Origin: Liolophura sinensis
Lineage: Eukaryota > Mollusca > Polyplacophora > Chitonida > Chitonidae
DNA: 64,000 nucleotides
Direction: 5' to 3'
Assembly (NCBI RefSeq): GCF_032854445.1
Contig: NC_088305.1
Span: 20,029,606 to 20,093,605 of the forward strand
Both the position numbers and the translations under genes were made by a program. The notes beneath the pieces were generated by a model that saw only the letters and a program-made list of their open reading frames with translations, searched no databases and was not told the origin of the DNA. Of the stretch, positions 1 through 64,000 are shown piece by piece; the first letter of the stretch is position 1; every line of letters starts with the position of its first letter.

Positions 1-243
1 TATGGGAGAATGAGTGTAAAAAGTTTGTGTGTATCAAACAAAATGAGAAAATGTTTTTCCACTAGAATCAGAATACATACATTCAATGCTGTAAAAGAGA
101 TATGCATCTGGTCTAATTGCTTGCTAAACAATGATCATCCATTCTCACCACAGCTTCAGAAAATGTCTTGACAACGTTAACATTGAAAGAAAAGAAAGGA
201 GAAAAAAGCAGACACCAGACTATGCCCTAAATGACCCCAAATC

Positions 244-270
244 GCCCCCCCCCCCCCCCCCGCCCCTCCA
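244..270. repeat. Poly-C/G-interrupted homopolymer tract
   Basis: A run of cytosines broken by a single G, followed by a C-rich stretch. It is a simple low-complexity tract, and its exact length is likely unreliable in an assembly. Confidence 0.9.
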
Positions 271-334
271 ACAATGCTGTTTAGTAGTTATAACATTAAA
301 AGTCATTACAGTTCATGATTTGAAAGTAATGGAA

Positions 335-581
335 TGACCCAGGAGCCTCTCACCTACGCAATTGCTGTGTGTTCAAGTCCGGCTCATGCTGGACTCCTCT
401 CTGGCGGTATGTAGGAAAGTCTGCCAGCAACCTGTGGATACGCGAGGGTTTCCCCCGGGTTCTGTTTGGTTTCCTCTCACCGTAATGCTGGCCGCCATCA
501 TATAAGTGAAATATTCTTGAGTACGACGTAACACACAAATTAAATACAACCAATTAAATAAATAAATAAATAAATAAATAA
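335..581 (+). mobile_element. SINE family A copy, 5'-truncated, with perfect target-site duplication
   Basis: This copy has the family A layout on the plus strand: part of a tRNA-like head with a B-box-like GTTCAAGTCC, a core containing GTGAAATATTCTTGAGTAC, and an AATAAATA tail. A 13-bp direct repeat, GAAAGTAATGGAA, sits at 322-334 and again at 582-594, directly outside the element. The start of the head is missing, so the copy inserted by retrotransposition with 5' truncation. The family assignment rests on comparison with the other copies in the window. Confidence 0.9.
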
Positions 582-594
582 GAAAGTAATGGAA

Positions 595-810
595 AGAGTA
601 GACTCATAATTTCTATATGAAATTCCTTAGTCTGATGGTAAATTCAGAATGACTAGTTTGTTCAGAATGCAGCTGTGGTCCTTCCCATGAGAAACGAGCT
701 TCATATCATCCCTTGAACAACACCCAGATGGGGGTACAGATATCTTGGTCCATAACTCATTATTGTTTCACCAAAGTTGATTTTCACTTCAACACAAACA
801 CACACCGGTA
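595..810. other. Non-coding spacer, nothing recognised
   Basis: AT-rich sequence with no coding pattern or repeat that I can identify. It leads into a minisatellite. Confidence 0.5.
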
Positions 811-1275
811 CAGCATCTGACATTCGACCTCATGATTCTACAGTCCATCAGTGTACCTGACAATCAACCTCATAATCCCACAGTCCATCAATGTACCTGA
901 CAATCAACCTCATAATCCCACAGTCCAGCAGTGTACCTGACAATCAACCTCATAATCCCACAGTCCAGCAGTGTACCTGACAATCAACCTCCTGGTCTAC
1001 AGTCCAACAGTGTACTTGACAATCTATCTCATAATCGCACAGTCCATCAGTGTACTTGACAATCTACCTCATAATCCCACAGTCCATCAGTGTACCTGAC
1101 AATCAACCTCATGATCCCACAGTCCATCAGTGTACCTAACAATCAACCTCCTGGTCTACAGTCCAACAGTGTACTTGACAATCTACCTCATAATCCCACA
1201 GTCCATCAGTGTACCTGACCATCAACCTCATGATCCCACTGTCCATTGATGTAAACAAACAACCTCATGACCCTA
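811..1275. repeat. Minisatellite, unit about 40 bp
   Basis: About eleven imperfect copies of a 40-bp unit built on ACAGTCCATCAGTGTACCTG followed by ACAATCAACCTCATAATCCC. Some units carry CTGGTCTACAGTCC instead. The array lies downstream of the M-Ras stop codon relative to that gene's direction, close to another array at 1448-1765. Confidence 0.9.
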
Positions 1276-1447
1276 GAGGCAATCAGGTTTTCTAGGAACA
1301 CCTATGATACCTGCTGACAAAGCTTTAACTGTCATCTTTGAACTGCAACACAACAACAGAGACACTATTGCCATATAAAAACAATATCCCAAAATAGACA
1401 CCATGTCACTACAGAGACACAAAATGGACACATGGCTGCCTTGTAAC

Positions 1448-1765
1448 AACATGAAAACCACATCGCAACAAGAAACCCTCCATGCAACATGAAAACCTCA
1501 TTGCAACATGAATCCACAATGCAACATGAAAACCACAATGCAATATAAAGATCACATTGCAACATGGAGACTACACTGTAACACAGAGACCACAATGCAA
1601 AGTGAAAACCACACTGCAACATGAAAACCACAATGCAACATGAAAACCACACTGTGACATGAAAACCACACTGCAGCATGGAGATCACAATGCAACATGA
1701 AAACCACACTGTGACATGAAAACCACACTGCAGCATGGAGATCACAATGCAACATGAAAACCAAA
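1448..1765. repeat. Minisatellite, unit about 19 bp with higher-order structure
   Basis: Repeats of ACATGAAAACCACAATGCA and variants with CACTGTG or CACTGCAGCATGGAGATC. The variants are arranged in a longer block that occurs twice between about 1635 and 1755. The minus strand is open for more than 100 codons only because the unit lacks stops; the translation is a monotonous repeat and I do not call it a gene. Confidence 0.85.
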
Positions 1766-2196
1766 TTACAGTACAGGCACCAAGTCACCATATACACCTC
1801 ATACATGTATGTATAAGTACAGTGAACATGTGAACTGCTGAGTGTATACACTACAGGTGAGTACGCAAAAATACAGTCTGATGACAGTGGACAATATGTA
1901 CATGGCAGACAACAGTTGTCACCTTCAAGTCTGGTCACCTCATGAATCGGGATCAGCATGGCACATGGCTGCACGCTGTGTAAATGACACATATTACCCA
2001 ACATGACAAGAACTTGCCAAATCGACCAATGAAAAGGCTGCCAACATGGCATGGGGTGCCAAATTGACACATGGTACCGGAATTGACAATGGAATGTCAA
2101 ACTGATAAAAAGTGACACCTTAAAGCAGTGAGAGCGTGAACATTGGAATATTGCTGATGAGAGCAAACAAGGTGAACTCCCCACCCCCCCACCCCC
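1766..2196. other. Probable 3' flank of M-Ras
   Basis: This stretch follows the M-Ras stop codon at 2197-2199 on the minus strand and should contain its 3' UTR. I did not find a clear AATAAA poly(A) signal on the minus strand here, so the transcript end is unknown. A C-rich tract lies at about 2178-2196. Confidence 0.4.
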
Positions 2197-2272
2197 TCAG
2201 AGAATGTGACAGCGCCAGTCTCGCTTGCCCCTGCGTCGCCGGCGTCTTTCCTTTAAATCTACAGGCTGCTCT
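2197..2272 (-). CDS. MRAS: M-Ras coding exon 5 with CAAX box
   Basis: The acceptor GTTTTTTGCAG ends at 2273, and the exon completes the split arginine codon. It encodes a short tail with six consecutive arginines, then [10 protein letters not shown] and a stop at 2199-2197. The basic run and the CHIL box form a membrane-anchor signal; a terminal leucine usually favours geranylgeranylation (family knowledge). A second AG at about 2262 would put the exon in the wrong frame, which supports the upstream acceptor. Confidence 0.9.
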
Positions 2273-5200
2273 CTGCAAAAAACACAACGTATAAAAATGT
2301 ATTGCATTTCAAAAATGAAATTGTTTTTCAAAATAATAAGCACACAAATAATATATTTATTTATTTCATGTGACTGGCCTTTACAGCCATACCCAAGAAT
2401 TTTTCACTTCTCCGATGGTGGTCAGTTATATATGTGGGGAACCTCTGGCAAGGCACTGAGTGAGTGAGTGTGTGCTTCGGGTTTAATGTCGTACTCAACA
2501 ATCTTCATCTGCTGATGAAGTAATAATTAGGGTGTATGTAATGTGCCTCCTTGTTGCAACCGGACTTCCACCACTCCTTTATCTAGTGCTGCTTCACTGA
2601 GACGACTAACCAAAGGCAAGTAAGCCGCCCCGCCCGAGCCATGATACTGATACGGGTCAACCAGTCGTTGCACTATCCCCGTCATGCTGAGCGCCAAGCA
2701 AGGAAGTCACAACTTCCGCTATTAAAATCTTAGGTGTGACTCAACCCAGGATTGATCCCGAAGTGGACGCTCTACCAACTGCGCTAGCTGGGCCGGTCGC
2801 AAGGCATTGACAAACTTATACTGCTGAAGTTACTTTCACAACTCGCCACTACGTGTAACACTTTCCTTTCCATCTGAGGACCTGGCTGACCTGGGCTGGA
2901 TGCATGTTTTCAGCAGATCAAATTTGTTTACCTGTTTTCCAAAGTCCTTATTAGTTGTCTTGTTTATTTTTTCGCATGACTTTAACGCCGCTTGTGTCTA
3001 GGAATTTGACTGACATTTGGGATGAACTTCTGTGAGAACCACCCTAGTTTATAATGACGTCGGCCAAGGTCGAGTGTTATGACGGGAGTTGGATAAGACT
3101 GTGTGTGTGTGACTTTGAACTCATTGACAATCAACGCTGTATGTCTTAGGAAAATCCAGTATAATAGAACAGTTAATAATTACCCTAAAAGACTGGACAT
3201 TTCACCCACAAAATATGGCTCTAATCACATGATCCGAGACTGATTGATTGACGTCTATTGTTGACAGATTAAGAGGACGTGCAGGGTTTAGTTCTATGAG
3301 GGACCTTACCTTATAACTCTGACCACTTCCTGGAAGGCTGCATCAACGTTTAGAGGCGGGTCTTTTGCACTGGTTTCAATATAGGGAATCTAAAAGATAA
3401 CAACCACGTACATCAGCAAGGACTGATGGACTGATTGACCGACCGATTGTCGTTCAATGCCGTATTCGAGAATTTCTCACTTATACGATGGCAGTTGATT
3501 TTATGGTTAGAGGAAACCAAAGTGCCCTGACGAAACCAAAGTGCCCAGAGCAAACTAAAGTCTCCAAAGGAAACCAAAGTGCTCACAGGAAAAGTCCAAC
3601 CTGAACAAAGTCAACGAAATGAAAATAACATTTCCACGTCTGACACACAGAGTTGTATATCATACTGGTGGAAGATTTTTATTTTTTTTTTTATTTTTAA
3701 GACTGCTTTATTTTCACCAATGCCCCTACAGCAAGACTTGAAGAATTTAACAATCAGTTAGTGTGATATTTATTTCGATTGATGTTCAACATTATACTAC
3801 GGAATTCTTCCTTTATATGACTGCAGTCAGTTTTTTCATTGGTTGAGGAAACCAGAGTGAAGCCACCGGCCAAGATTATGCCAAGTTCCCCAGATTTACA
3901 TGCGGACTTACCTTTAATGATGTACTGAGTTCTTTCCCCTGATCTTCTGAAACTTTCCTCTGGTGAACCAGGTCCACTTTGTTAGCTACCAGAATCATGG
4001 GGTAGGAATCTCTGTAAAACCAAAAAAGCCCACATGATTATACCAAGAAACAATATCTGCCTCAGCATATATTTATTATTATTATTTATTTATTTGGTAT
4101 TTTACACCGCTCCCAAGAATATTTCACTTAAACCATGGCAGCTAACATTAAGGTGGTAAGAAACCAAGACACAGTGCAGTGGAAACCCATGTCCATCTAC
4201 ACATTGCGGACAGACCTTTTGATGTATAACTTTTGAGGAAGTCAGCCTAAGCAGGACTTGATCTCATGGTGACAACACTGGTGAGAGAGACTTTAGACTC
4301 TACACTACACTACATTGTAACACATAAACACTTGGCCACATTTATCAGTTAGGCCATCACTAAGATTACGTGAGTTGACCAACATGTTAACCGGACTCTT
4401 CAAAAAAAAAAAAAAAAAAAGAGACTCACACTAAACCTTTCAATGGGATTTTGATAGACCTTTTTTTTTCAACATGGTTCTTCTTCATGACAAAGTGCAT
4501 GTCTGGTGTATGTTTGGTGAATTTAAAGTTGGAAAAAACACGAAAATGACATAACGTTCAAACGAAAGAGTGAAAAGTATTCCTAAATGTGGTCTTCAAT
4601 ATTTTTTCCGATTTTTCCTTAAGGAGAAAAAGACACTTGAAAATAAATTTTGTATGGTGGGTATTTGGGACCACCTTTCGGTATTTATAGTCTTTGTTTA
4701 ATAATGTCATAAATGAGGAAGTAACAAAGGTTTAATAAATATTTTTGCACTATAATTTGTTCTTCTCAGGTAACAAATGTATTATGCCTCAATTTGGATC
4801 ATATTTACATTTTTAATATGTTCATAAATATTATCATAATTTAGGTTAAATGCATATGTTTCCATATAAACAACAAATTTACATTCAAATAAATTTATTA
4901 GACAAGCATCACATCCTTATTTAGAACAATATTATGCAGCAACGATAAATACCAAAAGTTATATTTTTATATACCCTTTTCTCTTGAAAAAAAAATCCAA
5001 AAAAATATTAAAGATCATATTTGCAAAAAAGGTTTGTTGCTCTTTCATCTGATTTTGGCATCATTTTTATGTTTTCTTCTCCTTAAAGGTTAACCATGAC
5101 TGGTAGCTAATTTGACCACAGCTGATCTGTAGTGGCGAGTGTAGTGGAGGGCACTCTGAAATGCTAACATGGCTTATACTATTACCAATAGGCCAATGTC

Positions 5201-6535
5201 AGCCAAGAGGTGAAAGAGGCACATCCGTGGATTGATACATTTACAATGTGCAGCGTTCATGAAGCACTCCTTGTTCGTACCTGTCTTTGACACGCAGGAT
5301 TTGTGTGTGGAAATTATGAATATTCTCATAGCTCTGTTTGTCCGTCACAGAATACACTAAAAGAAACCCGTCTCCTTTCCTCATGTACTGCTCCCTCATG
5401 GCACTGAACTCCTCTTGACCCGCTGTGTCCAACACTGTAACAAGTACACCAAACTCAGCTACCCTAATTCCTTGACCTTTTTGCATGTGAAAGAACAACA
5501 TTCAATACAATTTATGCACATCTTTAATTTGATTTTGAAGACAAAACTACCTTGGATGGATTGGCCATTTTCAGGGCTTCACAAAAAGTATAGTTTTATT
5601 AGTCAACACAGAAAAATGCCTTCAGAATATGCTTGACTAAACGCCTTGCAAATGTGCGAAAAAGGTTGAAGAATTACAGTACATCGCCTATTAACTGCAA
5701 ATATAAACTGAAAATTTATACTGCAAGTATCAGACTTTTAAATTAGTGTATGGGTGCTGATACGCACTTTCGATTTAGATAGTGCACCCAATAAAGTTTA
5801 CAGCTTCGTGGAGACGCTGGTGCCCTAGATGATACTTACAAATATTTTTCCAATATGATTCCTGCAGGAGTACAGCACACATGCATGAATACACCTACAG
5901 TTTAGCTTCATGAAAGTGACACATATTCCTTGATTCTGATTGATTAATCCAACTTAAAGAGATACAGAATCGACGCTGATTGGCTGACAGTGGAGACAGG
6001 GTTTCCTGTATTAAACGCTGCAGCCTTGGTCATGACTGAATAAATGTATCATACCTAAATTATACCTTAGGCTAGGTATAGCCTGGACTTGCCTATCTCT
6101 CACACCAGCCATTCAGAATTGATTCTGTGTGAAGAGTTTAAAGATGGAAACTTTTTATATTGGAACCATTAATAGTTAATTATTCTCAGTTTCTCATAAA
6201 AAAAAAGAAATACTGAGTGTGATAATTATAAATAAATGTACATAGTGAGTATATATATAATTTTTTTTCACTTTTCTTTCATTCATGTGCTAATATGACA
6301 ATGAGTGTGTTTTGTTGATGTGGTCTAATTACAACCTATGATACTTGCCATCCAAAATACACCACTGGCCATCAATCTCATAGTGCTGGATATAAGAGTC
6401 TTCTATCGTCGGGTCATAATCCTGCACAAACATTTTCTGGAAGAACTGAATGGTGAGTGCCGATTTGCCGACACCACCATCGCCGACCACCACCAGCTTG
6501 TATGTGGTCACGTTCTCATTTGGCGGCTTGGACAT
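2197..6535 (-). CDS. MRAS: M-Ras-type small GTPase, complete, five coding exons
   Basis: This is a membrane-anchored GTP/GDP switch of the Ras family that would act at the plasma membrane in growth-factor/ERK-type signalling (family knowledge). Coding exons on the minus strand are 6535-6349, 5434-5281, 4011-3912, 3389-3310 and 2272-2197. Together they give 597 nt, a 198-residue protein against 208 in the human family member. Seen in sequence: P-loop GDGGVGKS at residues 18-25, effector loop DPTIEDSY at 41-48, DTAGQEEF at 65-72, NKVD at 124-127, ETSAK at 152-156, a run of six arginines near 183-188, and a C-terminal CHIL prenylation box. The segments EIDGQW and SVTDK and the DPPLNVD after ETSAK match M-Ras rather than R-Ras. 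All exon phases agree. Intron 1 uses a GC donor, and the other donors are GT. Upstream 5' UTR exons may exist but were not found. Confidence 0.95.
2354..2447 (-). mobile_element. SINE family A/B fragment interrupted by a family C insertion
   Basis: A TTATTTATTT tail, then CCCAAGAATTTTTCACTT and a GATGGTGGTCAG core, read as a degraded SINE on the minus strand. It stops at CCTCTGGCAAGGCA and appears to resume at 2799 with GCAAGGCATTGACAAACTT, so the family C copy between these points landed inside it. Confidence 0.65.
2448..2810 (-). mobile_element. SINE family C copy with target-site duplication
   Basis: On the minus strand the element starts with a tRNA-like head (GGCCCAGCTAGCGCAGTTGG, then GAGCGTCCACTTCGGG) and ends in CACTCACTCAC. 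It resembles copies at 25232-25595 and 38465-38772. The near-identical repeats GCAAGGCACTGA (2448-2459) and GCAAGGCATTGA (2799-2810) are its target-site duplication. It lies in intron 4 of M-Ras, in the same sense as the gene. Confidence 0.85.
3310..3389 (-). CDS. MRAS: M-Ras coding exon 4
   Basis: Acceptor CTTTTAG and donor GTAAGG bracket 80 nt that encode [19 protein letters not shown] and the start of the last helix. It contains the G5 motif SAK. It ends with two bases of an arginine codon, which sets the phase for the last exon. Confidence 0.95.
3423..3600 (-). mobile_element. Diverged SINE family B fragment with short tandem repeats
   Basis: It begins GATTGTCGTTCAATGCCGTATTC, GAATTTCTCACTTATACGATGG, the core shared with family A. 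From 3507 the phrase AACCAAAGTGCCC recurs four times with changes. It lies in intron 3 of M-Ras. Confidence 0.55.
3765..3900 (-). mobile_element. Diverged SINE family B fragment
   Basis: TTCGATTGATGTTCAACATTATAC and ATATGACTGCAGTCAGTTTT keep the family core order but with many changes, so this is an old copy. It lies against M-Ras exon 3. Confidence 0.5.
3912..4011 (-). CDS. MRAS: M-Ras coding exon 3
   Basis: Acceptor TTTTACAG and donor GTAAG bracket 100 nt that encode [17 protein letters not shown] and what follows. This includes the guanine-specificity motif NKVD. The exon is short and has no long open frame of its own, so it was recovered from phase and homology. Confidence 0.95.
4074..4260 (-). 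mobile_element. SINE family A copy, diverged
   Basis: It has a TATTTATTTATTTGG tail followed by TTTTACACCGCTCCCAAGAATATTTCACTT. It reads on the minus strand inside intron 2 of M-Ras. Confidence 0.65.
4261..5280. other. Rest of M-Ras intron 2
   Basis: AT-rich intron sequence with an A tract at about 4400-4418 and no coding pattern on either strand. The motif CTTAAGGAGAAAAAG (4618) and TTCTTCTCCTTAAAGG (5067) face each other and could be ends of an old element, but the match is short. Confidence 0.5.
5281..5434 (-). CDS. MRAS: M-Ras coding exon 2
   Basis: The exon starts after the acceptor TTGTTACAG and completes the split valine codon of [10 protein letters not shown]. It ends before GTACGAAC. 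Its 154 nt contain switch II, with Gln69 equivalent to Ras Gln61, and end in LRVKDR, with the arginine codon split across the intron. Confidence 0.95.
5435..6348. other. M-Ras intron 1
   Basis: A 914-nt intron of AT-rich sequence. I see no further exon or repeat in it. It has a GC donor on its 5' side and an AG acceptor. Confidence 0.6.
6349..6535 (-). CDS. MRAS: M-Ras coding exon 1
   Basis: Residues 1-62 plus one base. I chose the ATG at 6535-6533 because it gives a ten-residue leader before the TYKLVVVG strand, as in M-Ras. The open frame continues upstream, but through a poly-T tract at about 6600-6621 that is unlikely to be coding. The exon carries the P-loop and effector loop. It ends GGATG and is followed by GCAAGT, a GC-type donor. 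Confidence 0.93.
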
Positions 6536-8160
6536 GTCTCCCTCCGTGGTTCCTGCCGGATTCAGCGTTGTGGCTTTTTTACTCAGAACACCAATCACAA
6601 AAAAAAAAAAAAAAAAAAAAAATATCTGCAGACCTGAACAAGGCTGGAATACTACTACCCAACTTTTGAATGTACAGCAGATTAATTCCTTGGGTGATTC
6701 TCCACCTATCCTCCAAATAACAACATGTGTTTTCAATTTCACAAAATACGATCCAGCTGTTATTAAGTATTCACTTCAGTGTTTTTATGTGGGTAAAAAC
6801 ACAACAAGAATTGTTGGTCTTACTGCATTCTAAACCCACAACCACACATCTGGGCTTTTACATGCAACCTTGCCTTCAGCTACTCACGCTATGAGGTCTC
6901 TGGAGTGAAACTGCACCGAAATGACCTCACACCACTGCCAACTTAGTCATAGCTGGAAATAGTCACTTGACACCACATGTCTCAGCGTACGTGTGTGTGT
7001 GTGCAGCCAGCAGTTAAATTATGCGCCGTGATGCAACCTTTATTGGTCGCAGCAGTCAGAATTTGTGTAAGTACGCTGGACTCAACAACGACACAGTACA
7101 AACAATGATTTCACCATCACACTGTGTCGCAATACTTCTCGTCTCGCGATCGTCAACAACCTGCAACGCCGTGAAGCGGAAAAGAACGTGCTAATTCATC
7201 TCACACAACCAGTTTCAAAATTTCGAAATGAACTGAAGAAGAAGAAGAAGAAGAAACCCCATCCACAAACACCAAGCTTTAGCTGTACCAGTGATGCTGT
7301 AGTTCACATGTCAACTGGCAGCGGAGTCAGGAGTCTCGATTACTGATCCCTCGATGATCCCAATAGCCAGTAAACTTGTGCACCCTTTCACAATGCATAC
7401 GTTGTCTTACGTCAGCGCGTAAATACTGCAAAATATTTCACAAATCCCCGGATTTGCGCTAAATTCGTCGCGACCGCATGTGGCGAATTAGTCTGGTTTC
7501 AGACGGCAGAGATGACTATGTCGCTGATAAATAGGTTTGTTTGTATTTCAGTCAATATGGCCACCCGTTAGGCAGAGCTATTTTTAGTCCCGATGATTTC
7601 ATTGGTTCACTGCTCTCGTTGCGTTTGATTGGATGAAGTGCTTTCTATATATATATGCCGAAAGCCATGTTCTTAATATAGCTCTTTCTAATTTCGCTGC
7701 ATCAAAACAAAGTGCATGCTTAATTTGGACTTGGATTATTCATAAATAAAAGTATACACCATATGACCGCTGACCTGTTTATTCAATGCTGACCAAACAA
7801 ACATGGGAATTTCATTATGTAGCTTACATATATCTTGGAGACATCCCGGTAGAAAAGCAGGCCACACCTTAAACAAAATGTAACAATATGGGCCTATTTC
7901 TGTCATTATTTATTTACGTACTTTTTTTTTTTTACACATCTGCAGAAGTTCACACTTGTAGCCAGTTATATTTTGTTGTGGTCTTTACACTCCATTAAGG
8001 ACCCTTTGCTATGTATTTACCGACATCTGACGTAAAATCGCCGTCGGAACATTGAAAAGTGGATTCGAACCTGCAATTTCGCCAGTTGAAGGCCGAGTGG
8101 TTGCAGCAAGATGTAGCCTACACGTTATAGACGAATTTGCCAACGAGGATTACAATATGC
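6536..8160. other. Upstream region of M-Ras
   Basis: It holds a poly-A tract at about 6600-6621, a GAA microsatellite at 7230-7252 and AT-rich sequence. The M-Ras promoter and any 5' UTR exon should lie here, but I cannot place a start site. A perfect B-box-like GGTTCGAATCC on the minus strand at 8053-8063 may mark an old tRNA-derived repeat. Confidence 0.4.
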
Positions 8161-8178
8161 ATGAACATAGACTGTACC

Positions 8179-8199
8179 GCCCCCCCCCCCCCCCCCCCA
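8179..8199. repeat. Poly-C tract
   Basis: A homopolymer of about 20 cytosines. It is followed by non-coding AT-rich DNA to about 8967 with no recognised feature. Confidence 0.9.
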
Positions 8200-8967
8200 C
8201 CAAAGCCTGAAAGGTAAGTAAAACATTCAACACATATGATATTTACAAATTTACGCTCATGCTAACGTTTTACTTTTAATACTGATAAAAAGAGATTAAC
8301 ACCAGAATTGACACAAACAAACATGTCATTTTGCTTTATGCGGTCCACTTTCTCGGATTGTTGTTTCACTCAATTAACTTTTCCTTATAACATTCAACAC
8401 AGTATTTACACAGTAACACTATTTGCGACATGATTCCCAATTTTATAATAAAAAGTTGTACAAAATGGTACAAAGTTGTACTTTTTATAATGTTTAGTAA
8501 ATTTCAAGTTACTACATTTATATTTATGTTTACTGACATGCCAAGAAAAACGTATAGGTCTGAAAGTTCGCATCAAAAGGTACCAAACATTTTGTTTTAA
8601 CATCTTTAACAACTGAAAGAGCTTTTTTTACATCTTTAGATTTTGAATCTCAGTTTGAAAAAATTTAGGCGCTTAATATAATATGCTATACATAGGATAA
8701 AATTGAATGGCCATATATATAGAACAAGCTTGCCCGTTTTTGTTTGAAACATAAATTTATGGAAAATCTCTTTTTACTCTAGCCTTTTTCCTCTTTTTAT
8801 TACAAATATCAGATAATCTAAAGAAAAAAACAACATTGTAGCCGCCTGTGTATAATCTATCACCAGAACACTATAAATAATCCAATACAGCTAGACAAAC
8901 TAATGACCAATCTCTTATAATTCCCCTCTCCCTCCAAACAAAAACCTGTACCATGGAATAGAGCACA

Positions 8968-10710
8968 TCCAGACAGAACAACATTAATCCTGAGCCTATA
9001 TCATCCAGACAAAACCAATCACACCTAGACCGAACTGCATTAATCTTGAGTCTGACCATGTCATCTTAACAAAACCGACCACACACAGACAGAACAATAC
9101 TAATCCTTAGCCTATTTCATCCAGACAAAACCCACCACACCCTACATCAATCCTGAGCCAATGTAATCCACACAAAACCCCTTCATTGCCACCCAGACAA
9201 AACAATATTAATCCTTTTACACATGCCTTCCAGACTAACCCCACAACACCCACACAGGACATTAATCCTTTTACCCATGTCATCCAGACAAACCCACAAC
9301 ACCCACACAGAACAATATTAATCCTGAGCCCATGTCATCCACACAAAACCCACAACACCCACACAGAACAATATTAATCCTGAGCCCATGTCATCCAGAC
9401 AAAACCCACAACACCCACACAGAACATTAACCCTGAGCCCAAGTCATCCACACAAAACCCACCACACCCACACAGAACATCAATTCTTTTGCCCATGTCA
9501 TCCACACAAAACCCACCACACCCACACAGAACATCAATCCTTTTGCCCATGTCATCCACACAAAACCCACCACACCCACACAGAACAACATTAATCCTTA
9601 GCCCATGTCATCCACACAAAACCCACCACACCCACACAGAACACCATTAATCCTGAGCCCATGTCATTCACACAAAACCCACCACACCCACACAGAACAT
9701 TAATCTTGCGCCCAGGTCATCCAGATAAAACCCACCACACCCACACAGAACAACATTAATCCTGAGCCCATGTCATCCAGACAAAACCCACCATACCCAC
9801 ACAGAACAACATTAATCCTGAGCCCATGTCATTCAGACAAAACCCACCACACTCACACAGAACAACATTAATCTTGAGCCCATGTCATCCAGACAAAACC
9901 CACCACACCCACATAGAACAACATTAATCCTGAGCCTATGTCATCCACACAAAACCCACCACACACACAGAACAATATTAATCCTTTTGCCCATGTCATC
10001 CACACAAAACCCACCACACCCACACAGAACATTAATCCTGAGCCCATGTCATCCACACAAAACCCACCACACCCGCACAGAACATCAATCCTTTTGCCCA
10101 TGTCATCTAGACAAAACCCACCACATCCACACAGCACAACATTAATCCTTAGCCCATGTCATCCACACAAAACCCACCACACCCACACAGAACAACATTA
10201 ATCTTGAGCCCATGTCATCCACACAAAACCCACCACACCCACACAGGACAACATTAATCCTGAGCCCATGTCATCCAGACAAAACCCACCACACCCACAC
10301 AGAACAACATTAATCTTGAGCCCATGTCATCCACACAAAACCCACAACACCCACACAGAACAACATTAATCCTGAACCCATGTCATCCAGACAAAACCCA
10401 CCACACCCACACAGCACAACATTAATCCTTAGCCCATGTCATCCACACAAAACCCACCACACCCACACAGAACAACATTAATCTTGAGCCCATGTCATCC
10501 ACACAAAACCCACCACACCCACACAGAACAACATTAATCTTGAGCCCATGTCATCCAGACAAAACCCACCACACCCACACAGAACAACATTAATCTTGAG
10601 CCCAGGTCATCCACACAAAACCCACCACACCCACACAGAACAACATTAATCCTGTGCCTATGTCATCCTGACAAAACCCACCACACCCACACAGAACAAC
10701 ATTAATCCTG
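8968..10710. repeat. Large minisatellite, unit about 56 bp, roughly 30 copies
   Basis: The unit reads ACAACATTAATCCTGAGCCC, ATGTCATCCACACAAAACCC, ACCACACCCACACAGA. The left edge (8968-9250) is the most diverged, and the right two thirds are the most uniform. Some units lack the ACA of ACAACATTAAT or swap CCTGAGCCC for CCTTTTGCCC, and these variants are interspersed. Open frames in the array are by-products of the repeat. It sits between M-Ras and SRD5A3, both on the minus strand. Confidence 0.95.
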
Positions 10711-12008
10711 ATGTGATGTATATATATCAAAAAATTTACTGTGAACAGCTTATCATCTAGCAACTTTCTACATGATGAAACTAAGAAAAAAGACGAGACA
10801 AGGAAATAAATAAAAGCAGGAAATTCAGTTTTGTAAAGAAAACTTTTATTTATGTATTTTTAAGCTATACATACAAACATATGTGAGGACGCAAATGGTA
10901 ATAATATTTCTACTCTAACCTAATGCATTAAGCTAAGAAAATAAGTTTTATAAACAACTCCTTTTTTTTAATCCACAAAAAAAAATCATGAAAAAATGTC
11001 ACCAAACAAGTGTCACGTTCATAAAACTTTTGAAGTCAATGTTTCGTAACTTAGCATAGCATAAAGTGGCCACTGAATACTCAGAAAGCGTGTAATTAAG
11101 GCCCGTTATGTATACCCTTTACAGTCCTATGACACAGTAACGAGGCACAGAATCTGTGACCTACAAAAATTCGTCACCTGAGGAAAGTCTCCATGTATGA
11201 ATATATGGATACAATTATTCACAAACCAGTTTTGAACATCAAAAAACTTTTAAGATACAATACATACATAAATGTATACTTAGGTTTGATTACACACAAT
11301 GGAATAATATTTGAATACTGGAAATGACCTAACATTTTGTCCAGAAAGCGGTGCTTTTTTACAGGCACACACAAAACATTACACCAGTATTTTTGGAGCT
11401 GAAATATGTTTCCAGTTGTACAACATCCTACAGGTAGCTTCCAAGCAAAACACCTTTATCACATCAACAGAACCCTCAAAATTAAAACCCTCAAATTTCA
11501 GGCCATTTACCATATTTGTACAGCTGCCTGTTCTTCAGCTTGAATATTTATATATACTGGTATTTGTTTGTTGCTCATTGCCCTGGCCAAGAGTTTTCCA
11601 CTTCTACCATGGCAGCCAGTTTTAATGAGGACACAGGAGTGCATGAAGTAATTAAACAACCATCATTTGGCGAGTTATTGATGATCTTTCCGACATACTT
11701 ACTTAATTTATCTAACTGGAATAAAACAAAACCCCTTGAGGTTTTCATCCCACCAGATATTACTTCATATATTTCATTATTGCCTTGCAAACTTATGTTT
11801 CATGCGTGACACCTTTATTTATTGTATTATTTTATTCGTTAATATAAAGTGGATTAATCAAATCAGACAAAATCGAATCATGTGATATATGCCATATCGG
11901 TGGGAGGCAAAGGGGAAACAAGCATTCTTCATGTATGGAGCACACAGGAGAGCCTCGTCAACTGCTTCCTGACTGACATGAGCAGTATTTCATCCTGACA
12001 GAAAAGTT
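10711..12008. other. Non-coding stretch with one SINE remnant
   Basis: AT-rich sequence. At 11575-11640 the words CAAGAGTTTTCCACTTCTAC and ATGGCAGCCAGTTTTA are a worn piece of the SINE core on the minus strand. No coding pattern stands out. Confidence 0.45.
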
Positions 12009-12275
12009 ATTTATTTATTTATTTGATTGGTGTTTTATGCTGTACTCAACAATATTTCACTTATACGACGGCGACCAGCATTATGGTGGGAGGAAGCCGG
12101 ACAGAGTTTGGAGGAAACCCACGACCATCCGCAGGTTGCTGAAAACTTTCTTACCTACGGTCAGAGAGGAAGCCAGCATGTTCTGGACTTGAACTCACAG
12201 AAACCGCATTGATGAGAGGCTCCTGGTTCATTACGCTGCGCTGGGGCACTAACCAAATGAGCCACGGAGGGCTGA
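12009..12275 (-). mobile_element. SINE family A, near full length
   Basis: On the minus strand it runs from a tRNA-like head (at the 12275 end) through GTTCAAGTCC and the core to a TTATTTATTTATTT tail (as written on the plus strand) at 12009. Its organisation matches 20568-20826 and 49299-49531. Confidence 0.85.
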
Positions 12276-12324
12276 AGGAACGGTTAAGATGAATCTAAAG
12301 GGTATTCAGGGGACAAATTTTAAT

Positions 12325-12535
12325 TGATTTATTTATTTATTTGATTGGTAATCAAGAATATTTCACGTATACCAGGGCGGCCAGCATTATGGTGGGAGGA
12401 AACCAGGCAGAGCCTGGGGGGGGGGGGGACAACACTCATCCGCAGGTTGCTGGAGGACCTTCCCACGTACGACCGGAGTTTCCTGGGTCACTGTGCCACA
12501 CTGGCGTGCTAACCACCACAGCCCCCCCAAATTAT
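12325..12535 (-). mobile_element. SINE family A, second adjacent copy
   Basis: A TTATTTATTTATTTGATTGG tail, then the core GAATATTTCACGTATACCAG with a short internal deletion, and a G tract at 12416-12427. It lies 50 bp from the previous copy and has the same orientation. Confidence 0.8.
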
Positions 12536-13295
12536 ATTCAGTCTGACCATGAGCTGTCCAATGAAACATGCCATCAATATATGATATTTGGGTACAAACT
12601 TATATTTTTTATTACATATATATATATAATGATGAAATTTGGCAACAAGTACAATTTCTTATACTGCTGGTCTTCATAGGCCCAGGGAAAACTAATTGCA
12701 TGCAGGACTAAAAATCAGCAGCGGAAATAGTGGTAGAGAAATAACAGCAATCTATTTGATATGTAAATATATAAATGTATATGTTTTTGTTAGAAAACAT
12801 CAAAACAACAACATTGTAGGTACAGGTTCAAAGACTTTTCTTGTCATACTCGTTATTTTTTTTCTTGTTAAATGCACCAATTTATCCCTGATCAAATATG
12901 CTGTGATCTTGGAATTTTTGGAATGTAAGGAGTTTATTACACCTTCTGCTCCTCATGTTTTCTTACTCTTCATATATTTCACATGGTACGTGGGTGAAAC
13001 CAGGTAAGGCTACATAAAAGGGTAAAAATGGCATAAAAATAGTTTCGCTAACGTGTGAGAGTATCAAGATTAAGCCAAGATGAATTTAAGTTAAATATTT
13101 ACATATCGTAAGTATAAGTATAAGGGACAGCTTTATAGGAGGTAACCACAGGCCTTTGGTAAGATACTGAGAAACTTTTCTGAGTGTAATACAGAGATTT
13201 TCAAACTACATAGGTGGAAGAAATGTCTTAGAAATGTGGTCTTCGAAATGTGACCGCTACACCAGCTTTAACCCTACATCTTTCATTTTCACCAT

Positions 13296-13455
13296 CAACC
13301 AATCAGTGATGGTCCTGTTTGCCTACACTCAAATCAACCAATCAGTGATGGTCCTGTTTGCCTATACTCAAATCAACCAATCAGTGATGGTCCTGTTTGT
13401 CTACACTCAAATCAACCAATCAATGATGGTCCTATTTGCCTACGCTCAAATCAAT
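13296..13455. repeat. Short minisatellite, unit 39 bp, about four copies
   Basis: Repeats of CAACCAATCAGTGATGGTCC, TGTTTGCCTACACTCAAAT. The unit length is a multiple of three, so the plus strand stays open, but the peptide is just the repeat. It contains CCAAT-like words; any regulatory role is speculative. Confidence 0.9.
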
Positions 13456-13545
13456 CTCTACACAAAAACTTAGTATGCTATAGAGTGTTCATATGAGTAT
13501 GTTATATGATAGAAAAGAAAAACCCAAAATACCCACATACAAGAA

Positions 13546-13805
13546 TTAAAGCAATTTTGGAAATATCGCTTTCCTCGAGCGAGGAAAGTCCTCATACTTG
13601 AGTCGGTACCACCTTCGTCTCTCCAGGGCACGCACCACATGACTGATGGTGACGTAGCCAGTGCACACCCACCAGCTGCCATGCTGGGGGCCCAGGGTGA
13701 CACCTATAGCCACATGGGAGAGCACTGTCATCAGGTACCCCGGGCAGGCCACAGTGTCATACCATCCTCCCTTAGGCAGCTTGTGGTCCACAGTTACTAT
13801 GTGAC
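13546..13805 (-). CDS. SRD5A3: SRD5A3 coding exon 5
   Basis: Acceptor CTATCCTCAG and stop TAA at 13548-13546. It encodes 85 residues with GGWYDTVACPGYL and the C-terminal DFPRSRKAIFPKLL. This is the conserved catalytic C-terminal part of the family. Confidence 0.95.
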
Positions 13806-16800
13806 CTGAGGATAGATTCACATAACACTCAGTATTTAAAAGAATAAAGAAAAAAAAAATACCTGATTTGGAGTCGAAGCCTGCAATTCTCAAACTCTTC
13901 AGGTAAAAATGAACTGGATGGACACACATGACTCAGTCAACTTGATCTACGTGTATTACACAAACGATCAACTAAACACTGGTGCTAAACACACTGGATC
14001 AACTAAACACAAACGATCAACTAAACGCAGTAGGATTGTTGCTGAGAAAATCTGGGTGGTACTTAAACATGTTTTTTTTTTTTTCAGGTCAGAATTTGAT
14101 GGTATGTTGTGTCCAACAAATCTCAACAAATCTTCTATAATTTCATAGAATTTTTCACCCACTAATCACCCTTCTGTATTAAATTATGTGATTAACATTA
14201 AATCACATGGAACTTCACAGGAGGTTTCACCAGCTAATCATGCACCTTCTGTAATACATTTCACACAAAGTGGGGACAATAGAGGAGTTTCGAGTTGGAA
14301 TTCTTTTGTCGTTAAAGGTAAAAACAATCTAACTGTATCATATGATTTGTTAAAAATATTACGTAACCTTTGTTGACATTTATTTACCTATCACCTGTCT
14401 CACCCTGTTGTAGAGGCACGGAACTTCTCAATTTCACAAACATTCTGCTCCCCATATTTTCTCCATCGTTCGTCAACTCTAAATTACTTTTTGTGAACCT
14501 TTTTAAGTGCCCTTATTATAGTAAATGTGATACACAATAGCTGCCTAACATTTCTGACAGGTCACATGATACAGTCAGAATTTTTCTACCTTTATTGATA
14601 AAAGAGTTCCAACTCACAAACTCCCCAATTAGCTGGTGAGGTATTCCATGAAATGACACCAGGTCATTTCATACTGTAAATGAATTAGGCATGACAAAAA
14701 ACTATTTACACCTGAAAACTGTGTGAAGTTGTCACCACTCTCAAACATGTCACCTAGCTTTCTCTCATTTGTTGCATGCTGAGATGGTGTGAAGCCATAA
14801 TCCTTCCTTTATTTGTATAGTTCAAAATCTAGTGGCGAGCACGCAAGAGTTATGTCCCCTTACCAGCTCTGTTGCGTCTGGTGTTGGAGAGGGCAGGCTG
14901 GCAGGCGTGGTCCTGATATGTCACCCAGGCAAACAAACCCACGCCAAGTAAGTGATACCATTTGAACGAAGACCAATGAAACCAAGGCTCTGCAACAAAA
15001 ACAAAAAAAAAAAAAAGAAGAAGAGACTAAAAAATTAAAGCCTATTACGCTGAGAAAGATTATACAGGGATAATCGGACAATAAATAATCCCAATGTTTA
15101 ATTTATTTATCCATTACTTGATTGTTGTCTAATGCTTTGCTCAAAGATTCTTCTCATGTATGATGACAGTCTGATTTATGGGTGGAGGAACCTGTAAAGG
15201 CAGGGATAAACCACCAACCTTTGGCAAGTTACTCATGAACTTTCATACCTAAGCTGGTGCAGCATTCCCAGTATGTTCACTGATGATGTCATTCCCATAT
15301 ATTTCCCATTTTTGATGGAAAATATGCACAAAACAGAGAGGGATTGTTAAGAAATACAAAACTTGACTCAAAATTAAAATTTTTTTTTCTCTGTTTTTTT
15401 TTTTTTTTTTTTGCTTGATCTTTTTTTTTATTTTCCTACAAACTATACTCTACAGCACTACACTATAGCACCTTTTCATGTATCCTTTAAAACACAGCCG
15501 GCTAATCATACCTGTGGTGCCATGTAAGGCAGGAGCCTGAGCAAAAAGGGTTAGGGAGACCCCAGCTGCATAGAGGTAGGGGGCTAGGAAGTCAAGAGGT
15601 CCCTGGGTGGAAGAACTGTACACGTGTACAAAGACACTCTGATCGAGCTTCTGTATGAGGTGGATGGTGAGGAGGCCACTGGCTAACACCACTGACAAAT
15701 GATCTGAAACACAACAAAAACACCACTCAAAATGGTGAGGAGGCCACTGGCTAACACCACAGACAAATGATCTGAAACACAACAAAAACACCACTCAAAA
15801 TGGTGAGGAGGCCACTGGCTAACACCACTGACAAATGATCTGAAACACAACAAAAACACCACTCAAAATGGTGAGGAGGCCACTGGCTAACACCACAGAC
15901 AAATGATCTGAAACACAACAAAAACACCACTCAAAATGGTGAGGAGGCCACTGGCTAACACCACTGACAAATGATCTGAAACACAACAAAAACACCACTC
16001 AAAATGGCGAGGAGGCCACTGGCTAACACCACAGACAAACGATCTGAAACACAACAAAAACACCACTCAAAATGGCGAGGAGGCCACTGGCTAACACCAC
16101 AGACTAATGATCTGAAACACAACAACACCACTCAAAATGGTGAGGAGGCAACTGGCTAACTATACAGACAAATGATATGAAACACAACAAAACTACCACA
16201 CACAAGGTGAGGAGACCACTGGCTAACACCACAGACAAATGATCTGAAACACAACAAAAACACCACTCAAAATGGTGAGGAGGCCACTGGCTAACACCAC
16301 TGACAAATGATCTGAAACACAACAAAAACACCACTCAAAATGGCGAGGAGGCCACTGGCTAACACCACAGACAAACGATCTGAAACACAACAAAAACACC
16401 ACTCAAAATGGCGAGGAGGCCACTGGCTAACACCACAGACTAATGATCTGAAACACAACAACACCACTCAAAATGGTGAGGAGGCAACTGGCTAACTATA
16501 CAGACAAATGATATGAAACACAACAAAACTACCACACACAAGGTGAGGAGACCACTGGCTAACACCACAGACAAATGATCTTAAACACAACAAAAACACC
16601 ACTCAAAATGGCGAAGAGGTCACTGGCTAACACCACAGACAAATGATCTGAAACACTCAAAATGGCGAGGAGGCCACTGGCTTACACCACAGACAAATGA
16701 TCTGACACACAACAAAAACACCACTCAAAATGGTGAGGAGGCCACTGGCTAACACCACAGACTAATGATCTGAAACACAACAGCAACACCACTCAAAATG

Positions 16801-19557
16801 GTGAGGAGGCCACTGGCTAACACCACAGACTAATGATCTGAAACACAACAACACCACTCAAAATGGTGAGGAGGCAACTGGCTAACTATACAGACAAATG
16901 ATATGAAACACAACAAAACTACCACACACAAGGTGAGGAGACCACTGGCTAACACCACAGACAAATGATCTTAAACACAACAAAAACACCACTCAAAATG
17001 GCGAGGAGGTCACTGGCTAACACCACAGACAAATGATCTGAAACACTCAAAATGGCGAGGAGGCCACTGGCTTACACCACAGACAAATGATCTGAAACAC
17101 AACAAAATTACCACACACAAGGTAAGGAGGCCACTAGCCAACACCACAGACAAACGATCTGAAACACAACAAAACCACCACTCAAAATGGCGAGGAGGCC
17201 ACTGGCTAACACCACAGACAAATGATCTGAAACACTCAAAATGGCGAGGAGGCCACTGGATTACACCACAGACAAATGATCTGAAACACAACAAAATTGG
17301 CAACTATATAATGGATGGATGGTTTATTTTTTGAACCACAACAGGATTTGAACTCTGCAGCCAAAGTCCAGCACCCTTTAACAACTGAGCCATCAAAGGA
17401 AAATTCCCTTTAGCTACTAGGCAATGCAAAGCTGCTCCCACTACAGTCGTCCCCACTCAAAACCTTTTTTTTTCCTGATGTTCACCAGAAGGGAGAAATT
17501 TTTAAGAACATTATTTCAGTTATCTTTTACTCATCTGTCAAAAAATGTTGAGTTGAAAAAACTTCCTGTGACATCACAGTTTCTATTCTCTAAAAACTAC
17601 TGTGTACTAGCGATACACCGTTCTGTGGCAAAAATGCACGTCCACATTATTTTGTGTACCAGCAGTACACAAATTGTGTAATTCATGTGCCACATCCACA
17701 GTGACATGTGTATATATTTGTGTACAGCTGATGCACATGTCACGGTGGATGTACACCTTTGTAAACAATCGTTTTTAGAGAGTAAACTCCGATAATATGG
17801 TTCATAAAGGCCACAATTCAAATGTTTGAACACATATAACTCTCTTCACAAAAATTTTTAAAAATAAATCAAAGTATATTTATGCATAGTTTTAAGTAGT
17901 CTATTAGGTAATGCCTACTTGGATCTTTAGATGTCTTTTTTTGTATGTAAATAAACATTTATTTCAAGCATCAGTCTCAAAAACAAAACAAGGGGAACAA
18001 CTCAATCATGCCAATTCCAGTTTAAAGAAACTTCTACCGCTTAAGACTCAAAACATGTTAAGTACGTTTTTTATATACTGTAGAGAAAAAAATCACAGTT
18101 ATTTGTATTTATTTGCGAGCTACATTACCCATTCTTTTCCCCAAGATGTGAAAATGTTGAGATCTGAAGTTTGATTTTAATACGTAATAATTATTACCTT
18201 TGTGAAGGAGATCATGTTTTTATCTGCGTTTATTACCTATTACATTTTGATGATAATCTGGATCGGCACCCGCACCCAAAAATTTTTAAACGATCCTTCA
18301 TCAGACAGATCAGACATTAATGCGGATTATTATCTGCTTGTCTGGAGTGGACAAATTTCTATATTTCTTCATATAACAACTCAGTGTTCAATTCCACCAG
18401 TGCATAAACCATGAGTTTTCTATACGTGTGGATATTTACCTTCTGGTTGTGCGTCTGCCAGAGAGACACTGTCCACAGCAGCGGACACCCATCCATAGGC
18501 CGGCACCCCACTGACGTACGCCCTAAGTGCAGAGTATACCAGGACTAGGTTCACACCCAGGGCTAAGAACCAGCGTTTTACAGGCCTGGGGGAGAAAAAA
18601 TTTTGTTTATTTACATCCATTTGATTGGTGTTTTATGCTGTACAGAAGAATATTTCACTTATGCTACAAGTTTTCAACAGTCAATATTATGGTAGGAAGA
18701 CACTGGGCAGCTCCTGTGGGAAACCCAGTGACAACGACTGCATCCGCAGGTTGTGGGCAGACCTTCCCACATACTACCCCAGAAGCAGGAAGCATGAGTT
18801 TCACTTAATGGAGGGCCCCGCACGGACAAAATAAGACCATAATATTATAAACATGTCCTTGAAAACATATCAACCATTTTAAAGTGCTGCATTAGGCCCT
18901 GCAAAGAATTTTTAAGAATGGCCTAAATAAACCTTACTGTATGTTAAAACTGCTGTACATTTGGCACTTCATTTCCCTCTGCTCAATAATATATTTTTTT
19001 CTTTACGTGACGTATTTCAGAATTCAGGCTAAACTAAGGTGGTCAAGATGATGTGAGCTGGGGCAGGGTGGGGGTCATTGCAGAAAGAAGGATTCAGCAT
19101 TCTATAATCTAGGTCTGAAAAGCTCCCTGTTAGCTTAACTGTCCCTAAGAGCAAACTTGTCAATAACTGAGCTTCAATTTGTGTAGTTATTTACATGTTA
19201 ATACTTGGTTTATCGGCATTAAAATCCTGCTTTAAAATCCTCATATCCCAGATTAAATTGATTTTACTGTGACGGGCTGACATGGTTACACATTAGGTAG
19301 CTATAGCCCTACTACCTGGTGCATTTTGGGCCTACACATGTACAACTTCTGAGGTGTAAGTTACTAGCTATCTATGAGTAGATATACCGTTTAGCAAATC
19401 GCAGCAGGCCAGTTTGTCCGCTGAAATCCCGACCAGAAACTGTTCCCTTGTCCGCAACTCCGTCGTAGAGACCAGCTAGAAAGTAGGCACCTGACAATGA
19501 CGCCCAGAACACCTCTATGCCGGGCAGAGGGACGCCAAACGCTTCACGGGCCGCCAT
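13546..19557 (-). CDS. SRD5A3: Polyprenol reductase (SRD5A3-like), complete, five coding exons
   Basis: The enzyme family reduces polyprenol to dolichol in the ER membrane, supplying the lipid carrier for N-glycosylation (family knowledge). Coding exons on the minus strand are 19557-19388, 18585-18440, 15703-15512, 14989-14864 and 13805-13546. They total 894 nt and 297 residues, against 318 in the human protein. All phases agree. Seen in sequence: several hydrophobic membrane segments, KWYHLLGVGLFAW near residue 180, NTRRNRAG at about 205-212, HKLPKGGWYD at 219-228, and the C-terminal YEDFPRSRKAIFPKLL. These match the steroid 5-alpha-reductase C-terminal domain and the SRD5A3 subgroup in order and spacing. 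The N-terminal 100 residues are weakly conserved. Intron 2 contains a splice-site minisatellite, and intron 1 has a SINE next to the exon 2 acceptor. Confidence 0.92.
13806..14863. other. SRD5A3 intron 4
   Basis: A 1058-nt intron. A short ACTAAACAC/AACGATCAACTAAACAC repeat occurs at 13965-14025. I see no exon or full mobile element. Confidence 0.6.
14864..14989 (-). CDS. SRD5A3: SRD5A3 coding exon 4
   Basis: Acceptor TTTTTGTTGCAG and donor GTAAGG bracket 126 nt that encode EPWFHWSSFKWYHLLGVGLF and on to NTRRNRA. The segment aligns with the human WFHILGMMMFIWSSAHQ region. Its tail is the conserved NLRKNKAG-like motif. Confidence 0.93.
15095..15260 (-). mobile_element. SINE family A/B fragment in SRD5A3 intron 3
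   Basis: TTATTTATCCATTACTTGATTG then TGATGACAGTCTGATTTATG and a GGAGGAACC word keep the family order, with many changes. It reads on the minus strand. Confidence 0.6.
15512..15703 (-). CDS. SRD5A3: SRD5A3 coding exon 3
   Basis: Acceptor TTGTGTTTCAG at 15704 and donor GTATGATT bracket 192 nt. It encodes HLSVVLASGLLTIHLIQKLD and the segment up to LHGTT. The first 40 nt of this exon and the last 28 nt of the intron form the unit of the adjoining minisatellite. This copy is taken as the real exon because only it continues into coding sequence in phase. Confidence 0.9.
15662..17295 (-). repeat. 68-bp minisatellite built from the SRD5A3 exon 3 splice junction
   Basis: About two dozen units of 68 bp with a few shorter ones. 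On the minus strand a unit is 40 nt identical or nearly identical to the first 40 nt of exon 3, followed by 28 nt ending TTGTTGTGTTTCAG. This is the intron's pyrimidine-rich end and its AG. The first 42 nt of the real exon 3 form the unit at the low-coordinate end, and the rest of the array lies in intron 2. Most units keep the AG; three have CATATC and so lack it, and two have TTTAAG. Higher-order blocks of several units repeat (compare 16100-16560 with 16440-16900). Confidence 0.95.
17318..17400 (-). mobile_element. tRNA-like sequence, possible SINE head
   Basis: On the minus strand TGGCTCAGTTGTTAAAGG resembles an A box and GAGTTCAAATCC a B box, about 30 nt apart. The anticodon stem does not pair well, so a functional tRNA is unlikely. 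Confidence 0.35.
17401..18439. other. 5' part of SRD5A3 intron 2
   Basis: AT-rich sequence with no exon or identifiable repeat. Words around CACATGTGTACA recur near 17630-17760 (minisatellite-like but too irregular to call). Confidence 0.5.
18440..18585 (-). CDS. SRD5A3: SRD5A3 coding exon 2
   Basis: Acceptor TTTTTTCTCCCCCAG and donor GTAAAT bracket 146 nt. It encodes RPVKRWFLALGVNLVLVYSA and what follows, with one membrane segment. Phase fits both neighbours. A SINE tail lies about 20 nt upstream of the acceptor. Confidence 0.88.
18604..18800 (-). mobile_element. SINE family A copy beside the SRD5A3 exon 2 acceptor
   Basis: The TTTGTTTATTTACATCCATT tail end is followed by TTGATTGGTGTTTTATGCTG and the family core. 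It reads in the same sense as SRD5A3. Its tail starts about 18 nt from the acceptor AG of exon 2. Confidence 0.8.
18801..19387. other. 5' part of SRD5A3 intron 1
   Basis: Intron sequence without a recognised repeat or exon. Confidence 0.5.
19388..19557 (-). CDS. SRD5A3: SRD5A3 coding exon 1
   Basis: The exon starts at the ATG of MAAREAFGVPLPG and ends AAACG before the donor GTATATC. It encodes residues 1-56 and two bases. A hydrophobic stretch (EVFWASLSGAYFLAGLY) fits a first membrane segment. The start is the first ATG of this open frame. Confidence 0.85.
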
Positions 19558-20070
19558 TTGTCGTTGACGCTAGCTGGCCTGGTTGCCTTCTGACGGATTA
19601 AATCGACTGACAGTCACATTTTGAGCTGCAGAAAAAAAAAATAGGCAGAAGCTTGATAAGGGAAGATCGTTCCGCTTTGGCGAGCAAAGATTGCATTCCG
19701 ACCACAACTGGTGGCGGGGGGAGGGAGAGCACATTAATAGGTGCACCGCATGAATTCACATTTGTTTGACGAGGGACAATAACACATATGGGTACACGGT
19801 AAGGACCTGTTTTCAGGTCACCGGAAGTCAAACGAAAACTCAGCCGGGTGTTCACACTGGATAGGACGCAATTAAAGGTTGGGGCTACATAGGTCAACAC
19901 GTAGCTAGATTACCTCTACGTCAAGTGTACGGAAATACAAAACTTGCTGATAGCCAGTTTCATCTTTCTGCACGCTTCATCGAGCTAAGACAACTACACT
20001 TGCATGTTAATCTGCATGCTGTATACCAGTAAAAGAATCGCGTGTTTACCTGAATGTAGGTAGGCCTGTA
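19558..20070. promoter_or_regulatory. Upstream region of SRD5A3, probable promoter area
   Basis: This stretch directly precedes the SRD5A3 ATG and should contain its 5' UTR and start site. It has a purine-rich tract (19710-19730, GGTGGCGGGGGGAGGGAG on the plus strand). I see no TATA box that I would assign, so the start site is not placed. Confidence 0.35.
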
Positions 20071-20124
20071 CCTATTGGCGAATTATCTCAGCGACACCTG
20101 CTGGGAGGATACGGACATAATGCA

Positions 20125-20300
20125 TATTTATTTATTCATTTATTTATTTATTTTGTTTGAGTGGGTTTTTACGCCTTACTCAAGGTTTTTTTTTACTTAT
20201 ATGACGGCGGTCAGCATTATGGTTTTGAGGAACCAGACAGAGCCCACGACCATCCACAAGTTGCTGGCAATAAACCATATTTACATACCGACCAGGGTAA
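20125..20300 (-). mobile_element. SINE family A copy, head end lost
   Basis: TTATTTATTCATTTATTTATTT tail, then TTTACGCCTTACTCAAGG and ATGACGGCGGTCAGCATTAT. It stops after the word that corresponds to CCCACGACCATCC plus a few more bases. Confidence 0.75.
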
Positions 20301-20567
20301 TATGAGTATACCCTACTGAATTTGTATTTCTTCAGAAAATAAGTCATAAATCACGTACAGGTGATTGAAAACTATATCCTACGAACTCTATAGTAGGCTA
20401 TATGTAAGTGTGCTCATATACCCGGTAAGTCTGTCATCATGCCATGCGTGCTCTTAATTATATATGTATAGTAGAGTAGGATTACCCACAATTATTGATA
20501 TCGCTAGACGTTTTGCAGGGTGTGATTTCAACTGAGCAAATTATTCAGTCTGCTACACTTACAGCAC

Positions 20568-20826
20568 TGGGGGCCTCCGTAGCCGAGGGGGTTAGCGCGC
20601 CAGTGACCCAGAAGCCTCTCACCAATGCGGCGGTGTGAGTTCAAGTCCATCTGATGCTGGCTTCCTCTCCGATCGTGCGTGGGAAGGTCTGGTAACAACC
20701 TGCGGATGGTCGTGGGTTTCCCTCGGGTAGAGTTTTCTCCCACTGTGATGCTAACCGCCGTCGTGAAATATTCTTGCATGAGTAGGCCTACGACGTGAAA
20801 CGCCAATCAAATGAATAAATGAACAA
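20568..20826 (+). mobile_element. SINE family A, full-length copy
   Basis: On the plus strand the head GGGCCTCCGTAGCCGAGGGG has an A-box-like TAGCCGAGGGG, then GTGAGTTCAAGTCC as B box. The core and a CAATCAAATGAATAAATG tail follow. The head resembles a Leu/Ser-type tRNA with a long variable arm. This is the best reference for the family in the window. Confidence 0.88.
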
Positions 20827-21800
20827 TGACAGCGTTGAATGTATTAAGTATTCTACCAAAACCTTCCACCCCCAACCCTAATCCTTCTACCTGCCACGAA
20901 ATAGCACAACTTTGGCAATATTGCATGCAAGTATATGCTGTTGAAATAAAAAAAAAAATATTCAAGCTTTATTTCATTGTGTTCTACTGATTCGGATAAT
21001 AGCGCCTTAACGAAAAACTAAGTGGTGTGACATAATTAACAACATGAGGAATACCACACCAGTATATGAAAGAAAACCGTATACATTTGCCAAAGGCTAA
21101 AATTATGCACGACAGAGCTGAATTGTCAGTCCCGAATGAAAGATTCTGTCCACTGCATGATGCCTGCAGATCGAGACTTCCGGAACGCCTGTTCCTTGTG
21201 GAGAAAATAGCATGAGCTGGACATCAAAGAGATCTTAAGGGCGGTAAAGGTAATAGACCCTCGTCCACTAATGACACCCAGCCCCCCGCTGCTCCTCCCT
21301 GCATTCCCACTTCCTCTCCCGCCTAACGCCCCCTCCTTTGCGTTCAGTTCAGGGGTAACCGTGTAAAAATGTGTATTGTCAGTTTGGTCATTTCCTCCTT
21401 CACGTTGTGATCACTGAGAGATGGTCTATATAATCTGATTGGTTAGGATCACGGACCGCCGATGTGAGACAGCGTTGCCGTCTATAAATTATGGCTTAGT
21501 GAATCGTGGTGTAATTGCAACCTGTAAGGGTAGGTGAATATAATAACTTTTTTTATATGAAGAATATGCATAAAAACTCGCATACAGTTTGGTAACATAT
21601 TCTATTGCGAGTTAAACACACAGCAGCGATTCCACATGCAAGCACATTACGTGCTTCTTTGTGATTTTAGGCACAAATTGTCAAAGTAACAAACTCTTCA
21701 AGCACTTCGGGTGATTCAGTGTTATCATAGAATGTTGAAAGAATTCGACATGTTTTTTGAGTCCAGCCTATATATTTAATTATCTTTAATTATAATATTT
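20827..21800. other. Intergenic, nothing recognised
   Basis: Non-coding on both strands as far as I can read. A C-rich stretch lies at 21280-21335. No gene is supported. Confidence 0.45.
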
Positions 21801-21960
21801 GGTTGTTGCTTAACTCCACATTCAAGAATAAATGATGGCGGACAATTTTATGAATGGACGAAAGTAGAGTGCCCGGAGTATAAAGCATACATCCGGCCGA
21901 CCTTGATGCACATAAATTAGACTGTTAGGAGGTCGATTCAGTCAAAACTTCCTCACGTGT
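21795..21960 (-). mobile_element. Diverged SINE family B fragment
   Basis: GGTTGTTGCTTAACTCCACATTCAAGAATA, GATGGCGGACAATTTTATGA, GTGCCCGGAGTA follow the order of the family core and head-side part. It is older than the nearby A copies. Confidence 0.5.
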
Positions 21961-22068
21961 GGCATGTATACATGTAATATGTTGTATTACTGGGAAACAA
22001 ACTTCGTGTAAGACCACACAAAATAGCGCCGTCGACTGCTTATTACTACCCCTTCTTCCGAGAAGGAG

Positions 22069-22330
22069 ATTTATTTATTTATTTGTTTGATTAGTGTTTT
22101 ACGCCGTACTATAGAATGTTTTCACTTATACGGCAGCCAGCATTATGGCAGGAAGAAATCGGGCTGAGCCCGAGGGAAACCCACGACCATCTGCAGGTTG
22201 CTGCCAGGCTTTCCACATACGACCGCAGAGGAAACCAGCATGAGAACTTGAACTCATAGTGATCGCATTGGTGAGAGGCTTCTGGTTCATAGCGCCGCGC
22301 TGGCACGCTAACCACCTCGACTGAACCGAC
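22069..22330 (-). mobile_element. SINE family A, near full length
   Basis: Tail TTATTTATTTATTTG, core with ACGCCGTACTATAGAATG and CAGCCAGCATTATGG, then ACGACCATCTGCAGGTTGC and a head with TTGAACTCATAG and CGCTGGCACGCTAACC. Minus strand. Confidence 0.85.
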
Positions 22331-22589
22331 GTGTTGCTAGGAGACCAGCGATATATTAACAAATCATTTCTAAAACTCTCAAATTTAGAATCGCGCAGTT
22401 TATAAATATCGCTCGTGGTATATATAGACTTTGTAGCGTTTCCCAGGAGGACTGTGTGTCACTCATTCTCCTAGTCCATCAAACCTTCATAAAACAGTTT
22501 TCTGGTCAGGAATTTGTTTTTCAAAAGCTCGTCGTGCTGAAGTGATAATTCATACAAATTACACATCAAGTTTGACTTCGTGCGTTTTA

Positions 22590-22700
22590 CGCAGAGTAAT
22601 GGCCGTTTTTATACACTTTGGATATTTGTTTCAAAACGGTTCATCGTATTGAATTGAAACTTGGCGCGTGACTTCACCATGACAAGTTTTTACGAATTTC
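22590..22700. repeat. Single copy of the GGTTCATCGTATTGAAATTG-type dispersed repeat
   Basis: GGCCGTTTTTATACACTTTG, AAAACGGTTCATCGTATTGA, ATTGAAACTTGG, GACTTCACCATGACAAG closely follow the unit of the degenerate array at 41940-42480. It is probably one dispersed copy of the same element. Confidence 0.55.
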
Positions 22701-22782
22701 AACAGAAAACTATCTCACGTATATACCTAATGAATTTCATATTTTAGCAGGAGGCCATGGCACCTCACGAACATCGTTCACT

Positions 22783-23166
22783 CAAAAATTTAATCTGTTA
22801 ATTTTTAACAGAGGCTCTGTCTGAGTGATGGTGGAATGTATTCTGTTACTGTAACATAATATTCTATTATATATTCAGCATAATATTTATTTATTTATTT
22901 GATTGGTGTTTTACGCCGTACTCAAGAATATTTCACTTATACAACGGCGGTCAGCATTATGGTGGGTGGAAACTGGGCAGACCCCGGGGCAAACCCACAA
23001 CCATCCGCAGGTTTCAGCATAATATTGTTAGTCTAATAGAAGCGTTGTGTTGAATTAATAGAATATGTGTGTTGTATTTAACAGAGCTATCTGCAGCAAT
23101 AGCAGAATAAATTCTAGTATCACCCAGACAACAGACTTTCTGTTAAAATGAACAAATTAATTTCTA
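22783..23166. mobile_element. MITE-like element with terminal inverted repeats, carrying a SINE insertion
   Basis: The left end (22783-22845) and the reverse complement of the right end (23105-23166) share AATTTTTAACAG-like, CTGTTGTCTGAGTGATG-like and AGAATGTATTCTG-like words over about 60 bp. The same ends occur at 48126-48372. No coding capacity is present, so it would depend on a transposase elsewhere. A family A SINE sits in its middle. Confidence 0.8.
22887..23012 (-). mobile_element. 5'-truncated SINE family A nested in the MITE, with target-site duplication
   Basis: The tail starts at TTATTTATTTATTTGATTGG and the copy ends abruptly within CCATCCGCAGGT. TTCAGCATAATAT occurs at 22874-22886 and again at 23013-23025, a 13-bp duplication exactly at the element's edges. 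Without this insert the two MITE halves join. Confidence 0.9.
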
Positions 23167-23304
23167 GTGTAAGCTGTTGATCGATTTGGTATACCTCATT
23201 TAGGCATCGTACTGACCACCACTATTATCCACGTAAAGCAGCCGATATAACATTTAAACAACGCATAAATTAATATACGTAAATTAACATATATTAATAT
23301 ATAT

Positions 23305-23397
23305 TTCCTCCCACCATAATGCTGGTCGAGTCGTATAAGTGAAATATTCTTGAGTACGGCGTAAAACACCAATCAAATAAATAAATAAATAAATAAA
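23305..23397 (+). mobile_element. SINE family A, 3' end only
   Basis: It begins within the core at TCCTCCCACCATAATGCTGG and ends in AAATAAATAAATAAATAAAATG. It is strongly truncated at its 5' end. I do not see a clear target-site duplication in the TA-rich flank. Confidence 0.8.
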
Positions 23398-23639
23398 ATG
23401 AAAAGCAAATCTAGAACTGCATGCACTTATACGGCTTCCAAGCGATCTGTACACACAGCCAATATAGTCCACATTCTCAAACTTCCCACTTTCTCCACCA
23501 CAGACCGTTCAAATCTATTAGTTTTATGCTATCCTAACAAAACCCAAGGTTTGTCTAATACCAACAAAAAATAGACGTGATCCATATTAGACAAAAAAGT
23601 TTCGAACGAGTGTATTGCATGTAACATGACGTCCTGATC

Positions 23640-24240
23640 ACGAGTCCTGTCTTATTGTTTCCACGCAAGATGTACTTATGTCGCAAATTGCCATCAGAAA
23701 TAAAAAATTTGCAGTTTTCTTCCATAATTGTAGGTCACGTTGCTGGAAACAAACAGCTGTAAAGTTCAAAATTGCTGAGTGGAAGGGACTATATATCTAC
23801 AGTATGAAATTGCTGAAAATTTGTGAAATGTCTTAATAAATAAGAAGATGATTGACGTCGGAAAATTGACATTAAGCAGATCGAGCCGGGTTTGTATCGT
23901 TCGCGAAATTCAGTCATGTCAGAGTTCGCTCCCAGCCTACCGAATTTGTCACGTGATTACAGTTTTCTGAATTTAAATATTTTAAATTTAAATTTTTTTT
24001 GATGTACTGATCACTAAACTGGTCTTTTTACTTTTCTCTGATGCACAGTTTTGTCGCGAATTGCCATTAAAGTCCGAAAAAGTGCAGTTGTCGCTCATAT
24101 TTGAAGGTCACGTGACACAAAACCGGCACAGCTGTAAAGCTGAAAATGGCCGTGCAAAAGCTATATGTGTACTGTATGAGTGCGGAAAATCGTTGAAGTG
24201 TCTTAATAAATGCGGGAGTTGCAGTGCTTCAAAAATTATC
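23640..24240. repeat. Diverged direct duplication of about 200 bp
   Basis: The blocks 23640-23850 and 24005-24215 share TGTCGCAAATTGCCAT / TGTCGCGAATTGCCAT, GTAGGTCACGT / GAAGGTCACGTG, ACAGCTGTAAAG and GTCTTAATAAAT in the same order and spacing. An old tandem duplication or two copies of an uncharacterised element would explain it. Confidence 0.7.
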
Positions 24241-24689
24241 CAAAGGCCGATTAACTGTATTTGGCACTTTGGCGTCCCCATGTTATATAATGCCTTTTAA
24301 ATACATTTATGTCTAGGATGAATGTGCGAATAAAGAAAGTTTGTTTTTTCTGCCTTTACCGGTTTTGGAGATACTGCAATTTTACGAGCTGACTATGAAT
24401 AAAAATAACAAGTTTTTAAACGCATTTTAATGGCAAAACCAACAGTCGTAGCTGTGCGGTCCTATCCGTGAGGTCAAAAATGAAGATCTGTGGTTGATCT
24501 ATTTACTGACCAGTTTTCAGCTTCATAGCTATTACCGTGTCCGGCCACGCGACATTTGAAAAATGACACTGAAATGAGTTATAATTGTAATTTAAAGAAA
24601 AACTTTAAATCGCAAGAAAGAAACTAAAACCACGGGTTGTATTAGCAAGCCAAACCACATCTAAGTGCTGTCGGGTTTTTTTTTTTTTT

Positions 24690-25045
24690 ATTCAAAATTC
24701 ATCCACAGTCCATCACGTGACTAAAACGACCAACAGCGAGCTTACACATTTCTCAACCGATTTGCATAACATTTTCAATCCTAATACCCCAGTAGCCTTG
24801 TACACGCATATCAGTTTTCAGTGCAATCTGATCAGCGGTTCTGGAGAAGAAGTTGTTTTAAGATTTCTATACTGCTCCAATATGGTGGAAAAGTGTAGCC
24901 CAAGCGATTTGGTAAGGAACATGCGTAGAAAGTTAACAGCTGTGACAGCCAGTTTTCTCGCAAAACGAAAGAAAAGAGTTGTCAGAGAAGAAGAAAAATA
25001 TTCTGAGCAAGAACAATAGTCTTCTGAGCGAAGCTTAGAAGCCTA
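24690..25045 (+). mobile_element. Candidate repeat element ending in a hairpin
   Basis: A T tract is followed by a plus-strand frame (24717-25019, 100 codons) rich in Lys/Arg/Glu near its end. It then meets a hairpin at 25017-25045 with arms TAGTCTTCTGAGC and GCTTAGAAGCCTA around GAA. The frame matches no protein family I know. The layout of an A/G-rich run before a terminal hairpin suggests a non-autonomous element rather than a gene. Confidence 0.4.
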
Positions 25046-25231
25046 AGTAGAAATGTCTGGTTTTAGATTCTATTTCAGTATACTACATGCAGAGCAATCT
25101 AATAGTGACATGGGAATTTTATAACCTTGGGCAACACCTTGGTGCTGGTATATGGAGACACACATCCCGCTTTGGGAAATCATGGATAGTTTAACTAGGC
25201 AGTTAAATAGCATATAATGGCCTATACGCCA

Positions 25232-25595
25232 TTCAAACAGTTGTGAGTGAGTGAGTGTTTGGGGTTTAACGTCGTACTGAACAATTTTTCAGTCATATAA
25301 CGACGAAAGAATCCTTAGAGTACATGTAATGTGCCTCCTTGCTGCAGGACGAATTTCCATCGCTCTTTTATCTAGTGCTACTTCGCTGAGACGACTTACC
25401 AAAGGTAAGTGAGACACCCTGTTTGAGCCATTATATACTGCTAGGGGTCAACCAGTCTTTGCACTATCCCCTTTATGCTGAACGCCAAACGATGAAATTA
25501 CAACGTCCTCTTTTAAGGTCTTAGGTGTGACTGGACCCAGGATTGACCCTGGATCTACCGTTCCCGAAGCGGACGTTGTATCAAACAAACTGTAG
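25232..25595 (-). mobile_element. SINE family C copy
   Basis: GTGAGTGAGTGTTTGGGGTT at the low end, then CGTACTGAACAATTTTTCAG, and a tRNA-like head in reverse at the high end (CTACCGTTCCCGAAGCGGAC). It matches 2448-2810 over its length. Possible flanking repeat TTCAAACAGTTGT / TCAAACAAACTGT is imperfect. Confidence 0.8.
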
Positions 25596-26540
25596 CGAGA
25601 AAACTATAGGCCTATATATGATATTGATGACAGCTGAAAATGGTCCAACCTCTACGTAAAGAACACATCTTGGGCTACAATTTGGTGCTAATTACCGGTT
25701 TCTAGCTCTCATAGTTTTCCATTTACAGCCCATTAAAATTATGTAACTACAATACCTTAACATTTTTTACTATATTTTAAAAAGTCACAAACATAGGCGG
25801 AAACAAAAGAAGGTTCGGAAGCAGCCGTCCAGAATACACCAAAGTTATATCAAAATTCAAATATTTTTGTGACGTCATGCGTATTTAACCACTGGCGAGA
25901 ATCTAAAGTTTTTAACGTATTTTGGTATCTTTTTCAAACTTTTATAATAGTGTTGCTCTACATGTATATCACATTTTAAAAGGATCTATCCACTGGTTTT
26001 CAGAAGAATATGTTTAAAGGTTTTGCTCGAAAACCTATATGGCCGCCAAACAAAGTTACGTAGGATAACAAACTTCAAAACTGTAGAAGATAACAGCTGC
26101 TAAAATTTTGCTGCCAATCATTTTTAATAACTGCGATTTGCAGTTTTACTAGAAAACCGACAAAAGTGAACCATTGCATGAAGATGGGCATAAAATGATA
26201 GCTGTATGGTTGGATAAGGGGGGATAATTTTGACAAAAAATGTGGTTGTCAGTAGTGTAACAGGGGTTGTCTGCTCTTGGGTTAGTGCATCCCTCTTTCT
26301 ATTGCGTCAGTGATCGTCAGTGATTGTCATCTCAGTGATTGAGTACGTTCAAACTTGCGGAGCGTAACACGACGAAGTGCAGAGTCGTGAAAAATCTACA
26401 AGCGGTGTCCCGTGCGATGCACTTTTCGTGATTCGGTGGGTAAGTTTTTAAAAAAGGAAATTGGACTATACAAGCACGATTTTGAAGACGGAATTTCTCT
26501 GTCTCTCACCATTCGTTGACCTGGAATTGCTGACACTAAG
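25596..26540. other. Intergenic, nothing recognised
   Basis: AT-rich non-coding sequence. A short run with CAGTGATCGTCAGTGATTG at 26306-26340 is a minor local repeat. Confidence 0.45.
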
Positions 26541-26547
26541 CAACCTT

Positions 26548-26760
26548 TGTTGATTTATTTATTTGATTGGTTTTTTACACCGTTTTCTATCAGTAAGATA
26601 TATGCATGCATATCTTAACGTCAAATGTGAATAACTTCATCAGAAGATTGCCAAGGGTCGATGGTTTTTCCCCTCTGCCCATTAAAATAACCGCAATTAT
26701 GTAAGTGAACATTTCTTGAGTAAGGCAGTAAACAACATTCAAATAAATAAACCAAAACGA
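26548..26760. mobile_element. Two opposed SINE family A fragments
   Basis: TTGATTTATTTATTTGATTGG at 26548 is a minus-strand tail. From about 26640 to 26755 a plus-strand core and tail follow (GTAAGTGAACATTTCTTGAGTA, AAATAAATAAACC). The two are head to head, so together they form a loose inverted repeat. Confidence 0.6.
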
Positions 26761-26829
26761 TGTCGGAAACATGTCACATATAGTATACATGTATTCTTTT
26801 TGTACATGTTTAATGAACTAAATTTGGTG

Positions 26830-26985
26830 GTTTGGCTTTAGCTCTTAGGATCTAGGCCTTAAAACAGATATTCGAATACCAGCTGTCAACCAAAATGGGC
26901 GTTCTGGGTCAATAATCGCAAGGCCCATTCCTAAAACGACGTTTAATACCAAACGGGCTCTAAGAACTAAGAAACTATATACAGC
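26830..26985 (+). repeat. Dispersed repeat, partner of 45170-45275 in opposite orientation
   Basis: AAAACAGATATTCG, GTCAACCAAAATGGGCGTTC, AAGGCCCATTCCTAAAACGA and AAGAACTAAGAAAC match the reverse complement of the 45.2-kb stretch over about 110 bp. It is an unidentified mobile sequence. Confidence 0.65.
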
Positions 26986-27109
26986 ATGAAAGTAGGTCGG
27001 AATCATGCAAAGAGAAATATTCAACGGTTTAGGATAGGTGATCTGACGTGGTTAGATGCGATCAATTTGCGAAAAGGCGCAATTTCACCAAAATGTGCAG
27101 GTGACGTAC

Positions 27110-27630
27110 AGTTTGCACAAACAATCGACAGACTGCTCATGAACCCGTGGACAAATTCGCTAATACCGTCGCCTGACTGACTCTGAACCCTTTGCTCAAA
27201 AACCATCGACGCACTGCTGACAGTCCTCGGGAAACCTTTGTAAACTGTTTAATATGAGCCTACTGGAGTCTTAATGAACCACGGGCTGAATGTTCGTTAA
27301 ATCGTTTTCTATTTAAAGGAACCAACGACAGGGTGTTCAGTAGCCCATGTGTGGTGTACAGGAACCAACAGAGTGTTCCTCGCGCTTGTATATTCTACTT
27401 AAAATACTCGAAGCCGAAAGTCATCGGAATGCAAACAATTCCTAAAAATCGTCAACAGACTCTCTATGAACCCTTTGGGAATGCGCACAAAACATCAACA
27501 GAGTGTCCATGAACCCTTGAATGATCCGCAAGAACCATCCACAATCGGCCCATGAACCCTTGGGAAATCCACAGGGACAAACTCGTCCCGAGTCTTTGAA
27601 CACTCGGCGGGAACCACTGATGCATTCTTA
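27110..27630. repeat. Degenerate minisatellite, unit about 45 bp
   Basis: Phrases such as CATGAACCCTTGGGAA, ATCAACAGAGTGTCCATGAA and CATCGACGCACTGCTG recur at about 45-bp spacing with many changes. The best-kept copies are at 27460-27570. No coding pattern. Confidence 0.6.
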
Positions 27631-28114
27631 ATGAGGCTGACACTATCCATGAGTGAAAGTCGTTGTGTTCGTCCCACATTTTTGATTGAAATGGCTATGT
27701 TGAAAACCCATACAAAGGCCGTTATGTATCAAAAAAGTTTTGAAGTTGTGAAAACAGATGAATGTGTCTATTGTACAGAGCCATAAAAGTGACATTTTGA
27801 AAAAAAAATATTGGCAAGAGGAAAACATATTACATAGTGAAAAAAAAGCTGTTTTTACACCCAACTTTAAAGGTCGGAGTCCTGACATAATTGACCAATC
27901 ATAATTAAGGGTTACACTATAATCTCATCTATATATAGGGAACTGTTGCCTGATCGTCAGTACCATTATGCTCTTCCCTCAAATGTTTTTTTTTTTCACC
28001 ATGTCAATTTTTTTTATCTGCAAAACATGTGTTCAGGTCCAAAATTTTTTTTCACAATGTCACTTTTACGGCTCCGAACTATTGTATTGTTATTTGAAAT
28101 ATTTTGATTTGATT

Positions 28115-28275
28115 TAAGCTTTGATAGATTGATTGTTGTGTAGCGCCGTACTCAAAAATTTTCACTTACACGATGGCGGTGAGTTTTGTGAGTGGAGGAA
28201 ACCGGAATCCCCAGGGTAAACCACATACCTTCGACATGATAGTGACGAACTTTCCTACACACGATATGCACACCG
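28115..28275 (-). mobile_element. SINE family B copy
   Basis: GATTGATTGTTGTGTAGCGC, CGTACTCAAAAATTTTCACT, CGATGGCGGTGAGTTTTGTG, GGAGGAAACCGGAATCCCCAG then ACCTTCGACATGATAG. The part beyond the core differs from family A. A degenerate tRNA-like word (TGGTCTAGTTGTGAAAGG, minus strand) lies at 28449-28466. Confidence 0.65.
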
Positions 28276-28949
28276 TATTAAGACAAGTGGTCTTCAACGA
28301 ACGTTAGACTTTGCAAGCAACCAAAAGAAAGTTGTCGACCGCTTGTTGCTGTAACTGTTTAAGCCCCTTCAAGCACAAAAATTCTCCGTGCAAGGCCGCC
28401 TTTGAACCAAAACTCTGTGTGTCCGAGGGATTGAAGAACACGCGCCTTTCACAACTAGACCATTAATACTAGACTGCGTTGATCTTATGGTTACGGCTTT
28501 TAACCTTGACATTTTAGGTGTTTTGTACATCGGACCTACTTCATCAAAGCTCCCCCGCATAGTTCAGTTTTATCCCCCAGTAATCAGATTTGTTACATGG
28601 CTAATACTCATACCACCTGAGCTTTTTAATCTTATATCAACAGAACAATATATTTCTGACCTTTAATGAAAACATATGGACCGATTTCACAATAAATCTG
28701 GTTTTGATTTGAGTTATTTTGTTATCTGGTTATTTGTTTTGCGCCATATAAAGCGGTTAGAATTGGGGAATGCTATTTTGAGATAAATTTATGGAAATGT
28801 GAATTTCTGGTGTTATGGAATTCGTACCTGGAGCATTTATGATTTATTCATATATACAGGCCTTTCCGAACTGTCAATCAAGAACACGCAATTGATCAAC
28901 CATAAGCAGTATATACACTTGGTTACAAATGTTCCATCTTTCTGTGACG

Positions 28950-30980
28950 TCATGAGGTGACAATTGCTTTCACTGGGAATGGAATGAAAAGTAACGTTGC
29001 CACGAGAAGGGGTGGTGAGACATCGGATGTGTTGGATCCATCCATTGTCTGTCATTACAGAAACGGTGACTTGTCATTTCCCCGGTTATATAGACTGTTG
29101 TTACCACAAACGGTGACTTGTGTACTGAAGTTTGAAATTCTCACTGAAGTCAAAAATGGCTTTGAAGAATCGGCCCCCGAGATCTAAATGATTTATGACG
29201 AGGCCATGGTCAGCTGTTGTACCACAAGGTTATTTCATCCCAACAATAATACCGATGTTCTGTGTCGTGGGAGTGACGCCATATGGGTTGTATGGGTTAC
29301 CACAGCTGCGCCCCAGACCTTTCTCCAGTGCATTTTACGTGTATTGTAAACTTGAACTCGCACCTACAAGCACCCCCCACCCCGTCCCCACCACCAACCT
29401 CTCCCTCACCTTTGCTATATATGTATACTATCATGTTATCGACCATTGAGCTGTAGAATCAATAATTTTAATATGAGGCTTAGCAGGATGTGTTTTGACT
29501 GTCCAGCGCTGGTCATTTTGTTTCCAACCTTATGTATATCTTCGAAGAACCAAAGATGTCATTTAATGAAGATGAGTTTCGAACTTCTGTGACACCATAC
29601 TCCCATTACCGAGACGTTTAACTTGAAATCAGACATTTGATGATTTTTGTCCGTGTCTGAAAACGGTGATTGGCTTACACATTTCGATTTGCAGAAACGG
29701 CGACTTCATATCTTCAACTTGGAGAATGTTCTTTCTTGAAACTGGCCCGACGTTTGAGGCCTTCCTTTGGGCAATGGGTTTTCTAACATGATGTTTCGTC
29801 ATGTCTTCCGCAAAGAGACTGTTGTCGCTGCACTGGTTTTACTCTCTGTGACGACATTTGTTATTTTGTCCATTCCGGAAACGGTAGCTTGTTGTTGCCT
29901 CCACATATAGAGTGTCCTTTTCAGAAATGGTGACAACCTCTTGTTGTCTTTTGTAGTGTCAATAAACGTAATTCCGCTTATATAAACCTCCAGAAACACT
30001 GACATGTTATTTCTTCCGCTAGGACACTGCCTTTACCAGAAACACGACTTAACATTTCTTCCGCTTGCAGACTGCCTTTTCCAAAATCGGCGACTTGTCA
30101 TTTTCCAGGAGACGTATATTGTCTTTTCCAAAAAGGGTGACTCGAAATTCTTCCGCTGAGTACATAGCTTTTTCCAGAAACGGTGAATTGACATTTCTCC
30201 CTCTACGGACGTTGCCCTTTCCGGAAATTGTGACATGACATTTCCTCCGATAAAGACATTGTCTTTAGCCGAAACGGCATCTCGACATTCCTTCCAAAAA
30301 CGGTGAGTCATTTTCCAGGGGTGCGGCTTGTCATTTCTTCCGAGACGTATATTGGCTTTTTCACAAACTCTGACTTGAAATTTCTTCCGCCAAGCACATA
30401 TCTTTTCCAGAAAAGGTGACCTGACATTTCGTCCGCTGAGGACATTGTCTTGTTCAGAAACGGTGACTTGACATTCCTTTTCCTATGGACATTGCATTTT
30501 TGAGAAGCCATGGCTTATCATTCCTTCCGATAAGGACATTTGCTTTTTCCCGAAACGGTGACTTGACGTTCCTTCCGATAACGACATTGCCTTTGACAGA
30601 AACAGCGACCTGACGTTTCTTCCGCTGACATTGTCTTTATCAGAAACAGTGACTTAACATTTCTTCTTCTATGGACATTGCTTTTTTCAGCAGCCATGGC
30701 TTATCATTCCTTCCGATAAGGACATTGCTTTTTCCAGAAACGGGACCTGACGTTCCTTCCGATAACGACATTGCCTTCGACAGAAACGGTGACCTGATAT
30801 CAGACTGTCATTTCTTCTGCCAGGGTATATTGCATTTTCTAAAAACATTGTTATTTATCATTTCTTCCTGTTATAAACTGCCTTTTCCACATAGAGTTAA
30901 CTGTTGCGTCGTCTTCTACGGGCACTGACTTTTCCAGAAACGATGAATTGAAATTTTTTCCTCTATAGAACATTGCTTTT
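28950..30980. repeat. Long degenerate repeat region with GAAACGGTGACTTG motif
   Basis: The phrases CCAGAAACGGTGACTTGACA, TTTCTTCCGCT and AAGGACATTGCCTTT recur dozens of times. They are dense and fairly regular from about 29990 to 30820 (spacing about 46-60 bp) and sparse before that. The block from 30480 to 30560 recurs at 30670-30750. Minus-strand frames here translate to FLEKTIYV-like repeats and are by-products. Confidence 0.75.
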
Positions 30981-30999
30981 TCAAGAAAAAGTGAATTGT

Positions 31000-32330
31000 C
31001 ATAACTCCAAAAATGCAAGTCATAATGGTATTGATATTCTGTATTTCATTAAATTCATCTCTAGGGTATATTGCTGATGTTTGTTGCATGAATACAGAAT
31101 ATTATACCTTTCTATATGGCTTCAATTGTTATTCGTAGTTGGTATTATTTTTTTCGATAAAACTGTTTCCAATTACAGCTTGTCAACTTTATTGTCCAGG
31201 CTTCGATACATTTCTTGACGGGTCTCGCTCTAATACCGTATTTTGTGTATTTTTTTTTAGTCATGCAATATATACCTTATATATCAACCGTATTTTGGGT
31301 ATTTTATTTACTTCCACTGAAAAATGTCATTTTAGGGAGGCGTATATTTTATATATACAAAAATTGATAAATATATATTTAAGGTTCCGTGTGTCCTTCA
31401 TTATTCAAGAGAGGTCTCTACGTACACCTGTCAAGTTGGCTTGACGTGAAACCTGTATGAGGCGGGAGTGGCGTACTGGCCTTGTTGTGAGGGAGGACAG
31501 GTAGGGCTTAGATTTGGGTGGGTGGTTACAAGAAGACAAATGGCAGCCTTGTTACGATTAAGAACAAGTTGTATCTTGCCATTTAGAGCTTGATCTGTTT
31601 TCGTCTTAAAATCTATCTTCTGGCTGCGTGACCATGTTTCGCTAATCTGATTGGCTGTAGAGAGCTAGAGCTCCAAAAACACTGATCAATGATCGTCTAG
31701 TCCTGCGCTGTCATAAAAGCCAACAGCTACTCACCTAGGTGTATTTATACCTCTACGTTTTTTACAATGGCTTTTGGAAAGCAGGTCAAAATTCAGTTAC
31801 CACAAATAATGGTATCGCTGACGTCAATAGTAATACTAGATATCGAACGCTACATTAAAAAATAAAATCTGTAATACTGGGTCAAATTTAACCTAATATC
31901 ATGTATGTAAGATAACTGTTGAATTAATGTAATACATTTGTTATATTTAACTCACAGAATAATCTGCTGCCTTAACAGAATACTTTTTATCATTTCTGTT
32001 AAATTCAACAGATTGTGATTATCATCATTATTGATTTTGGCGAGTACATTTCTAGCTTCCACAATCACATTTATAGGCAATCACTAAAACGCATATGTAA
32101 GGTTATTAGAACGATTCATTTACCCGCAGTTTGTTGAAAGCAAGAATCCTGAGTATTAACTATGCTCGTGCGAACACCTGGATGTTGTTGTGCTAGACTG
32201 TGAATCTATACAAGCGTTTAACCGCACGTACTATAAACACAGCCAACAATGTTTGCTTTGGTGACCTATATTATATTGGCATCACTGTAACGCCTGTATG
32301 CCAATATCGATTTTCTATGGAATCCCCCTC
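31000..32330. other. Intergenic, nothing firm
   Basis: AT-rich non-coding DNA. At 31910-32035 the words TTAAATTCAACAG, TAACAGAATAC and TATATTTAACTCACAGAA recall the inner part of the MITE at 48.1 kb, but ends are missing. Confidence 0.4.
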
Positions 32331-32832
32331 TCTGCAGCCTCTACATCAATACGGCGCGCGCGCCTACGCACACAAAACTGGTGACGTCATCGGTATCAGT
32401 GTCCCTGGCAATGTGCGTAATAGCTGTAAGACGACGTCGCCAACTCCGCTAAGAGAAGCTAACTGTGTCAGAGAGAACTCTGCTAAGTTTAGATCCAGTT
32501 GCATCACAGATCATTTACACTGGAGAGGAGACAATCCGATTGCTTTCATGCATACGGCAGGGTGTTTCTAGGAAACCGCAAGACGGAATTTCACGAGAAT
32601 TCACCGCTTTAGCGTCATGGGGTGATTTCTGCAGCTATAGCGCGTACCGCGTTAAGCCACGGGACAAGAGGCATTAATAGTGCGCATGTCCTGTGAAAAA
32701 AGATAATAAACTTCGATCGATGCGAATGCGTCATATTGTTTTCCGACATCCCAGAATGGAAGAAGGAGAAGAAAAAAAGAAAAACACAACGCTCCGTTCA
32801 GTCGCTAAGAGGAAAATCAATACTGTGTAATA

Positions 32833-33023
32833 TGGAGGAAGAGGAGAAGCGTTTATCTACTGATCTGCGTTGCGATCAGCACGCTGATCTAGCCATTGCC
32901 ACAGTGTTTCTGCTGTGTTACACGTACATGCACATCCGCCCACGCAGACACACAGAAATAGCTCGCTTAACCTGGATGGCCGACCGGTACAGCTTACTGG
33001 AAATAGGTGATACCAAACTGTGA
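32833..33023 (+). CDS. Weak candidate exon, unknown product
   Basis: A plus-strand frame starts ATGGAGGAAGAGGAGAAGCG and runs 63 codons (MEEEEKRLSTDLRCDQHADL to a stop after GDTKL). It lies in the least AT-rich part of this desert, which also holds a GTGACGTCAT (CRE-like) word at 32382-32391. I recognise no family and no strong splice donor follows. It may be a chance frame; I list it only because its composition differs from the surroundings. Confidence 0.2.
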
Positions 33024-33244
33024 TGGAACCACTGCCTTCTGGAGAAACCTTGGAGCACTGGGTCACAGGATTTCTCTTCCCTTCATGCATAACGTTCACT
33101 TCTCTTCAATCCGCGTTAAACCAATCGCGGGTAGCATCGCAGACATGCTAATTAATAGCTTTTGATAACATCGGGAATTTTCCACTTCGCAGGTATGATG
33201 AACGGTAACGACATTAATTGCTGACGCTATACTTCGCAGATATT

Positions 33245-33495
33245 TTTTTATTTATTTATTTTATTCTACGCCTTACAGAAAAGTATTTCACTTATTCGAC
33301 TGCAGCCAGCATTGTGTTGGGAGGAAATCGGGAGGAGCTCAGAGGAAACCCAGGACTATCCGCAGGTTGCTAACAGACCTAGCACCGCTGGAGAGGAAGC
33401 CAGTATGCAGGAGATAGACTTGAACTCACAGCGACCACATTTGTGAAAGGCTCCTTAGCTATTGCACCGCGCTGACACGGTAACACTCGGCCACG
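33245..33495 (-). mobile_element. SINE family A, near full length
   Basis: Tail TTTATTTATTTATTTTATTC, core TTTCACTTATTCGACTGCAG and CAGCATTGTGTTGGG, then CTATCCGCAGGTTGC and a head with TTGAACTCACAGCGACC and CTCGGCCACGAAGG. Minus strand. Confidence 0.85.
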
Positions 33496-33611
33496 AAGGT
33501 TACTTCATAGATTTGTTGTTCATCAGTCGTCGTCGGCCAATATAGAAATACTATGTGCGCTTTCTGTATTGTTTTGTTCAGGTGGGTGTGTTGGGTGGAG
33601 GTGTCTTTTTG

Positions 33612-33775
33612 TTTACTAAATGTGATGACAGCATAGCATTTCGAGTAATTGTAAACCAATGACGTCTAATGAATGGCAATTCCCTTCCATTTTTTCCCCA
33701 CATAATTCTGCTTAAGCCGTGGTACTAGGGGGCGTGTAAATTAGAATAAAACCCTTAGCTGAGGTAAAATGCCAA
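33612..33775 (+). repeat. Dispersed repeat, partner of 44612-44815
   Basis: AAATGTGATGACAGCATAGC, CCAATGACGTCTAAT, ATAATTCTGCTTAAGCCGTG and ATAAAACCCTTAGCTG match the 44.6-kb stretch in the same orientation over about 160 bp. Confidence 0.7.
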
Positions 33776-33854
33776 AGAGACTTGATTTCCGAGGTTGCGT
33801 GTACGTGGGGTCATTTGTAAAACTTACATTGTCATATCACGACCAGGAGTCATT

Positions 33855-34045
33855 AGGTGTGTGTACCGTGCTATATTGTGGCAGGGCGAGTCCATGCCGC
33901 AAAAGTGCTGCCACCAATGAAGTATCATCCCAAAGACACCAAACATGACACCCCACCAAGTCACATTATGCTGACAGCGGGCCAACTAGTCACGGGATCT
34001 TCCGAGTTAGAGGCGGACGCTCTAACAATTAGGCTACCGTAGCGT
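33855..34045 (-). mobile_element. SINE family D, tRNA-derived, one copy
   Basis: On the minus strand the head GCTACGGTAGCCTAATTGTT then AGAGCGTCCGCCTCTAACTC resembles a tRNA 5' half with A box. The body, with GTCATGTTTGGTGTCTTTGG and ATGATACTTCATTGGTGG, follows. Only one copy is in the window, but the head structure supports a SINE. Confidence 0.65.
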
Positions 34046-34924
34046 AGTGTCCTCGCTTCTCATTTTTAGTCTCTCTGCTGGAGTCTTTTGTATTATTTTG
34101 TTCCTGCATGGATACATATGAGTATAAAGTACATTTCTTTGAATGTACAAATGCGATGAAAAGACGTTGGAAGTGCGATGGAAAGGGAAATGCAATGGAA
34201 GACCATGGAATCGCGATGGGAAAGACCCAAGTCACGAGAATGATTTGCTAACGTCAAGCTGATATAGTATCGACCGATTGCAATTACAGTTGTCCTTTTT
34301 AATTATTTGCTTCTTTTAAAGCGTGGACAAAAAAGATACTGTCCCTCCTATGCATTGCCTAATAAATTAATTGATTTTTGAGATGAATCACGCCAAATAT
34401 GCCCTTTTGCCACCAATATTTATATTTTCTTTAACTAACCGGAACCAAAAAACTCACTATTACTCATAAACCCGACCGAAGTGATATAATTGAAATGCTT
34501 TAATGAGTGTGATGTGAAACTAAAAGTTTGGTCGCGATCAAGTTCTGAATTCAGATCAAGGAATTTTTTTAAGGATTTTTTACCATTAATTGTCTGTCTC
34601 TGCAACTTTCGCAGAATGTGATCATTGGCAGCTGGGATTGGTCGACTGTGCCGCATCACTACCTGATATATTGTAACCTCTCGCCAAGAATTTAAAAAAA
34701 AAAAAGGAAAAGACTCATCCTGACTAAAGTTTACCATGCACTTACACTCCAAAAATGGGTGCATGGCTGGCAACGAAGAAAGGCTGCGTGTCTTAAACTA
34801 CAAAGACTTACATAGAAAATTCCCCCATGAAAAGTGTAAGTGGTAATAGGTCATGAGTTTATACTGCCTCTGTTACTGTCACAAGCCAATGGGCGTGTTC
34901 GCCTCAGCCCTCCTGTTTAAGCTA

Positions 34925-35065
34925 TGCGGCTTTACGTAAAGTCGTTTGCCAGGCACCGGCATGGCGAAGGTCGGTGGTTTACTTTCGGACACTCCGCTTT
35001 CCTCCACCTATGCATGAAAATCCTTTTACGGCGTTACGCAACAATCAAATAAATAATAAACAATC
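34925..35065 (+). mobile_element. SINE family B-like copy, diverged
   Basis: GGCGAAGGTCGGTGGTTTAC, CCTCCACCTATGCATGAAAA, TTTTACGGCGTTACGCAACAA then TCAAATAAATAATAAAC. Plus strand, tail at 35040-35065. Confidence 0.6.
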
Positions 35066-35117
35066 TACCTTATTTGATTGCGGCCTGGTGCTTAAGGGTG
35101 CTTTACTATAGTCTATC

Positions 35118-35893
35118 TCTTTTAGAGAGTCGCCTATACTCAACTGTCTGTAATATCAGTCATACTCGCACCCAACATTGCCTTCAGTCCGTGACACGTA
35201 ACAACACAAGCTCTATGGATATGTTTGAACTTCATATTTCTACTAGGAAAATGAAGTTAGAACACTTTTTTATGTCCATAAGCCTGGTTTCGACTGCAAG
35301 AACCAGTTGACTCGGGTGACGCCATAATTATTCAAAAATCAGTGATATGCTGGGTATTGGTCAACATGTTTTGAAGGCGGGTGACACCAGCTAACTGAAC
35401 TGCTGTCGACTTCACTGTAAACTCTGTTTCTGACACTGCCATAATTGAAATCGTTCGCACGTTTTAATATAATATAACCTTAATAAATGAATTATACTTT
35501 ATCTCTTGTAGTCTATGATATCACGGCAGTATAGTTATTCGCAGAGACAGTTGTGTAGGCAGTGTTATTGCATGGAGTTTGTGCTAACCGCTTGTCGGTG
35601 CAGCCATTGTAAAACAAATTACTCTCCACGCCCATTGTCCAGCATGCAACTTGTTTTTGAATAATTACGACTTCACCCGAGGCAATGAGTTCTTGGTGTC
35701 GAAACTAAGCTGATGGAGTTTAACATTATGAATTAGAAAAAGTCTTCTAACTGCAATTTCTTTGTGATAACATGGACGTCCAACATGTCAATGTCTAAAG
35801 CATGGGTTGTTACGTGACACTTGCTAAAGGCAATTTTGGTAGCGAATGTGAATGACTTTACAGACAGCTGAATGTAGGCGACTCTCCAAAAGA
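35118..35893. mobile_element. Long palindromic element (inverted-repeat arms of about 230 bp)
   Basis: The left arm 35118-35339 matches the reverse complement of 35654-35893 over nearly its whole length. Examples are AGAGAGTCGCCTATACTCAA against GGAGAGTCGCCTACATTCAG, and GTGACACGTAACAACACAAG against GTGTCACGTAACAACCCATG. Weaker pairing continues into the 315-bp middle. Frames on both arms translate to related peptides because of the inversion. It is a foldback or MITE-type element without coding capacity. Confidence 0.85.
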
Positions 35894-35984
35894 AATAAAC
35901 GAAAAGAAGGCATATAAGTAAAATGGTGAAAAAACATACATATTTACCTTTTAAAACACAGCAGCCGAAACGCACGAGTGTTGG

Positions 35985-36160
35985 GATCGAACACGCGAGA
36001 ATTTAACTCGAATACTCGGGAGTTGGACTAGAATACGCTAGAGCTGTGCTAGAACACGCGAGAGTTGGGCTAGAACACGCGACCTCATTGGTCAAGTGCC
36101 TAATGGTCGCAGCAAGCCAGCGCTTCAATCAGTTACACCAGCTACCCACTCCCCGCTTCC
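35985..36160 (-). mobile_element. Short tandem repeat plus tRNA-like head
   Basis: Four imperfect copies of about 27 bp with CTAGAACACGCGAGAGTTGG at 35985-36085. On the minus strand GGGTAGCTGGTGTAACTG and GTGTTCTAGCCC resemble tRNA A and B boxes, separated by a long variable region. The tandem repeats extend from the B-box end, so this may be a SINE that amplified locally. Confidence 0.45.
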
Positions 36161-36828
36161 TCACCTCACACTCCCTCACTCCCTACCCCGGTTTCATAAA
36201 TTGTGACATATAAGATCTGTTGTGGTCTAAGAGGCCTGTGTTGCACCAGTGGTTTACGGACTAAAAATATAGCATTATTGTGGCTTGGCTATATATTGTA
36301 ATTAGCTAAGGACTTGATTTGCGTCAGCACACTGTCACCCAGTCAGCTCGCTATGACGTCGTTAAGCATGTATCTTTCAGAATGACACGCTGCGCTGGCA
36401 ATATTGATGCGGTCTTCGTCGTGGTGAGACGACAAGATCCTGTCTCGCAAAACTCACTGTTGTCCTCCATTTGATATACCACTGACAATAGTTTAAAATA
36501 GATGGAAATACCGAATCAAAATACGTCTTCTAATCTCTCTGAAATCATGCGAATGGCTTTATACTCTATCCTTTATCAGCATCCAAAAAACATGGGCTAA
36601 TATTGGAACTGTGTAAATATTTAAAACACAACAACCAAAGCACACCAGGGCTTAAAAAAACGACGTTAGTGTGTTCAGGGGATTCCTGCTCATAGAGTAT
36701 ACTTTGCATATTATTTTGCGGAAATCAACTTACGTCTTCGGCAAAATTTGGTGTTTCGAACCTTTTACCGGCTCTGAGGGTGACGCAAGATAGTACAGAG
36801 TTTAGTGAGACTATACACAAACCCTGAC

Positions 36829-36881
36829 CTAGCATCACTCAGACAACAGACTTTCTGTTAAAATTAAGAGATTAATTTTTG
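36829..36881 (+). mobile_element. Solo end of the MITE family
   Basis: CTAGCATCACTCAGACAACA, GACTTTCTGTTAAAATTAAG, AGATTAATTTTTGG is the right terminal inverted repeat seen at 48310-48372 and 23110-23166. The matching left end is not nearby. Confidence 0.75.
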
Positions 36882-37062
36882 GAGTGGATGGTGGCTGTCA
36901 GTTTTATCGGGGGTGGGGGGGGAGAAGGAAACCAAAATATCCAGGGTAAGCACCGCCTATTGGCACGCGACTGATTAACGTTTGGCACGCGACTGATTAA
37001 CGTTCTCAAATGTGACGCTGAGATATCCACGCCATATTTGTGGAAGACGTGTTTCTGTCGAA
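36882..37062. other. G-rich SINE scrap and a 22-bp tandem duplication
   Basis: GGTGGCTGTCAGTTTTATCG, GAAACCAAAATATCCAGGGTAAG recalls SINE family B. GGCACGCGACTGATTAACGTTT is duplicated in tandem at 36962-37004. Confidence 0.5.
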
Positions 37063-37124
37063 CGTTATTTATTTATTTACTTATTCGATTGTTGTTTTAA
37101 TATATATATATATATATATATATG

Positions 37125-37209
<85 letters not shown>

Positions 37210-37400
37210 GGTGAGAGGAAACCGGACAGAGCCCGGGGAAACACAAGATCATCCGCAGGTTGCTGGCAGACCTCCCCAAGCACGACTGGAGAGGAAGACA
37301 TCATGAGCTGGACTTGAACTCACAGCGACCATATCGGTGGGAGGCTCATTGGTTATTGCACCCCGCTGGCGTGCTAACCCCCTCGACCACACAGGGCCGG
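37063..37400 (-). mobile_element. SINE family A with internal TA expansion
   Basis: The tail and TTATTCGATTGTTGTTTTAA are followed by TA dinucleotide runs at about 37100-37206. The family sequence then resumes at TATTATGGTGAGAGGAAACC and continues to a head ending in CTCGACCACACAGGGCCGGC. The piece normally between TTTTA and CAGCATTATGG is replaced by the TA tract. Confidence 0.85.
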
Positions 37401-37699
37401 CCCCACAAACATTCTAGACATAGCGCACAATCACACTTCACAACAATAGCAGTGGTGTATGGTATCTAATGCAGATATCCACCTTAATGTGTTCAGATAT
37501 CTATAGCACTTGTGTTAGCAAAATATGAAAATATTTGGCTGTTCATATAAACAGTTGGACGAGTAACTTCAAGATCCCCCAGCTACTCTTACTGTCATGG
37601 GTGATAATAGGCGGTTGACCACCTTCGTGTGACCGTTTGCAGGGGTGAGTCTAACGTTTGTTGAAGGTAACTTGTTTTAGACCAATATGGCGTGATAGT

Positions 37700-37850
37700 T
37701 TGTACGTCACCCGCGGAAATGTTTGCCAGTAACATGCCAAAGGTCGGTAGTTTAACTCGGGAACTCGGTCGTACATGTGTGACATTTTCTTGTGTGCCCG
37801 TAAGGAGTCAAATAAAGACAAATAAAAGCAATCAAATAAATATCTCTCAG
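37700..37850 (+). mobile_element. SINE family B-like copy
   Basis: GCCAAAGGTCGGTAGTTTAA, CTTGTGTGCCCGTAAGGAGTC then AAATAAAGACAAATAAAAGC and CAATCAAATAAAT. Plus strand with tail at the high end. Confidence 0.55.
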
Positions 37851-38464
37851 AAGTTTATATAGTTTAATGTGGACACTTTTTTGCTGTGTCATTTGAAAAG
37901 CCGTGCCGCGTCTACCTGTTTCAGGCTGTCATGCAGTTTGCTATATTTACACTTGTAGGCAGTGAAGATGTATTGATCCATTCAAGTTGTGGAAAGAGGT
38001 GTTAAAAATATTGACCAGGAAGGCAGTATGTTTTTTTTTTGTTTTTGCTTTTTTAACGACTAGCACGGCTTCATGTGACGCACAGTTACAATAACACTCG
38101 GCTATAGTGCGTGGATCTGGCGACCTATTGTATTCTCAGAATATTCATCCGTCTACAAATATATAGCTTCCTGTAATTGTCGATTACAAGTCTTCATGAG
38201 GCTTTCCGATTAGACCGATCTCTATTTTCGCCCGCTCTCTCGCCACATGACACGTCATATACATACGTCATGCCAGTCGAAAATTGTGACGCAGACGGGG
38301 GCGGAGTCTAGAGAGACACCTGCACCGGAGAGCGAGTTGTTGGCTTTGAATAACACATGGCACACAATATAGGTCAGTAAGGGACATGTGTATTGGCACT
38401 ATAGTTTACATATTGGTAGAAAACATTCTATTAAAAGTAGCTTTGCCACAACACAGAATCCTTG

Positions 38465-38772
38465 TACCTGGCCCGATAGCACAGCTGGTCGAGCGTCCGC
38501 TTCGGAAGCGGTAGATCCAGGGTCAGTCCTGGGCCGAGTCACACCTAAGACCTTAAAGGAGAAGATGTAACTTCGTGGCTTGGTGCTCAGCATGAAGAGG
38601 TGGGGGAAAAATTGGTTGACCCGTATCAGTATAATGGCTTCGGCGGGGCGTCGAAATCCGTCCTGCATCAAGGTGGCACATTATATGCACATTAAGGATT
38701 CCTTCGTCGTCATATGACCGAAAACTTGTGAAGTACGACGTTAAACCCCAAGCACTCACTCACGCATTCACT
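38465..38772 (+). mobile_element. SINE family C, full length with target-site duplication
   Basis: The head GGCCCGATAGCACAGCTGGT, CGAGCGTCCGCTTCGGAAGC and a B-box-like GGGTCAGTCCTGG form a tRNA-like fold; the loop TTCGGAA would place CGG in the anticodon position. The body ends TACGACGTTAAACCCCAAGC and a CACTCACTCAC tail. CAGAATCCTTG flanks it at 38454-38464 and 38773-38783. This is the reference copy for family C. Confidence 0.9.
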
Positions 38773-38799
38773 CAGAATCCTTGATAAGCAAAACTCCAA

Positions 38800-39390
38800 A
38801 ACTTGTAGGCACATTCAACATGACTGAATACAAAGCTCTATATATAACATATATACAAATGAAACACAATAATAAAAGCGGGTCTTCAAGTGATGACAGT
38901 GTATTTCTGACTGGCTTACAGTCAATTGACCTGCGCTCAGACGACTTCCTGTTCGTTGTATTCTACTACACGTGTGGAAACTATGTAATATAGGTCAATT
39001 ACCATAAACTGCTCACGTGATCGTCTTGAAGAAAGACAGTATTTGTATAAAAATGATTCTGAATATGTCTGCCTTAAGTGAAAACTCCACTGCAATGCTT
39101 TCTTAGTTAGAGTCCTTCTTGAACGAAGCTGTTTTGAAAGCCCTCTTTCGTATTTCTCCCAAAATGATGACGTAGCGCACGTGAATTACAACGTCAGAGA
39201 ATATGGTATACATGCATGTAGACATGACTATGGGCTTCAACTGTGATGTCCACCCACCTTACTTACGACATCCATCTCAATCGGCTGTAATTTTTCCTTT
39301 TTTAAATACTTTTATTCTACTGAGAATTTTGTCATTCCAAAACTTGTAGGCACATTCAACATGACTCTATATATATCACAAACGTCGCAT
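38800..39390. repeat. Local direct repeat of about 50 bp
   Basis: CCAAAACTTGTAGGCACATT, CAACATGACT and CTCTATATATA occur at 38797-38845 and at 39337-39375. The sequence between them is non-coding. Confidence 0.8.
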
Positions 39391-39529
39391 TCTCGCGATA
39401 TACGCTTAGATTTGCTTACATGAGGAGCGTGGAACTTTTAATAAACGGTTTGCGGTTGCTTTGAAAAGAATTTTAGCCGCGACGGTGATTTATGCCAAAC
39501 TGAAGAATATTTAAGAGAATACTTCTCCT

Positions 39530-40370
39530 AAGTCGGGCGAAGATGGACCTTGCGATTGGGAGCAACTGAGTTTTTGGCGACTGGAAGCAACTAGGAGTAA
39601 CTGGCAGCAACTGTGAGCATACGATCGGTTTTAGCTGATCGAATCGCGCTTCCCATCACCGAACACTCCTGACTCGCAGTTGCTCGGATTTGAACATGTT
39701 CTACTTTTCTGGGACCTAAAGCATCCAGTGTATCCAGTTCCTTCGATCTACGCGTGCTGTCGTCCAGCTGGTCACAGTTGCTCCCAGTGATGCATCACGT
39801 GATGAGTGACACTACGAAAATGGCGGCCATCGAGTGGACCATTGAGTGGGGAAATGAGCTCATGGATAAATGGAGGCTTAGTCCGTGCTTATATGACACC
39901 TCTTTATAAACGCAAACAAAGAATGTAATGTACACAGGGAGAGTAACGAGGGAGAGGGCTATAATTAGAACAAATTAGTAAATTTGTCTGTTGTAAATTT
40001 CACTGAATGGGAGTATAACATGAAAAGTTGAAATAAAAGGACAAGAAAATTTTCCAAGAAACCTTCAATTTCGAAAGAAATGGTATATAAGACTTTATAT
40101 CAATTAGGGGCCTACAACCACGCTTCGTGTAAACAAGCGCCCTGCTATCATGAACAGGTCACATGACAGTCACATTGTAAACATCTGATCACAGTTGCCG
40201 CCAGTCGTAGTCGATCTACATGCACCGAAACTGAATCTGATCAGATGCCGCCAGTTACTCTCAATCGTAAGGTTTTATCCAAGAGTTCGACATAAGCGCT
40301 ATGCGTAGATCGACTGCGTCGTATTGTACCCAGTTGCTTACGACCGCAAGTCGACCTATACGCTTGCTTT
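39530..40370. other. Intergenic with AGCAACTG / CAGTTGCT motifs
   Basis: GGGAGCAACTGAG, GGAAGCAACTAGG and GGCAGCAACTGTG are close together at 39555-39615. Reverse complements such as CAGTTGCTC occur at 39676 and 39775, and GTTGCCGCCAGTCG at 40194. This may be a worn palindromic element, but I cannot define its ends. Confidence 0.35.
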
Positions 40371-40530
40371 ATATTACGACAGCCAACATTATGGTGCATG
40401 GGAGGAAACCGAGCAGAGACCGAATGGAACCCACGACGATCCGCTGTTTGCTGAGAGACCTTCCCATTTACGAGCGGCGAGGAATCCAGCCTGATCTAGA
40501 CTTGATTGAACAGTGACTGCATTCGTTTGT
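40370..40530 (-). mobile_element. SINE family A, tail end missing
   Basis: ATTACGACAGCCAACATTAT, GGTGCATGGGAGGAAACCG, CACGACGATCCGCTGTTTGC then a head region with AGACTTGATTGAACAGTGAC. The AATAAATA tail is absent, so it was cut or recombined. Confidence 0.7.
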
Positions 40531-40724
40531 TACTGTTTGGCTTTCGATGAAATGTTTCCCATTCTATTATTTAATAGGGGTTGTTCACTTAAAGAAGGAC
40601 CTGAATCAACATTTCGTCCAAGCGGCATATATTGGGCCGAAGGGAAATTGTCATCACAGTGTCCGTTCGAGTGTCCGTCCGTCAGTCACTTCATCAATCA
40701 GCATTCTATATTTCGTATACCCCA

Positions 40725-40810
40725 GTTTTCTTCCACCATAATGGTGGCCACCGTCCTGTAAGTGAAATATTCTTGAGTGCGTCGTAACACACCAATCAAG
40801 TAAATAAATA
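40725..40810 (+). mobile_element. SINE family A, 3' end only
   Basis: TTTTCTTCCACCATAATGGT, GTGAAATATTCTTGAGTGCG, CACCAATCAAGTAAATAAAT. It starts at nearly the same core position as the copy at 23305. Confidence 0.8.
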
Positions 40811-41930
40811 TTTCGTGTGCAGTTTCATAGTGAGTTGATCTTGGTTCCAATTTAAACTCAGGCTGTTTCGATCACATTTCTGTTGCAGCTGTTTATACTA
40901 GCCGTTATTTTTGTTTTTATTTCTGCATGCAGGTGACGGAGACCGAGGAATTTGTGACTGAACGGTTCGTAATAGAAACGCCTCGAGCAAAGAAGCTGGA
41001 TTCGTTAAGTCGTCCACTTAACAAACAGCGATCTTTCACTGCTGGCATAAAACCTTCCTTTGTATATAGTGTATGGAAAATTGTTTACGGGATTCAAATC
41101 GGCACATGTACATATACCTGAGCCCGACCTCAAGGTGAAAACACTCCTATGCCAGAGACGCGTAAGAAACCGGTATGTCATCCTAAATTCAACGATACAT
41201 ACGGTATACAGTATCGTTACGATATTTTATTTAAAGCGTGGCGTTGTCAATCGAATATACAACTCCCCCGTGTTCCAGAAGTTTTGTGAGCCTGAAGGCC
41301 ACTCGCAGTAAATGTCTTGTATAGTCACACACAGCCTTGCAAGCAGATGTAACCCGACGTAACCGTGAAAAGTTTGGCCTTGGATACATACAGCGAGCAC
41401 CAAGCCCTGCGAAAATAGTGTTATGAACGTAAATACGAGAAATTATACTACAAGGCTGTCTTGTCAGCGGCTAAGGATACGCACGCACATGTTAACTGGG
41501 CGAACCTAACAAATATCGATTGTAAGAAATATACAGAGTATATAGTAGAATCGTAGGCCGCGGCATCCTGCCCACACCTTCCCATACAAGGACGGCTTGT
41601 TACATACGCTATCCATTCACTTGTCAGCTCTCACGTGTTTATCTCTAACACACGGCCTTGATAGCATTATATCCGTGTAAAACGATAGTTTTAGCACTCA
41701 CCTCAGTCATTGGTCATTTTTGAGATGCTTAACATTATAAAATGTCCACAATTCGCGTGGTCGTCCGTGTTTATAAACACGCCGACTCGCTCTCGTTCGT
41801 CTCTTGCTTGATCCATTGACGGCGAAGTTCGTGGCTTCCTTGTATTCCCGCCAAAAACTTTCTCCATCAACTGATCTTCCATTAACATCACAGGTACGTG
41901 AATTTATTATTTTTTTAATTAGTCACCAAC
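40811..41930. other. Intergenic, nothing recognised
   Basis: Non-coding by inspection on both strands. No repeat family could be assigned. Confidence 0.4.
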
Positions 41931-41939
41931 TGTTATCAC

Positions 41940-42480
41940 AGGGGACAATAAGTTTAACCTTCGGGCCGTTTAATCTACTTTCAACACAATTTTGACCGTT
42001 TTTGTCCTGTTTTGGACTTTTTCTCCAAACGCTTCACCGAGGTTCGTTCATTTTCGTCAAAATTATGGCAGTTTTTGTCTCGTTTTGAACATTGACAGTT
42101 TTCGGGATTTTTCTAAAACGCTTCATGATATCGAATTCAAACTTGGTATATACCTTCACCATGTCGACTTATACACAGCAAGTTCTAGTTTCGGACTACC
42201 TTCGACAAAATTAATGTCGTTTTAGTCTCCTGTTTTGGACTTTTCTTCAAATCGGTTCGTCGTATGAAATTACAACTTGGTACATAGTAGCTTCAACTTG
42301 AAGAGTTACAGACTAAGTTCCATTTTCGAGCCAGTTTGTCCACCTTCGACAAAACTGATGCTATGTTTTTTATCCTGTTTTGTACTCTTTCTCAAATTGG
42401 TTCGTCGTATGATCGAACTTCCGGCCGTTTTGTCCACTTGCATCAAAATTATAGCCGTTTTTCTTCTGTCGTGGACAAGG
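41940..42480. repeat. Degenerate tandem repeat, unit about 150 bp, three to four copies
   Basis: Each unit has TTTTGTCCACCTTCGACAAA-like, GTCCTGTTTTGGACTTTTTC-like, GGTTCGTCGTATGAAATT and ACTTGGTACATAGCTTCA-like words in this order. A single related copy is at 22590-22700. The origin is unknown. Confidence 0.7.
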
Positions 42481-42779
42481 ACACTGTTATTGTTCTGACA
42501 TCTCGAGGCGGTAGGGAACATGCATGCATTGCGAAAACATTACTTCCAGGCTGCTTGTTTGTGTGTGGTCATGATCAAATCTCCGATTTGTGAATTTCTG
42601 TATCAAACTTCTTCTATAAAGGTGTATAGTTTTCAGAACTGCTTGCATGATTTCTAATGTAGACACAAATTCCATCATGAACATTTTGTTACATCGTCGT
42701 ATTTGACGTATTTATTTATCTATTTCTTAGTATTTTAGTATTTATTTAATCTTACATCTCAGTATCAGATCAAGTCTTA

Positions 42780-43020
42780 TACCACGTTCACACGGGCAAA
42801 AAGCTGGTTTAAATCCGAAAGTGGCTTTGAGCCAGTTGACGTCGCTCGTGTGAACGCAAGCGGGGGAATTTAATCCGGTTTATTTGTCCCTGCTAACGAC
42901 GTGGCTTTAAGCCAGTTTCAGCTCTTGAGTCGGTTTGTCTGTGTTGTGTGAACGCTAATTGGATTAAATGTCCCGGATACCTGGAGGTCAGTATGACGTT
43001 GCAATTACTAAACTGGCTTA
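42780..43020. mobile_element. Possible MITE-like repeat with GGCTTTAAGCCAGTT motifs
   Basis: ACGTTCACACGGGCAAAAAG near the left side and GTGTGAACGCTAATTGGATT inside it face each other. GTGGCTTTGAGCCAGTT, GTGGCTTTAAGCCAGTT and ACTGGCTTAAATG recur. The borders are unclear. Confidence 0.4.
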
Positions 43021-43675
43021 AATGTGACGATGGACGATGACTCCCTATATCCCTACGTCAAGAAACGACAAGGGAAAAATGAGTGGATGAGAGGAAGGTT
43101 GATGACCAGTTCAAAGTGATTGCAAACCCTTCTTTGTCTTCGGGGCCGTGAATTCGTTTCGCTTTTATCTTGAAAAACGTGTGGAGAAGAATTATGAAAC
43201 TCACAGATTACATTGTGAAAGTGAGCCTTCGGATCATGTTCAAAAGTTAACTAGCTCGATCCGCGCAAAAGATTTGCATATTTAAAGAGAACATAAATTC
43301 TGTTACCATGTACATATAGAAAACATATATCAACAACGTAAGTTTCACTGAAAAATAGTTCCAACAATGTACTGCAAATCGAGAAGATGGAATCTTACAG
43401 TGGGGATATAACATCAATGAACTAGTCACTCCGAGTAGATAGGCTGTAGCTAACATTGACGCCAATATGGAGGCCGAGAGGAAGAACCGCTATAAGGCTG
43501 ACTGCGACAGAGTTCGCCCTGACATACTTACAAACTAAAAAAAAACAACAACGACTTTTGTTGTTTGAAAATGCAACAGAGCGGAAACTCTTGAGGGGGT
43601 ATTGATTTGTTTATATTATTCTCTATCAAATATTCATGTCCCATCACGTGCACTTAATAATGTAACCGCGCGTTT

Positions 43676-43790
43676 TTTATTTATTAATTTGACTGGTGTT
43701 TTACGCTGTACTCAATTATGGTTGGGAAACCTACAGCCATCAGCAGGTTGCCGCATGCCACCGGATAGGGTTTTAAATACCACGAATTTT
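43676..43790 (-). mobile_element. SINE family A with internal deletion
   Basis: TTTATTTATTAATTTGACTGG, TGTTTTACGCTGTACTCAAT then directly ATGGTTGGGAAACCTACAGC and CATCAGCAGGTTGCC. The middle of the core is missing. Confidence 0.75.
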
Positions 43791-43799
43791 AAATGATTC

Positions 43800-44600
43800 G
43801 GAGGTTCGCGGTGCTGCATGGGCCGAATTATTTCAACATAGGACAGCCACCATGCATTTCCTACAAATACACTTGTATATATGTTTTGCAAGATATTTAA
43901 TAACGCTAAAGCGGTAAAAGATTTTGAGATGTTGTATCTACTCTCTTAACGAAGGCAATACAAGAAGTACAGTTATTCTGGAAAAAAATACTTTTGTGCA
44001 GAGGCAAACACTTCAGGCATCAACTGTGTGTAGATTCTTAAAAGAATCCAAACGTCTCACTGAAGAACTAGAAACTCAAATACGCGTACCGCATTATCAT
44101 AAAAGAAGATCTCTACTTGAGATTTCCCTACTCTTCATACTACTATTCCCTCACAAAGATATAACTGCTATAATTTCATCAGTAATTGTATCGGCGTTCA
44201 ATAAAACTGTTGCATTAACGTCAAAATGCTTTCTTCCGTTGCACCACACACACAAATTACTAATGGATGTTTTTCCATATATAACAAAGGCTGGGAAAGA
44301 TATATCCACCATCGCTGCGTTTAAATAAAACCGCAGGCTCTCAAGATTGTACGTCTTATACTAGTGCTTGTACCAATACCAAAACGGTTTTCTCTTTACG
44401 TCAAGAGGAATAATTTCAATTTTGAAATTGTAAATTATCCTTACTTGGATAGCAATATACCATATAGTCCTTCATATGGCGTGTACATATCTCACCTTGT
44501 AGTATAAGTCCTGTGTGCCGTGAGACAATTTCAATCAACGTCACAAGTTAGTACTGCAGAAACTGGTGTGTCAATGTTATACCAGCAAACGGCATTGTTT
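43800..44600. other. Intergenic with an unsupported 134-codon frame
   Basis: A plus-strand frame at 43924-44328 is the longest in this part of the window that lies outside any repeat I recognise. Its composition resembles the surrounding AT-rich DNA, I see no domain, and no convincing splice sites bracket it. I do not call it a gene. Confidence 0.3.
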
Positions 44601-44611
44601 AAGTGTGAATG

Positions 44612-44815
44612 TGTGTTAAATGTGATGACAACACAACATTCTGAGTAATTCTAGGCCAGTGACGTCTAATTTTGCAGGCAACGTCATTGCATATTTTTTA
44701 CCTAATTCTGCTTAAGCCATGGTGCTGGGGGGTGGGGATGGGGTGGAGGGTGTAATTTGCTGCTTTCAAGCATTTACGTGAACAGTTCGGATAAAACCCT
44801 AACTGGTTTAAATTG
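44612..44815 (+). repeat. Dispersed repeat, partner of 33612-33775
   Basis: AAATGTGATGACAACACAAC, CCAGTGACGTCTAATT, CTAATTCTGCTTAAGCCATG, GATAAAACCCTAACTGG. This copy is longer, with a G-rich insert at 44727-44750. Confidence 0.7.
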
Positions 44816-45169
44816 ACAAGAGGCCGTGTTTCACCGGTTAGGTGTGACCATTTACCAGCTATCACCCTGTTGTCGCTGCTCTGATTTTACTCTCTAATGC
44901 TCTAGGTCTTTATATCATATTCACCTTAAGTGTCTTGAGTTTTACATTGAGTATAATTCTCTTTTAAGTAAATATGAACAGATCACCACGCTGGATATAT
45001 GGACAGCTGCAATCAAACACATCTTTATTTTATTACCGACAACTTACATACTATAACATGGTTAACGATCTGAATAGTGATTTCACGCATTCGACTAGAA
45101 CATACCTTGCGTATTTCCAACATATCCAACTGTTGACTGCTCCTCTTTGTATGATTCCGTCCTAGTTTT

Positions 45170-45275
45170 GTACTTACGGAAATCTTAGTTTTGGGGCAGT
45201 TTATGTTAAATGTCGTTTTAGGAATTGGCCTTGAGATTATTTCCTGGGACGTCCTTTTGGCTGACGGCTAGTGTC
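45170..45275 (-). repeat. Dispersed repeat, inverted partner of 26830-26985
   Basis: GTCGTTTTAGGAATTGGCCT, GACGTCCTTTTGGCTGAC, GTGTCTGTTTTG are the reverse complement of the 26.9-kb copy. The ends of the shared block are roughly known only. Confidence 0.65.
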
Positions 45276-45397
45276 TGTTTTGACGCGTTGATTCTAAAGC
45301 TTGACTGGATTGCGGTACTCGATGTTTTTGCCGAAAAATCTCCTATACATGCCCGCACCTTCCGCTATACCCCAATATATACCTAGCGCTAAGTTTT

Positions 45398-46650
45398 GAC
45401 CAGACCAACCACCTGCCAAATGGGATATACCTGAACACCTCAATCCCTGCACTCAGGATGGTGTGAAACAGAACAACCACCTGCCAAATTGGGTATACCT
45501 GAATTCTCCAATCCCTGCACGCCGGGTGGTTTGAAACAGAACAACCACCTGCCAAATTGGGTATACCTGAATTCCCCAATCCCTGCACGCCGGATGGTTT
45601 GAAACAGAACAACCACCTGCCAAATGGGGGATACCTGAATACCCCAATCACTACACGCCGGATGGTTTAAAACAGAACAACCACCTGCCAAATTGGATAT
45701 ACCTGAATTCCCCAATCCCTGCACGCCGGATGGTTTGAAACAGAACAACCACCTGCCAAATGGGGTATACCTGAATACCCGAATCACTGCACGCCGGATG
45801 GTTTGAAACAGAACAACCACCTGCCAAATGGGGTATACCTGAATACCCGAATCACTGCACGCCGGATGGTTTGAAACAGATCAACCACCTGCCAAGTGGG
45901 GTATACCTGAATTCCCCAATCCCTGCACGCCGGGCGGTTTAAAACAGAACAACCACCTGCTAAATGGGGTATACCTGAATGCCCCAGTCCCTGAACGCAG
46001 GATGGTGTGAAAGAGAACAACCACCTACAAAAGGGGTATACCTGAATACCCCAATCCCTGCACGCCGGATGGTTTGAAAAAGAACAACCACCTGCCAAAT
46101 TGGGTATACCTGAATACCCGAATCACTGAACACAGGATGGTGTGGAACAGAACAACCACCTGCTAAATGGGGTATACCTGAATACCCTAATCCCTGCACG
46201 CCGGATGGTTTGAAAAAGAACAACCACCTGCCAAATGGGGTACACCTGAATTCCCCAATCCCTGCACGCGAGATGGTTTAAAACAGAACAACCACCTGCC
46301 AAATGGGGTATACCTGAATTCCTCAATCCCTGCACACAGGTTGGTGTGAAACAGAACAACCACCTGCCAAATTGGGTATACCTGAATTCTCCAATCCCTG
46401 CACGCCGGGTGGTTTGAAACAGAACAACCACCTGCCAAATGGGGTATACCTGAATTCCTCAATCCCTGCACACAGGTTGGTGTGAAACAGAACAACCACC
46501 TGCCAAATTGGGTATACCTGAATTCCCCAATCCCTGCACCCAGGATGGTTTGAAACAGAACAACCACCTGCCAAATGGGGTATACCTGAATACCTGAATC
46601 AGTACACGCCGGATGGTTTAAAACAGAACTACCGGCCAAATGGGGTTCCG
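45398..46650. repeat. Minisatellite, unit 68 bp, about 18 copies
   Basis: The unit reads AATCCCTGCACGCCGGATGG, TTTGAAACAGAACAACCACC, TGCCAAATGGGGTATACCTG, AATTCCCC. Variant words (GCACACAGGTTGGTGTG, GAATACCCG) alternate in blocks, so some multi-unit segments are duplicated. Several overlapping minus-strand frames of 60-150 codons arise from the repeat and are not genes. The unit is unrelated in sequence to the 68-bp array in SRD5A3. Confidence 0.95.
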
Positions 46651-46799
46651 GAATATCCTTATATCCTACGCGTCCACGAGCCTGGATCAGATCAATTTTA
46701 TGCCCAAAAGAGGTTCCAGGACACCTAACTGTCGCGTCTCAATTCACATGTCGTGTCTCAATTCCGTTGGTCACAAATCCAAAAAGCCTGTGTCCAAAA

Positions 46800-46915
46800 C
46801 GCCAGGGAGGGCAGTTATTGCATGTACGGGTAAACACTCGCACACTTGCATATCAGTTATTGCATATCAGTTATTGCATGTACGGGTAAACACACGCACA
46901 CTTGCATATGCACAC
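46800..46915. repeat. Short local repeat
   Basis: GTTATTGCATGTACGGGTAAACAC and CACACTTGCATAT occur twice or three times between 46813 and 46912. It is a small tandem amplification. Confidence 0.75.
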
Positions 46916-47599
46916 ATATAAATTAAGGATGAAGGAAACCGAAACGACTGAAATAAACCACTGACCTTCGCTAATTTATATATACTGGTGAATGTTTCCA
47001 CATTTGACATGTGCATATTATATTAGTAGACGGTACTTCATGGGAGTCTACACGTGAGACCATGCTTATTGTCATGCGCCAAGGCCCTGAGGGTAACGGA
47101 GAGAGGGGTATCGACCTCACTGGGTGGATAGCATGAGGACATTGTATGTCTCTGTATATATTCAAATATTCTCTTGGTATAGGTAACTATATAATTATAA
47201 CAAAGTGAATCCATAATTTAGTATAGTAAAACATATTTCAAAATTTATCAACTAATTAATATTTATTCAGTATACACGTACAAATCTATACGCACCCAAA
47301 GTGGTTAGTTTCTACATGTTTACCTTTGCTTATCCACTTTTTGTTTTCTCTGTTGAGCGAGACAACCTTGTTTACTGCTGACAAGTGGGCCTGTGCATGT
47401 AAAAATGTCCTTGAAGAAACTCTATTAGTGACGTTAATATGCCGTAAGCGTAATATCCCGGTGTTGCGCAGGGATCGGTGTGCACGGAACATGGCCTCTA
47501 TCAGTCACATAGTATGAATCTTTAACCAGTCAGTCAGACGATTACATACATATAAATGGTCTTTGGTGCATTTAAATTCACGAAAATGCACCGAGAAAT

Positions 47600-47785
47600 A
47601 TGTTGTGCATTCACCAGGCGCAGTGACGCAAGGTTCGGGTTCAATCCCGGCGTTGGACAGGGAATTTGTAGATGCCCCCTCTCTCACTGTTTGTGGGGCC
47701 TTGGTGACAATGGGTGGTCGACGACGCTTATGTGTCCTTGTGGTTGTGCGTTCATGCAGTCGCACGTTCGGTAGAGGGCACTTCA
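47600..47785 (+). mobile_element. Possible tRNA-derived SINE copy
   Basis: CCAGGCGCAGTGACGCAAGG then GTTCGGGTTCAATCCCGGCG gives a B-box-like GGTTCAATCCC. CTCACTGTTTGTGGGGCCTT follows, and TCAGTGTTTGTGGGGCCTT occurs again at 56960-56978. A clear tail is lacking. Confidence 0.45.
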
Positions 47786-48125
47786 TACCTGTACGTTACA
47801 CGTAAGAATGTTCGTCAACGTGTTGCTTAAAGTCAGAGAAGTACTTCCACTAATAAAACTGACCAACTTCGTTTTACGGAATATTATTGAGCGTATATCC
47901 TGCTGATTCTTGATGGTCTTGATCGGTCTGATTCTTGATGGTCAGAGATGCATTCTAAGCGATTTCCGGAGAGGAAAATGAAAAACTTTATCATATATTT
48001 TATGCATATAACAAGCCTGCAAGTTGCAATATATATGTTCGCCTGTTTATCTATATTTGAGACATCCACAAAATATACCAAGCTATTAACTCCTTTCTGT
48101 TCATTTGCGACTTTGAAAATACACT

Positions 48126-48372
48126 GAAAAAATTAATCTCTTAATTTTAACAGAAAACCTGTTGTCTGAGTGATGCTAGAATGTATTTCTTTTTGCAGCA
48201 ATTGTTCTGTTAAATATAACATACACATTCTAATACTTCAAAGTAAAGATTCTGTTAGACTAACAGGATATCATTTTGAATATGACAGAAATATAATATA
48301 ATAACAGAAAGTACATTCTAGCATCACTCAGGCAATAGACTTTCCGTTAAAATTAAGAGATTTATCTTTTGA
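48126..48372. mobile_element. MITE-like element with about 60-bp terminal inverted repeats
   Basis: The left end (AAAAAATTAATCTCTTAATT, TTAACAG, TCTGAGTGATGCTAGAATGT) and the reverse complement of the right end (AATCTCTTAATTTTAACGGA, CCTGAGTGATGCTAGAATGT) agree over about 60 bp. The 125-bp middle is AT-rich and non-coding. It is the cleanest of the three copies in the window. Confidence 0.88.
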
Positions 48373-48399
48373 GTTTACACACATTCTATACAGAAATAC

Positions 48400-49280
48400 A
48401 GCCGGTAGGCCTTTGTGAACAAAAAGACTAACGTAAGCTGAATTGAGATAAACAATAACGGGTATTCGTGAAAACCTCGCGTGAGCCAGGGACTTTTGCG
48501 AGAAAGGATAACAAGTTGCGTGGAGGTCTATATTCATACATGGGATTCACATGGAGGTTTTGATTATTGTCTTTAATGCCCATCTAAATGCGACTGAATG
48601 CGTGTGCTTAAATATTCATTGGATTTTTCGTTAGGTGCATATATACAGAAGACGGATGATTTGTATTCCAATATCAGGTACACTCGTGCCAGAACCAACA
48701 AATAATCTTACATCACTGCCACCATTAGACAGACTTGGCCTTTGGAGCCTGTGTCATGTACGTAGGTTTAGGCTTAGCCCTGTCACTGCATGGTGTCCTC
48801 GCGCAGACCTATTTAATCAGGATTTATCAATAAAATAGTTTCAGTGATGGTAAGGATCATCTTGTGCATACTTAAGGTTAAGAGAATGTATGCGTATAAA
48901 GTATTAACAGAACCAAAGCTTGACACAGAGCCTTTGTGTTTTCTGACATTACTTCCGGCCTCATCACCGTGACTCCAATGACCTCGGCGTTGTTCAAGAT
49001 TGCTGTACAAAATTTGCCAGCGGTGGCAGTGGTGTAAAGCGACACATGCTCAGTAAGGAGTATGGTTGCAGCTTCTTGCAAAATCCCGTCGCCGTTGCGA
49101 GATTTGCGAGAAATACGCATAGTGCTTTAGTATTACAGGCCTACTCACCCATGAATAGGAAGACCAAAGTGCAAAAAATGACCTCCCATTCCTGTATGAT
49201 ATGACGATTCCTTGTCTCCATGCATTCATACATGTAAACAATCAAGAATAATCAATAACCAAAAGAAAGGTAAGATGGCT
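48400..49280. other. Intergenic, nothing recognised
   Basis: Several short frames occur on both strands, but none has a recognisable domain or splice context. Confidence 0.4.
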
Positions 49281-49298
49281 CTCATACCGCGTCATAGG

Positions 49299-49531
49299 GG
49301 CTTCCGTGGCCGAGTGGTTAGAGTGTCAGCTCGGCGCAATGAATCAGGAGCCTTTCACCATTGCGGTCACCAATGCGGTCACCAGTGTGGAGTTCAAGTC
49401 CACCTCCTCTCCGGTCGCACGTGGGAAGGCCTGACAGCAACTTGAGCATGGGTTTCCCCCGGGTACCGCCGTCGTGTAGGTGAAATATTCTAGAGTACGG
49501 CGTAATACACCAATTTAAGAAATAAATAAAT
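49299..49531 (+). mobile_element. SINE family A, full-length with probable target-site duplication
   Basis: The head GGCTTCCGTGGCCGAGTGGT has a perfect A-box match, TGGCCGAGTGG. GGAGTTCAAGTCC is the B box. A short GCGGTCACCA duplication sits in the head. The core GTGAAATATTCTAGAGTACG and AAATAAATAAAT tail follow. CATACCGCGTCA (49283-49294) and CATATCGCGTGA (49532-49543) flank it with two differences. Confidence 0.88.
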
Positions 49532-49644
49532 CATATCGCGTGACGTATATTGTATAAAACACTCATACACTCTTACACAACTTGCTTGTGTACTTATAGT
49601 CACAATAACCGCTACGAATGAAATGAAATGGAATACAATCGCCA

Positions 49645-50135
49645 ACAGTGACCATCAGAAAAATCATGTATAGTCACAGGGGTGATCCCTCAACTGATGT
49701 ATATTGTACCAATGGTGATTCACTGGGGCATAGTGATAATTGTCGTCCAATCACTGAGGCATAGTGCCAATTGTGGTTCAGTAACTGAGGTAGAGTGCCA
49801 ATAGTGGTTCATTCACTGACGTATAGTCTCAATCGTGATCCAAAACAGAGTTATATATCGTGTCAATGGTGTTCCGTCATTTGAGGTATTGTCCTTAACC
49901 GTCACCCACTATAACTGAGGTACTGACACAAGAGTCTATCCATCAACTACGGCACAGGGCCATTCGTAATCCATTAACTGGGGGTATAGTGCCAATCGTT
50001 ATTGGTTAGCTGAGGAATAGTGCCAAATCGTGATCCATTATATGAGATGTATAGTACCGATCGTGTTCCACGAACTTACAGGTATAGTGCCAGCTGTCGT
50101 CCCTAAACTTAAGTATCATGCTAATTGTCATTCAT
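49645..50135. repeat. Degenerate minisatellite, unit about 31-35 bp
   Basis: Phrases such as GAGGTATAGTGCCAAT, CGTGATCCATTAACTG and GTTCATTCACTGA recur about 14 times with many changes. It is an old array with no coding sense. Confidence 0.75.
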
Positions 50136-50279
50136 TCGAACTCATAACAGGAATCTTACATTGTATCCAATTTTATGCTCAAATAATAACCTTTCACAAA
50201 ATGTCTACTTCGTTTTACCATTCAAAATCGGCAATTAAGTTACTAAAATTTATAAAGTAGGTCGCATTATAACTTTTTC

Positions 50280-51800
50280 AAACTTTAGAATCATTTTAAC
50301 ATTTAATAGTAAGATAATTTCAGTTATTATTGGTAGGCCTAAATACAGAAAATTTTATTTGATTAGTGAATATGGATTTTTGGCAAAATCACCGGTATAG
50401 CCCCTAACTGAATTATTTGGCCAACTGTGATTACCGTGTATCCAGATAAATGATGTCAAGTACAATTAGGCGTGTCCAACTAAATGACGCATAGATAAGA
50501 AAACGTCACCTGTTAAGCGATATAGCATTTTCCATGTTTACGATAGCGCAATTAGTTGTATAGGTGTAAGAAACCTTTGGCAAGTAACTGACGAACTTTT
50601 TTTCGCACGCTTGCAAAGTGTTTATTCAAGCATATTCTGAGAACATTATTTTGCGTAGACTGATGAAATTATAACTTTTGTGAACTCCTGAAATTGGTCA
50701 ACCCAACCAATGTGATTTTGTCTCTGGAAGCAAATTCAAAATATGCACCAATCTGTTCTTGCTCTTTCGTTTGCGAAAAGGTGTGCGAATTAGGGTAGAC
50801 GTACTGATATCCGGTCACTGTGATGTAAAGGAGTGAAACACGGCTGTGTTTTTAGTCCAAATTCTGTTCTGGACATATGTACGTATATAAGAGATGGAAA
50901 TATTTATATGATTGCTATTACACTGACATATTAACAAATTTCAAAATCGGTGAAAAATCGATTTTGCTTTGAGATAAATCAGAAATTGTTGTTTTTCAAA
51001 TTGGACCACACCAGAAACACTTGTATTGTGTTGTATGAACACAAACTTGTGTTCTTTCCTGCAAAAGGCTTGTGTCATTCTTTAACAGCTCTATCATGTG
51101 TTGAATTGTAACATAATGTCTTGCGTTGAAGAATTGTGTTAAGTGTTATACACAATACTTTTGTTGCAAAATACCCAAGATTTTGTTGTACCAACACGAC
51201 TGCACATTATATGCATGTACTAACTCATTTCGACCAGTCCCCTGGTTCACATTTATTTAAAATGTTTGTACTGCCCGCAGAATCGCGTAGCTACAATCAG
51301 TTATCCTGATTGGTCAATATTTACAGGGTCGCACGTGCACATCATGCCACTCTTCGATTGATCTGTGTTTGTTCGTTTACGTGAATTTTAAATTAACACC
51401 TTGTTCATGGTTTAAAAAAAAATCAGTAAAACCGATTTAAATTTAGAGAATCAATGTAGCTATATATAACTGTAAGGAGATTTTAGATTATACGATTTTA
51501 GAATTGTATCCAAATCTAATTCTGAAAATCAGATAGGTAAAAATATTTAGGCGTTATATAAATTGCAAACGAATATAGGCCTAGATCACCTGTCAATGGA
51601 TGATATACCTATAGATGTAGTATCCATATATGCATTGGATATTGAGCGGTTAGTATCCATAATTAATGTTTTTATTTGTGTATAACTAACTAACCAACTA
51701 AATAAATAAATAAATAAATAAATAAATTCTTTTGACCTGCGTTAATCTGTCTTTCTAGATCTCATGATAATCATTTTGTCTTATTTAATATTCATGGTAT
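50280..51800. other. Intergenic, nothing firm
   Basis: AT-rich DNA. At 51000-51190 TTGTGTTGTATGAACACAAAC and TTGTGTTAAGTGTTATACACAA form short palindromic words. An (AAAT)n run lies at 51699-51726. Confidence 0.45.
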
Positions 51801-51875
51801 GTATACAGGTGTTTATATATTCCTAGACATATATATGTTTATATGGTATATGTACGCATTATCGCAGCATGTTAC

Positions 51876-52026
<151 letters not shown>

Positions 52027-52699
52027 GCATTGCGTAAAATGCTGCTAATTAAATAAAATAAACTATTCTTCGTAGACATGTATATATCTACAAAAGCATA
52101 TATCTTACAAATTTAGCTTCGTCTATTGATCTATTGATTGATTAGTGTCCTAAGATTGGGTGATGGTAGGGGGAACCTGTCTCAAAGGAAGTAGCTTCCT
52201 TTGGCGTGTAGTGATGAAATGCTTCAGTGGAAATGGAAATGTCACTGGATGTCATATTGTTATACTTAAGTGTAACTTGAGTCTAAATTTATGTATATAA
52301 AGCAAATTATATCGATCCCTTCCTTTATTTTAGTACATGGCAGGCCTGCTTTAATTCTGTCATTGATCAGTGGTGGTATAGCACGCATGAGGCAGACGAC
52401 AAATCCTGACGAAAATATATAACTTGAGCAAGAAACTCGACGATGGTGTATACTTATTAGATGATGGAAATTGTGAATCTCGCGCAAACATTGTCATTTG
52501 CATATTGTGATTTTATGAATGGCGGGTTTGTTGTATGACGTCAAGGTAATGCAGAGCAATTGATCTATCTCATCGATCACTTGATTTATAGCCATTCCCA
52601 TGTTCCAAGCGTATATAGTATACTATATATAGAGCCTATATGCACATGTGCGTACAGCTAGGCTATATGTAGATCACTAGAGAAACGGTGTCAGTATAG

Positions 52700-53010
52700 A
52701 AGCTTTGGATAGCAGATGTGCTTCAGCGGGACAGTGCTATGTGTGTGTTTGTCGCGATTTATCAGGCCGCGCTTTTTCTTCATTGTTAACTTTTCCGCCT
52801 CTATCGAGTGACCGGCGTCCACTAGTGTGCTGAGAGTTTTTGGCGGATTCGCTGTTGAAACACGTGGGGGGCTACAACTCGTGAATGGAAGAGTCCATTT
52901 AGGACGAGTGGGCCGTAGGTTAACGGACTGACCACTGAACGAAAGTACTATACTGTCACTGCGTCACGAATACTCTTCAAAAATTTAAATTACTTCATGA
53001 CAAATGCAGT
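52700..53010 (+). other. Probable 5' UTR exon of the Imp/IGF2BP gene
   Basis: The stretch is less AT-rich than its flanks and ends ATGCAGT followed by GTAAGT at 53011, a near-perfect donor. The next acceptor, TTACTTAG at 53278, starts the first coding exon, giving an intron of 268 nt. The exon's own start is not determined. No in-frame ATG joins it to the coding frame, so it would be untranslated leader. Confidence 0.45.
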
Positions 53011-53278
53011 GTAAGTATTTTCATTGCATACTGTCATGTTATCCCTCTATTTTATAATGAATTTAAATTTCTTAAAACATTATTATTTTATAATTGCTAG
53101 CCTGTCCTCCCCCCCAAAACAAACACCGCTCGTGACCTCTATTGGTATCACTGCGCGACTAAGTCCCCGAAACACACCCCGTTCTCCTTCATCTGTCTTA
53201 TTGAGTACCATACTGACCACGGCACTTGGGCCCTATCACGGCCTAAGATCTACAAAGTGCAATCTTTCTTTTACTTAG

Positions 53279-53477
53279 ATTCCCGTGGCGGAGCAGCCCC
53301 CCGACATGTTTAAATTATATGTTGGAAACTTGAGTCCAGGCGTGACTGAAGGAACGCTGCGTGGTCTGTTCGAAGAGGAAGGGGTCATAGTCAGCAACGT
53401 GGTGCACAAGAAAAACTACGCTTTTGTCGAGTGTCCGGACCAAGCCAACGTGGACAGAGCAATAGATAGATTGAATG
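53279..53477 (+). CDS. IGF2BP: IGF2BP/Imp-type RNA-binding protein, first coding exon (partial gene)
   Basis: IGF2BP/Imp proteins bind mRNA through two RRM and four KH domains and control localisation, stability and translation in the cytoplasm (family knowledge). The likely start is the ATG at 53306; an in-frame stop lies in the intron immediately before 53279. The exon encodes the first half of RRM1: RNP2 LYVGNL at residues 4-9, RNP1-like KNYAFVEC at 36-43, then CPDQ and AIDRLNG. PDQ, the SP-VT spacing and the exon break after LNG match IGF2BP2 rather than Lark/RBM4, which has a KNYGFVH-type RNP1. It ends AATG before GTAGGT in phase 1. RRM2 and the KH domains are beyond the window. Confidence 0.82.
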
Positions 53478-55900
53478 GTAGGTATAGAACTTCAGACTTC
53501 TCCTTCGTTTCAGGCTAGATTGTAAGTAGATTGCAAGAGCTGGAGTCCCGTTACCAGATGGCCGGCATCTGTGCTGTGGTCGCCAAAATCATTCAAAATG
53601 GCCGGCTCACTCGTGTGTGTCCCAGGTTGATCTGGGCTCGGTTCACTCGGACCTAATAACTTCACTCGCCCATACGGCCTACTAATATTGCTCTGATATG
53701 GTCCCTGATGTGTGGGAGTGAACGGATATACTCCATGCAAAGCGTTCACGGTGTTGTTTGGCCTGGACGAAGTGTAAAGAAACTGATTTCACTGTAAATA
53801 CAAGTGCATGGATGAGTGTTTATTATTGGGAAGACGGTGTATGCAGCTCTTGATCAACCCCTATGTAGAATCGAGACGCTGATTTCCCATGCACGCCCAC
53901 TCAAGATTTTCCTCTGTCCGGATATAAGACCGGGGGATCTGAAAGTGTACAGTTTGTATGTATTTTTGACAACGTCGTAGTCTTTTATTTGGTAATAAAC
54001 ATTAAACAGTCTCCTACATGTAGCTGACAATGTAATGCCTCCATTTCGGTCTTTGTTTACATGCACATAAAATTTACTAGATACCAGGATACTTCGACGT
54101 TTCTCTTTCACATGATCAGTGAATTTCTAGCCAATAAAATGACATAGATTATGTACAAAAAATAACACAAGGCTATAATAATATTTCCACTAAGTTGCAT
54201 GCATCAGATCTGATCTTATGACAAACTTGCTGATCAAATTGATCTGTGATGTAAGTCTATTGTTACTGCAAGTCAGAGCAAATGCGTTTGTTTTTTTTTG
54301 TCGCATGGGGCCAATTGTTATTACAAATTGCACTGTGTGACGCTCACATTATTACATAAAATCATACAATGTGCTGGTATTTTGTTATAGATTTTTATAG
54401 TAAGAACAGCGAAATGTCTTTTTCACCAATGGCTTACAGTATGAACACTCACTAGCTGAATGGGTAGAGTTTTATACCCACATTTTCTATGTAGTTTTGT
54501 GAAAAATTTAAATTGAATTCACAAGGATTTACACCGCAAGAAATTTTTTCTGATAAATCCTAGACCCTTTGTTAGTGTATTTGTGGTTGTGAAGTCTCCC
54601 ACAAATTATGATAATTTTTGGTATGATGCGTTTATAGTTAGCTAATCTTTGGCCATTCTTGGGAGTTGTAAACATTAAGTTGCCGTTTTGGTCATCTGGT
54701 AGAGGATACGTCAGTTCATTGAAAAGCCTGTTTTGCATAATTAACTTTATTTGAGTTCCATGGGGTTCAAATCCAGCTCTCGTTTCTGCATCTGCTTGAA
54801 GTGAGAAGATTTGTCAGAAAGGTGGAGAAGGTTGCACTCTAGTTTCCTCCACCTGTAAACTGGATTCCTGTTTTCACAGTGAAAAATGAGTACATCACTG
54901 AACACCACTCAGTCAATTATGTTCAGTAAATGACATCGAGAGCCCGGTGGTTTTGAGATTGAAGCAAACAGATTTTGGAAAGGTCTGTCACATTACACTG
55001 CATTTGCATGAACATTTTGATTATTGTTTAATTTAACAATTGTCTACCAATGCATTCATACTTAAAAATTTATCAGGTAGATTGCTAGACACATGCTTAA
55101 CGAAGGAAAATGGAGGATTTATATCCAGATGTTGATTGATAACTGTTGAATGCACACGTGTCAAACCAGGAATCTAGCTGAAGAGACTGGCATTTTCATA
55201 ATGTTACATGTACTCTCATAATGTCACATCTCCCATAAGATTTCTGCAACACTCAAATATCACCTGTGAACAGAAGAGCGGTGTATCAACAACCCAGAAC
55301 AGCAGGAGTGTGAAATTTAGAACTCGGGGGGAATCTGTAGTCTTAAATGGCTTTAGAGCTTAGGGGATTCAGAAAGTGAAAGTTATGCCAACAAAAAAAA
55401 AAAAAAGAAAAAATCATTTTGAAGCATATTGTGTACTTAATAACCCATCTGTTAGGGATATTTTCCGTCAGTGGTTGAAAAATTTTGGAAATGACTTCAT
55501 TGGTGAACTTAATATATCCGGAGAATCTATCAGCTATCATCCTTGATGTCACCAGTGCAGGTCACTCGACTTAATTTTTGGACTGTCAGTAGTTTTAAAG
55601 CCATTTTTATGTCCCAAGAAAAAAGCAGAGAAGCTTTTTGTTCTTTTGTGTCATCCTAGGCTTTATATTCAGAAAAACAAAACCAATCATTTACATGTAT
55701 TTGGAATCTGTGGGTTATGTTCATATGTGGTGAAACTTGTGGGTTTATGAAGCTTACAAAGCCATCAATCACAATTCCCTGAGACATTGCATGTTATGAT
55801 GTACATGTAGGCCCAATATCCAAACAGAATGCCGCTGAACTGCTTGCTGTAGGTGGAACAGGTGTCTGGCTTAGTAAGCCATCACTGACACAAATCTGTA
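53478..55900. other. Imp intron, 5' part
   Basis: AT-rich intron sequence, with an A tract at 55391-55404. No exon or recognised element. Confidence 0.5.
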
Positions 55901-55929
55901 GCAGTGTAATGTGAGGTACATGTAAACAT

Positions 55930-56460
55930 CAAAAGGTATGGACTGAAATGGATGGAAGAATAGATAAGCAAGAAAAGGTATGGAATAAAGTGGATGCAAG
56001 AACAGGTAAGCAGCAAAGGATATGGACTGAAGTGGATGGAAGAATAGATAAGCAAGAAACGGTATGGAGTAAAATTGATGCAAGAATAGGTAAGCATCAA
56101 AAGGTATGGACGGAAATGGATGCAAGAATAGGTAAGCAACAAAAGGTATGTACTGAAAAAGGATGCAAGAATAGATAAGCAACAAAAGGTATGGAATAAA
56201 ATGGATGCTAAAGTAGGTAAGCAACAGAAGGTATGGGCTGAAATGGATGCAAGGATGGATCTCAAAGAGTAGTTAGGCAACTAAAGCTACAGTATGAACT
56301 GAAATGGATGCAAGGATGGATCGCAAGAGTAGGTAGGCAACTAAAGCTACGTTGTAAACTGGAATAGAATAGATGCAAGAATTGACAAGCAACAAAAGGT
56401 ATGGAGTGATTAAAAATCGATAACCAACTAAAGGTATGGAATAAAATAGATGCATAATAG
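55930..56460 (+). repeat. Minisatellite in the Imp intron, unit 42 bp
   Basis: About 11 imperfect copies of AAGCAACAAAAGGTATGG, ACTGAAATGGATGCAAGAAT, AGGT. Because 42 is divisible by three, the plus-strand frame remains open for 76 codons (DKQ-VW-EVDARIG repeat), and the minus strand is open too. Its place inside an intron argues against coding. Confidence 0.9.
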
Positions 56461-57150
56461 ATGAGATAAATAGATGAGCAACAAAGAAAAGGTGGATTTC
56501 AGTTTGTAAGTGGAGACAAATTTGTTATTTTGTGGAGCTTCTGAAATTTCATATTCAAATCTTTAACCTGGTGCCATACAACAAAATAATAAATACTTTA
56601 TTTTGTTTTACTTCCCCCCCACCCCATCCCCCTCCGAGGACAAATTCGCGTGTAGAGTTGGCCGTCCAGTCAATGATGAATCCAGTCAAAGCACTCGCGG
56701 CTTTCGCCGCCTTATTTACTCCACAAGGACTGAGGTGATGGCTGAAAGTTACGTCATAACCTGTAACTGTGCATTGGTACTAAAGACGCATTTTTTCTTT
56801 AATCATAGTATGGCGAGTTGGCTAATTTTTAGTTGGCGACCATATTTTTAGACCTGGATGTTGATCTTGAACACACAATATGTATTTTCAATCTTGGCCT
56901 TAGACCCGGGACGTTCCTCCATAGATTTCTCCATAGATTTTTTTTGTTGATTCCTCCACTCAGTGTTTGTGGGGCCTTCATGGCATGAGGCACTTCTCTT
57001 GCCACAGCCAAAGTACATCCGACCAATGAATAATTACAAAAATGGTCTTGATGGATTGAGTGGTTCATGATGAACAATGAATAACTGCTAATGCAGGCCT
57101 TTGCCTTTGCTTTTGATCAGCGGTGTGATTATCACACCCAATAACGAAAG
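56461..57150. other. Imp intron with a C-rich tract
   Basis: A C-rich tract lies at 56612-56635. CTCAGTGTTTGTGGGGCCTT at 56959-56978 is shared with 47683-47702. No exon. Confidence 0.45.
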
Positions 57151-57151
57151 A

Positions 57152-57302
57152 CCTGGGCCAGTTTTTCAAAAATGTATTAAAGTTAAGCCAGGCTTAAATC
57201 TTTACCAGTCTGATCCTAGTACATAGTAAATGGCACTTTAATCTGGACTAAGTTTAAAACTGGGCTTAAGCTTTAATACATATTTGAACAACAGGGTTCA
57301 AG
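57152..57302. mobile_element. MITE-like element in the Imp intron
   Basis: The left end GGGCCAGTTTTTCAAAAATG, TATTAAAGTTAAGCC and the reverse complement of the right end (CCCTGTTGTTCAAATATGTA, TTAAAGCTTAAGCC) match over about 45 bp. The middle carries AAGTTTAAAACTGGGC. A related left half is at 59518-59600. Confidence 0.75.
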
Positions 57303-58227
57303 GAAGTGATTTTCACTTGTAAATTCACTCTCTCCAGACTTCTGCTGTTATCATGTGTCATACGAGCAAACCTAGATTTTGTGTCTGGTAGCATCCCTGA
57401 AAAATCAAAGGCTTGCTAATGAAACGAAAAGTCAGTAGCCTGAAACTACTTCGGGGCCAATGGAATGTACTGACTTAGACTGGATCTGCATTAATAGGTT
57501 GCAGGCGAAGGCATTGACTTGCTGACATGTCTTGAAAACTATCACGATCCCGTGTGTTTGGCCCATGAACCTTTGGTCCAGGACACTGGACTCGTCGTCT
57601 CGCCATGAGAATATTGCGGAAAATTAAAGCACGATAATGAACAAATTTCATTTTCATGCAAGTTGATGACTGTGGAACAAGGGATCATGGTTTACCTCAG
57701 GGTCCCAGTGGAGGTAGATCTTTGTCTGTTTACCGCGGGACTGCCCTCAATCCATGAATGGCCTTGGTGTCTAGGACATGCCTCCACACTAACCTGATTC
57801 CCATCCCACGCGCCACACCAACATATACTTGTGGCGTCAAATGTTTCATAAATGCAGGAATTGGATTTTCGTGGTCCCTTGATACCCCGAAAATAATGAA
57901 AACATATTTATGACTTATAACAGTTTTAGTTGTCAGGTGTTTGTGGGTATGTGTTACAGAATACACCCAAACACGTATTTATGATTCAGGGTAGGGACAT
58001 TCTACAACACATGTATAATTGCACTGAGCATGGGCGTTTTTTTGCCTCAATCACCTGTTAGTATTAGTGGGATTGCAGGTAAACAACCAGACCTGCTAAC
58101 ATGATTTGCCTCCCTTTATACACTGTACAGACTATTGAATGTCTAAGTCTTGGTTGATACGTAAGAAAAGCAGCCCAGGCTGGTGTTAACTGTTTTAGGC
58201 ACAACCTGTGGATCAAAGAATGTATAC

Positions 58228-58345
58228 AAAGCTGGGCCCACTTGCACATAACGAGCACGTAACTGCTATGACGCCATAATGCCCACAGTGCAGGATTTCC
58301 TGGTAGTTATGTGCTCTTAATGTTAAGAGGGCTTCGTGCAGGTGG
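58228..58345. mobile_element. Small MITE-like palindrome
   Basis: GGGCCCACTTGCACATAACG and AGCACGTAACTGCTATG on the left pair with GGATCCACCTGCACGAAGCC and GAGCACATAACTACC read from the right on the minus strand. It has a short non-coding middle and lies in the Imp intron. Confidence 0.65.
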
Positions 58346-58494
58346 ATCCTGAATTGCAGTAGCTTTTGTTGTCTTGCGAATTCTCAGTTTTAAATTTGAA
58401 ATGGCTATATTTCACCTGATTTAGTTCAAGAATATCTTAAATTATTGCCTTTCAGAGTATGTCAGTCTTGCACTCGTACTAATGTATTTTGTTA

Positions 58495-58740
58495 AAATGG
58501 TTCTAAAGTTTGAAAAAGTTCTAATACAACCGGCTTTATAAATTCTAGGAACTTTATTATCCATTTTGAACAGTGACTGAACATGTGCAGACAAGGGCAT
58601 GCTGATACTTCATAAAAGGTGATGTGGGCTGTTCTACAATAATAGTAACCATTTCATTGGATTTGTGTTGATTTAGGTTTTGTCAAAAGTATTGGGTAGT
58701 TTTTCCGCTGCATTTATGAAACTGACAAATTGAATTAATT
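58495..58740 (+). repeat. Intron-internal duplication, partner of 59907-60130
   Basis: TTCTAAAGTTTGAAAAAGTT, ATTGGATTTGTGTTGATTTAGG, TTGGGTAGTTTTTCCGCTGC match TTCTAAAGTTTTAAGAAGTT, ATTGGGTTTGTGCTGACAGG, TTGGGTGTAGTCCTTAAGTGCC in the same order across about 230 bp, at moderate identity. Confidence 0.6.
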
Positions 58741-59089
58741 TAAGTTTCCCGTACTTGTACATGTAGCTAGTAATGCTCTTGCTCCTATTTATCTTGCATT
58801 CCAAACACCAGTAAGACATAATATTTGTACAATGGTAAATCTATACATGTGCCTTAATTTTTTAACTTTTCAACCAGCACAGGGTCCAAAATTATTCTCA
58901 GAGAACTATGCACATTAATCTGCCCAGTTTTATAAAGTTTGCATCTTCACAAACAAATCATACTTGGCAACAGTTTAACAACTGTATGCATAAATAGCAC
59001 TGGAAAAAAATCTTAATTTGTAAAGGTAAAAAAAATTGAAGGTTTACGTGAAGGTGAAGGTTGAACAGTCAACACGACTTAATGCTGGC

Positions 59090-59200
59090 TTGAACACATG
59101 CCAGATCCACTGAAGTACCTGGCTCCAGGATCATGGAGCAATCTTATTCAGTCAAAATTTAAGATCACTTTAAAATTGTTTATGTACAGGCATGGGAAGT
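59090..59200 (+). repeat. Dispersed intron repeat, partner of 63790-63880
   Basis: GGCTCCAGGATCATGGAGCA, ATCTTATTCAGTCAAAATTTAAG match GAGCTGGGATCACAGAGCAA, TCATGGACTAAAGTCAAAATTTT. Both are within the Imp introns and have the same orientation. Confidence 0.55.
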
Positions 59201-59517
59201 TTCCTCCAATTGGCTGATTTCAGACTTGTTTTTTTAAAATGTGAAAAACGACAAGCAAGACTTCATCAGACCTGGTGATTGCTAATGTAATTTAGGGGTT
59301 AGGATGAGATATTTTGAGACTTTCTTGATACACTTCAGACTTATTTCTGACCATCAATTCACTTGTCTGTATGTCACAAGGTCAAAATCTTGCTGGACAG
59401 CTTAAATTCTGGGTAAGTTAGTGCACAAAAAATTCAGATAAAATGGCGGAAAAGAACGTACCAAGTTTTAGGATTGAAATTTGGACAAGCGAGTATAAGA
59501 TTGCTCTGTGATTCAGG

Positions 59518-59600
59518 GGCCAGTTGTTCAAATACTTCGTTAAAGGTTTATAATTCTAGGTCTGGTTATAACATCACTCTGGATTAAATGCCATTGGTAT
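59518..59600. mobile_element. Left half of the 57152-type MITE
   Basis: GGGGCCAGTTGTTCAAATAC, GTTAAAGGTTTATAATTC, GGTCTGGTTATAA, CTGGATTAAATGCC follow the 57152 element up to its middle. The right end is not evident. Confidence 0.55.
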
Positions 59601-60759
59601 TGTACGAAGATGAGACTGGTATGAAGATTGAGTTTGGGATCTGTTACATTTCTCACCAACCAGATCCTAGTGGTGGTTGAGAAAGTACCCTTCTGGGCAG
59701 AAAAGGACCAAGAGCTAGTCAACCTTAGTCGTTGTAACTTTAGCTGTGGGGTTGCTGTAGCTTTGTGCCAAGGCAGGGCAAAAAGTAAAGAGAAAATTTT
59801 GGCCAAAAAATCCGTATTCACTAGTCAATGTCAAATTTTCTGTCTGCCAAGAATTGTTCAAGTTATTGCTTGTTAGAAAATGGACCTGTACAGTTTCTAG
59901 TTGTAAAATGATTCTAAAGTTTTAAGAAGTTGTAGAAAAAACACACAGTATAAATGTTACAAGCTTCATTTCCAGATTTTCCGAAGTGAACGTTAACACT
60001 TGCACAAACGAAGCTGGTATTTTGTGTAAGGTAGTTTTTAGGGCTATTCTGTTATAGCAAAAATTCCATTGGGTTTGTGCTGACAGGTCTTTTGACCAAA
60101 ATCTTGGGTGTAGTCCTTAAGTGCCATTGTTCCAAAATAGTTTTGAAGATTTATCACATGAACAAATTTACCACAAGAATACAAACTGCATCCTTAAAGT
60201 GAACATAAAGTCAGCCACTAAAGCTGAATTGATTAGTAAATTGATATTCCAGAAATGCTGTAAATATAGTTAAAAATTCTACACCTTATAAACAAAATAA
60301 ATAGCAAATGATTGTCGGTACCTAGCCACTCATTTGGTGACGCCATTTTGCCATGTTATAACTATATTGAGTGATGTCACAAAACCTAGGAGCTCTACCG
60401 TACTGTGGGTATTAAACAATATGCCAATGAGAAAATATAAACAGGAACGCTTGATATCCAACCAAAGAGTATCAGTTCAGTCCCGTTTTCAAAGGGCCAA
60501 TGTTTCTTTTTGCCTAGCGTTCAGTCTGTGAGATCTTCATGGCCAAGAGCGCCATGTTTAGCAGTCCTGCTCGTCCTAGTCTTTGACCTGCATGGGTGTA
60601 AGCATTAGGCCTATCTGGCAGACTTTATGTTTAATTAAACTGTGAATGACGCGGTCCTTTTTGTCCAGTTTTTGTTTGCTGTACAAGGAAATTTAAGTGT
60701 TATTACAATGTGTCTGTGATATAATGGAGAATTATCTATTCCCCCCCTTTTTTTTTCAG

Positions 60760-60814
60760 GTCACACAATAGATGGTTTAGCAATGCAAGTAGAACCTCCG
60801 ATTTCAAAACGCAA
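60760..60814 (+). CDS. IGF2BP: IGF2BP/Imp second coding exon
   Basis: After a pyrimidine tract and TTTTTTTTCAG, 55 nt complete the split glycine codon and encode GHTIDGLAMQVEPPISKR plus two bases, followed by GTAAGT. The peptide finishes RRM1 in the way IGF2BP proteins do (…GK.MEV..SVSKK). The intron before it is 7.3 kb. No further exon of this gene was found to the right edge. Confidence 0.85.
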
Positions 60815-63800
60815 GTAAGTGTTTTATCCATTATACATTTATTTTTGTAATTTTGACTCCTTTATGAATTGTGAAACAAACTTCCAAAATCATTTCTCTG
60901 GAGTCCAGGAAATGAACTGTCTTTTCATGCAAGACTCCTGAAAACTCATTTGGCCAGGAATAGGGCATATGGTGTCCTTGGCATTAGATACACCCATAAA
61001 CTAAAATTACCATTGCCAAGAACGTTACGCTGCCCAATTTTTGGTGTTTAGGGATGGGTTATGTTGTGCCACATCATGTAATAATACAGGAGTAATGCAC
61101 CACCCAGAGTATAGTGTAATAAAAAAATTCTGTGTAATGTAATATCACAGCATAACGTAGAGACAGGGATGGATGGACAAATAACTGCCAGAGGTAATTA
61201 CGTCTGCCATGTGATTGGCTTGTAACAGTTGATCACATGACCCAAAGAATTGTTGAAAGCGACGTTTACGATTCGATGTCCAAAAGCAACTTACCGCATG
61301 TCTAGGTAGGGCACTTCCCTATTTCCAACATGTAATATCTTTGAAAGACGTACAGATTCTTGCAAGCTATTGGATAAGCACAGAATAATGCTTATGCTGC
61401 TGTATTTTCATCGCAAAACCTGGACTATTAGTGAAATATTCTTCAGCACGGTATAAAACACCAATTACAATGCCTGGCAAATTTTATTACATTACGTAGT
61501 TATATCACATTACACAGAGGTTCAACGTTACACGGTGGGTGTTTTTAACTTGTCATTACGCAGCACATTATAACGTGTAATATATATTACACCACGTCAC
61601 AAAGCTGCTTTGTGGTGAGCAAGTGTTGGATCACGTCTTGACTATGGTGTTAAGACAATAAAACATCAAATAAATTATAAATGTATGAATACTGCACTAG
61701 CTGACACAAGAATGAATGAAATTGTCAGTTGTGAAAACAAGTGTTGGTAAGACATCATGTAATTTTGTCAACATTTGACACCTGTGAAGAACAGTTGATA
61801 CTTCCCAACTGATCAGTTTTGGGTAATCTAACAAATATTATTCCGAATTTGCACTTTATGCCCCATTTGTTACACATAGTCTCTCACATTGTCTTCGGGA
61901 TTAATTTGGGTACTGGCCTAGTTGCCTGGCTTGAGGTGACAGTTGTACTGAAAGAGCATGTGGTGGAAATGGGATAGCAGCAAGCTAGCTGTGGTTTCCT
62001 GTTCATTTATCTGAACTAGGCTGGTCATTTTTTTTTTTTCTTTCGATACTAAAATTTCCACAATAGATGTATTTGATTTATACCATCAAGAGTGTGTTTA
62101 TATGGTACACTTGTACTTGTACACTTACTTGTACCAGAAGTTTGTGATACTATGAGTTAGTGAACTATTTATTTTTTTGTCCCATGAAATATTAAAATTT
62201 TTAATTCGCATGTAGAAATTTAGTAATACTTGATTTTCAGTTTTATAGAAAAGATCTTTGGCTGAGTTCTGAAGCTGGACGAAAAGGGAAGAACCAAGCT
62301 CTTTTGCAAGCGTTGGCTTTGTGTGTTGCTTAAACTGTGTGTGTTGTCAGGTTGTTGCCTAACCCACGATTGACCCGGCAAAGGTCAGACTGCAGCAGCT
62401 GAGTCTGGGGTGTTGAAGGAACAGCGTCTGCAGGCTCCCTGACTAGGGTGTCTCGGTGTACTGTCAACCCTATCTGGGTCAGTGGAGCAGAGTTAAAGAC
62501 CTCCTGTAATAAAGTGCTCAGGCTTATCATGAACTGCATTGTAGAGAGAGAAAAAAGTTCAGCTCGGCTGGTTTTCAAGGCCAGTAGGCTTGCAGTGTGG
62601 AAGACTGCGGTTTAACCTTTGACCTCGCTTGACCTCGCGGGCATTCCTACAAAGTTCTTATCTAAGCTGTATATGCGACCTACAAAAACAACCTGGGCAC
62701 TTGGATGTGTTGTCTACAACTTCAGGCAACTTTATCGCTGCACTCTTAATGGGGCTGCTCAGTCTATTGGCAGAACCTACATTTATTTGGCCGGCAATGT
62801 GCAAGTGAAACTGTGAGGGTATCATTTAAAGGCCATGATCTCATAGCATAAAAAAGGGCAGAGGCAAATGCACATCTGTAAAATGAATTAAGGATCCAGG
62901 AGTAGACAATGTTTTGCCGTGCATTCTACAAAAACTTGCAAGGTGGTTCTACGGCACATTCATTTATCCATCCTTTGTTTCAGTCAACCAAAATATGTAC
63001 AAGTTCACTTCAGGGAAGCACTTTTTGTTTAGGCTTAATTTCCAGCAGAGTTGATAGTTACTCAAATGAAATTATTAATTTTGAGAGTTTTGAGCTCAAA
63101 TTCTTGTTTTCAGATTGTCAATGAAGGTAAAAACAGTCCTCCTATATGATGTAAGATGTGATAAATGTTGGGCAACCATTATAAACATTAATTTTCTTAT
63201 CACTTGTTTTACTGTCTTCCGAAGGCACAAGTTACACCTCGTCTGTGATCCTGTCGTAGTTGCCTTACGTTTTTGACAGGTCACATTATAGTCATTTTTT
63301 TTTTTTTTTTACCTTTAGCGATAAGTTTAAACTGGAAACTCCCCTATTGCCCAACTCAGGACTACACGTACATTCAAGAAGCCACAAATGTAGGGCTCAG
63401 AATAAATATTGAATCAGGTGAAGCCTGTATTAAATGTCATGAAAGGTGCAGGTATTTTAGTGTACATTCTTCCAAGTAAAAAACTATTAATAGAATTGCT
63501 TGACACATGTATAATACGAAGGAAAGAAAAAAAAAAAAGAAGAAAATTACAATGTTCTTCATTCTTTTCAACCGCCTGTGGCTAATTTTTTTTAACATTC
63601 TGAGAGAACTTCTGGATGTAGATAAATAATTGGCAATTTAATTGAGTTTTATGAAAACTTGCATCTTTATTGACACGAATGAATTATTTCAATGTCATTT
63701 TCAAAGATAATTGTTAGCATATTAAAATGCCTCTGAGAAAAGTGCTTTAGACGTCGAAAAGCTTGGATTCATAGGTGTGCCCCGGGCTTTGATGCTATGT

Positions 63801-64000
63801 ATGATATCTGGGAGCTGGGATCACAGAGCAATCATGGACTAAAGTCAAAATTTTAATCATTAAATTTGGTGTGTTCCTTTCTGTTTTAGTTGACATTTCT
63901 TGGGCTCTGACTTGCCCAGAATTTACTTTGTCAAGCAATATTTTGAATTGATTACATTGGAAATAACAGTTTTAAAGTGATTTTAAATTTTGAACTTGGA
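60815..64000. other. Imp intron after the second coding exon, to the window edge
   Basis: No RRM2-coding exon found. It contains a SINE family A scrap at 61424-61465 (GTGAAATATTCTTCAGCACG, AAAACACCAATTAC), an inverted-repeat pair at 61075-61170 and 61455-61600, and homopolymer T runs near 62030 and 63297. Confidence 0.5.
61075..61605. mobile_element. Candidate inverted-repeat element rich in GTAAT/ATTAC
   Basis: The left block (GTAATGCACCACCCAGAG, TTCTGTGTAATGTAATATCAC) pairs with the reverse complement of the right block (TTACGCAGCACATTATAACG, GTTATATCACATTACACAGA). The arms are about 100-140 bp with a 285-bp spacer. Identity is modest. Confidence 0.5.

Follow-up and report, generated by a model that had tools for sequence, protein, structure and literature searches.

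The window, by which we mean the whole stretch of 64,000 nucleotides of Liolophura sinensis DNA that was analysed, raises the question of what it means for a gene when a minisatellite multiplies one of its real splice sites, here the acceptor of exon 3 in a gene resembling SRD5A3. The assembly was first published under the name Liolophura japonica (PMC11068029), and the name was later corrected to L. sinensis (PMC12441733). A preliminary description had read the array as a row of decoy acceptors that must be ignored or whose use lowers the output of the gene, and had proposed that their number could tune dolichol synthesis; its anatomy, its decoy acceptors and its premature stops held, while the tuning of dolichol synthesis was not supported.

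Host gene and its relatives

The gene lies on the reverse strand, and its exons are as follows.

19388 to 19557, minus strand: exon 1, from the ATG (open reading frames and splice signals)
18440 to 18585, minus strand: exon 2 (open reading frames and splice signals)
15512 to 15703, minus strand: exon 3 (open reading frames and splice signals; PDB 7c83 alignment)
14864 to 14989, minus strand: exon 4 (open reading frames and splice signals; Pfam match)
13546 to 13805, minus strand: exon 5, with the stop codon and part of the Steroid_dh domain, PF02544 (gene model; PF02544 matches)

Joined in a gene model built from open reading frames and splice signals, the five exons encode a protein of 297 amino acids, which scores 47.4 bits against Steroid_dh (PF02544), where the curated cut-off is 22.6, and so belongs to this family, and whose residues 100 to 295 align with PDB 7c83, a structure of the 5-alpha-reductase family, at an E value of 1.6e-8. 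The 7c83 alignment runs without a gap over the exon 2/3 junction, in support of an exon 3 that begins at 15703; the acceptor had previously been placed at 15704, and the precise AG is 15705-15704. Among the matches listed, PF02544 occurs 7 times in the genome. When the C-terminal exon was compared with the C-terminus of human SRD5A3, the gene on C8 (L030) was identical at 34 of 79 positions and the window gene at 24 of 83. Judged from such sequence comparisons, the main SRD5A3 may be a gene other than that of the window, for which the SRD5A3 label is plausible but not secured. A separate 39-bp array of about 4 copies (13294-13454) starts about 90 bp beyond the stop codon of the window gene and probably belongs to the 3' UTR.

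Anatomy of the array at the intron 2/exon 3 boundary

Tandem Repeats Finder (TRF) and a split of the array into its units confirmed the 68-bp array that had been reported upstream of the acceptor on the gene strand, and the following features were delimited.

15664 to 17296, minus strand: 68-bp minisatellite with 24 decoy acceptors, the real acceptor and the first 40 nt of exon 3 (TRF, unit split)
15664 to 15703, minus strand: exon 3 from nt 1 to nt 40, at the same time the last array unit; this part is identical in decoys -2, -4 and -9 (unit split)
15704 to 15705, minus strand: AG of the true 3' splice site of exon 3, with 15703 as first exonic base (unit split; gap-free PDB 7c83 alignment over the exon 2/3 junction)
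15704 to 17296, minus strand: intronic part of the array with the 24 decoys, whose first exonic-type bases run from 15771 (decoy -1) to 17280 (decoy -24) (unit split)
17297 to 17320, minus strand: intron 2 sequence adjoining the array at the end away from exon 3, probably the sequence originally upstream of the acceptor (TRF, unit split)

Apart from the basic period of 68 bp, TRF reported higher-order periods of 136 and 336 bp for the same array. On the gene strand the array consists of 24 decoy units followed by the real exon-3 unit, the decoys being 68 bp (n = 14), 67 bp (n = 4), 65 bp (n = 3) or 54 bp (n = 3) long. A standard unit joins the 28-nt end of intron 2 (TTTGAGTGGTGTTTTTGTTGTGTTTCAG) to the first 40 nt of exon 3, as previously described; this composition holds for the typical unit and not for the three 54-bp units, in which the intron part is only 14 nt. 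The earlier estimate of about two dozen decoys, some 20 of them with an AG, agrees with the exact figures of 24 and 21, the remaining three decoys reading AT. Because the same variants and the same flanking units are found in all three (-18, -12 and -7), the loss of the AG was probably a single mutation that was copied along with neighbouring units; units -13 to -9 also resemble units -8 to -4, small differences aside. More generally, comparison of the units showed that blocks of units recur inside the array, that the unit at the intron-side edge deviates, and that the exon-side unit is identical to units -2, -4 and -9 over all 40 nt. When the 29-nt boundary sequence was searched with up to 3 mismatches in the 609-Mb assembly, 25 matches were found, every one of them within this array, and a chance origin of the array is excluded.

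Decoy -2 and the true site do not differ at any position from -168 to +40, and therefore nearby sequence cannot discriminate between the two; what sets them apart is how far each lies from the exon 3 donor.

Predicted consequences of decoy use

When the frame of exon 2 was read into each of the decoys, a stop codon was encountered in 24 of 24 cases, 171 to 1749 nt before the exon 3/4 junction, in agreement with the premature stop that had been claimed for every decoy. A stop this far upstream of an exon junction is the classic setting for nonsense-mediated decay. With a stop in all 24 decoy choices, the array was rejected as a coding repeat.

In sequence the decoys are complete acceptors, and by analogy with other systems they are most likely ignored for the most part by the splicing machinery; appreciable use of decoys is possible, as is a modest effect of such use on gene output. 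The stronger version of this effect is that the decoys compete with the true acceptor, that the resulting transcripts stop early and are degraded, and that array length thereby tunes gene output. We consider this unlikely, even though the AG count and the uniform stops would suit it, as would a branch-like motif (yTnAy) found 18 to 48 nt upstream in 14 of the 25 sites, the true acceptor among them, and the report that splicing can change with tandem repeats at human exon-intron boundaries (PMC2812944).

Boundary arrays at other exons

Arrays spanning an exon boundary were found in at least 4 of 36 kinase exons of the same genome, 2 on the acceptor side and 2 on the donor side, and in all four the copied splice sites were seen in the sequence. 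The exon edges used were the edges of domain matches, which may fall short of the true edge, so that 4 of 36 is a lower bound. The 36 loci, some of which may share one gene, were fetched from at least 138 kinase-domain matches listed and were picked by a short open frame or a partial domain before repeats were looked at; for 6 of the 36 the fetched flank was only 300 bp, and the by-eye reading of boundaries covered arrays less than 200 bp from a match, which places those of L037, L038, L044 and L064 outside it. The arrays adjoining the kinase matches in L057 and L058 were judged intronic by eye. The survey of PF02544 comprised the six matches other than exon 5 of the window gene. The arrays found at exons in the two surveys are listed below.

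L041, kinase exon: acceptor array, 6 decoys, AG in 6 of 6
L040, kinase exon: acceptor array, 8 decoys, AG in 8 of 8
L047, kinase exon: donor array, 5 decoys, GT in 4 of 5
L052, kinase exon (C10:22583500-22585000): donor array, 5 decoys, GT in 5 of 5
L031, SRD5A-family gene (C14:245851-248958), minus strand: donor array of 77-bp units, 13 decoys, GT in 12 of 13
L030, SRD5A3-like gene (C8:42640209-42643457), 1722 to 2019: 31-bp array of about 9.6 copies, in which the last codons and the stop codon are repeated into the 3' flank

At the PF02544 locus L029 no array was found at the exon, and at L032 none apart from a short run rich in A; the array lying between L034 and L035 was judged intronic by eye. 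Boundary arrays thus look like a habit of this genome that is not peculiar to one gene, and a regulatory array special to SRD5A3 was rejected on the grounds that unrelated exons carry the same structure, the donor side included.

The donor-side arrays in L031, L047 and L052 also bear on the idea that the array is helpful, with branch points and pyrimidine tracts jointly forming a platform that strengthens a weak acceptor. Pyrimidines make up 71% of the true acceptor from -20 to -4, and the branch-like motif of this acceptor, CTCAC at -33, belongs to exon sequence copied into the preceding unit, both of which would fit such a platform; however, arrays exist on the donor side as well and minisatellites are frequent in the sampled DNA, and we regard this explanation as very unlikely. 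Assemblers are prone to error in tandem arrays, and the HiFi coverage is just 14x. It is nevertheless highly improbable that the copies were multiplied or collapsed in assembly, since single HiFi reads, averaging 8,347 bp (PMC11068029), can span an array of 1.63 kb, the differences between units are ordered, and similar arrays lie on C3, C6, C10, C13 and C14.

Possible selection on decoys and exon edges

Over six arrays pooled, the window's included, the AG or GT is intact in 56 of 61 decoys. Mismatches affect 5 of 122 positions of the splice dinucleotides versus 199 of 1987 other positions (two-sided Fisher p 0.027; in this value and in the 56 of 61 alike, independence is overstated as the units share ancestry). 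No purge of decoys was seen among these 61, the dinucleotide being no more altered than other positions; the low mismatch of the dinucleotide is in turn not claimed as a sign of selection, because units copy one another. At positions other than the dinucleotide, the drift from the true boundary amounts to 28% for the decoys of L052, where it includes the exonic part of the decoys, and to 22% for those of L040, so that the decoys of these two loci are imperfect. In L052, 4 of the 5 decoy donors (GTAAGC) match the consensus at 8 of 9 positions versus 7 of 9 for the true donor (GTATGC).

Minisatellites, defined by a period of 10 or more, 3 or more copies and a TRF score of 150 or more, cover 15.7% (31,483 of 200,000 bp) of 20 arbitrary 10-kb stretches, two each on C1 to C10, and 3 of the 20 are without any. 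One of these stretches (L020, C6:12000001-12010000) is more than half occupied by a single 51-bp array of about 115 copies, at 5-5858. In the first 30 loci, arrays hold 4 of 60 exon ends, in comparison to a flank coverage of 9.1 to 9.4% (p 0.35 to 0.32), the higher value including 107 bp of arrays inside exons and the lower one leaving them out; no enrichment of arrays at exon boundaries was seen by this measure. Against the 15.7% of the random sample, 4 of 60 is lower (p 0.03). Exon edges are hence not favoured by arrays, and selection against boundary arrays is possible; protection is at most mild, which is allowed for because the share of exon ends is close to flank coverage and yet below that of the random sample.

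Comparison with known systems

The array belongs to a known kind, the mirages described in lancelets, and the mollusc host is new as far as we searched. What is also new is that this type of array is not special to one gene, which gives a first hint of its frequency in this host group. A different tandem repeat that multiplies a splice site is the 12-bp minisatellite of human IFI6 (6-16, G1P3), which supplies repeated donor sites, the decoy donors being really used; it differs from the chiton array in lying on the donor side and in its short unit.

Mirages were described as minisatellites over exon-intron boundaries in which many, though not all, units keep the AG or GT (PMC3087553). They are known from BflGb6 and BflGb9 of Branchiostoma and also from Adh and TnC, with imperfect similar repeats in PGBD5 (PMC3902484), the Adh mirage being credited to Canestro 2002 by both papers. 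Tandem copies spanning either end of an exon are common to the lancelet genes and the chiton ones, and so is the partial retention of the AG or GT, here 21 of 24 in the window and 56 of 61 over six arrays. The closest counterpart is BflGb6, an acceptor-side mirage whose unit consists of an intron end and an exon start as in the chiton; in contrast to the 24 extra units found here, it has 6 or 3 units depending on the haplotype (PMC3087553). Apart from the host, unit length also differs, with 150 to 160 bp in the lancelets (10 to 72 bp in Adh3) versus 68 bp in the chiton. The traits described for lancelet mirages include length polymorphism and somatic instability, as well as concerted evolution within the cluster from which the edges are excluded; in the chiton array, blocks of units recur inside and the intron-side edge unit deviates, but the exon-side unit equals three inner units over 40 nt. 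In human segmental duplications, internal tandem repeats likewise overlap exon-intron boundaries and can create new splicing patterns, but their units average 30 bp in 4 copies, they occur in recent paralogs, and transcript evidence for new introns was reported (PMC2812944). Among the titles and abstract openings of the matches listed in the open-access literature, subscription journals being outside this scope, no report of a molluscan mirage was found, and the main text of a comparative-genome paper on chitons (PMC12005716) contains neither 'tandem repeat' nor 'minisatellite'.

RT-PCR in the lancelets suggests that mirages leave regular splicing undisturbed (PMC3087553), and they are reported as harmless to splicing in PMC3902484 as well, which argues against competing decoys, as do the sharing of the structure by several unrelated exons and the unseen decoy purge. 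On the same grounds, together with the closer similarity of the C8 gene to human SRD5A3, which weakens any link with dolichol, a tuning of dolichol synthesis by the length of the array is not supported.

Proposed origin and tolerance

The account that we favour, and hold to be fairly probable, is that of a mirage-type minisatellite that was duplicated across the acceptor, grew by exchange, and is close to neutral, its decoys being mostly ignored through exon definition. This genome forms minisatellites at many places, exon edges among them, as seen in the samples. Here a short stretch reaching from the last part of intron 2 into exon 3 would have been duplicated in tandem, and exchange within the array would have added further copies on the intron side, as the observed pattern of units and blocks suggests. 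The splicing machinery would then recognise the exon as a whole and take the acceptor closest to the donor of that exon; with donor-side arrays, the same rule would select the first donor. Any rare use of a decoy would yield a transcript with a premature stop, which would presumably be degraded, leaving the array nearly neutral.

Where flanking introns are large, the closest pair of splice sites across the exon is reported to be preferred (PMC9225289), and exon definition was applied to this case because intron 2, at 2,736 nt, is long. In the acceptor arrays the true site comes last and in the donor arrays it comes first, and both positions fit the proximity rule. That exon definition governs the choice of sites in the chiton is inferred by analogy with other animals.

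Unless duplicates are built, it is difficult to study how the spliceosome chooses among identical neighbouring sites, and the chiton genome offers natural duplicates, on both sides of exons, with some decoys at least equal to the true site by consensus; L052 in particular is a natural test of proximity against strength. Public RNA-seq suits such testing, and data from five tissues (PE150, SAMN35319765 to SAMN35319769) exist for the species of this assembly (PMC11068029), as do its HiFi reads (SRX20411988). On a wider scale, we put forward tentatively, with the chances somewhat against it, that a few percent of exon edges, thousands genome-wide, carry arrays of near-perfect, uneroded decoy acceptors or donors, that these would prove, in nature and on a large scale, that the choice of splice sites in animals is set by pairing across the exon rather than by nearby sequence, and that the arrays might return variants to the coding starts of exons and be a source of raw splice sites from which new introns and exons form. 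The present results suggest that mirages are established in at least one mollusc, and they may perhaps be common wherever minisatellites are dense.

The window holds other large minisatellites, at 8964-10711 (56 bp x 31), 45401-46633 (68 bp x 18) and 29991-30797 (47 bp x 17). Open reading frames resembling, by eye, a Ras-family GTPase lie on its reverse strand at about 3879-6560.
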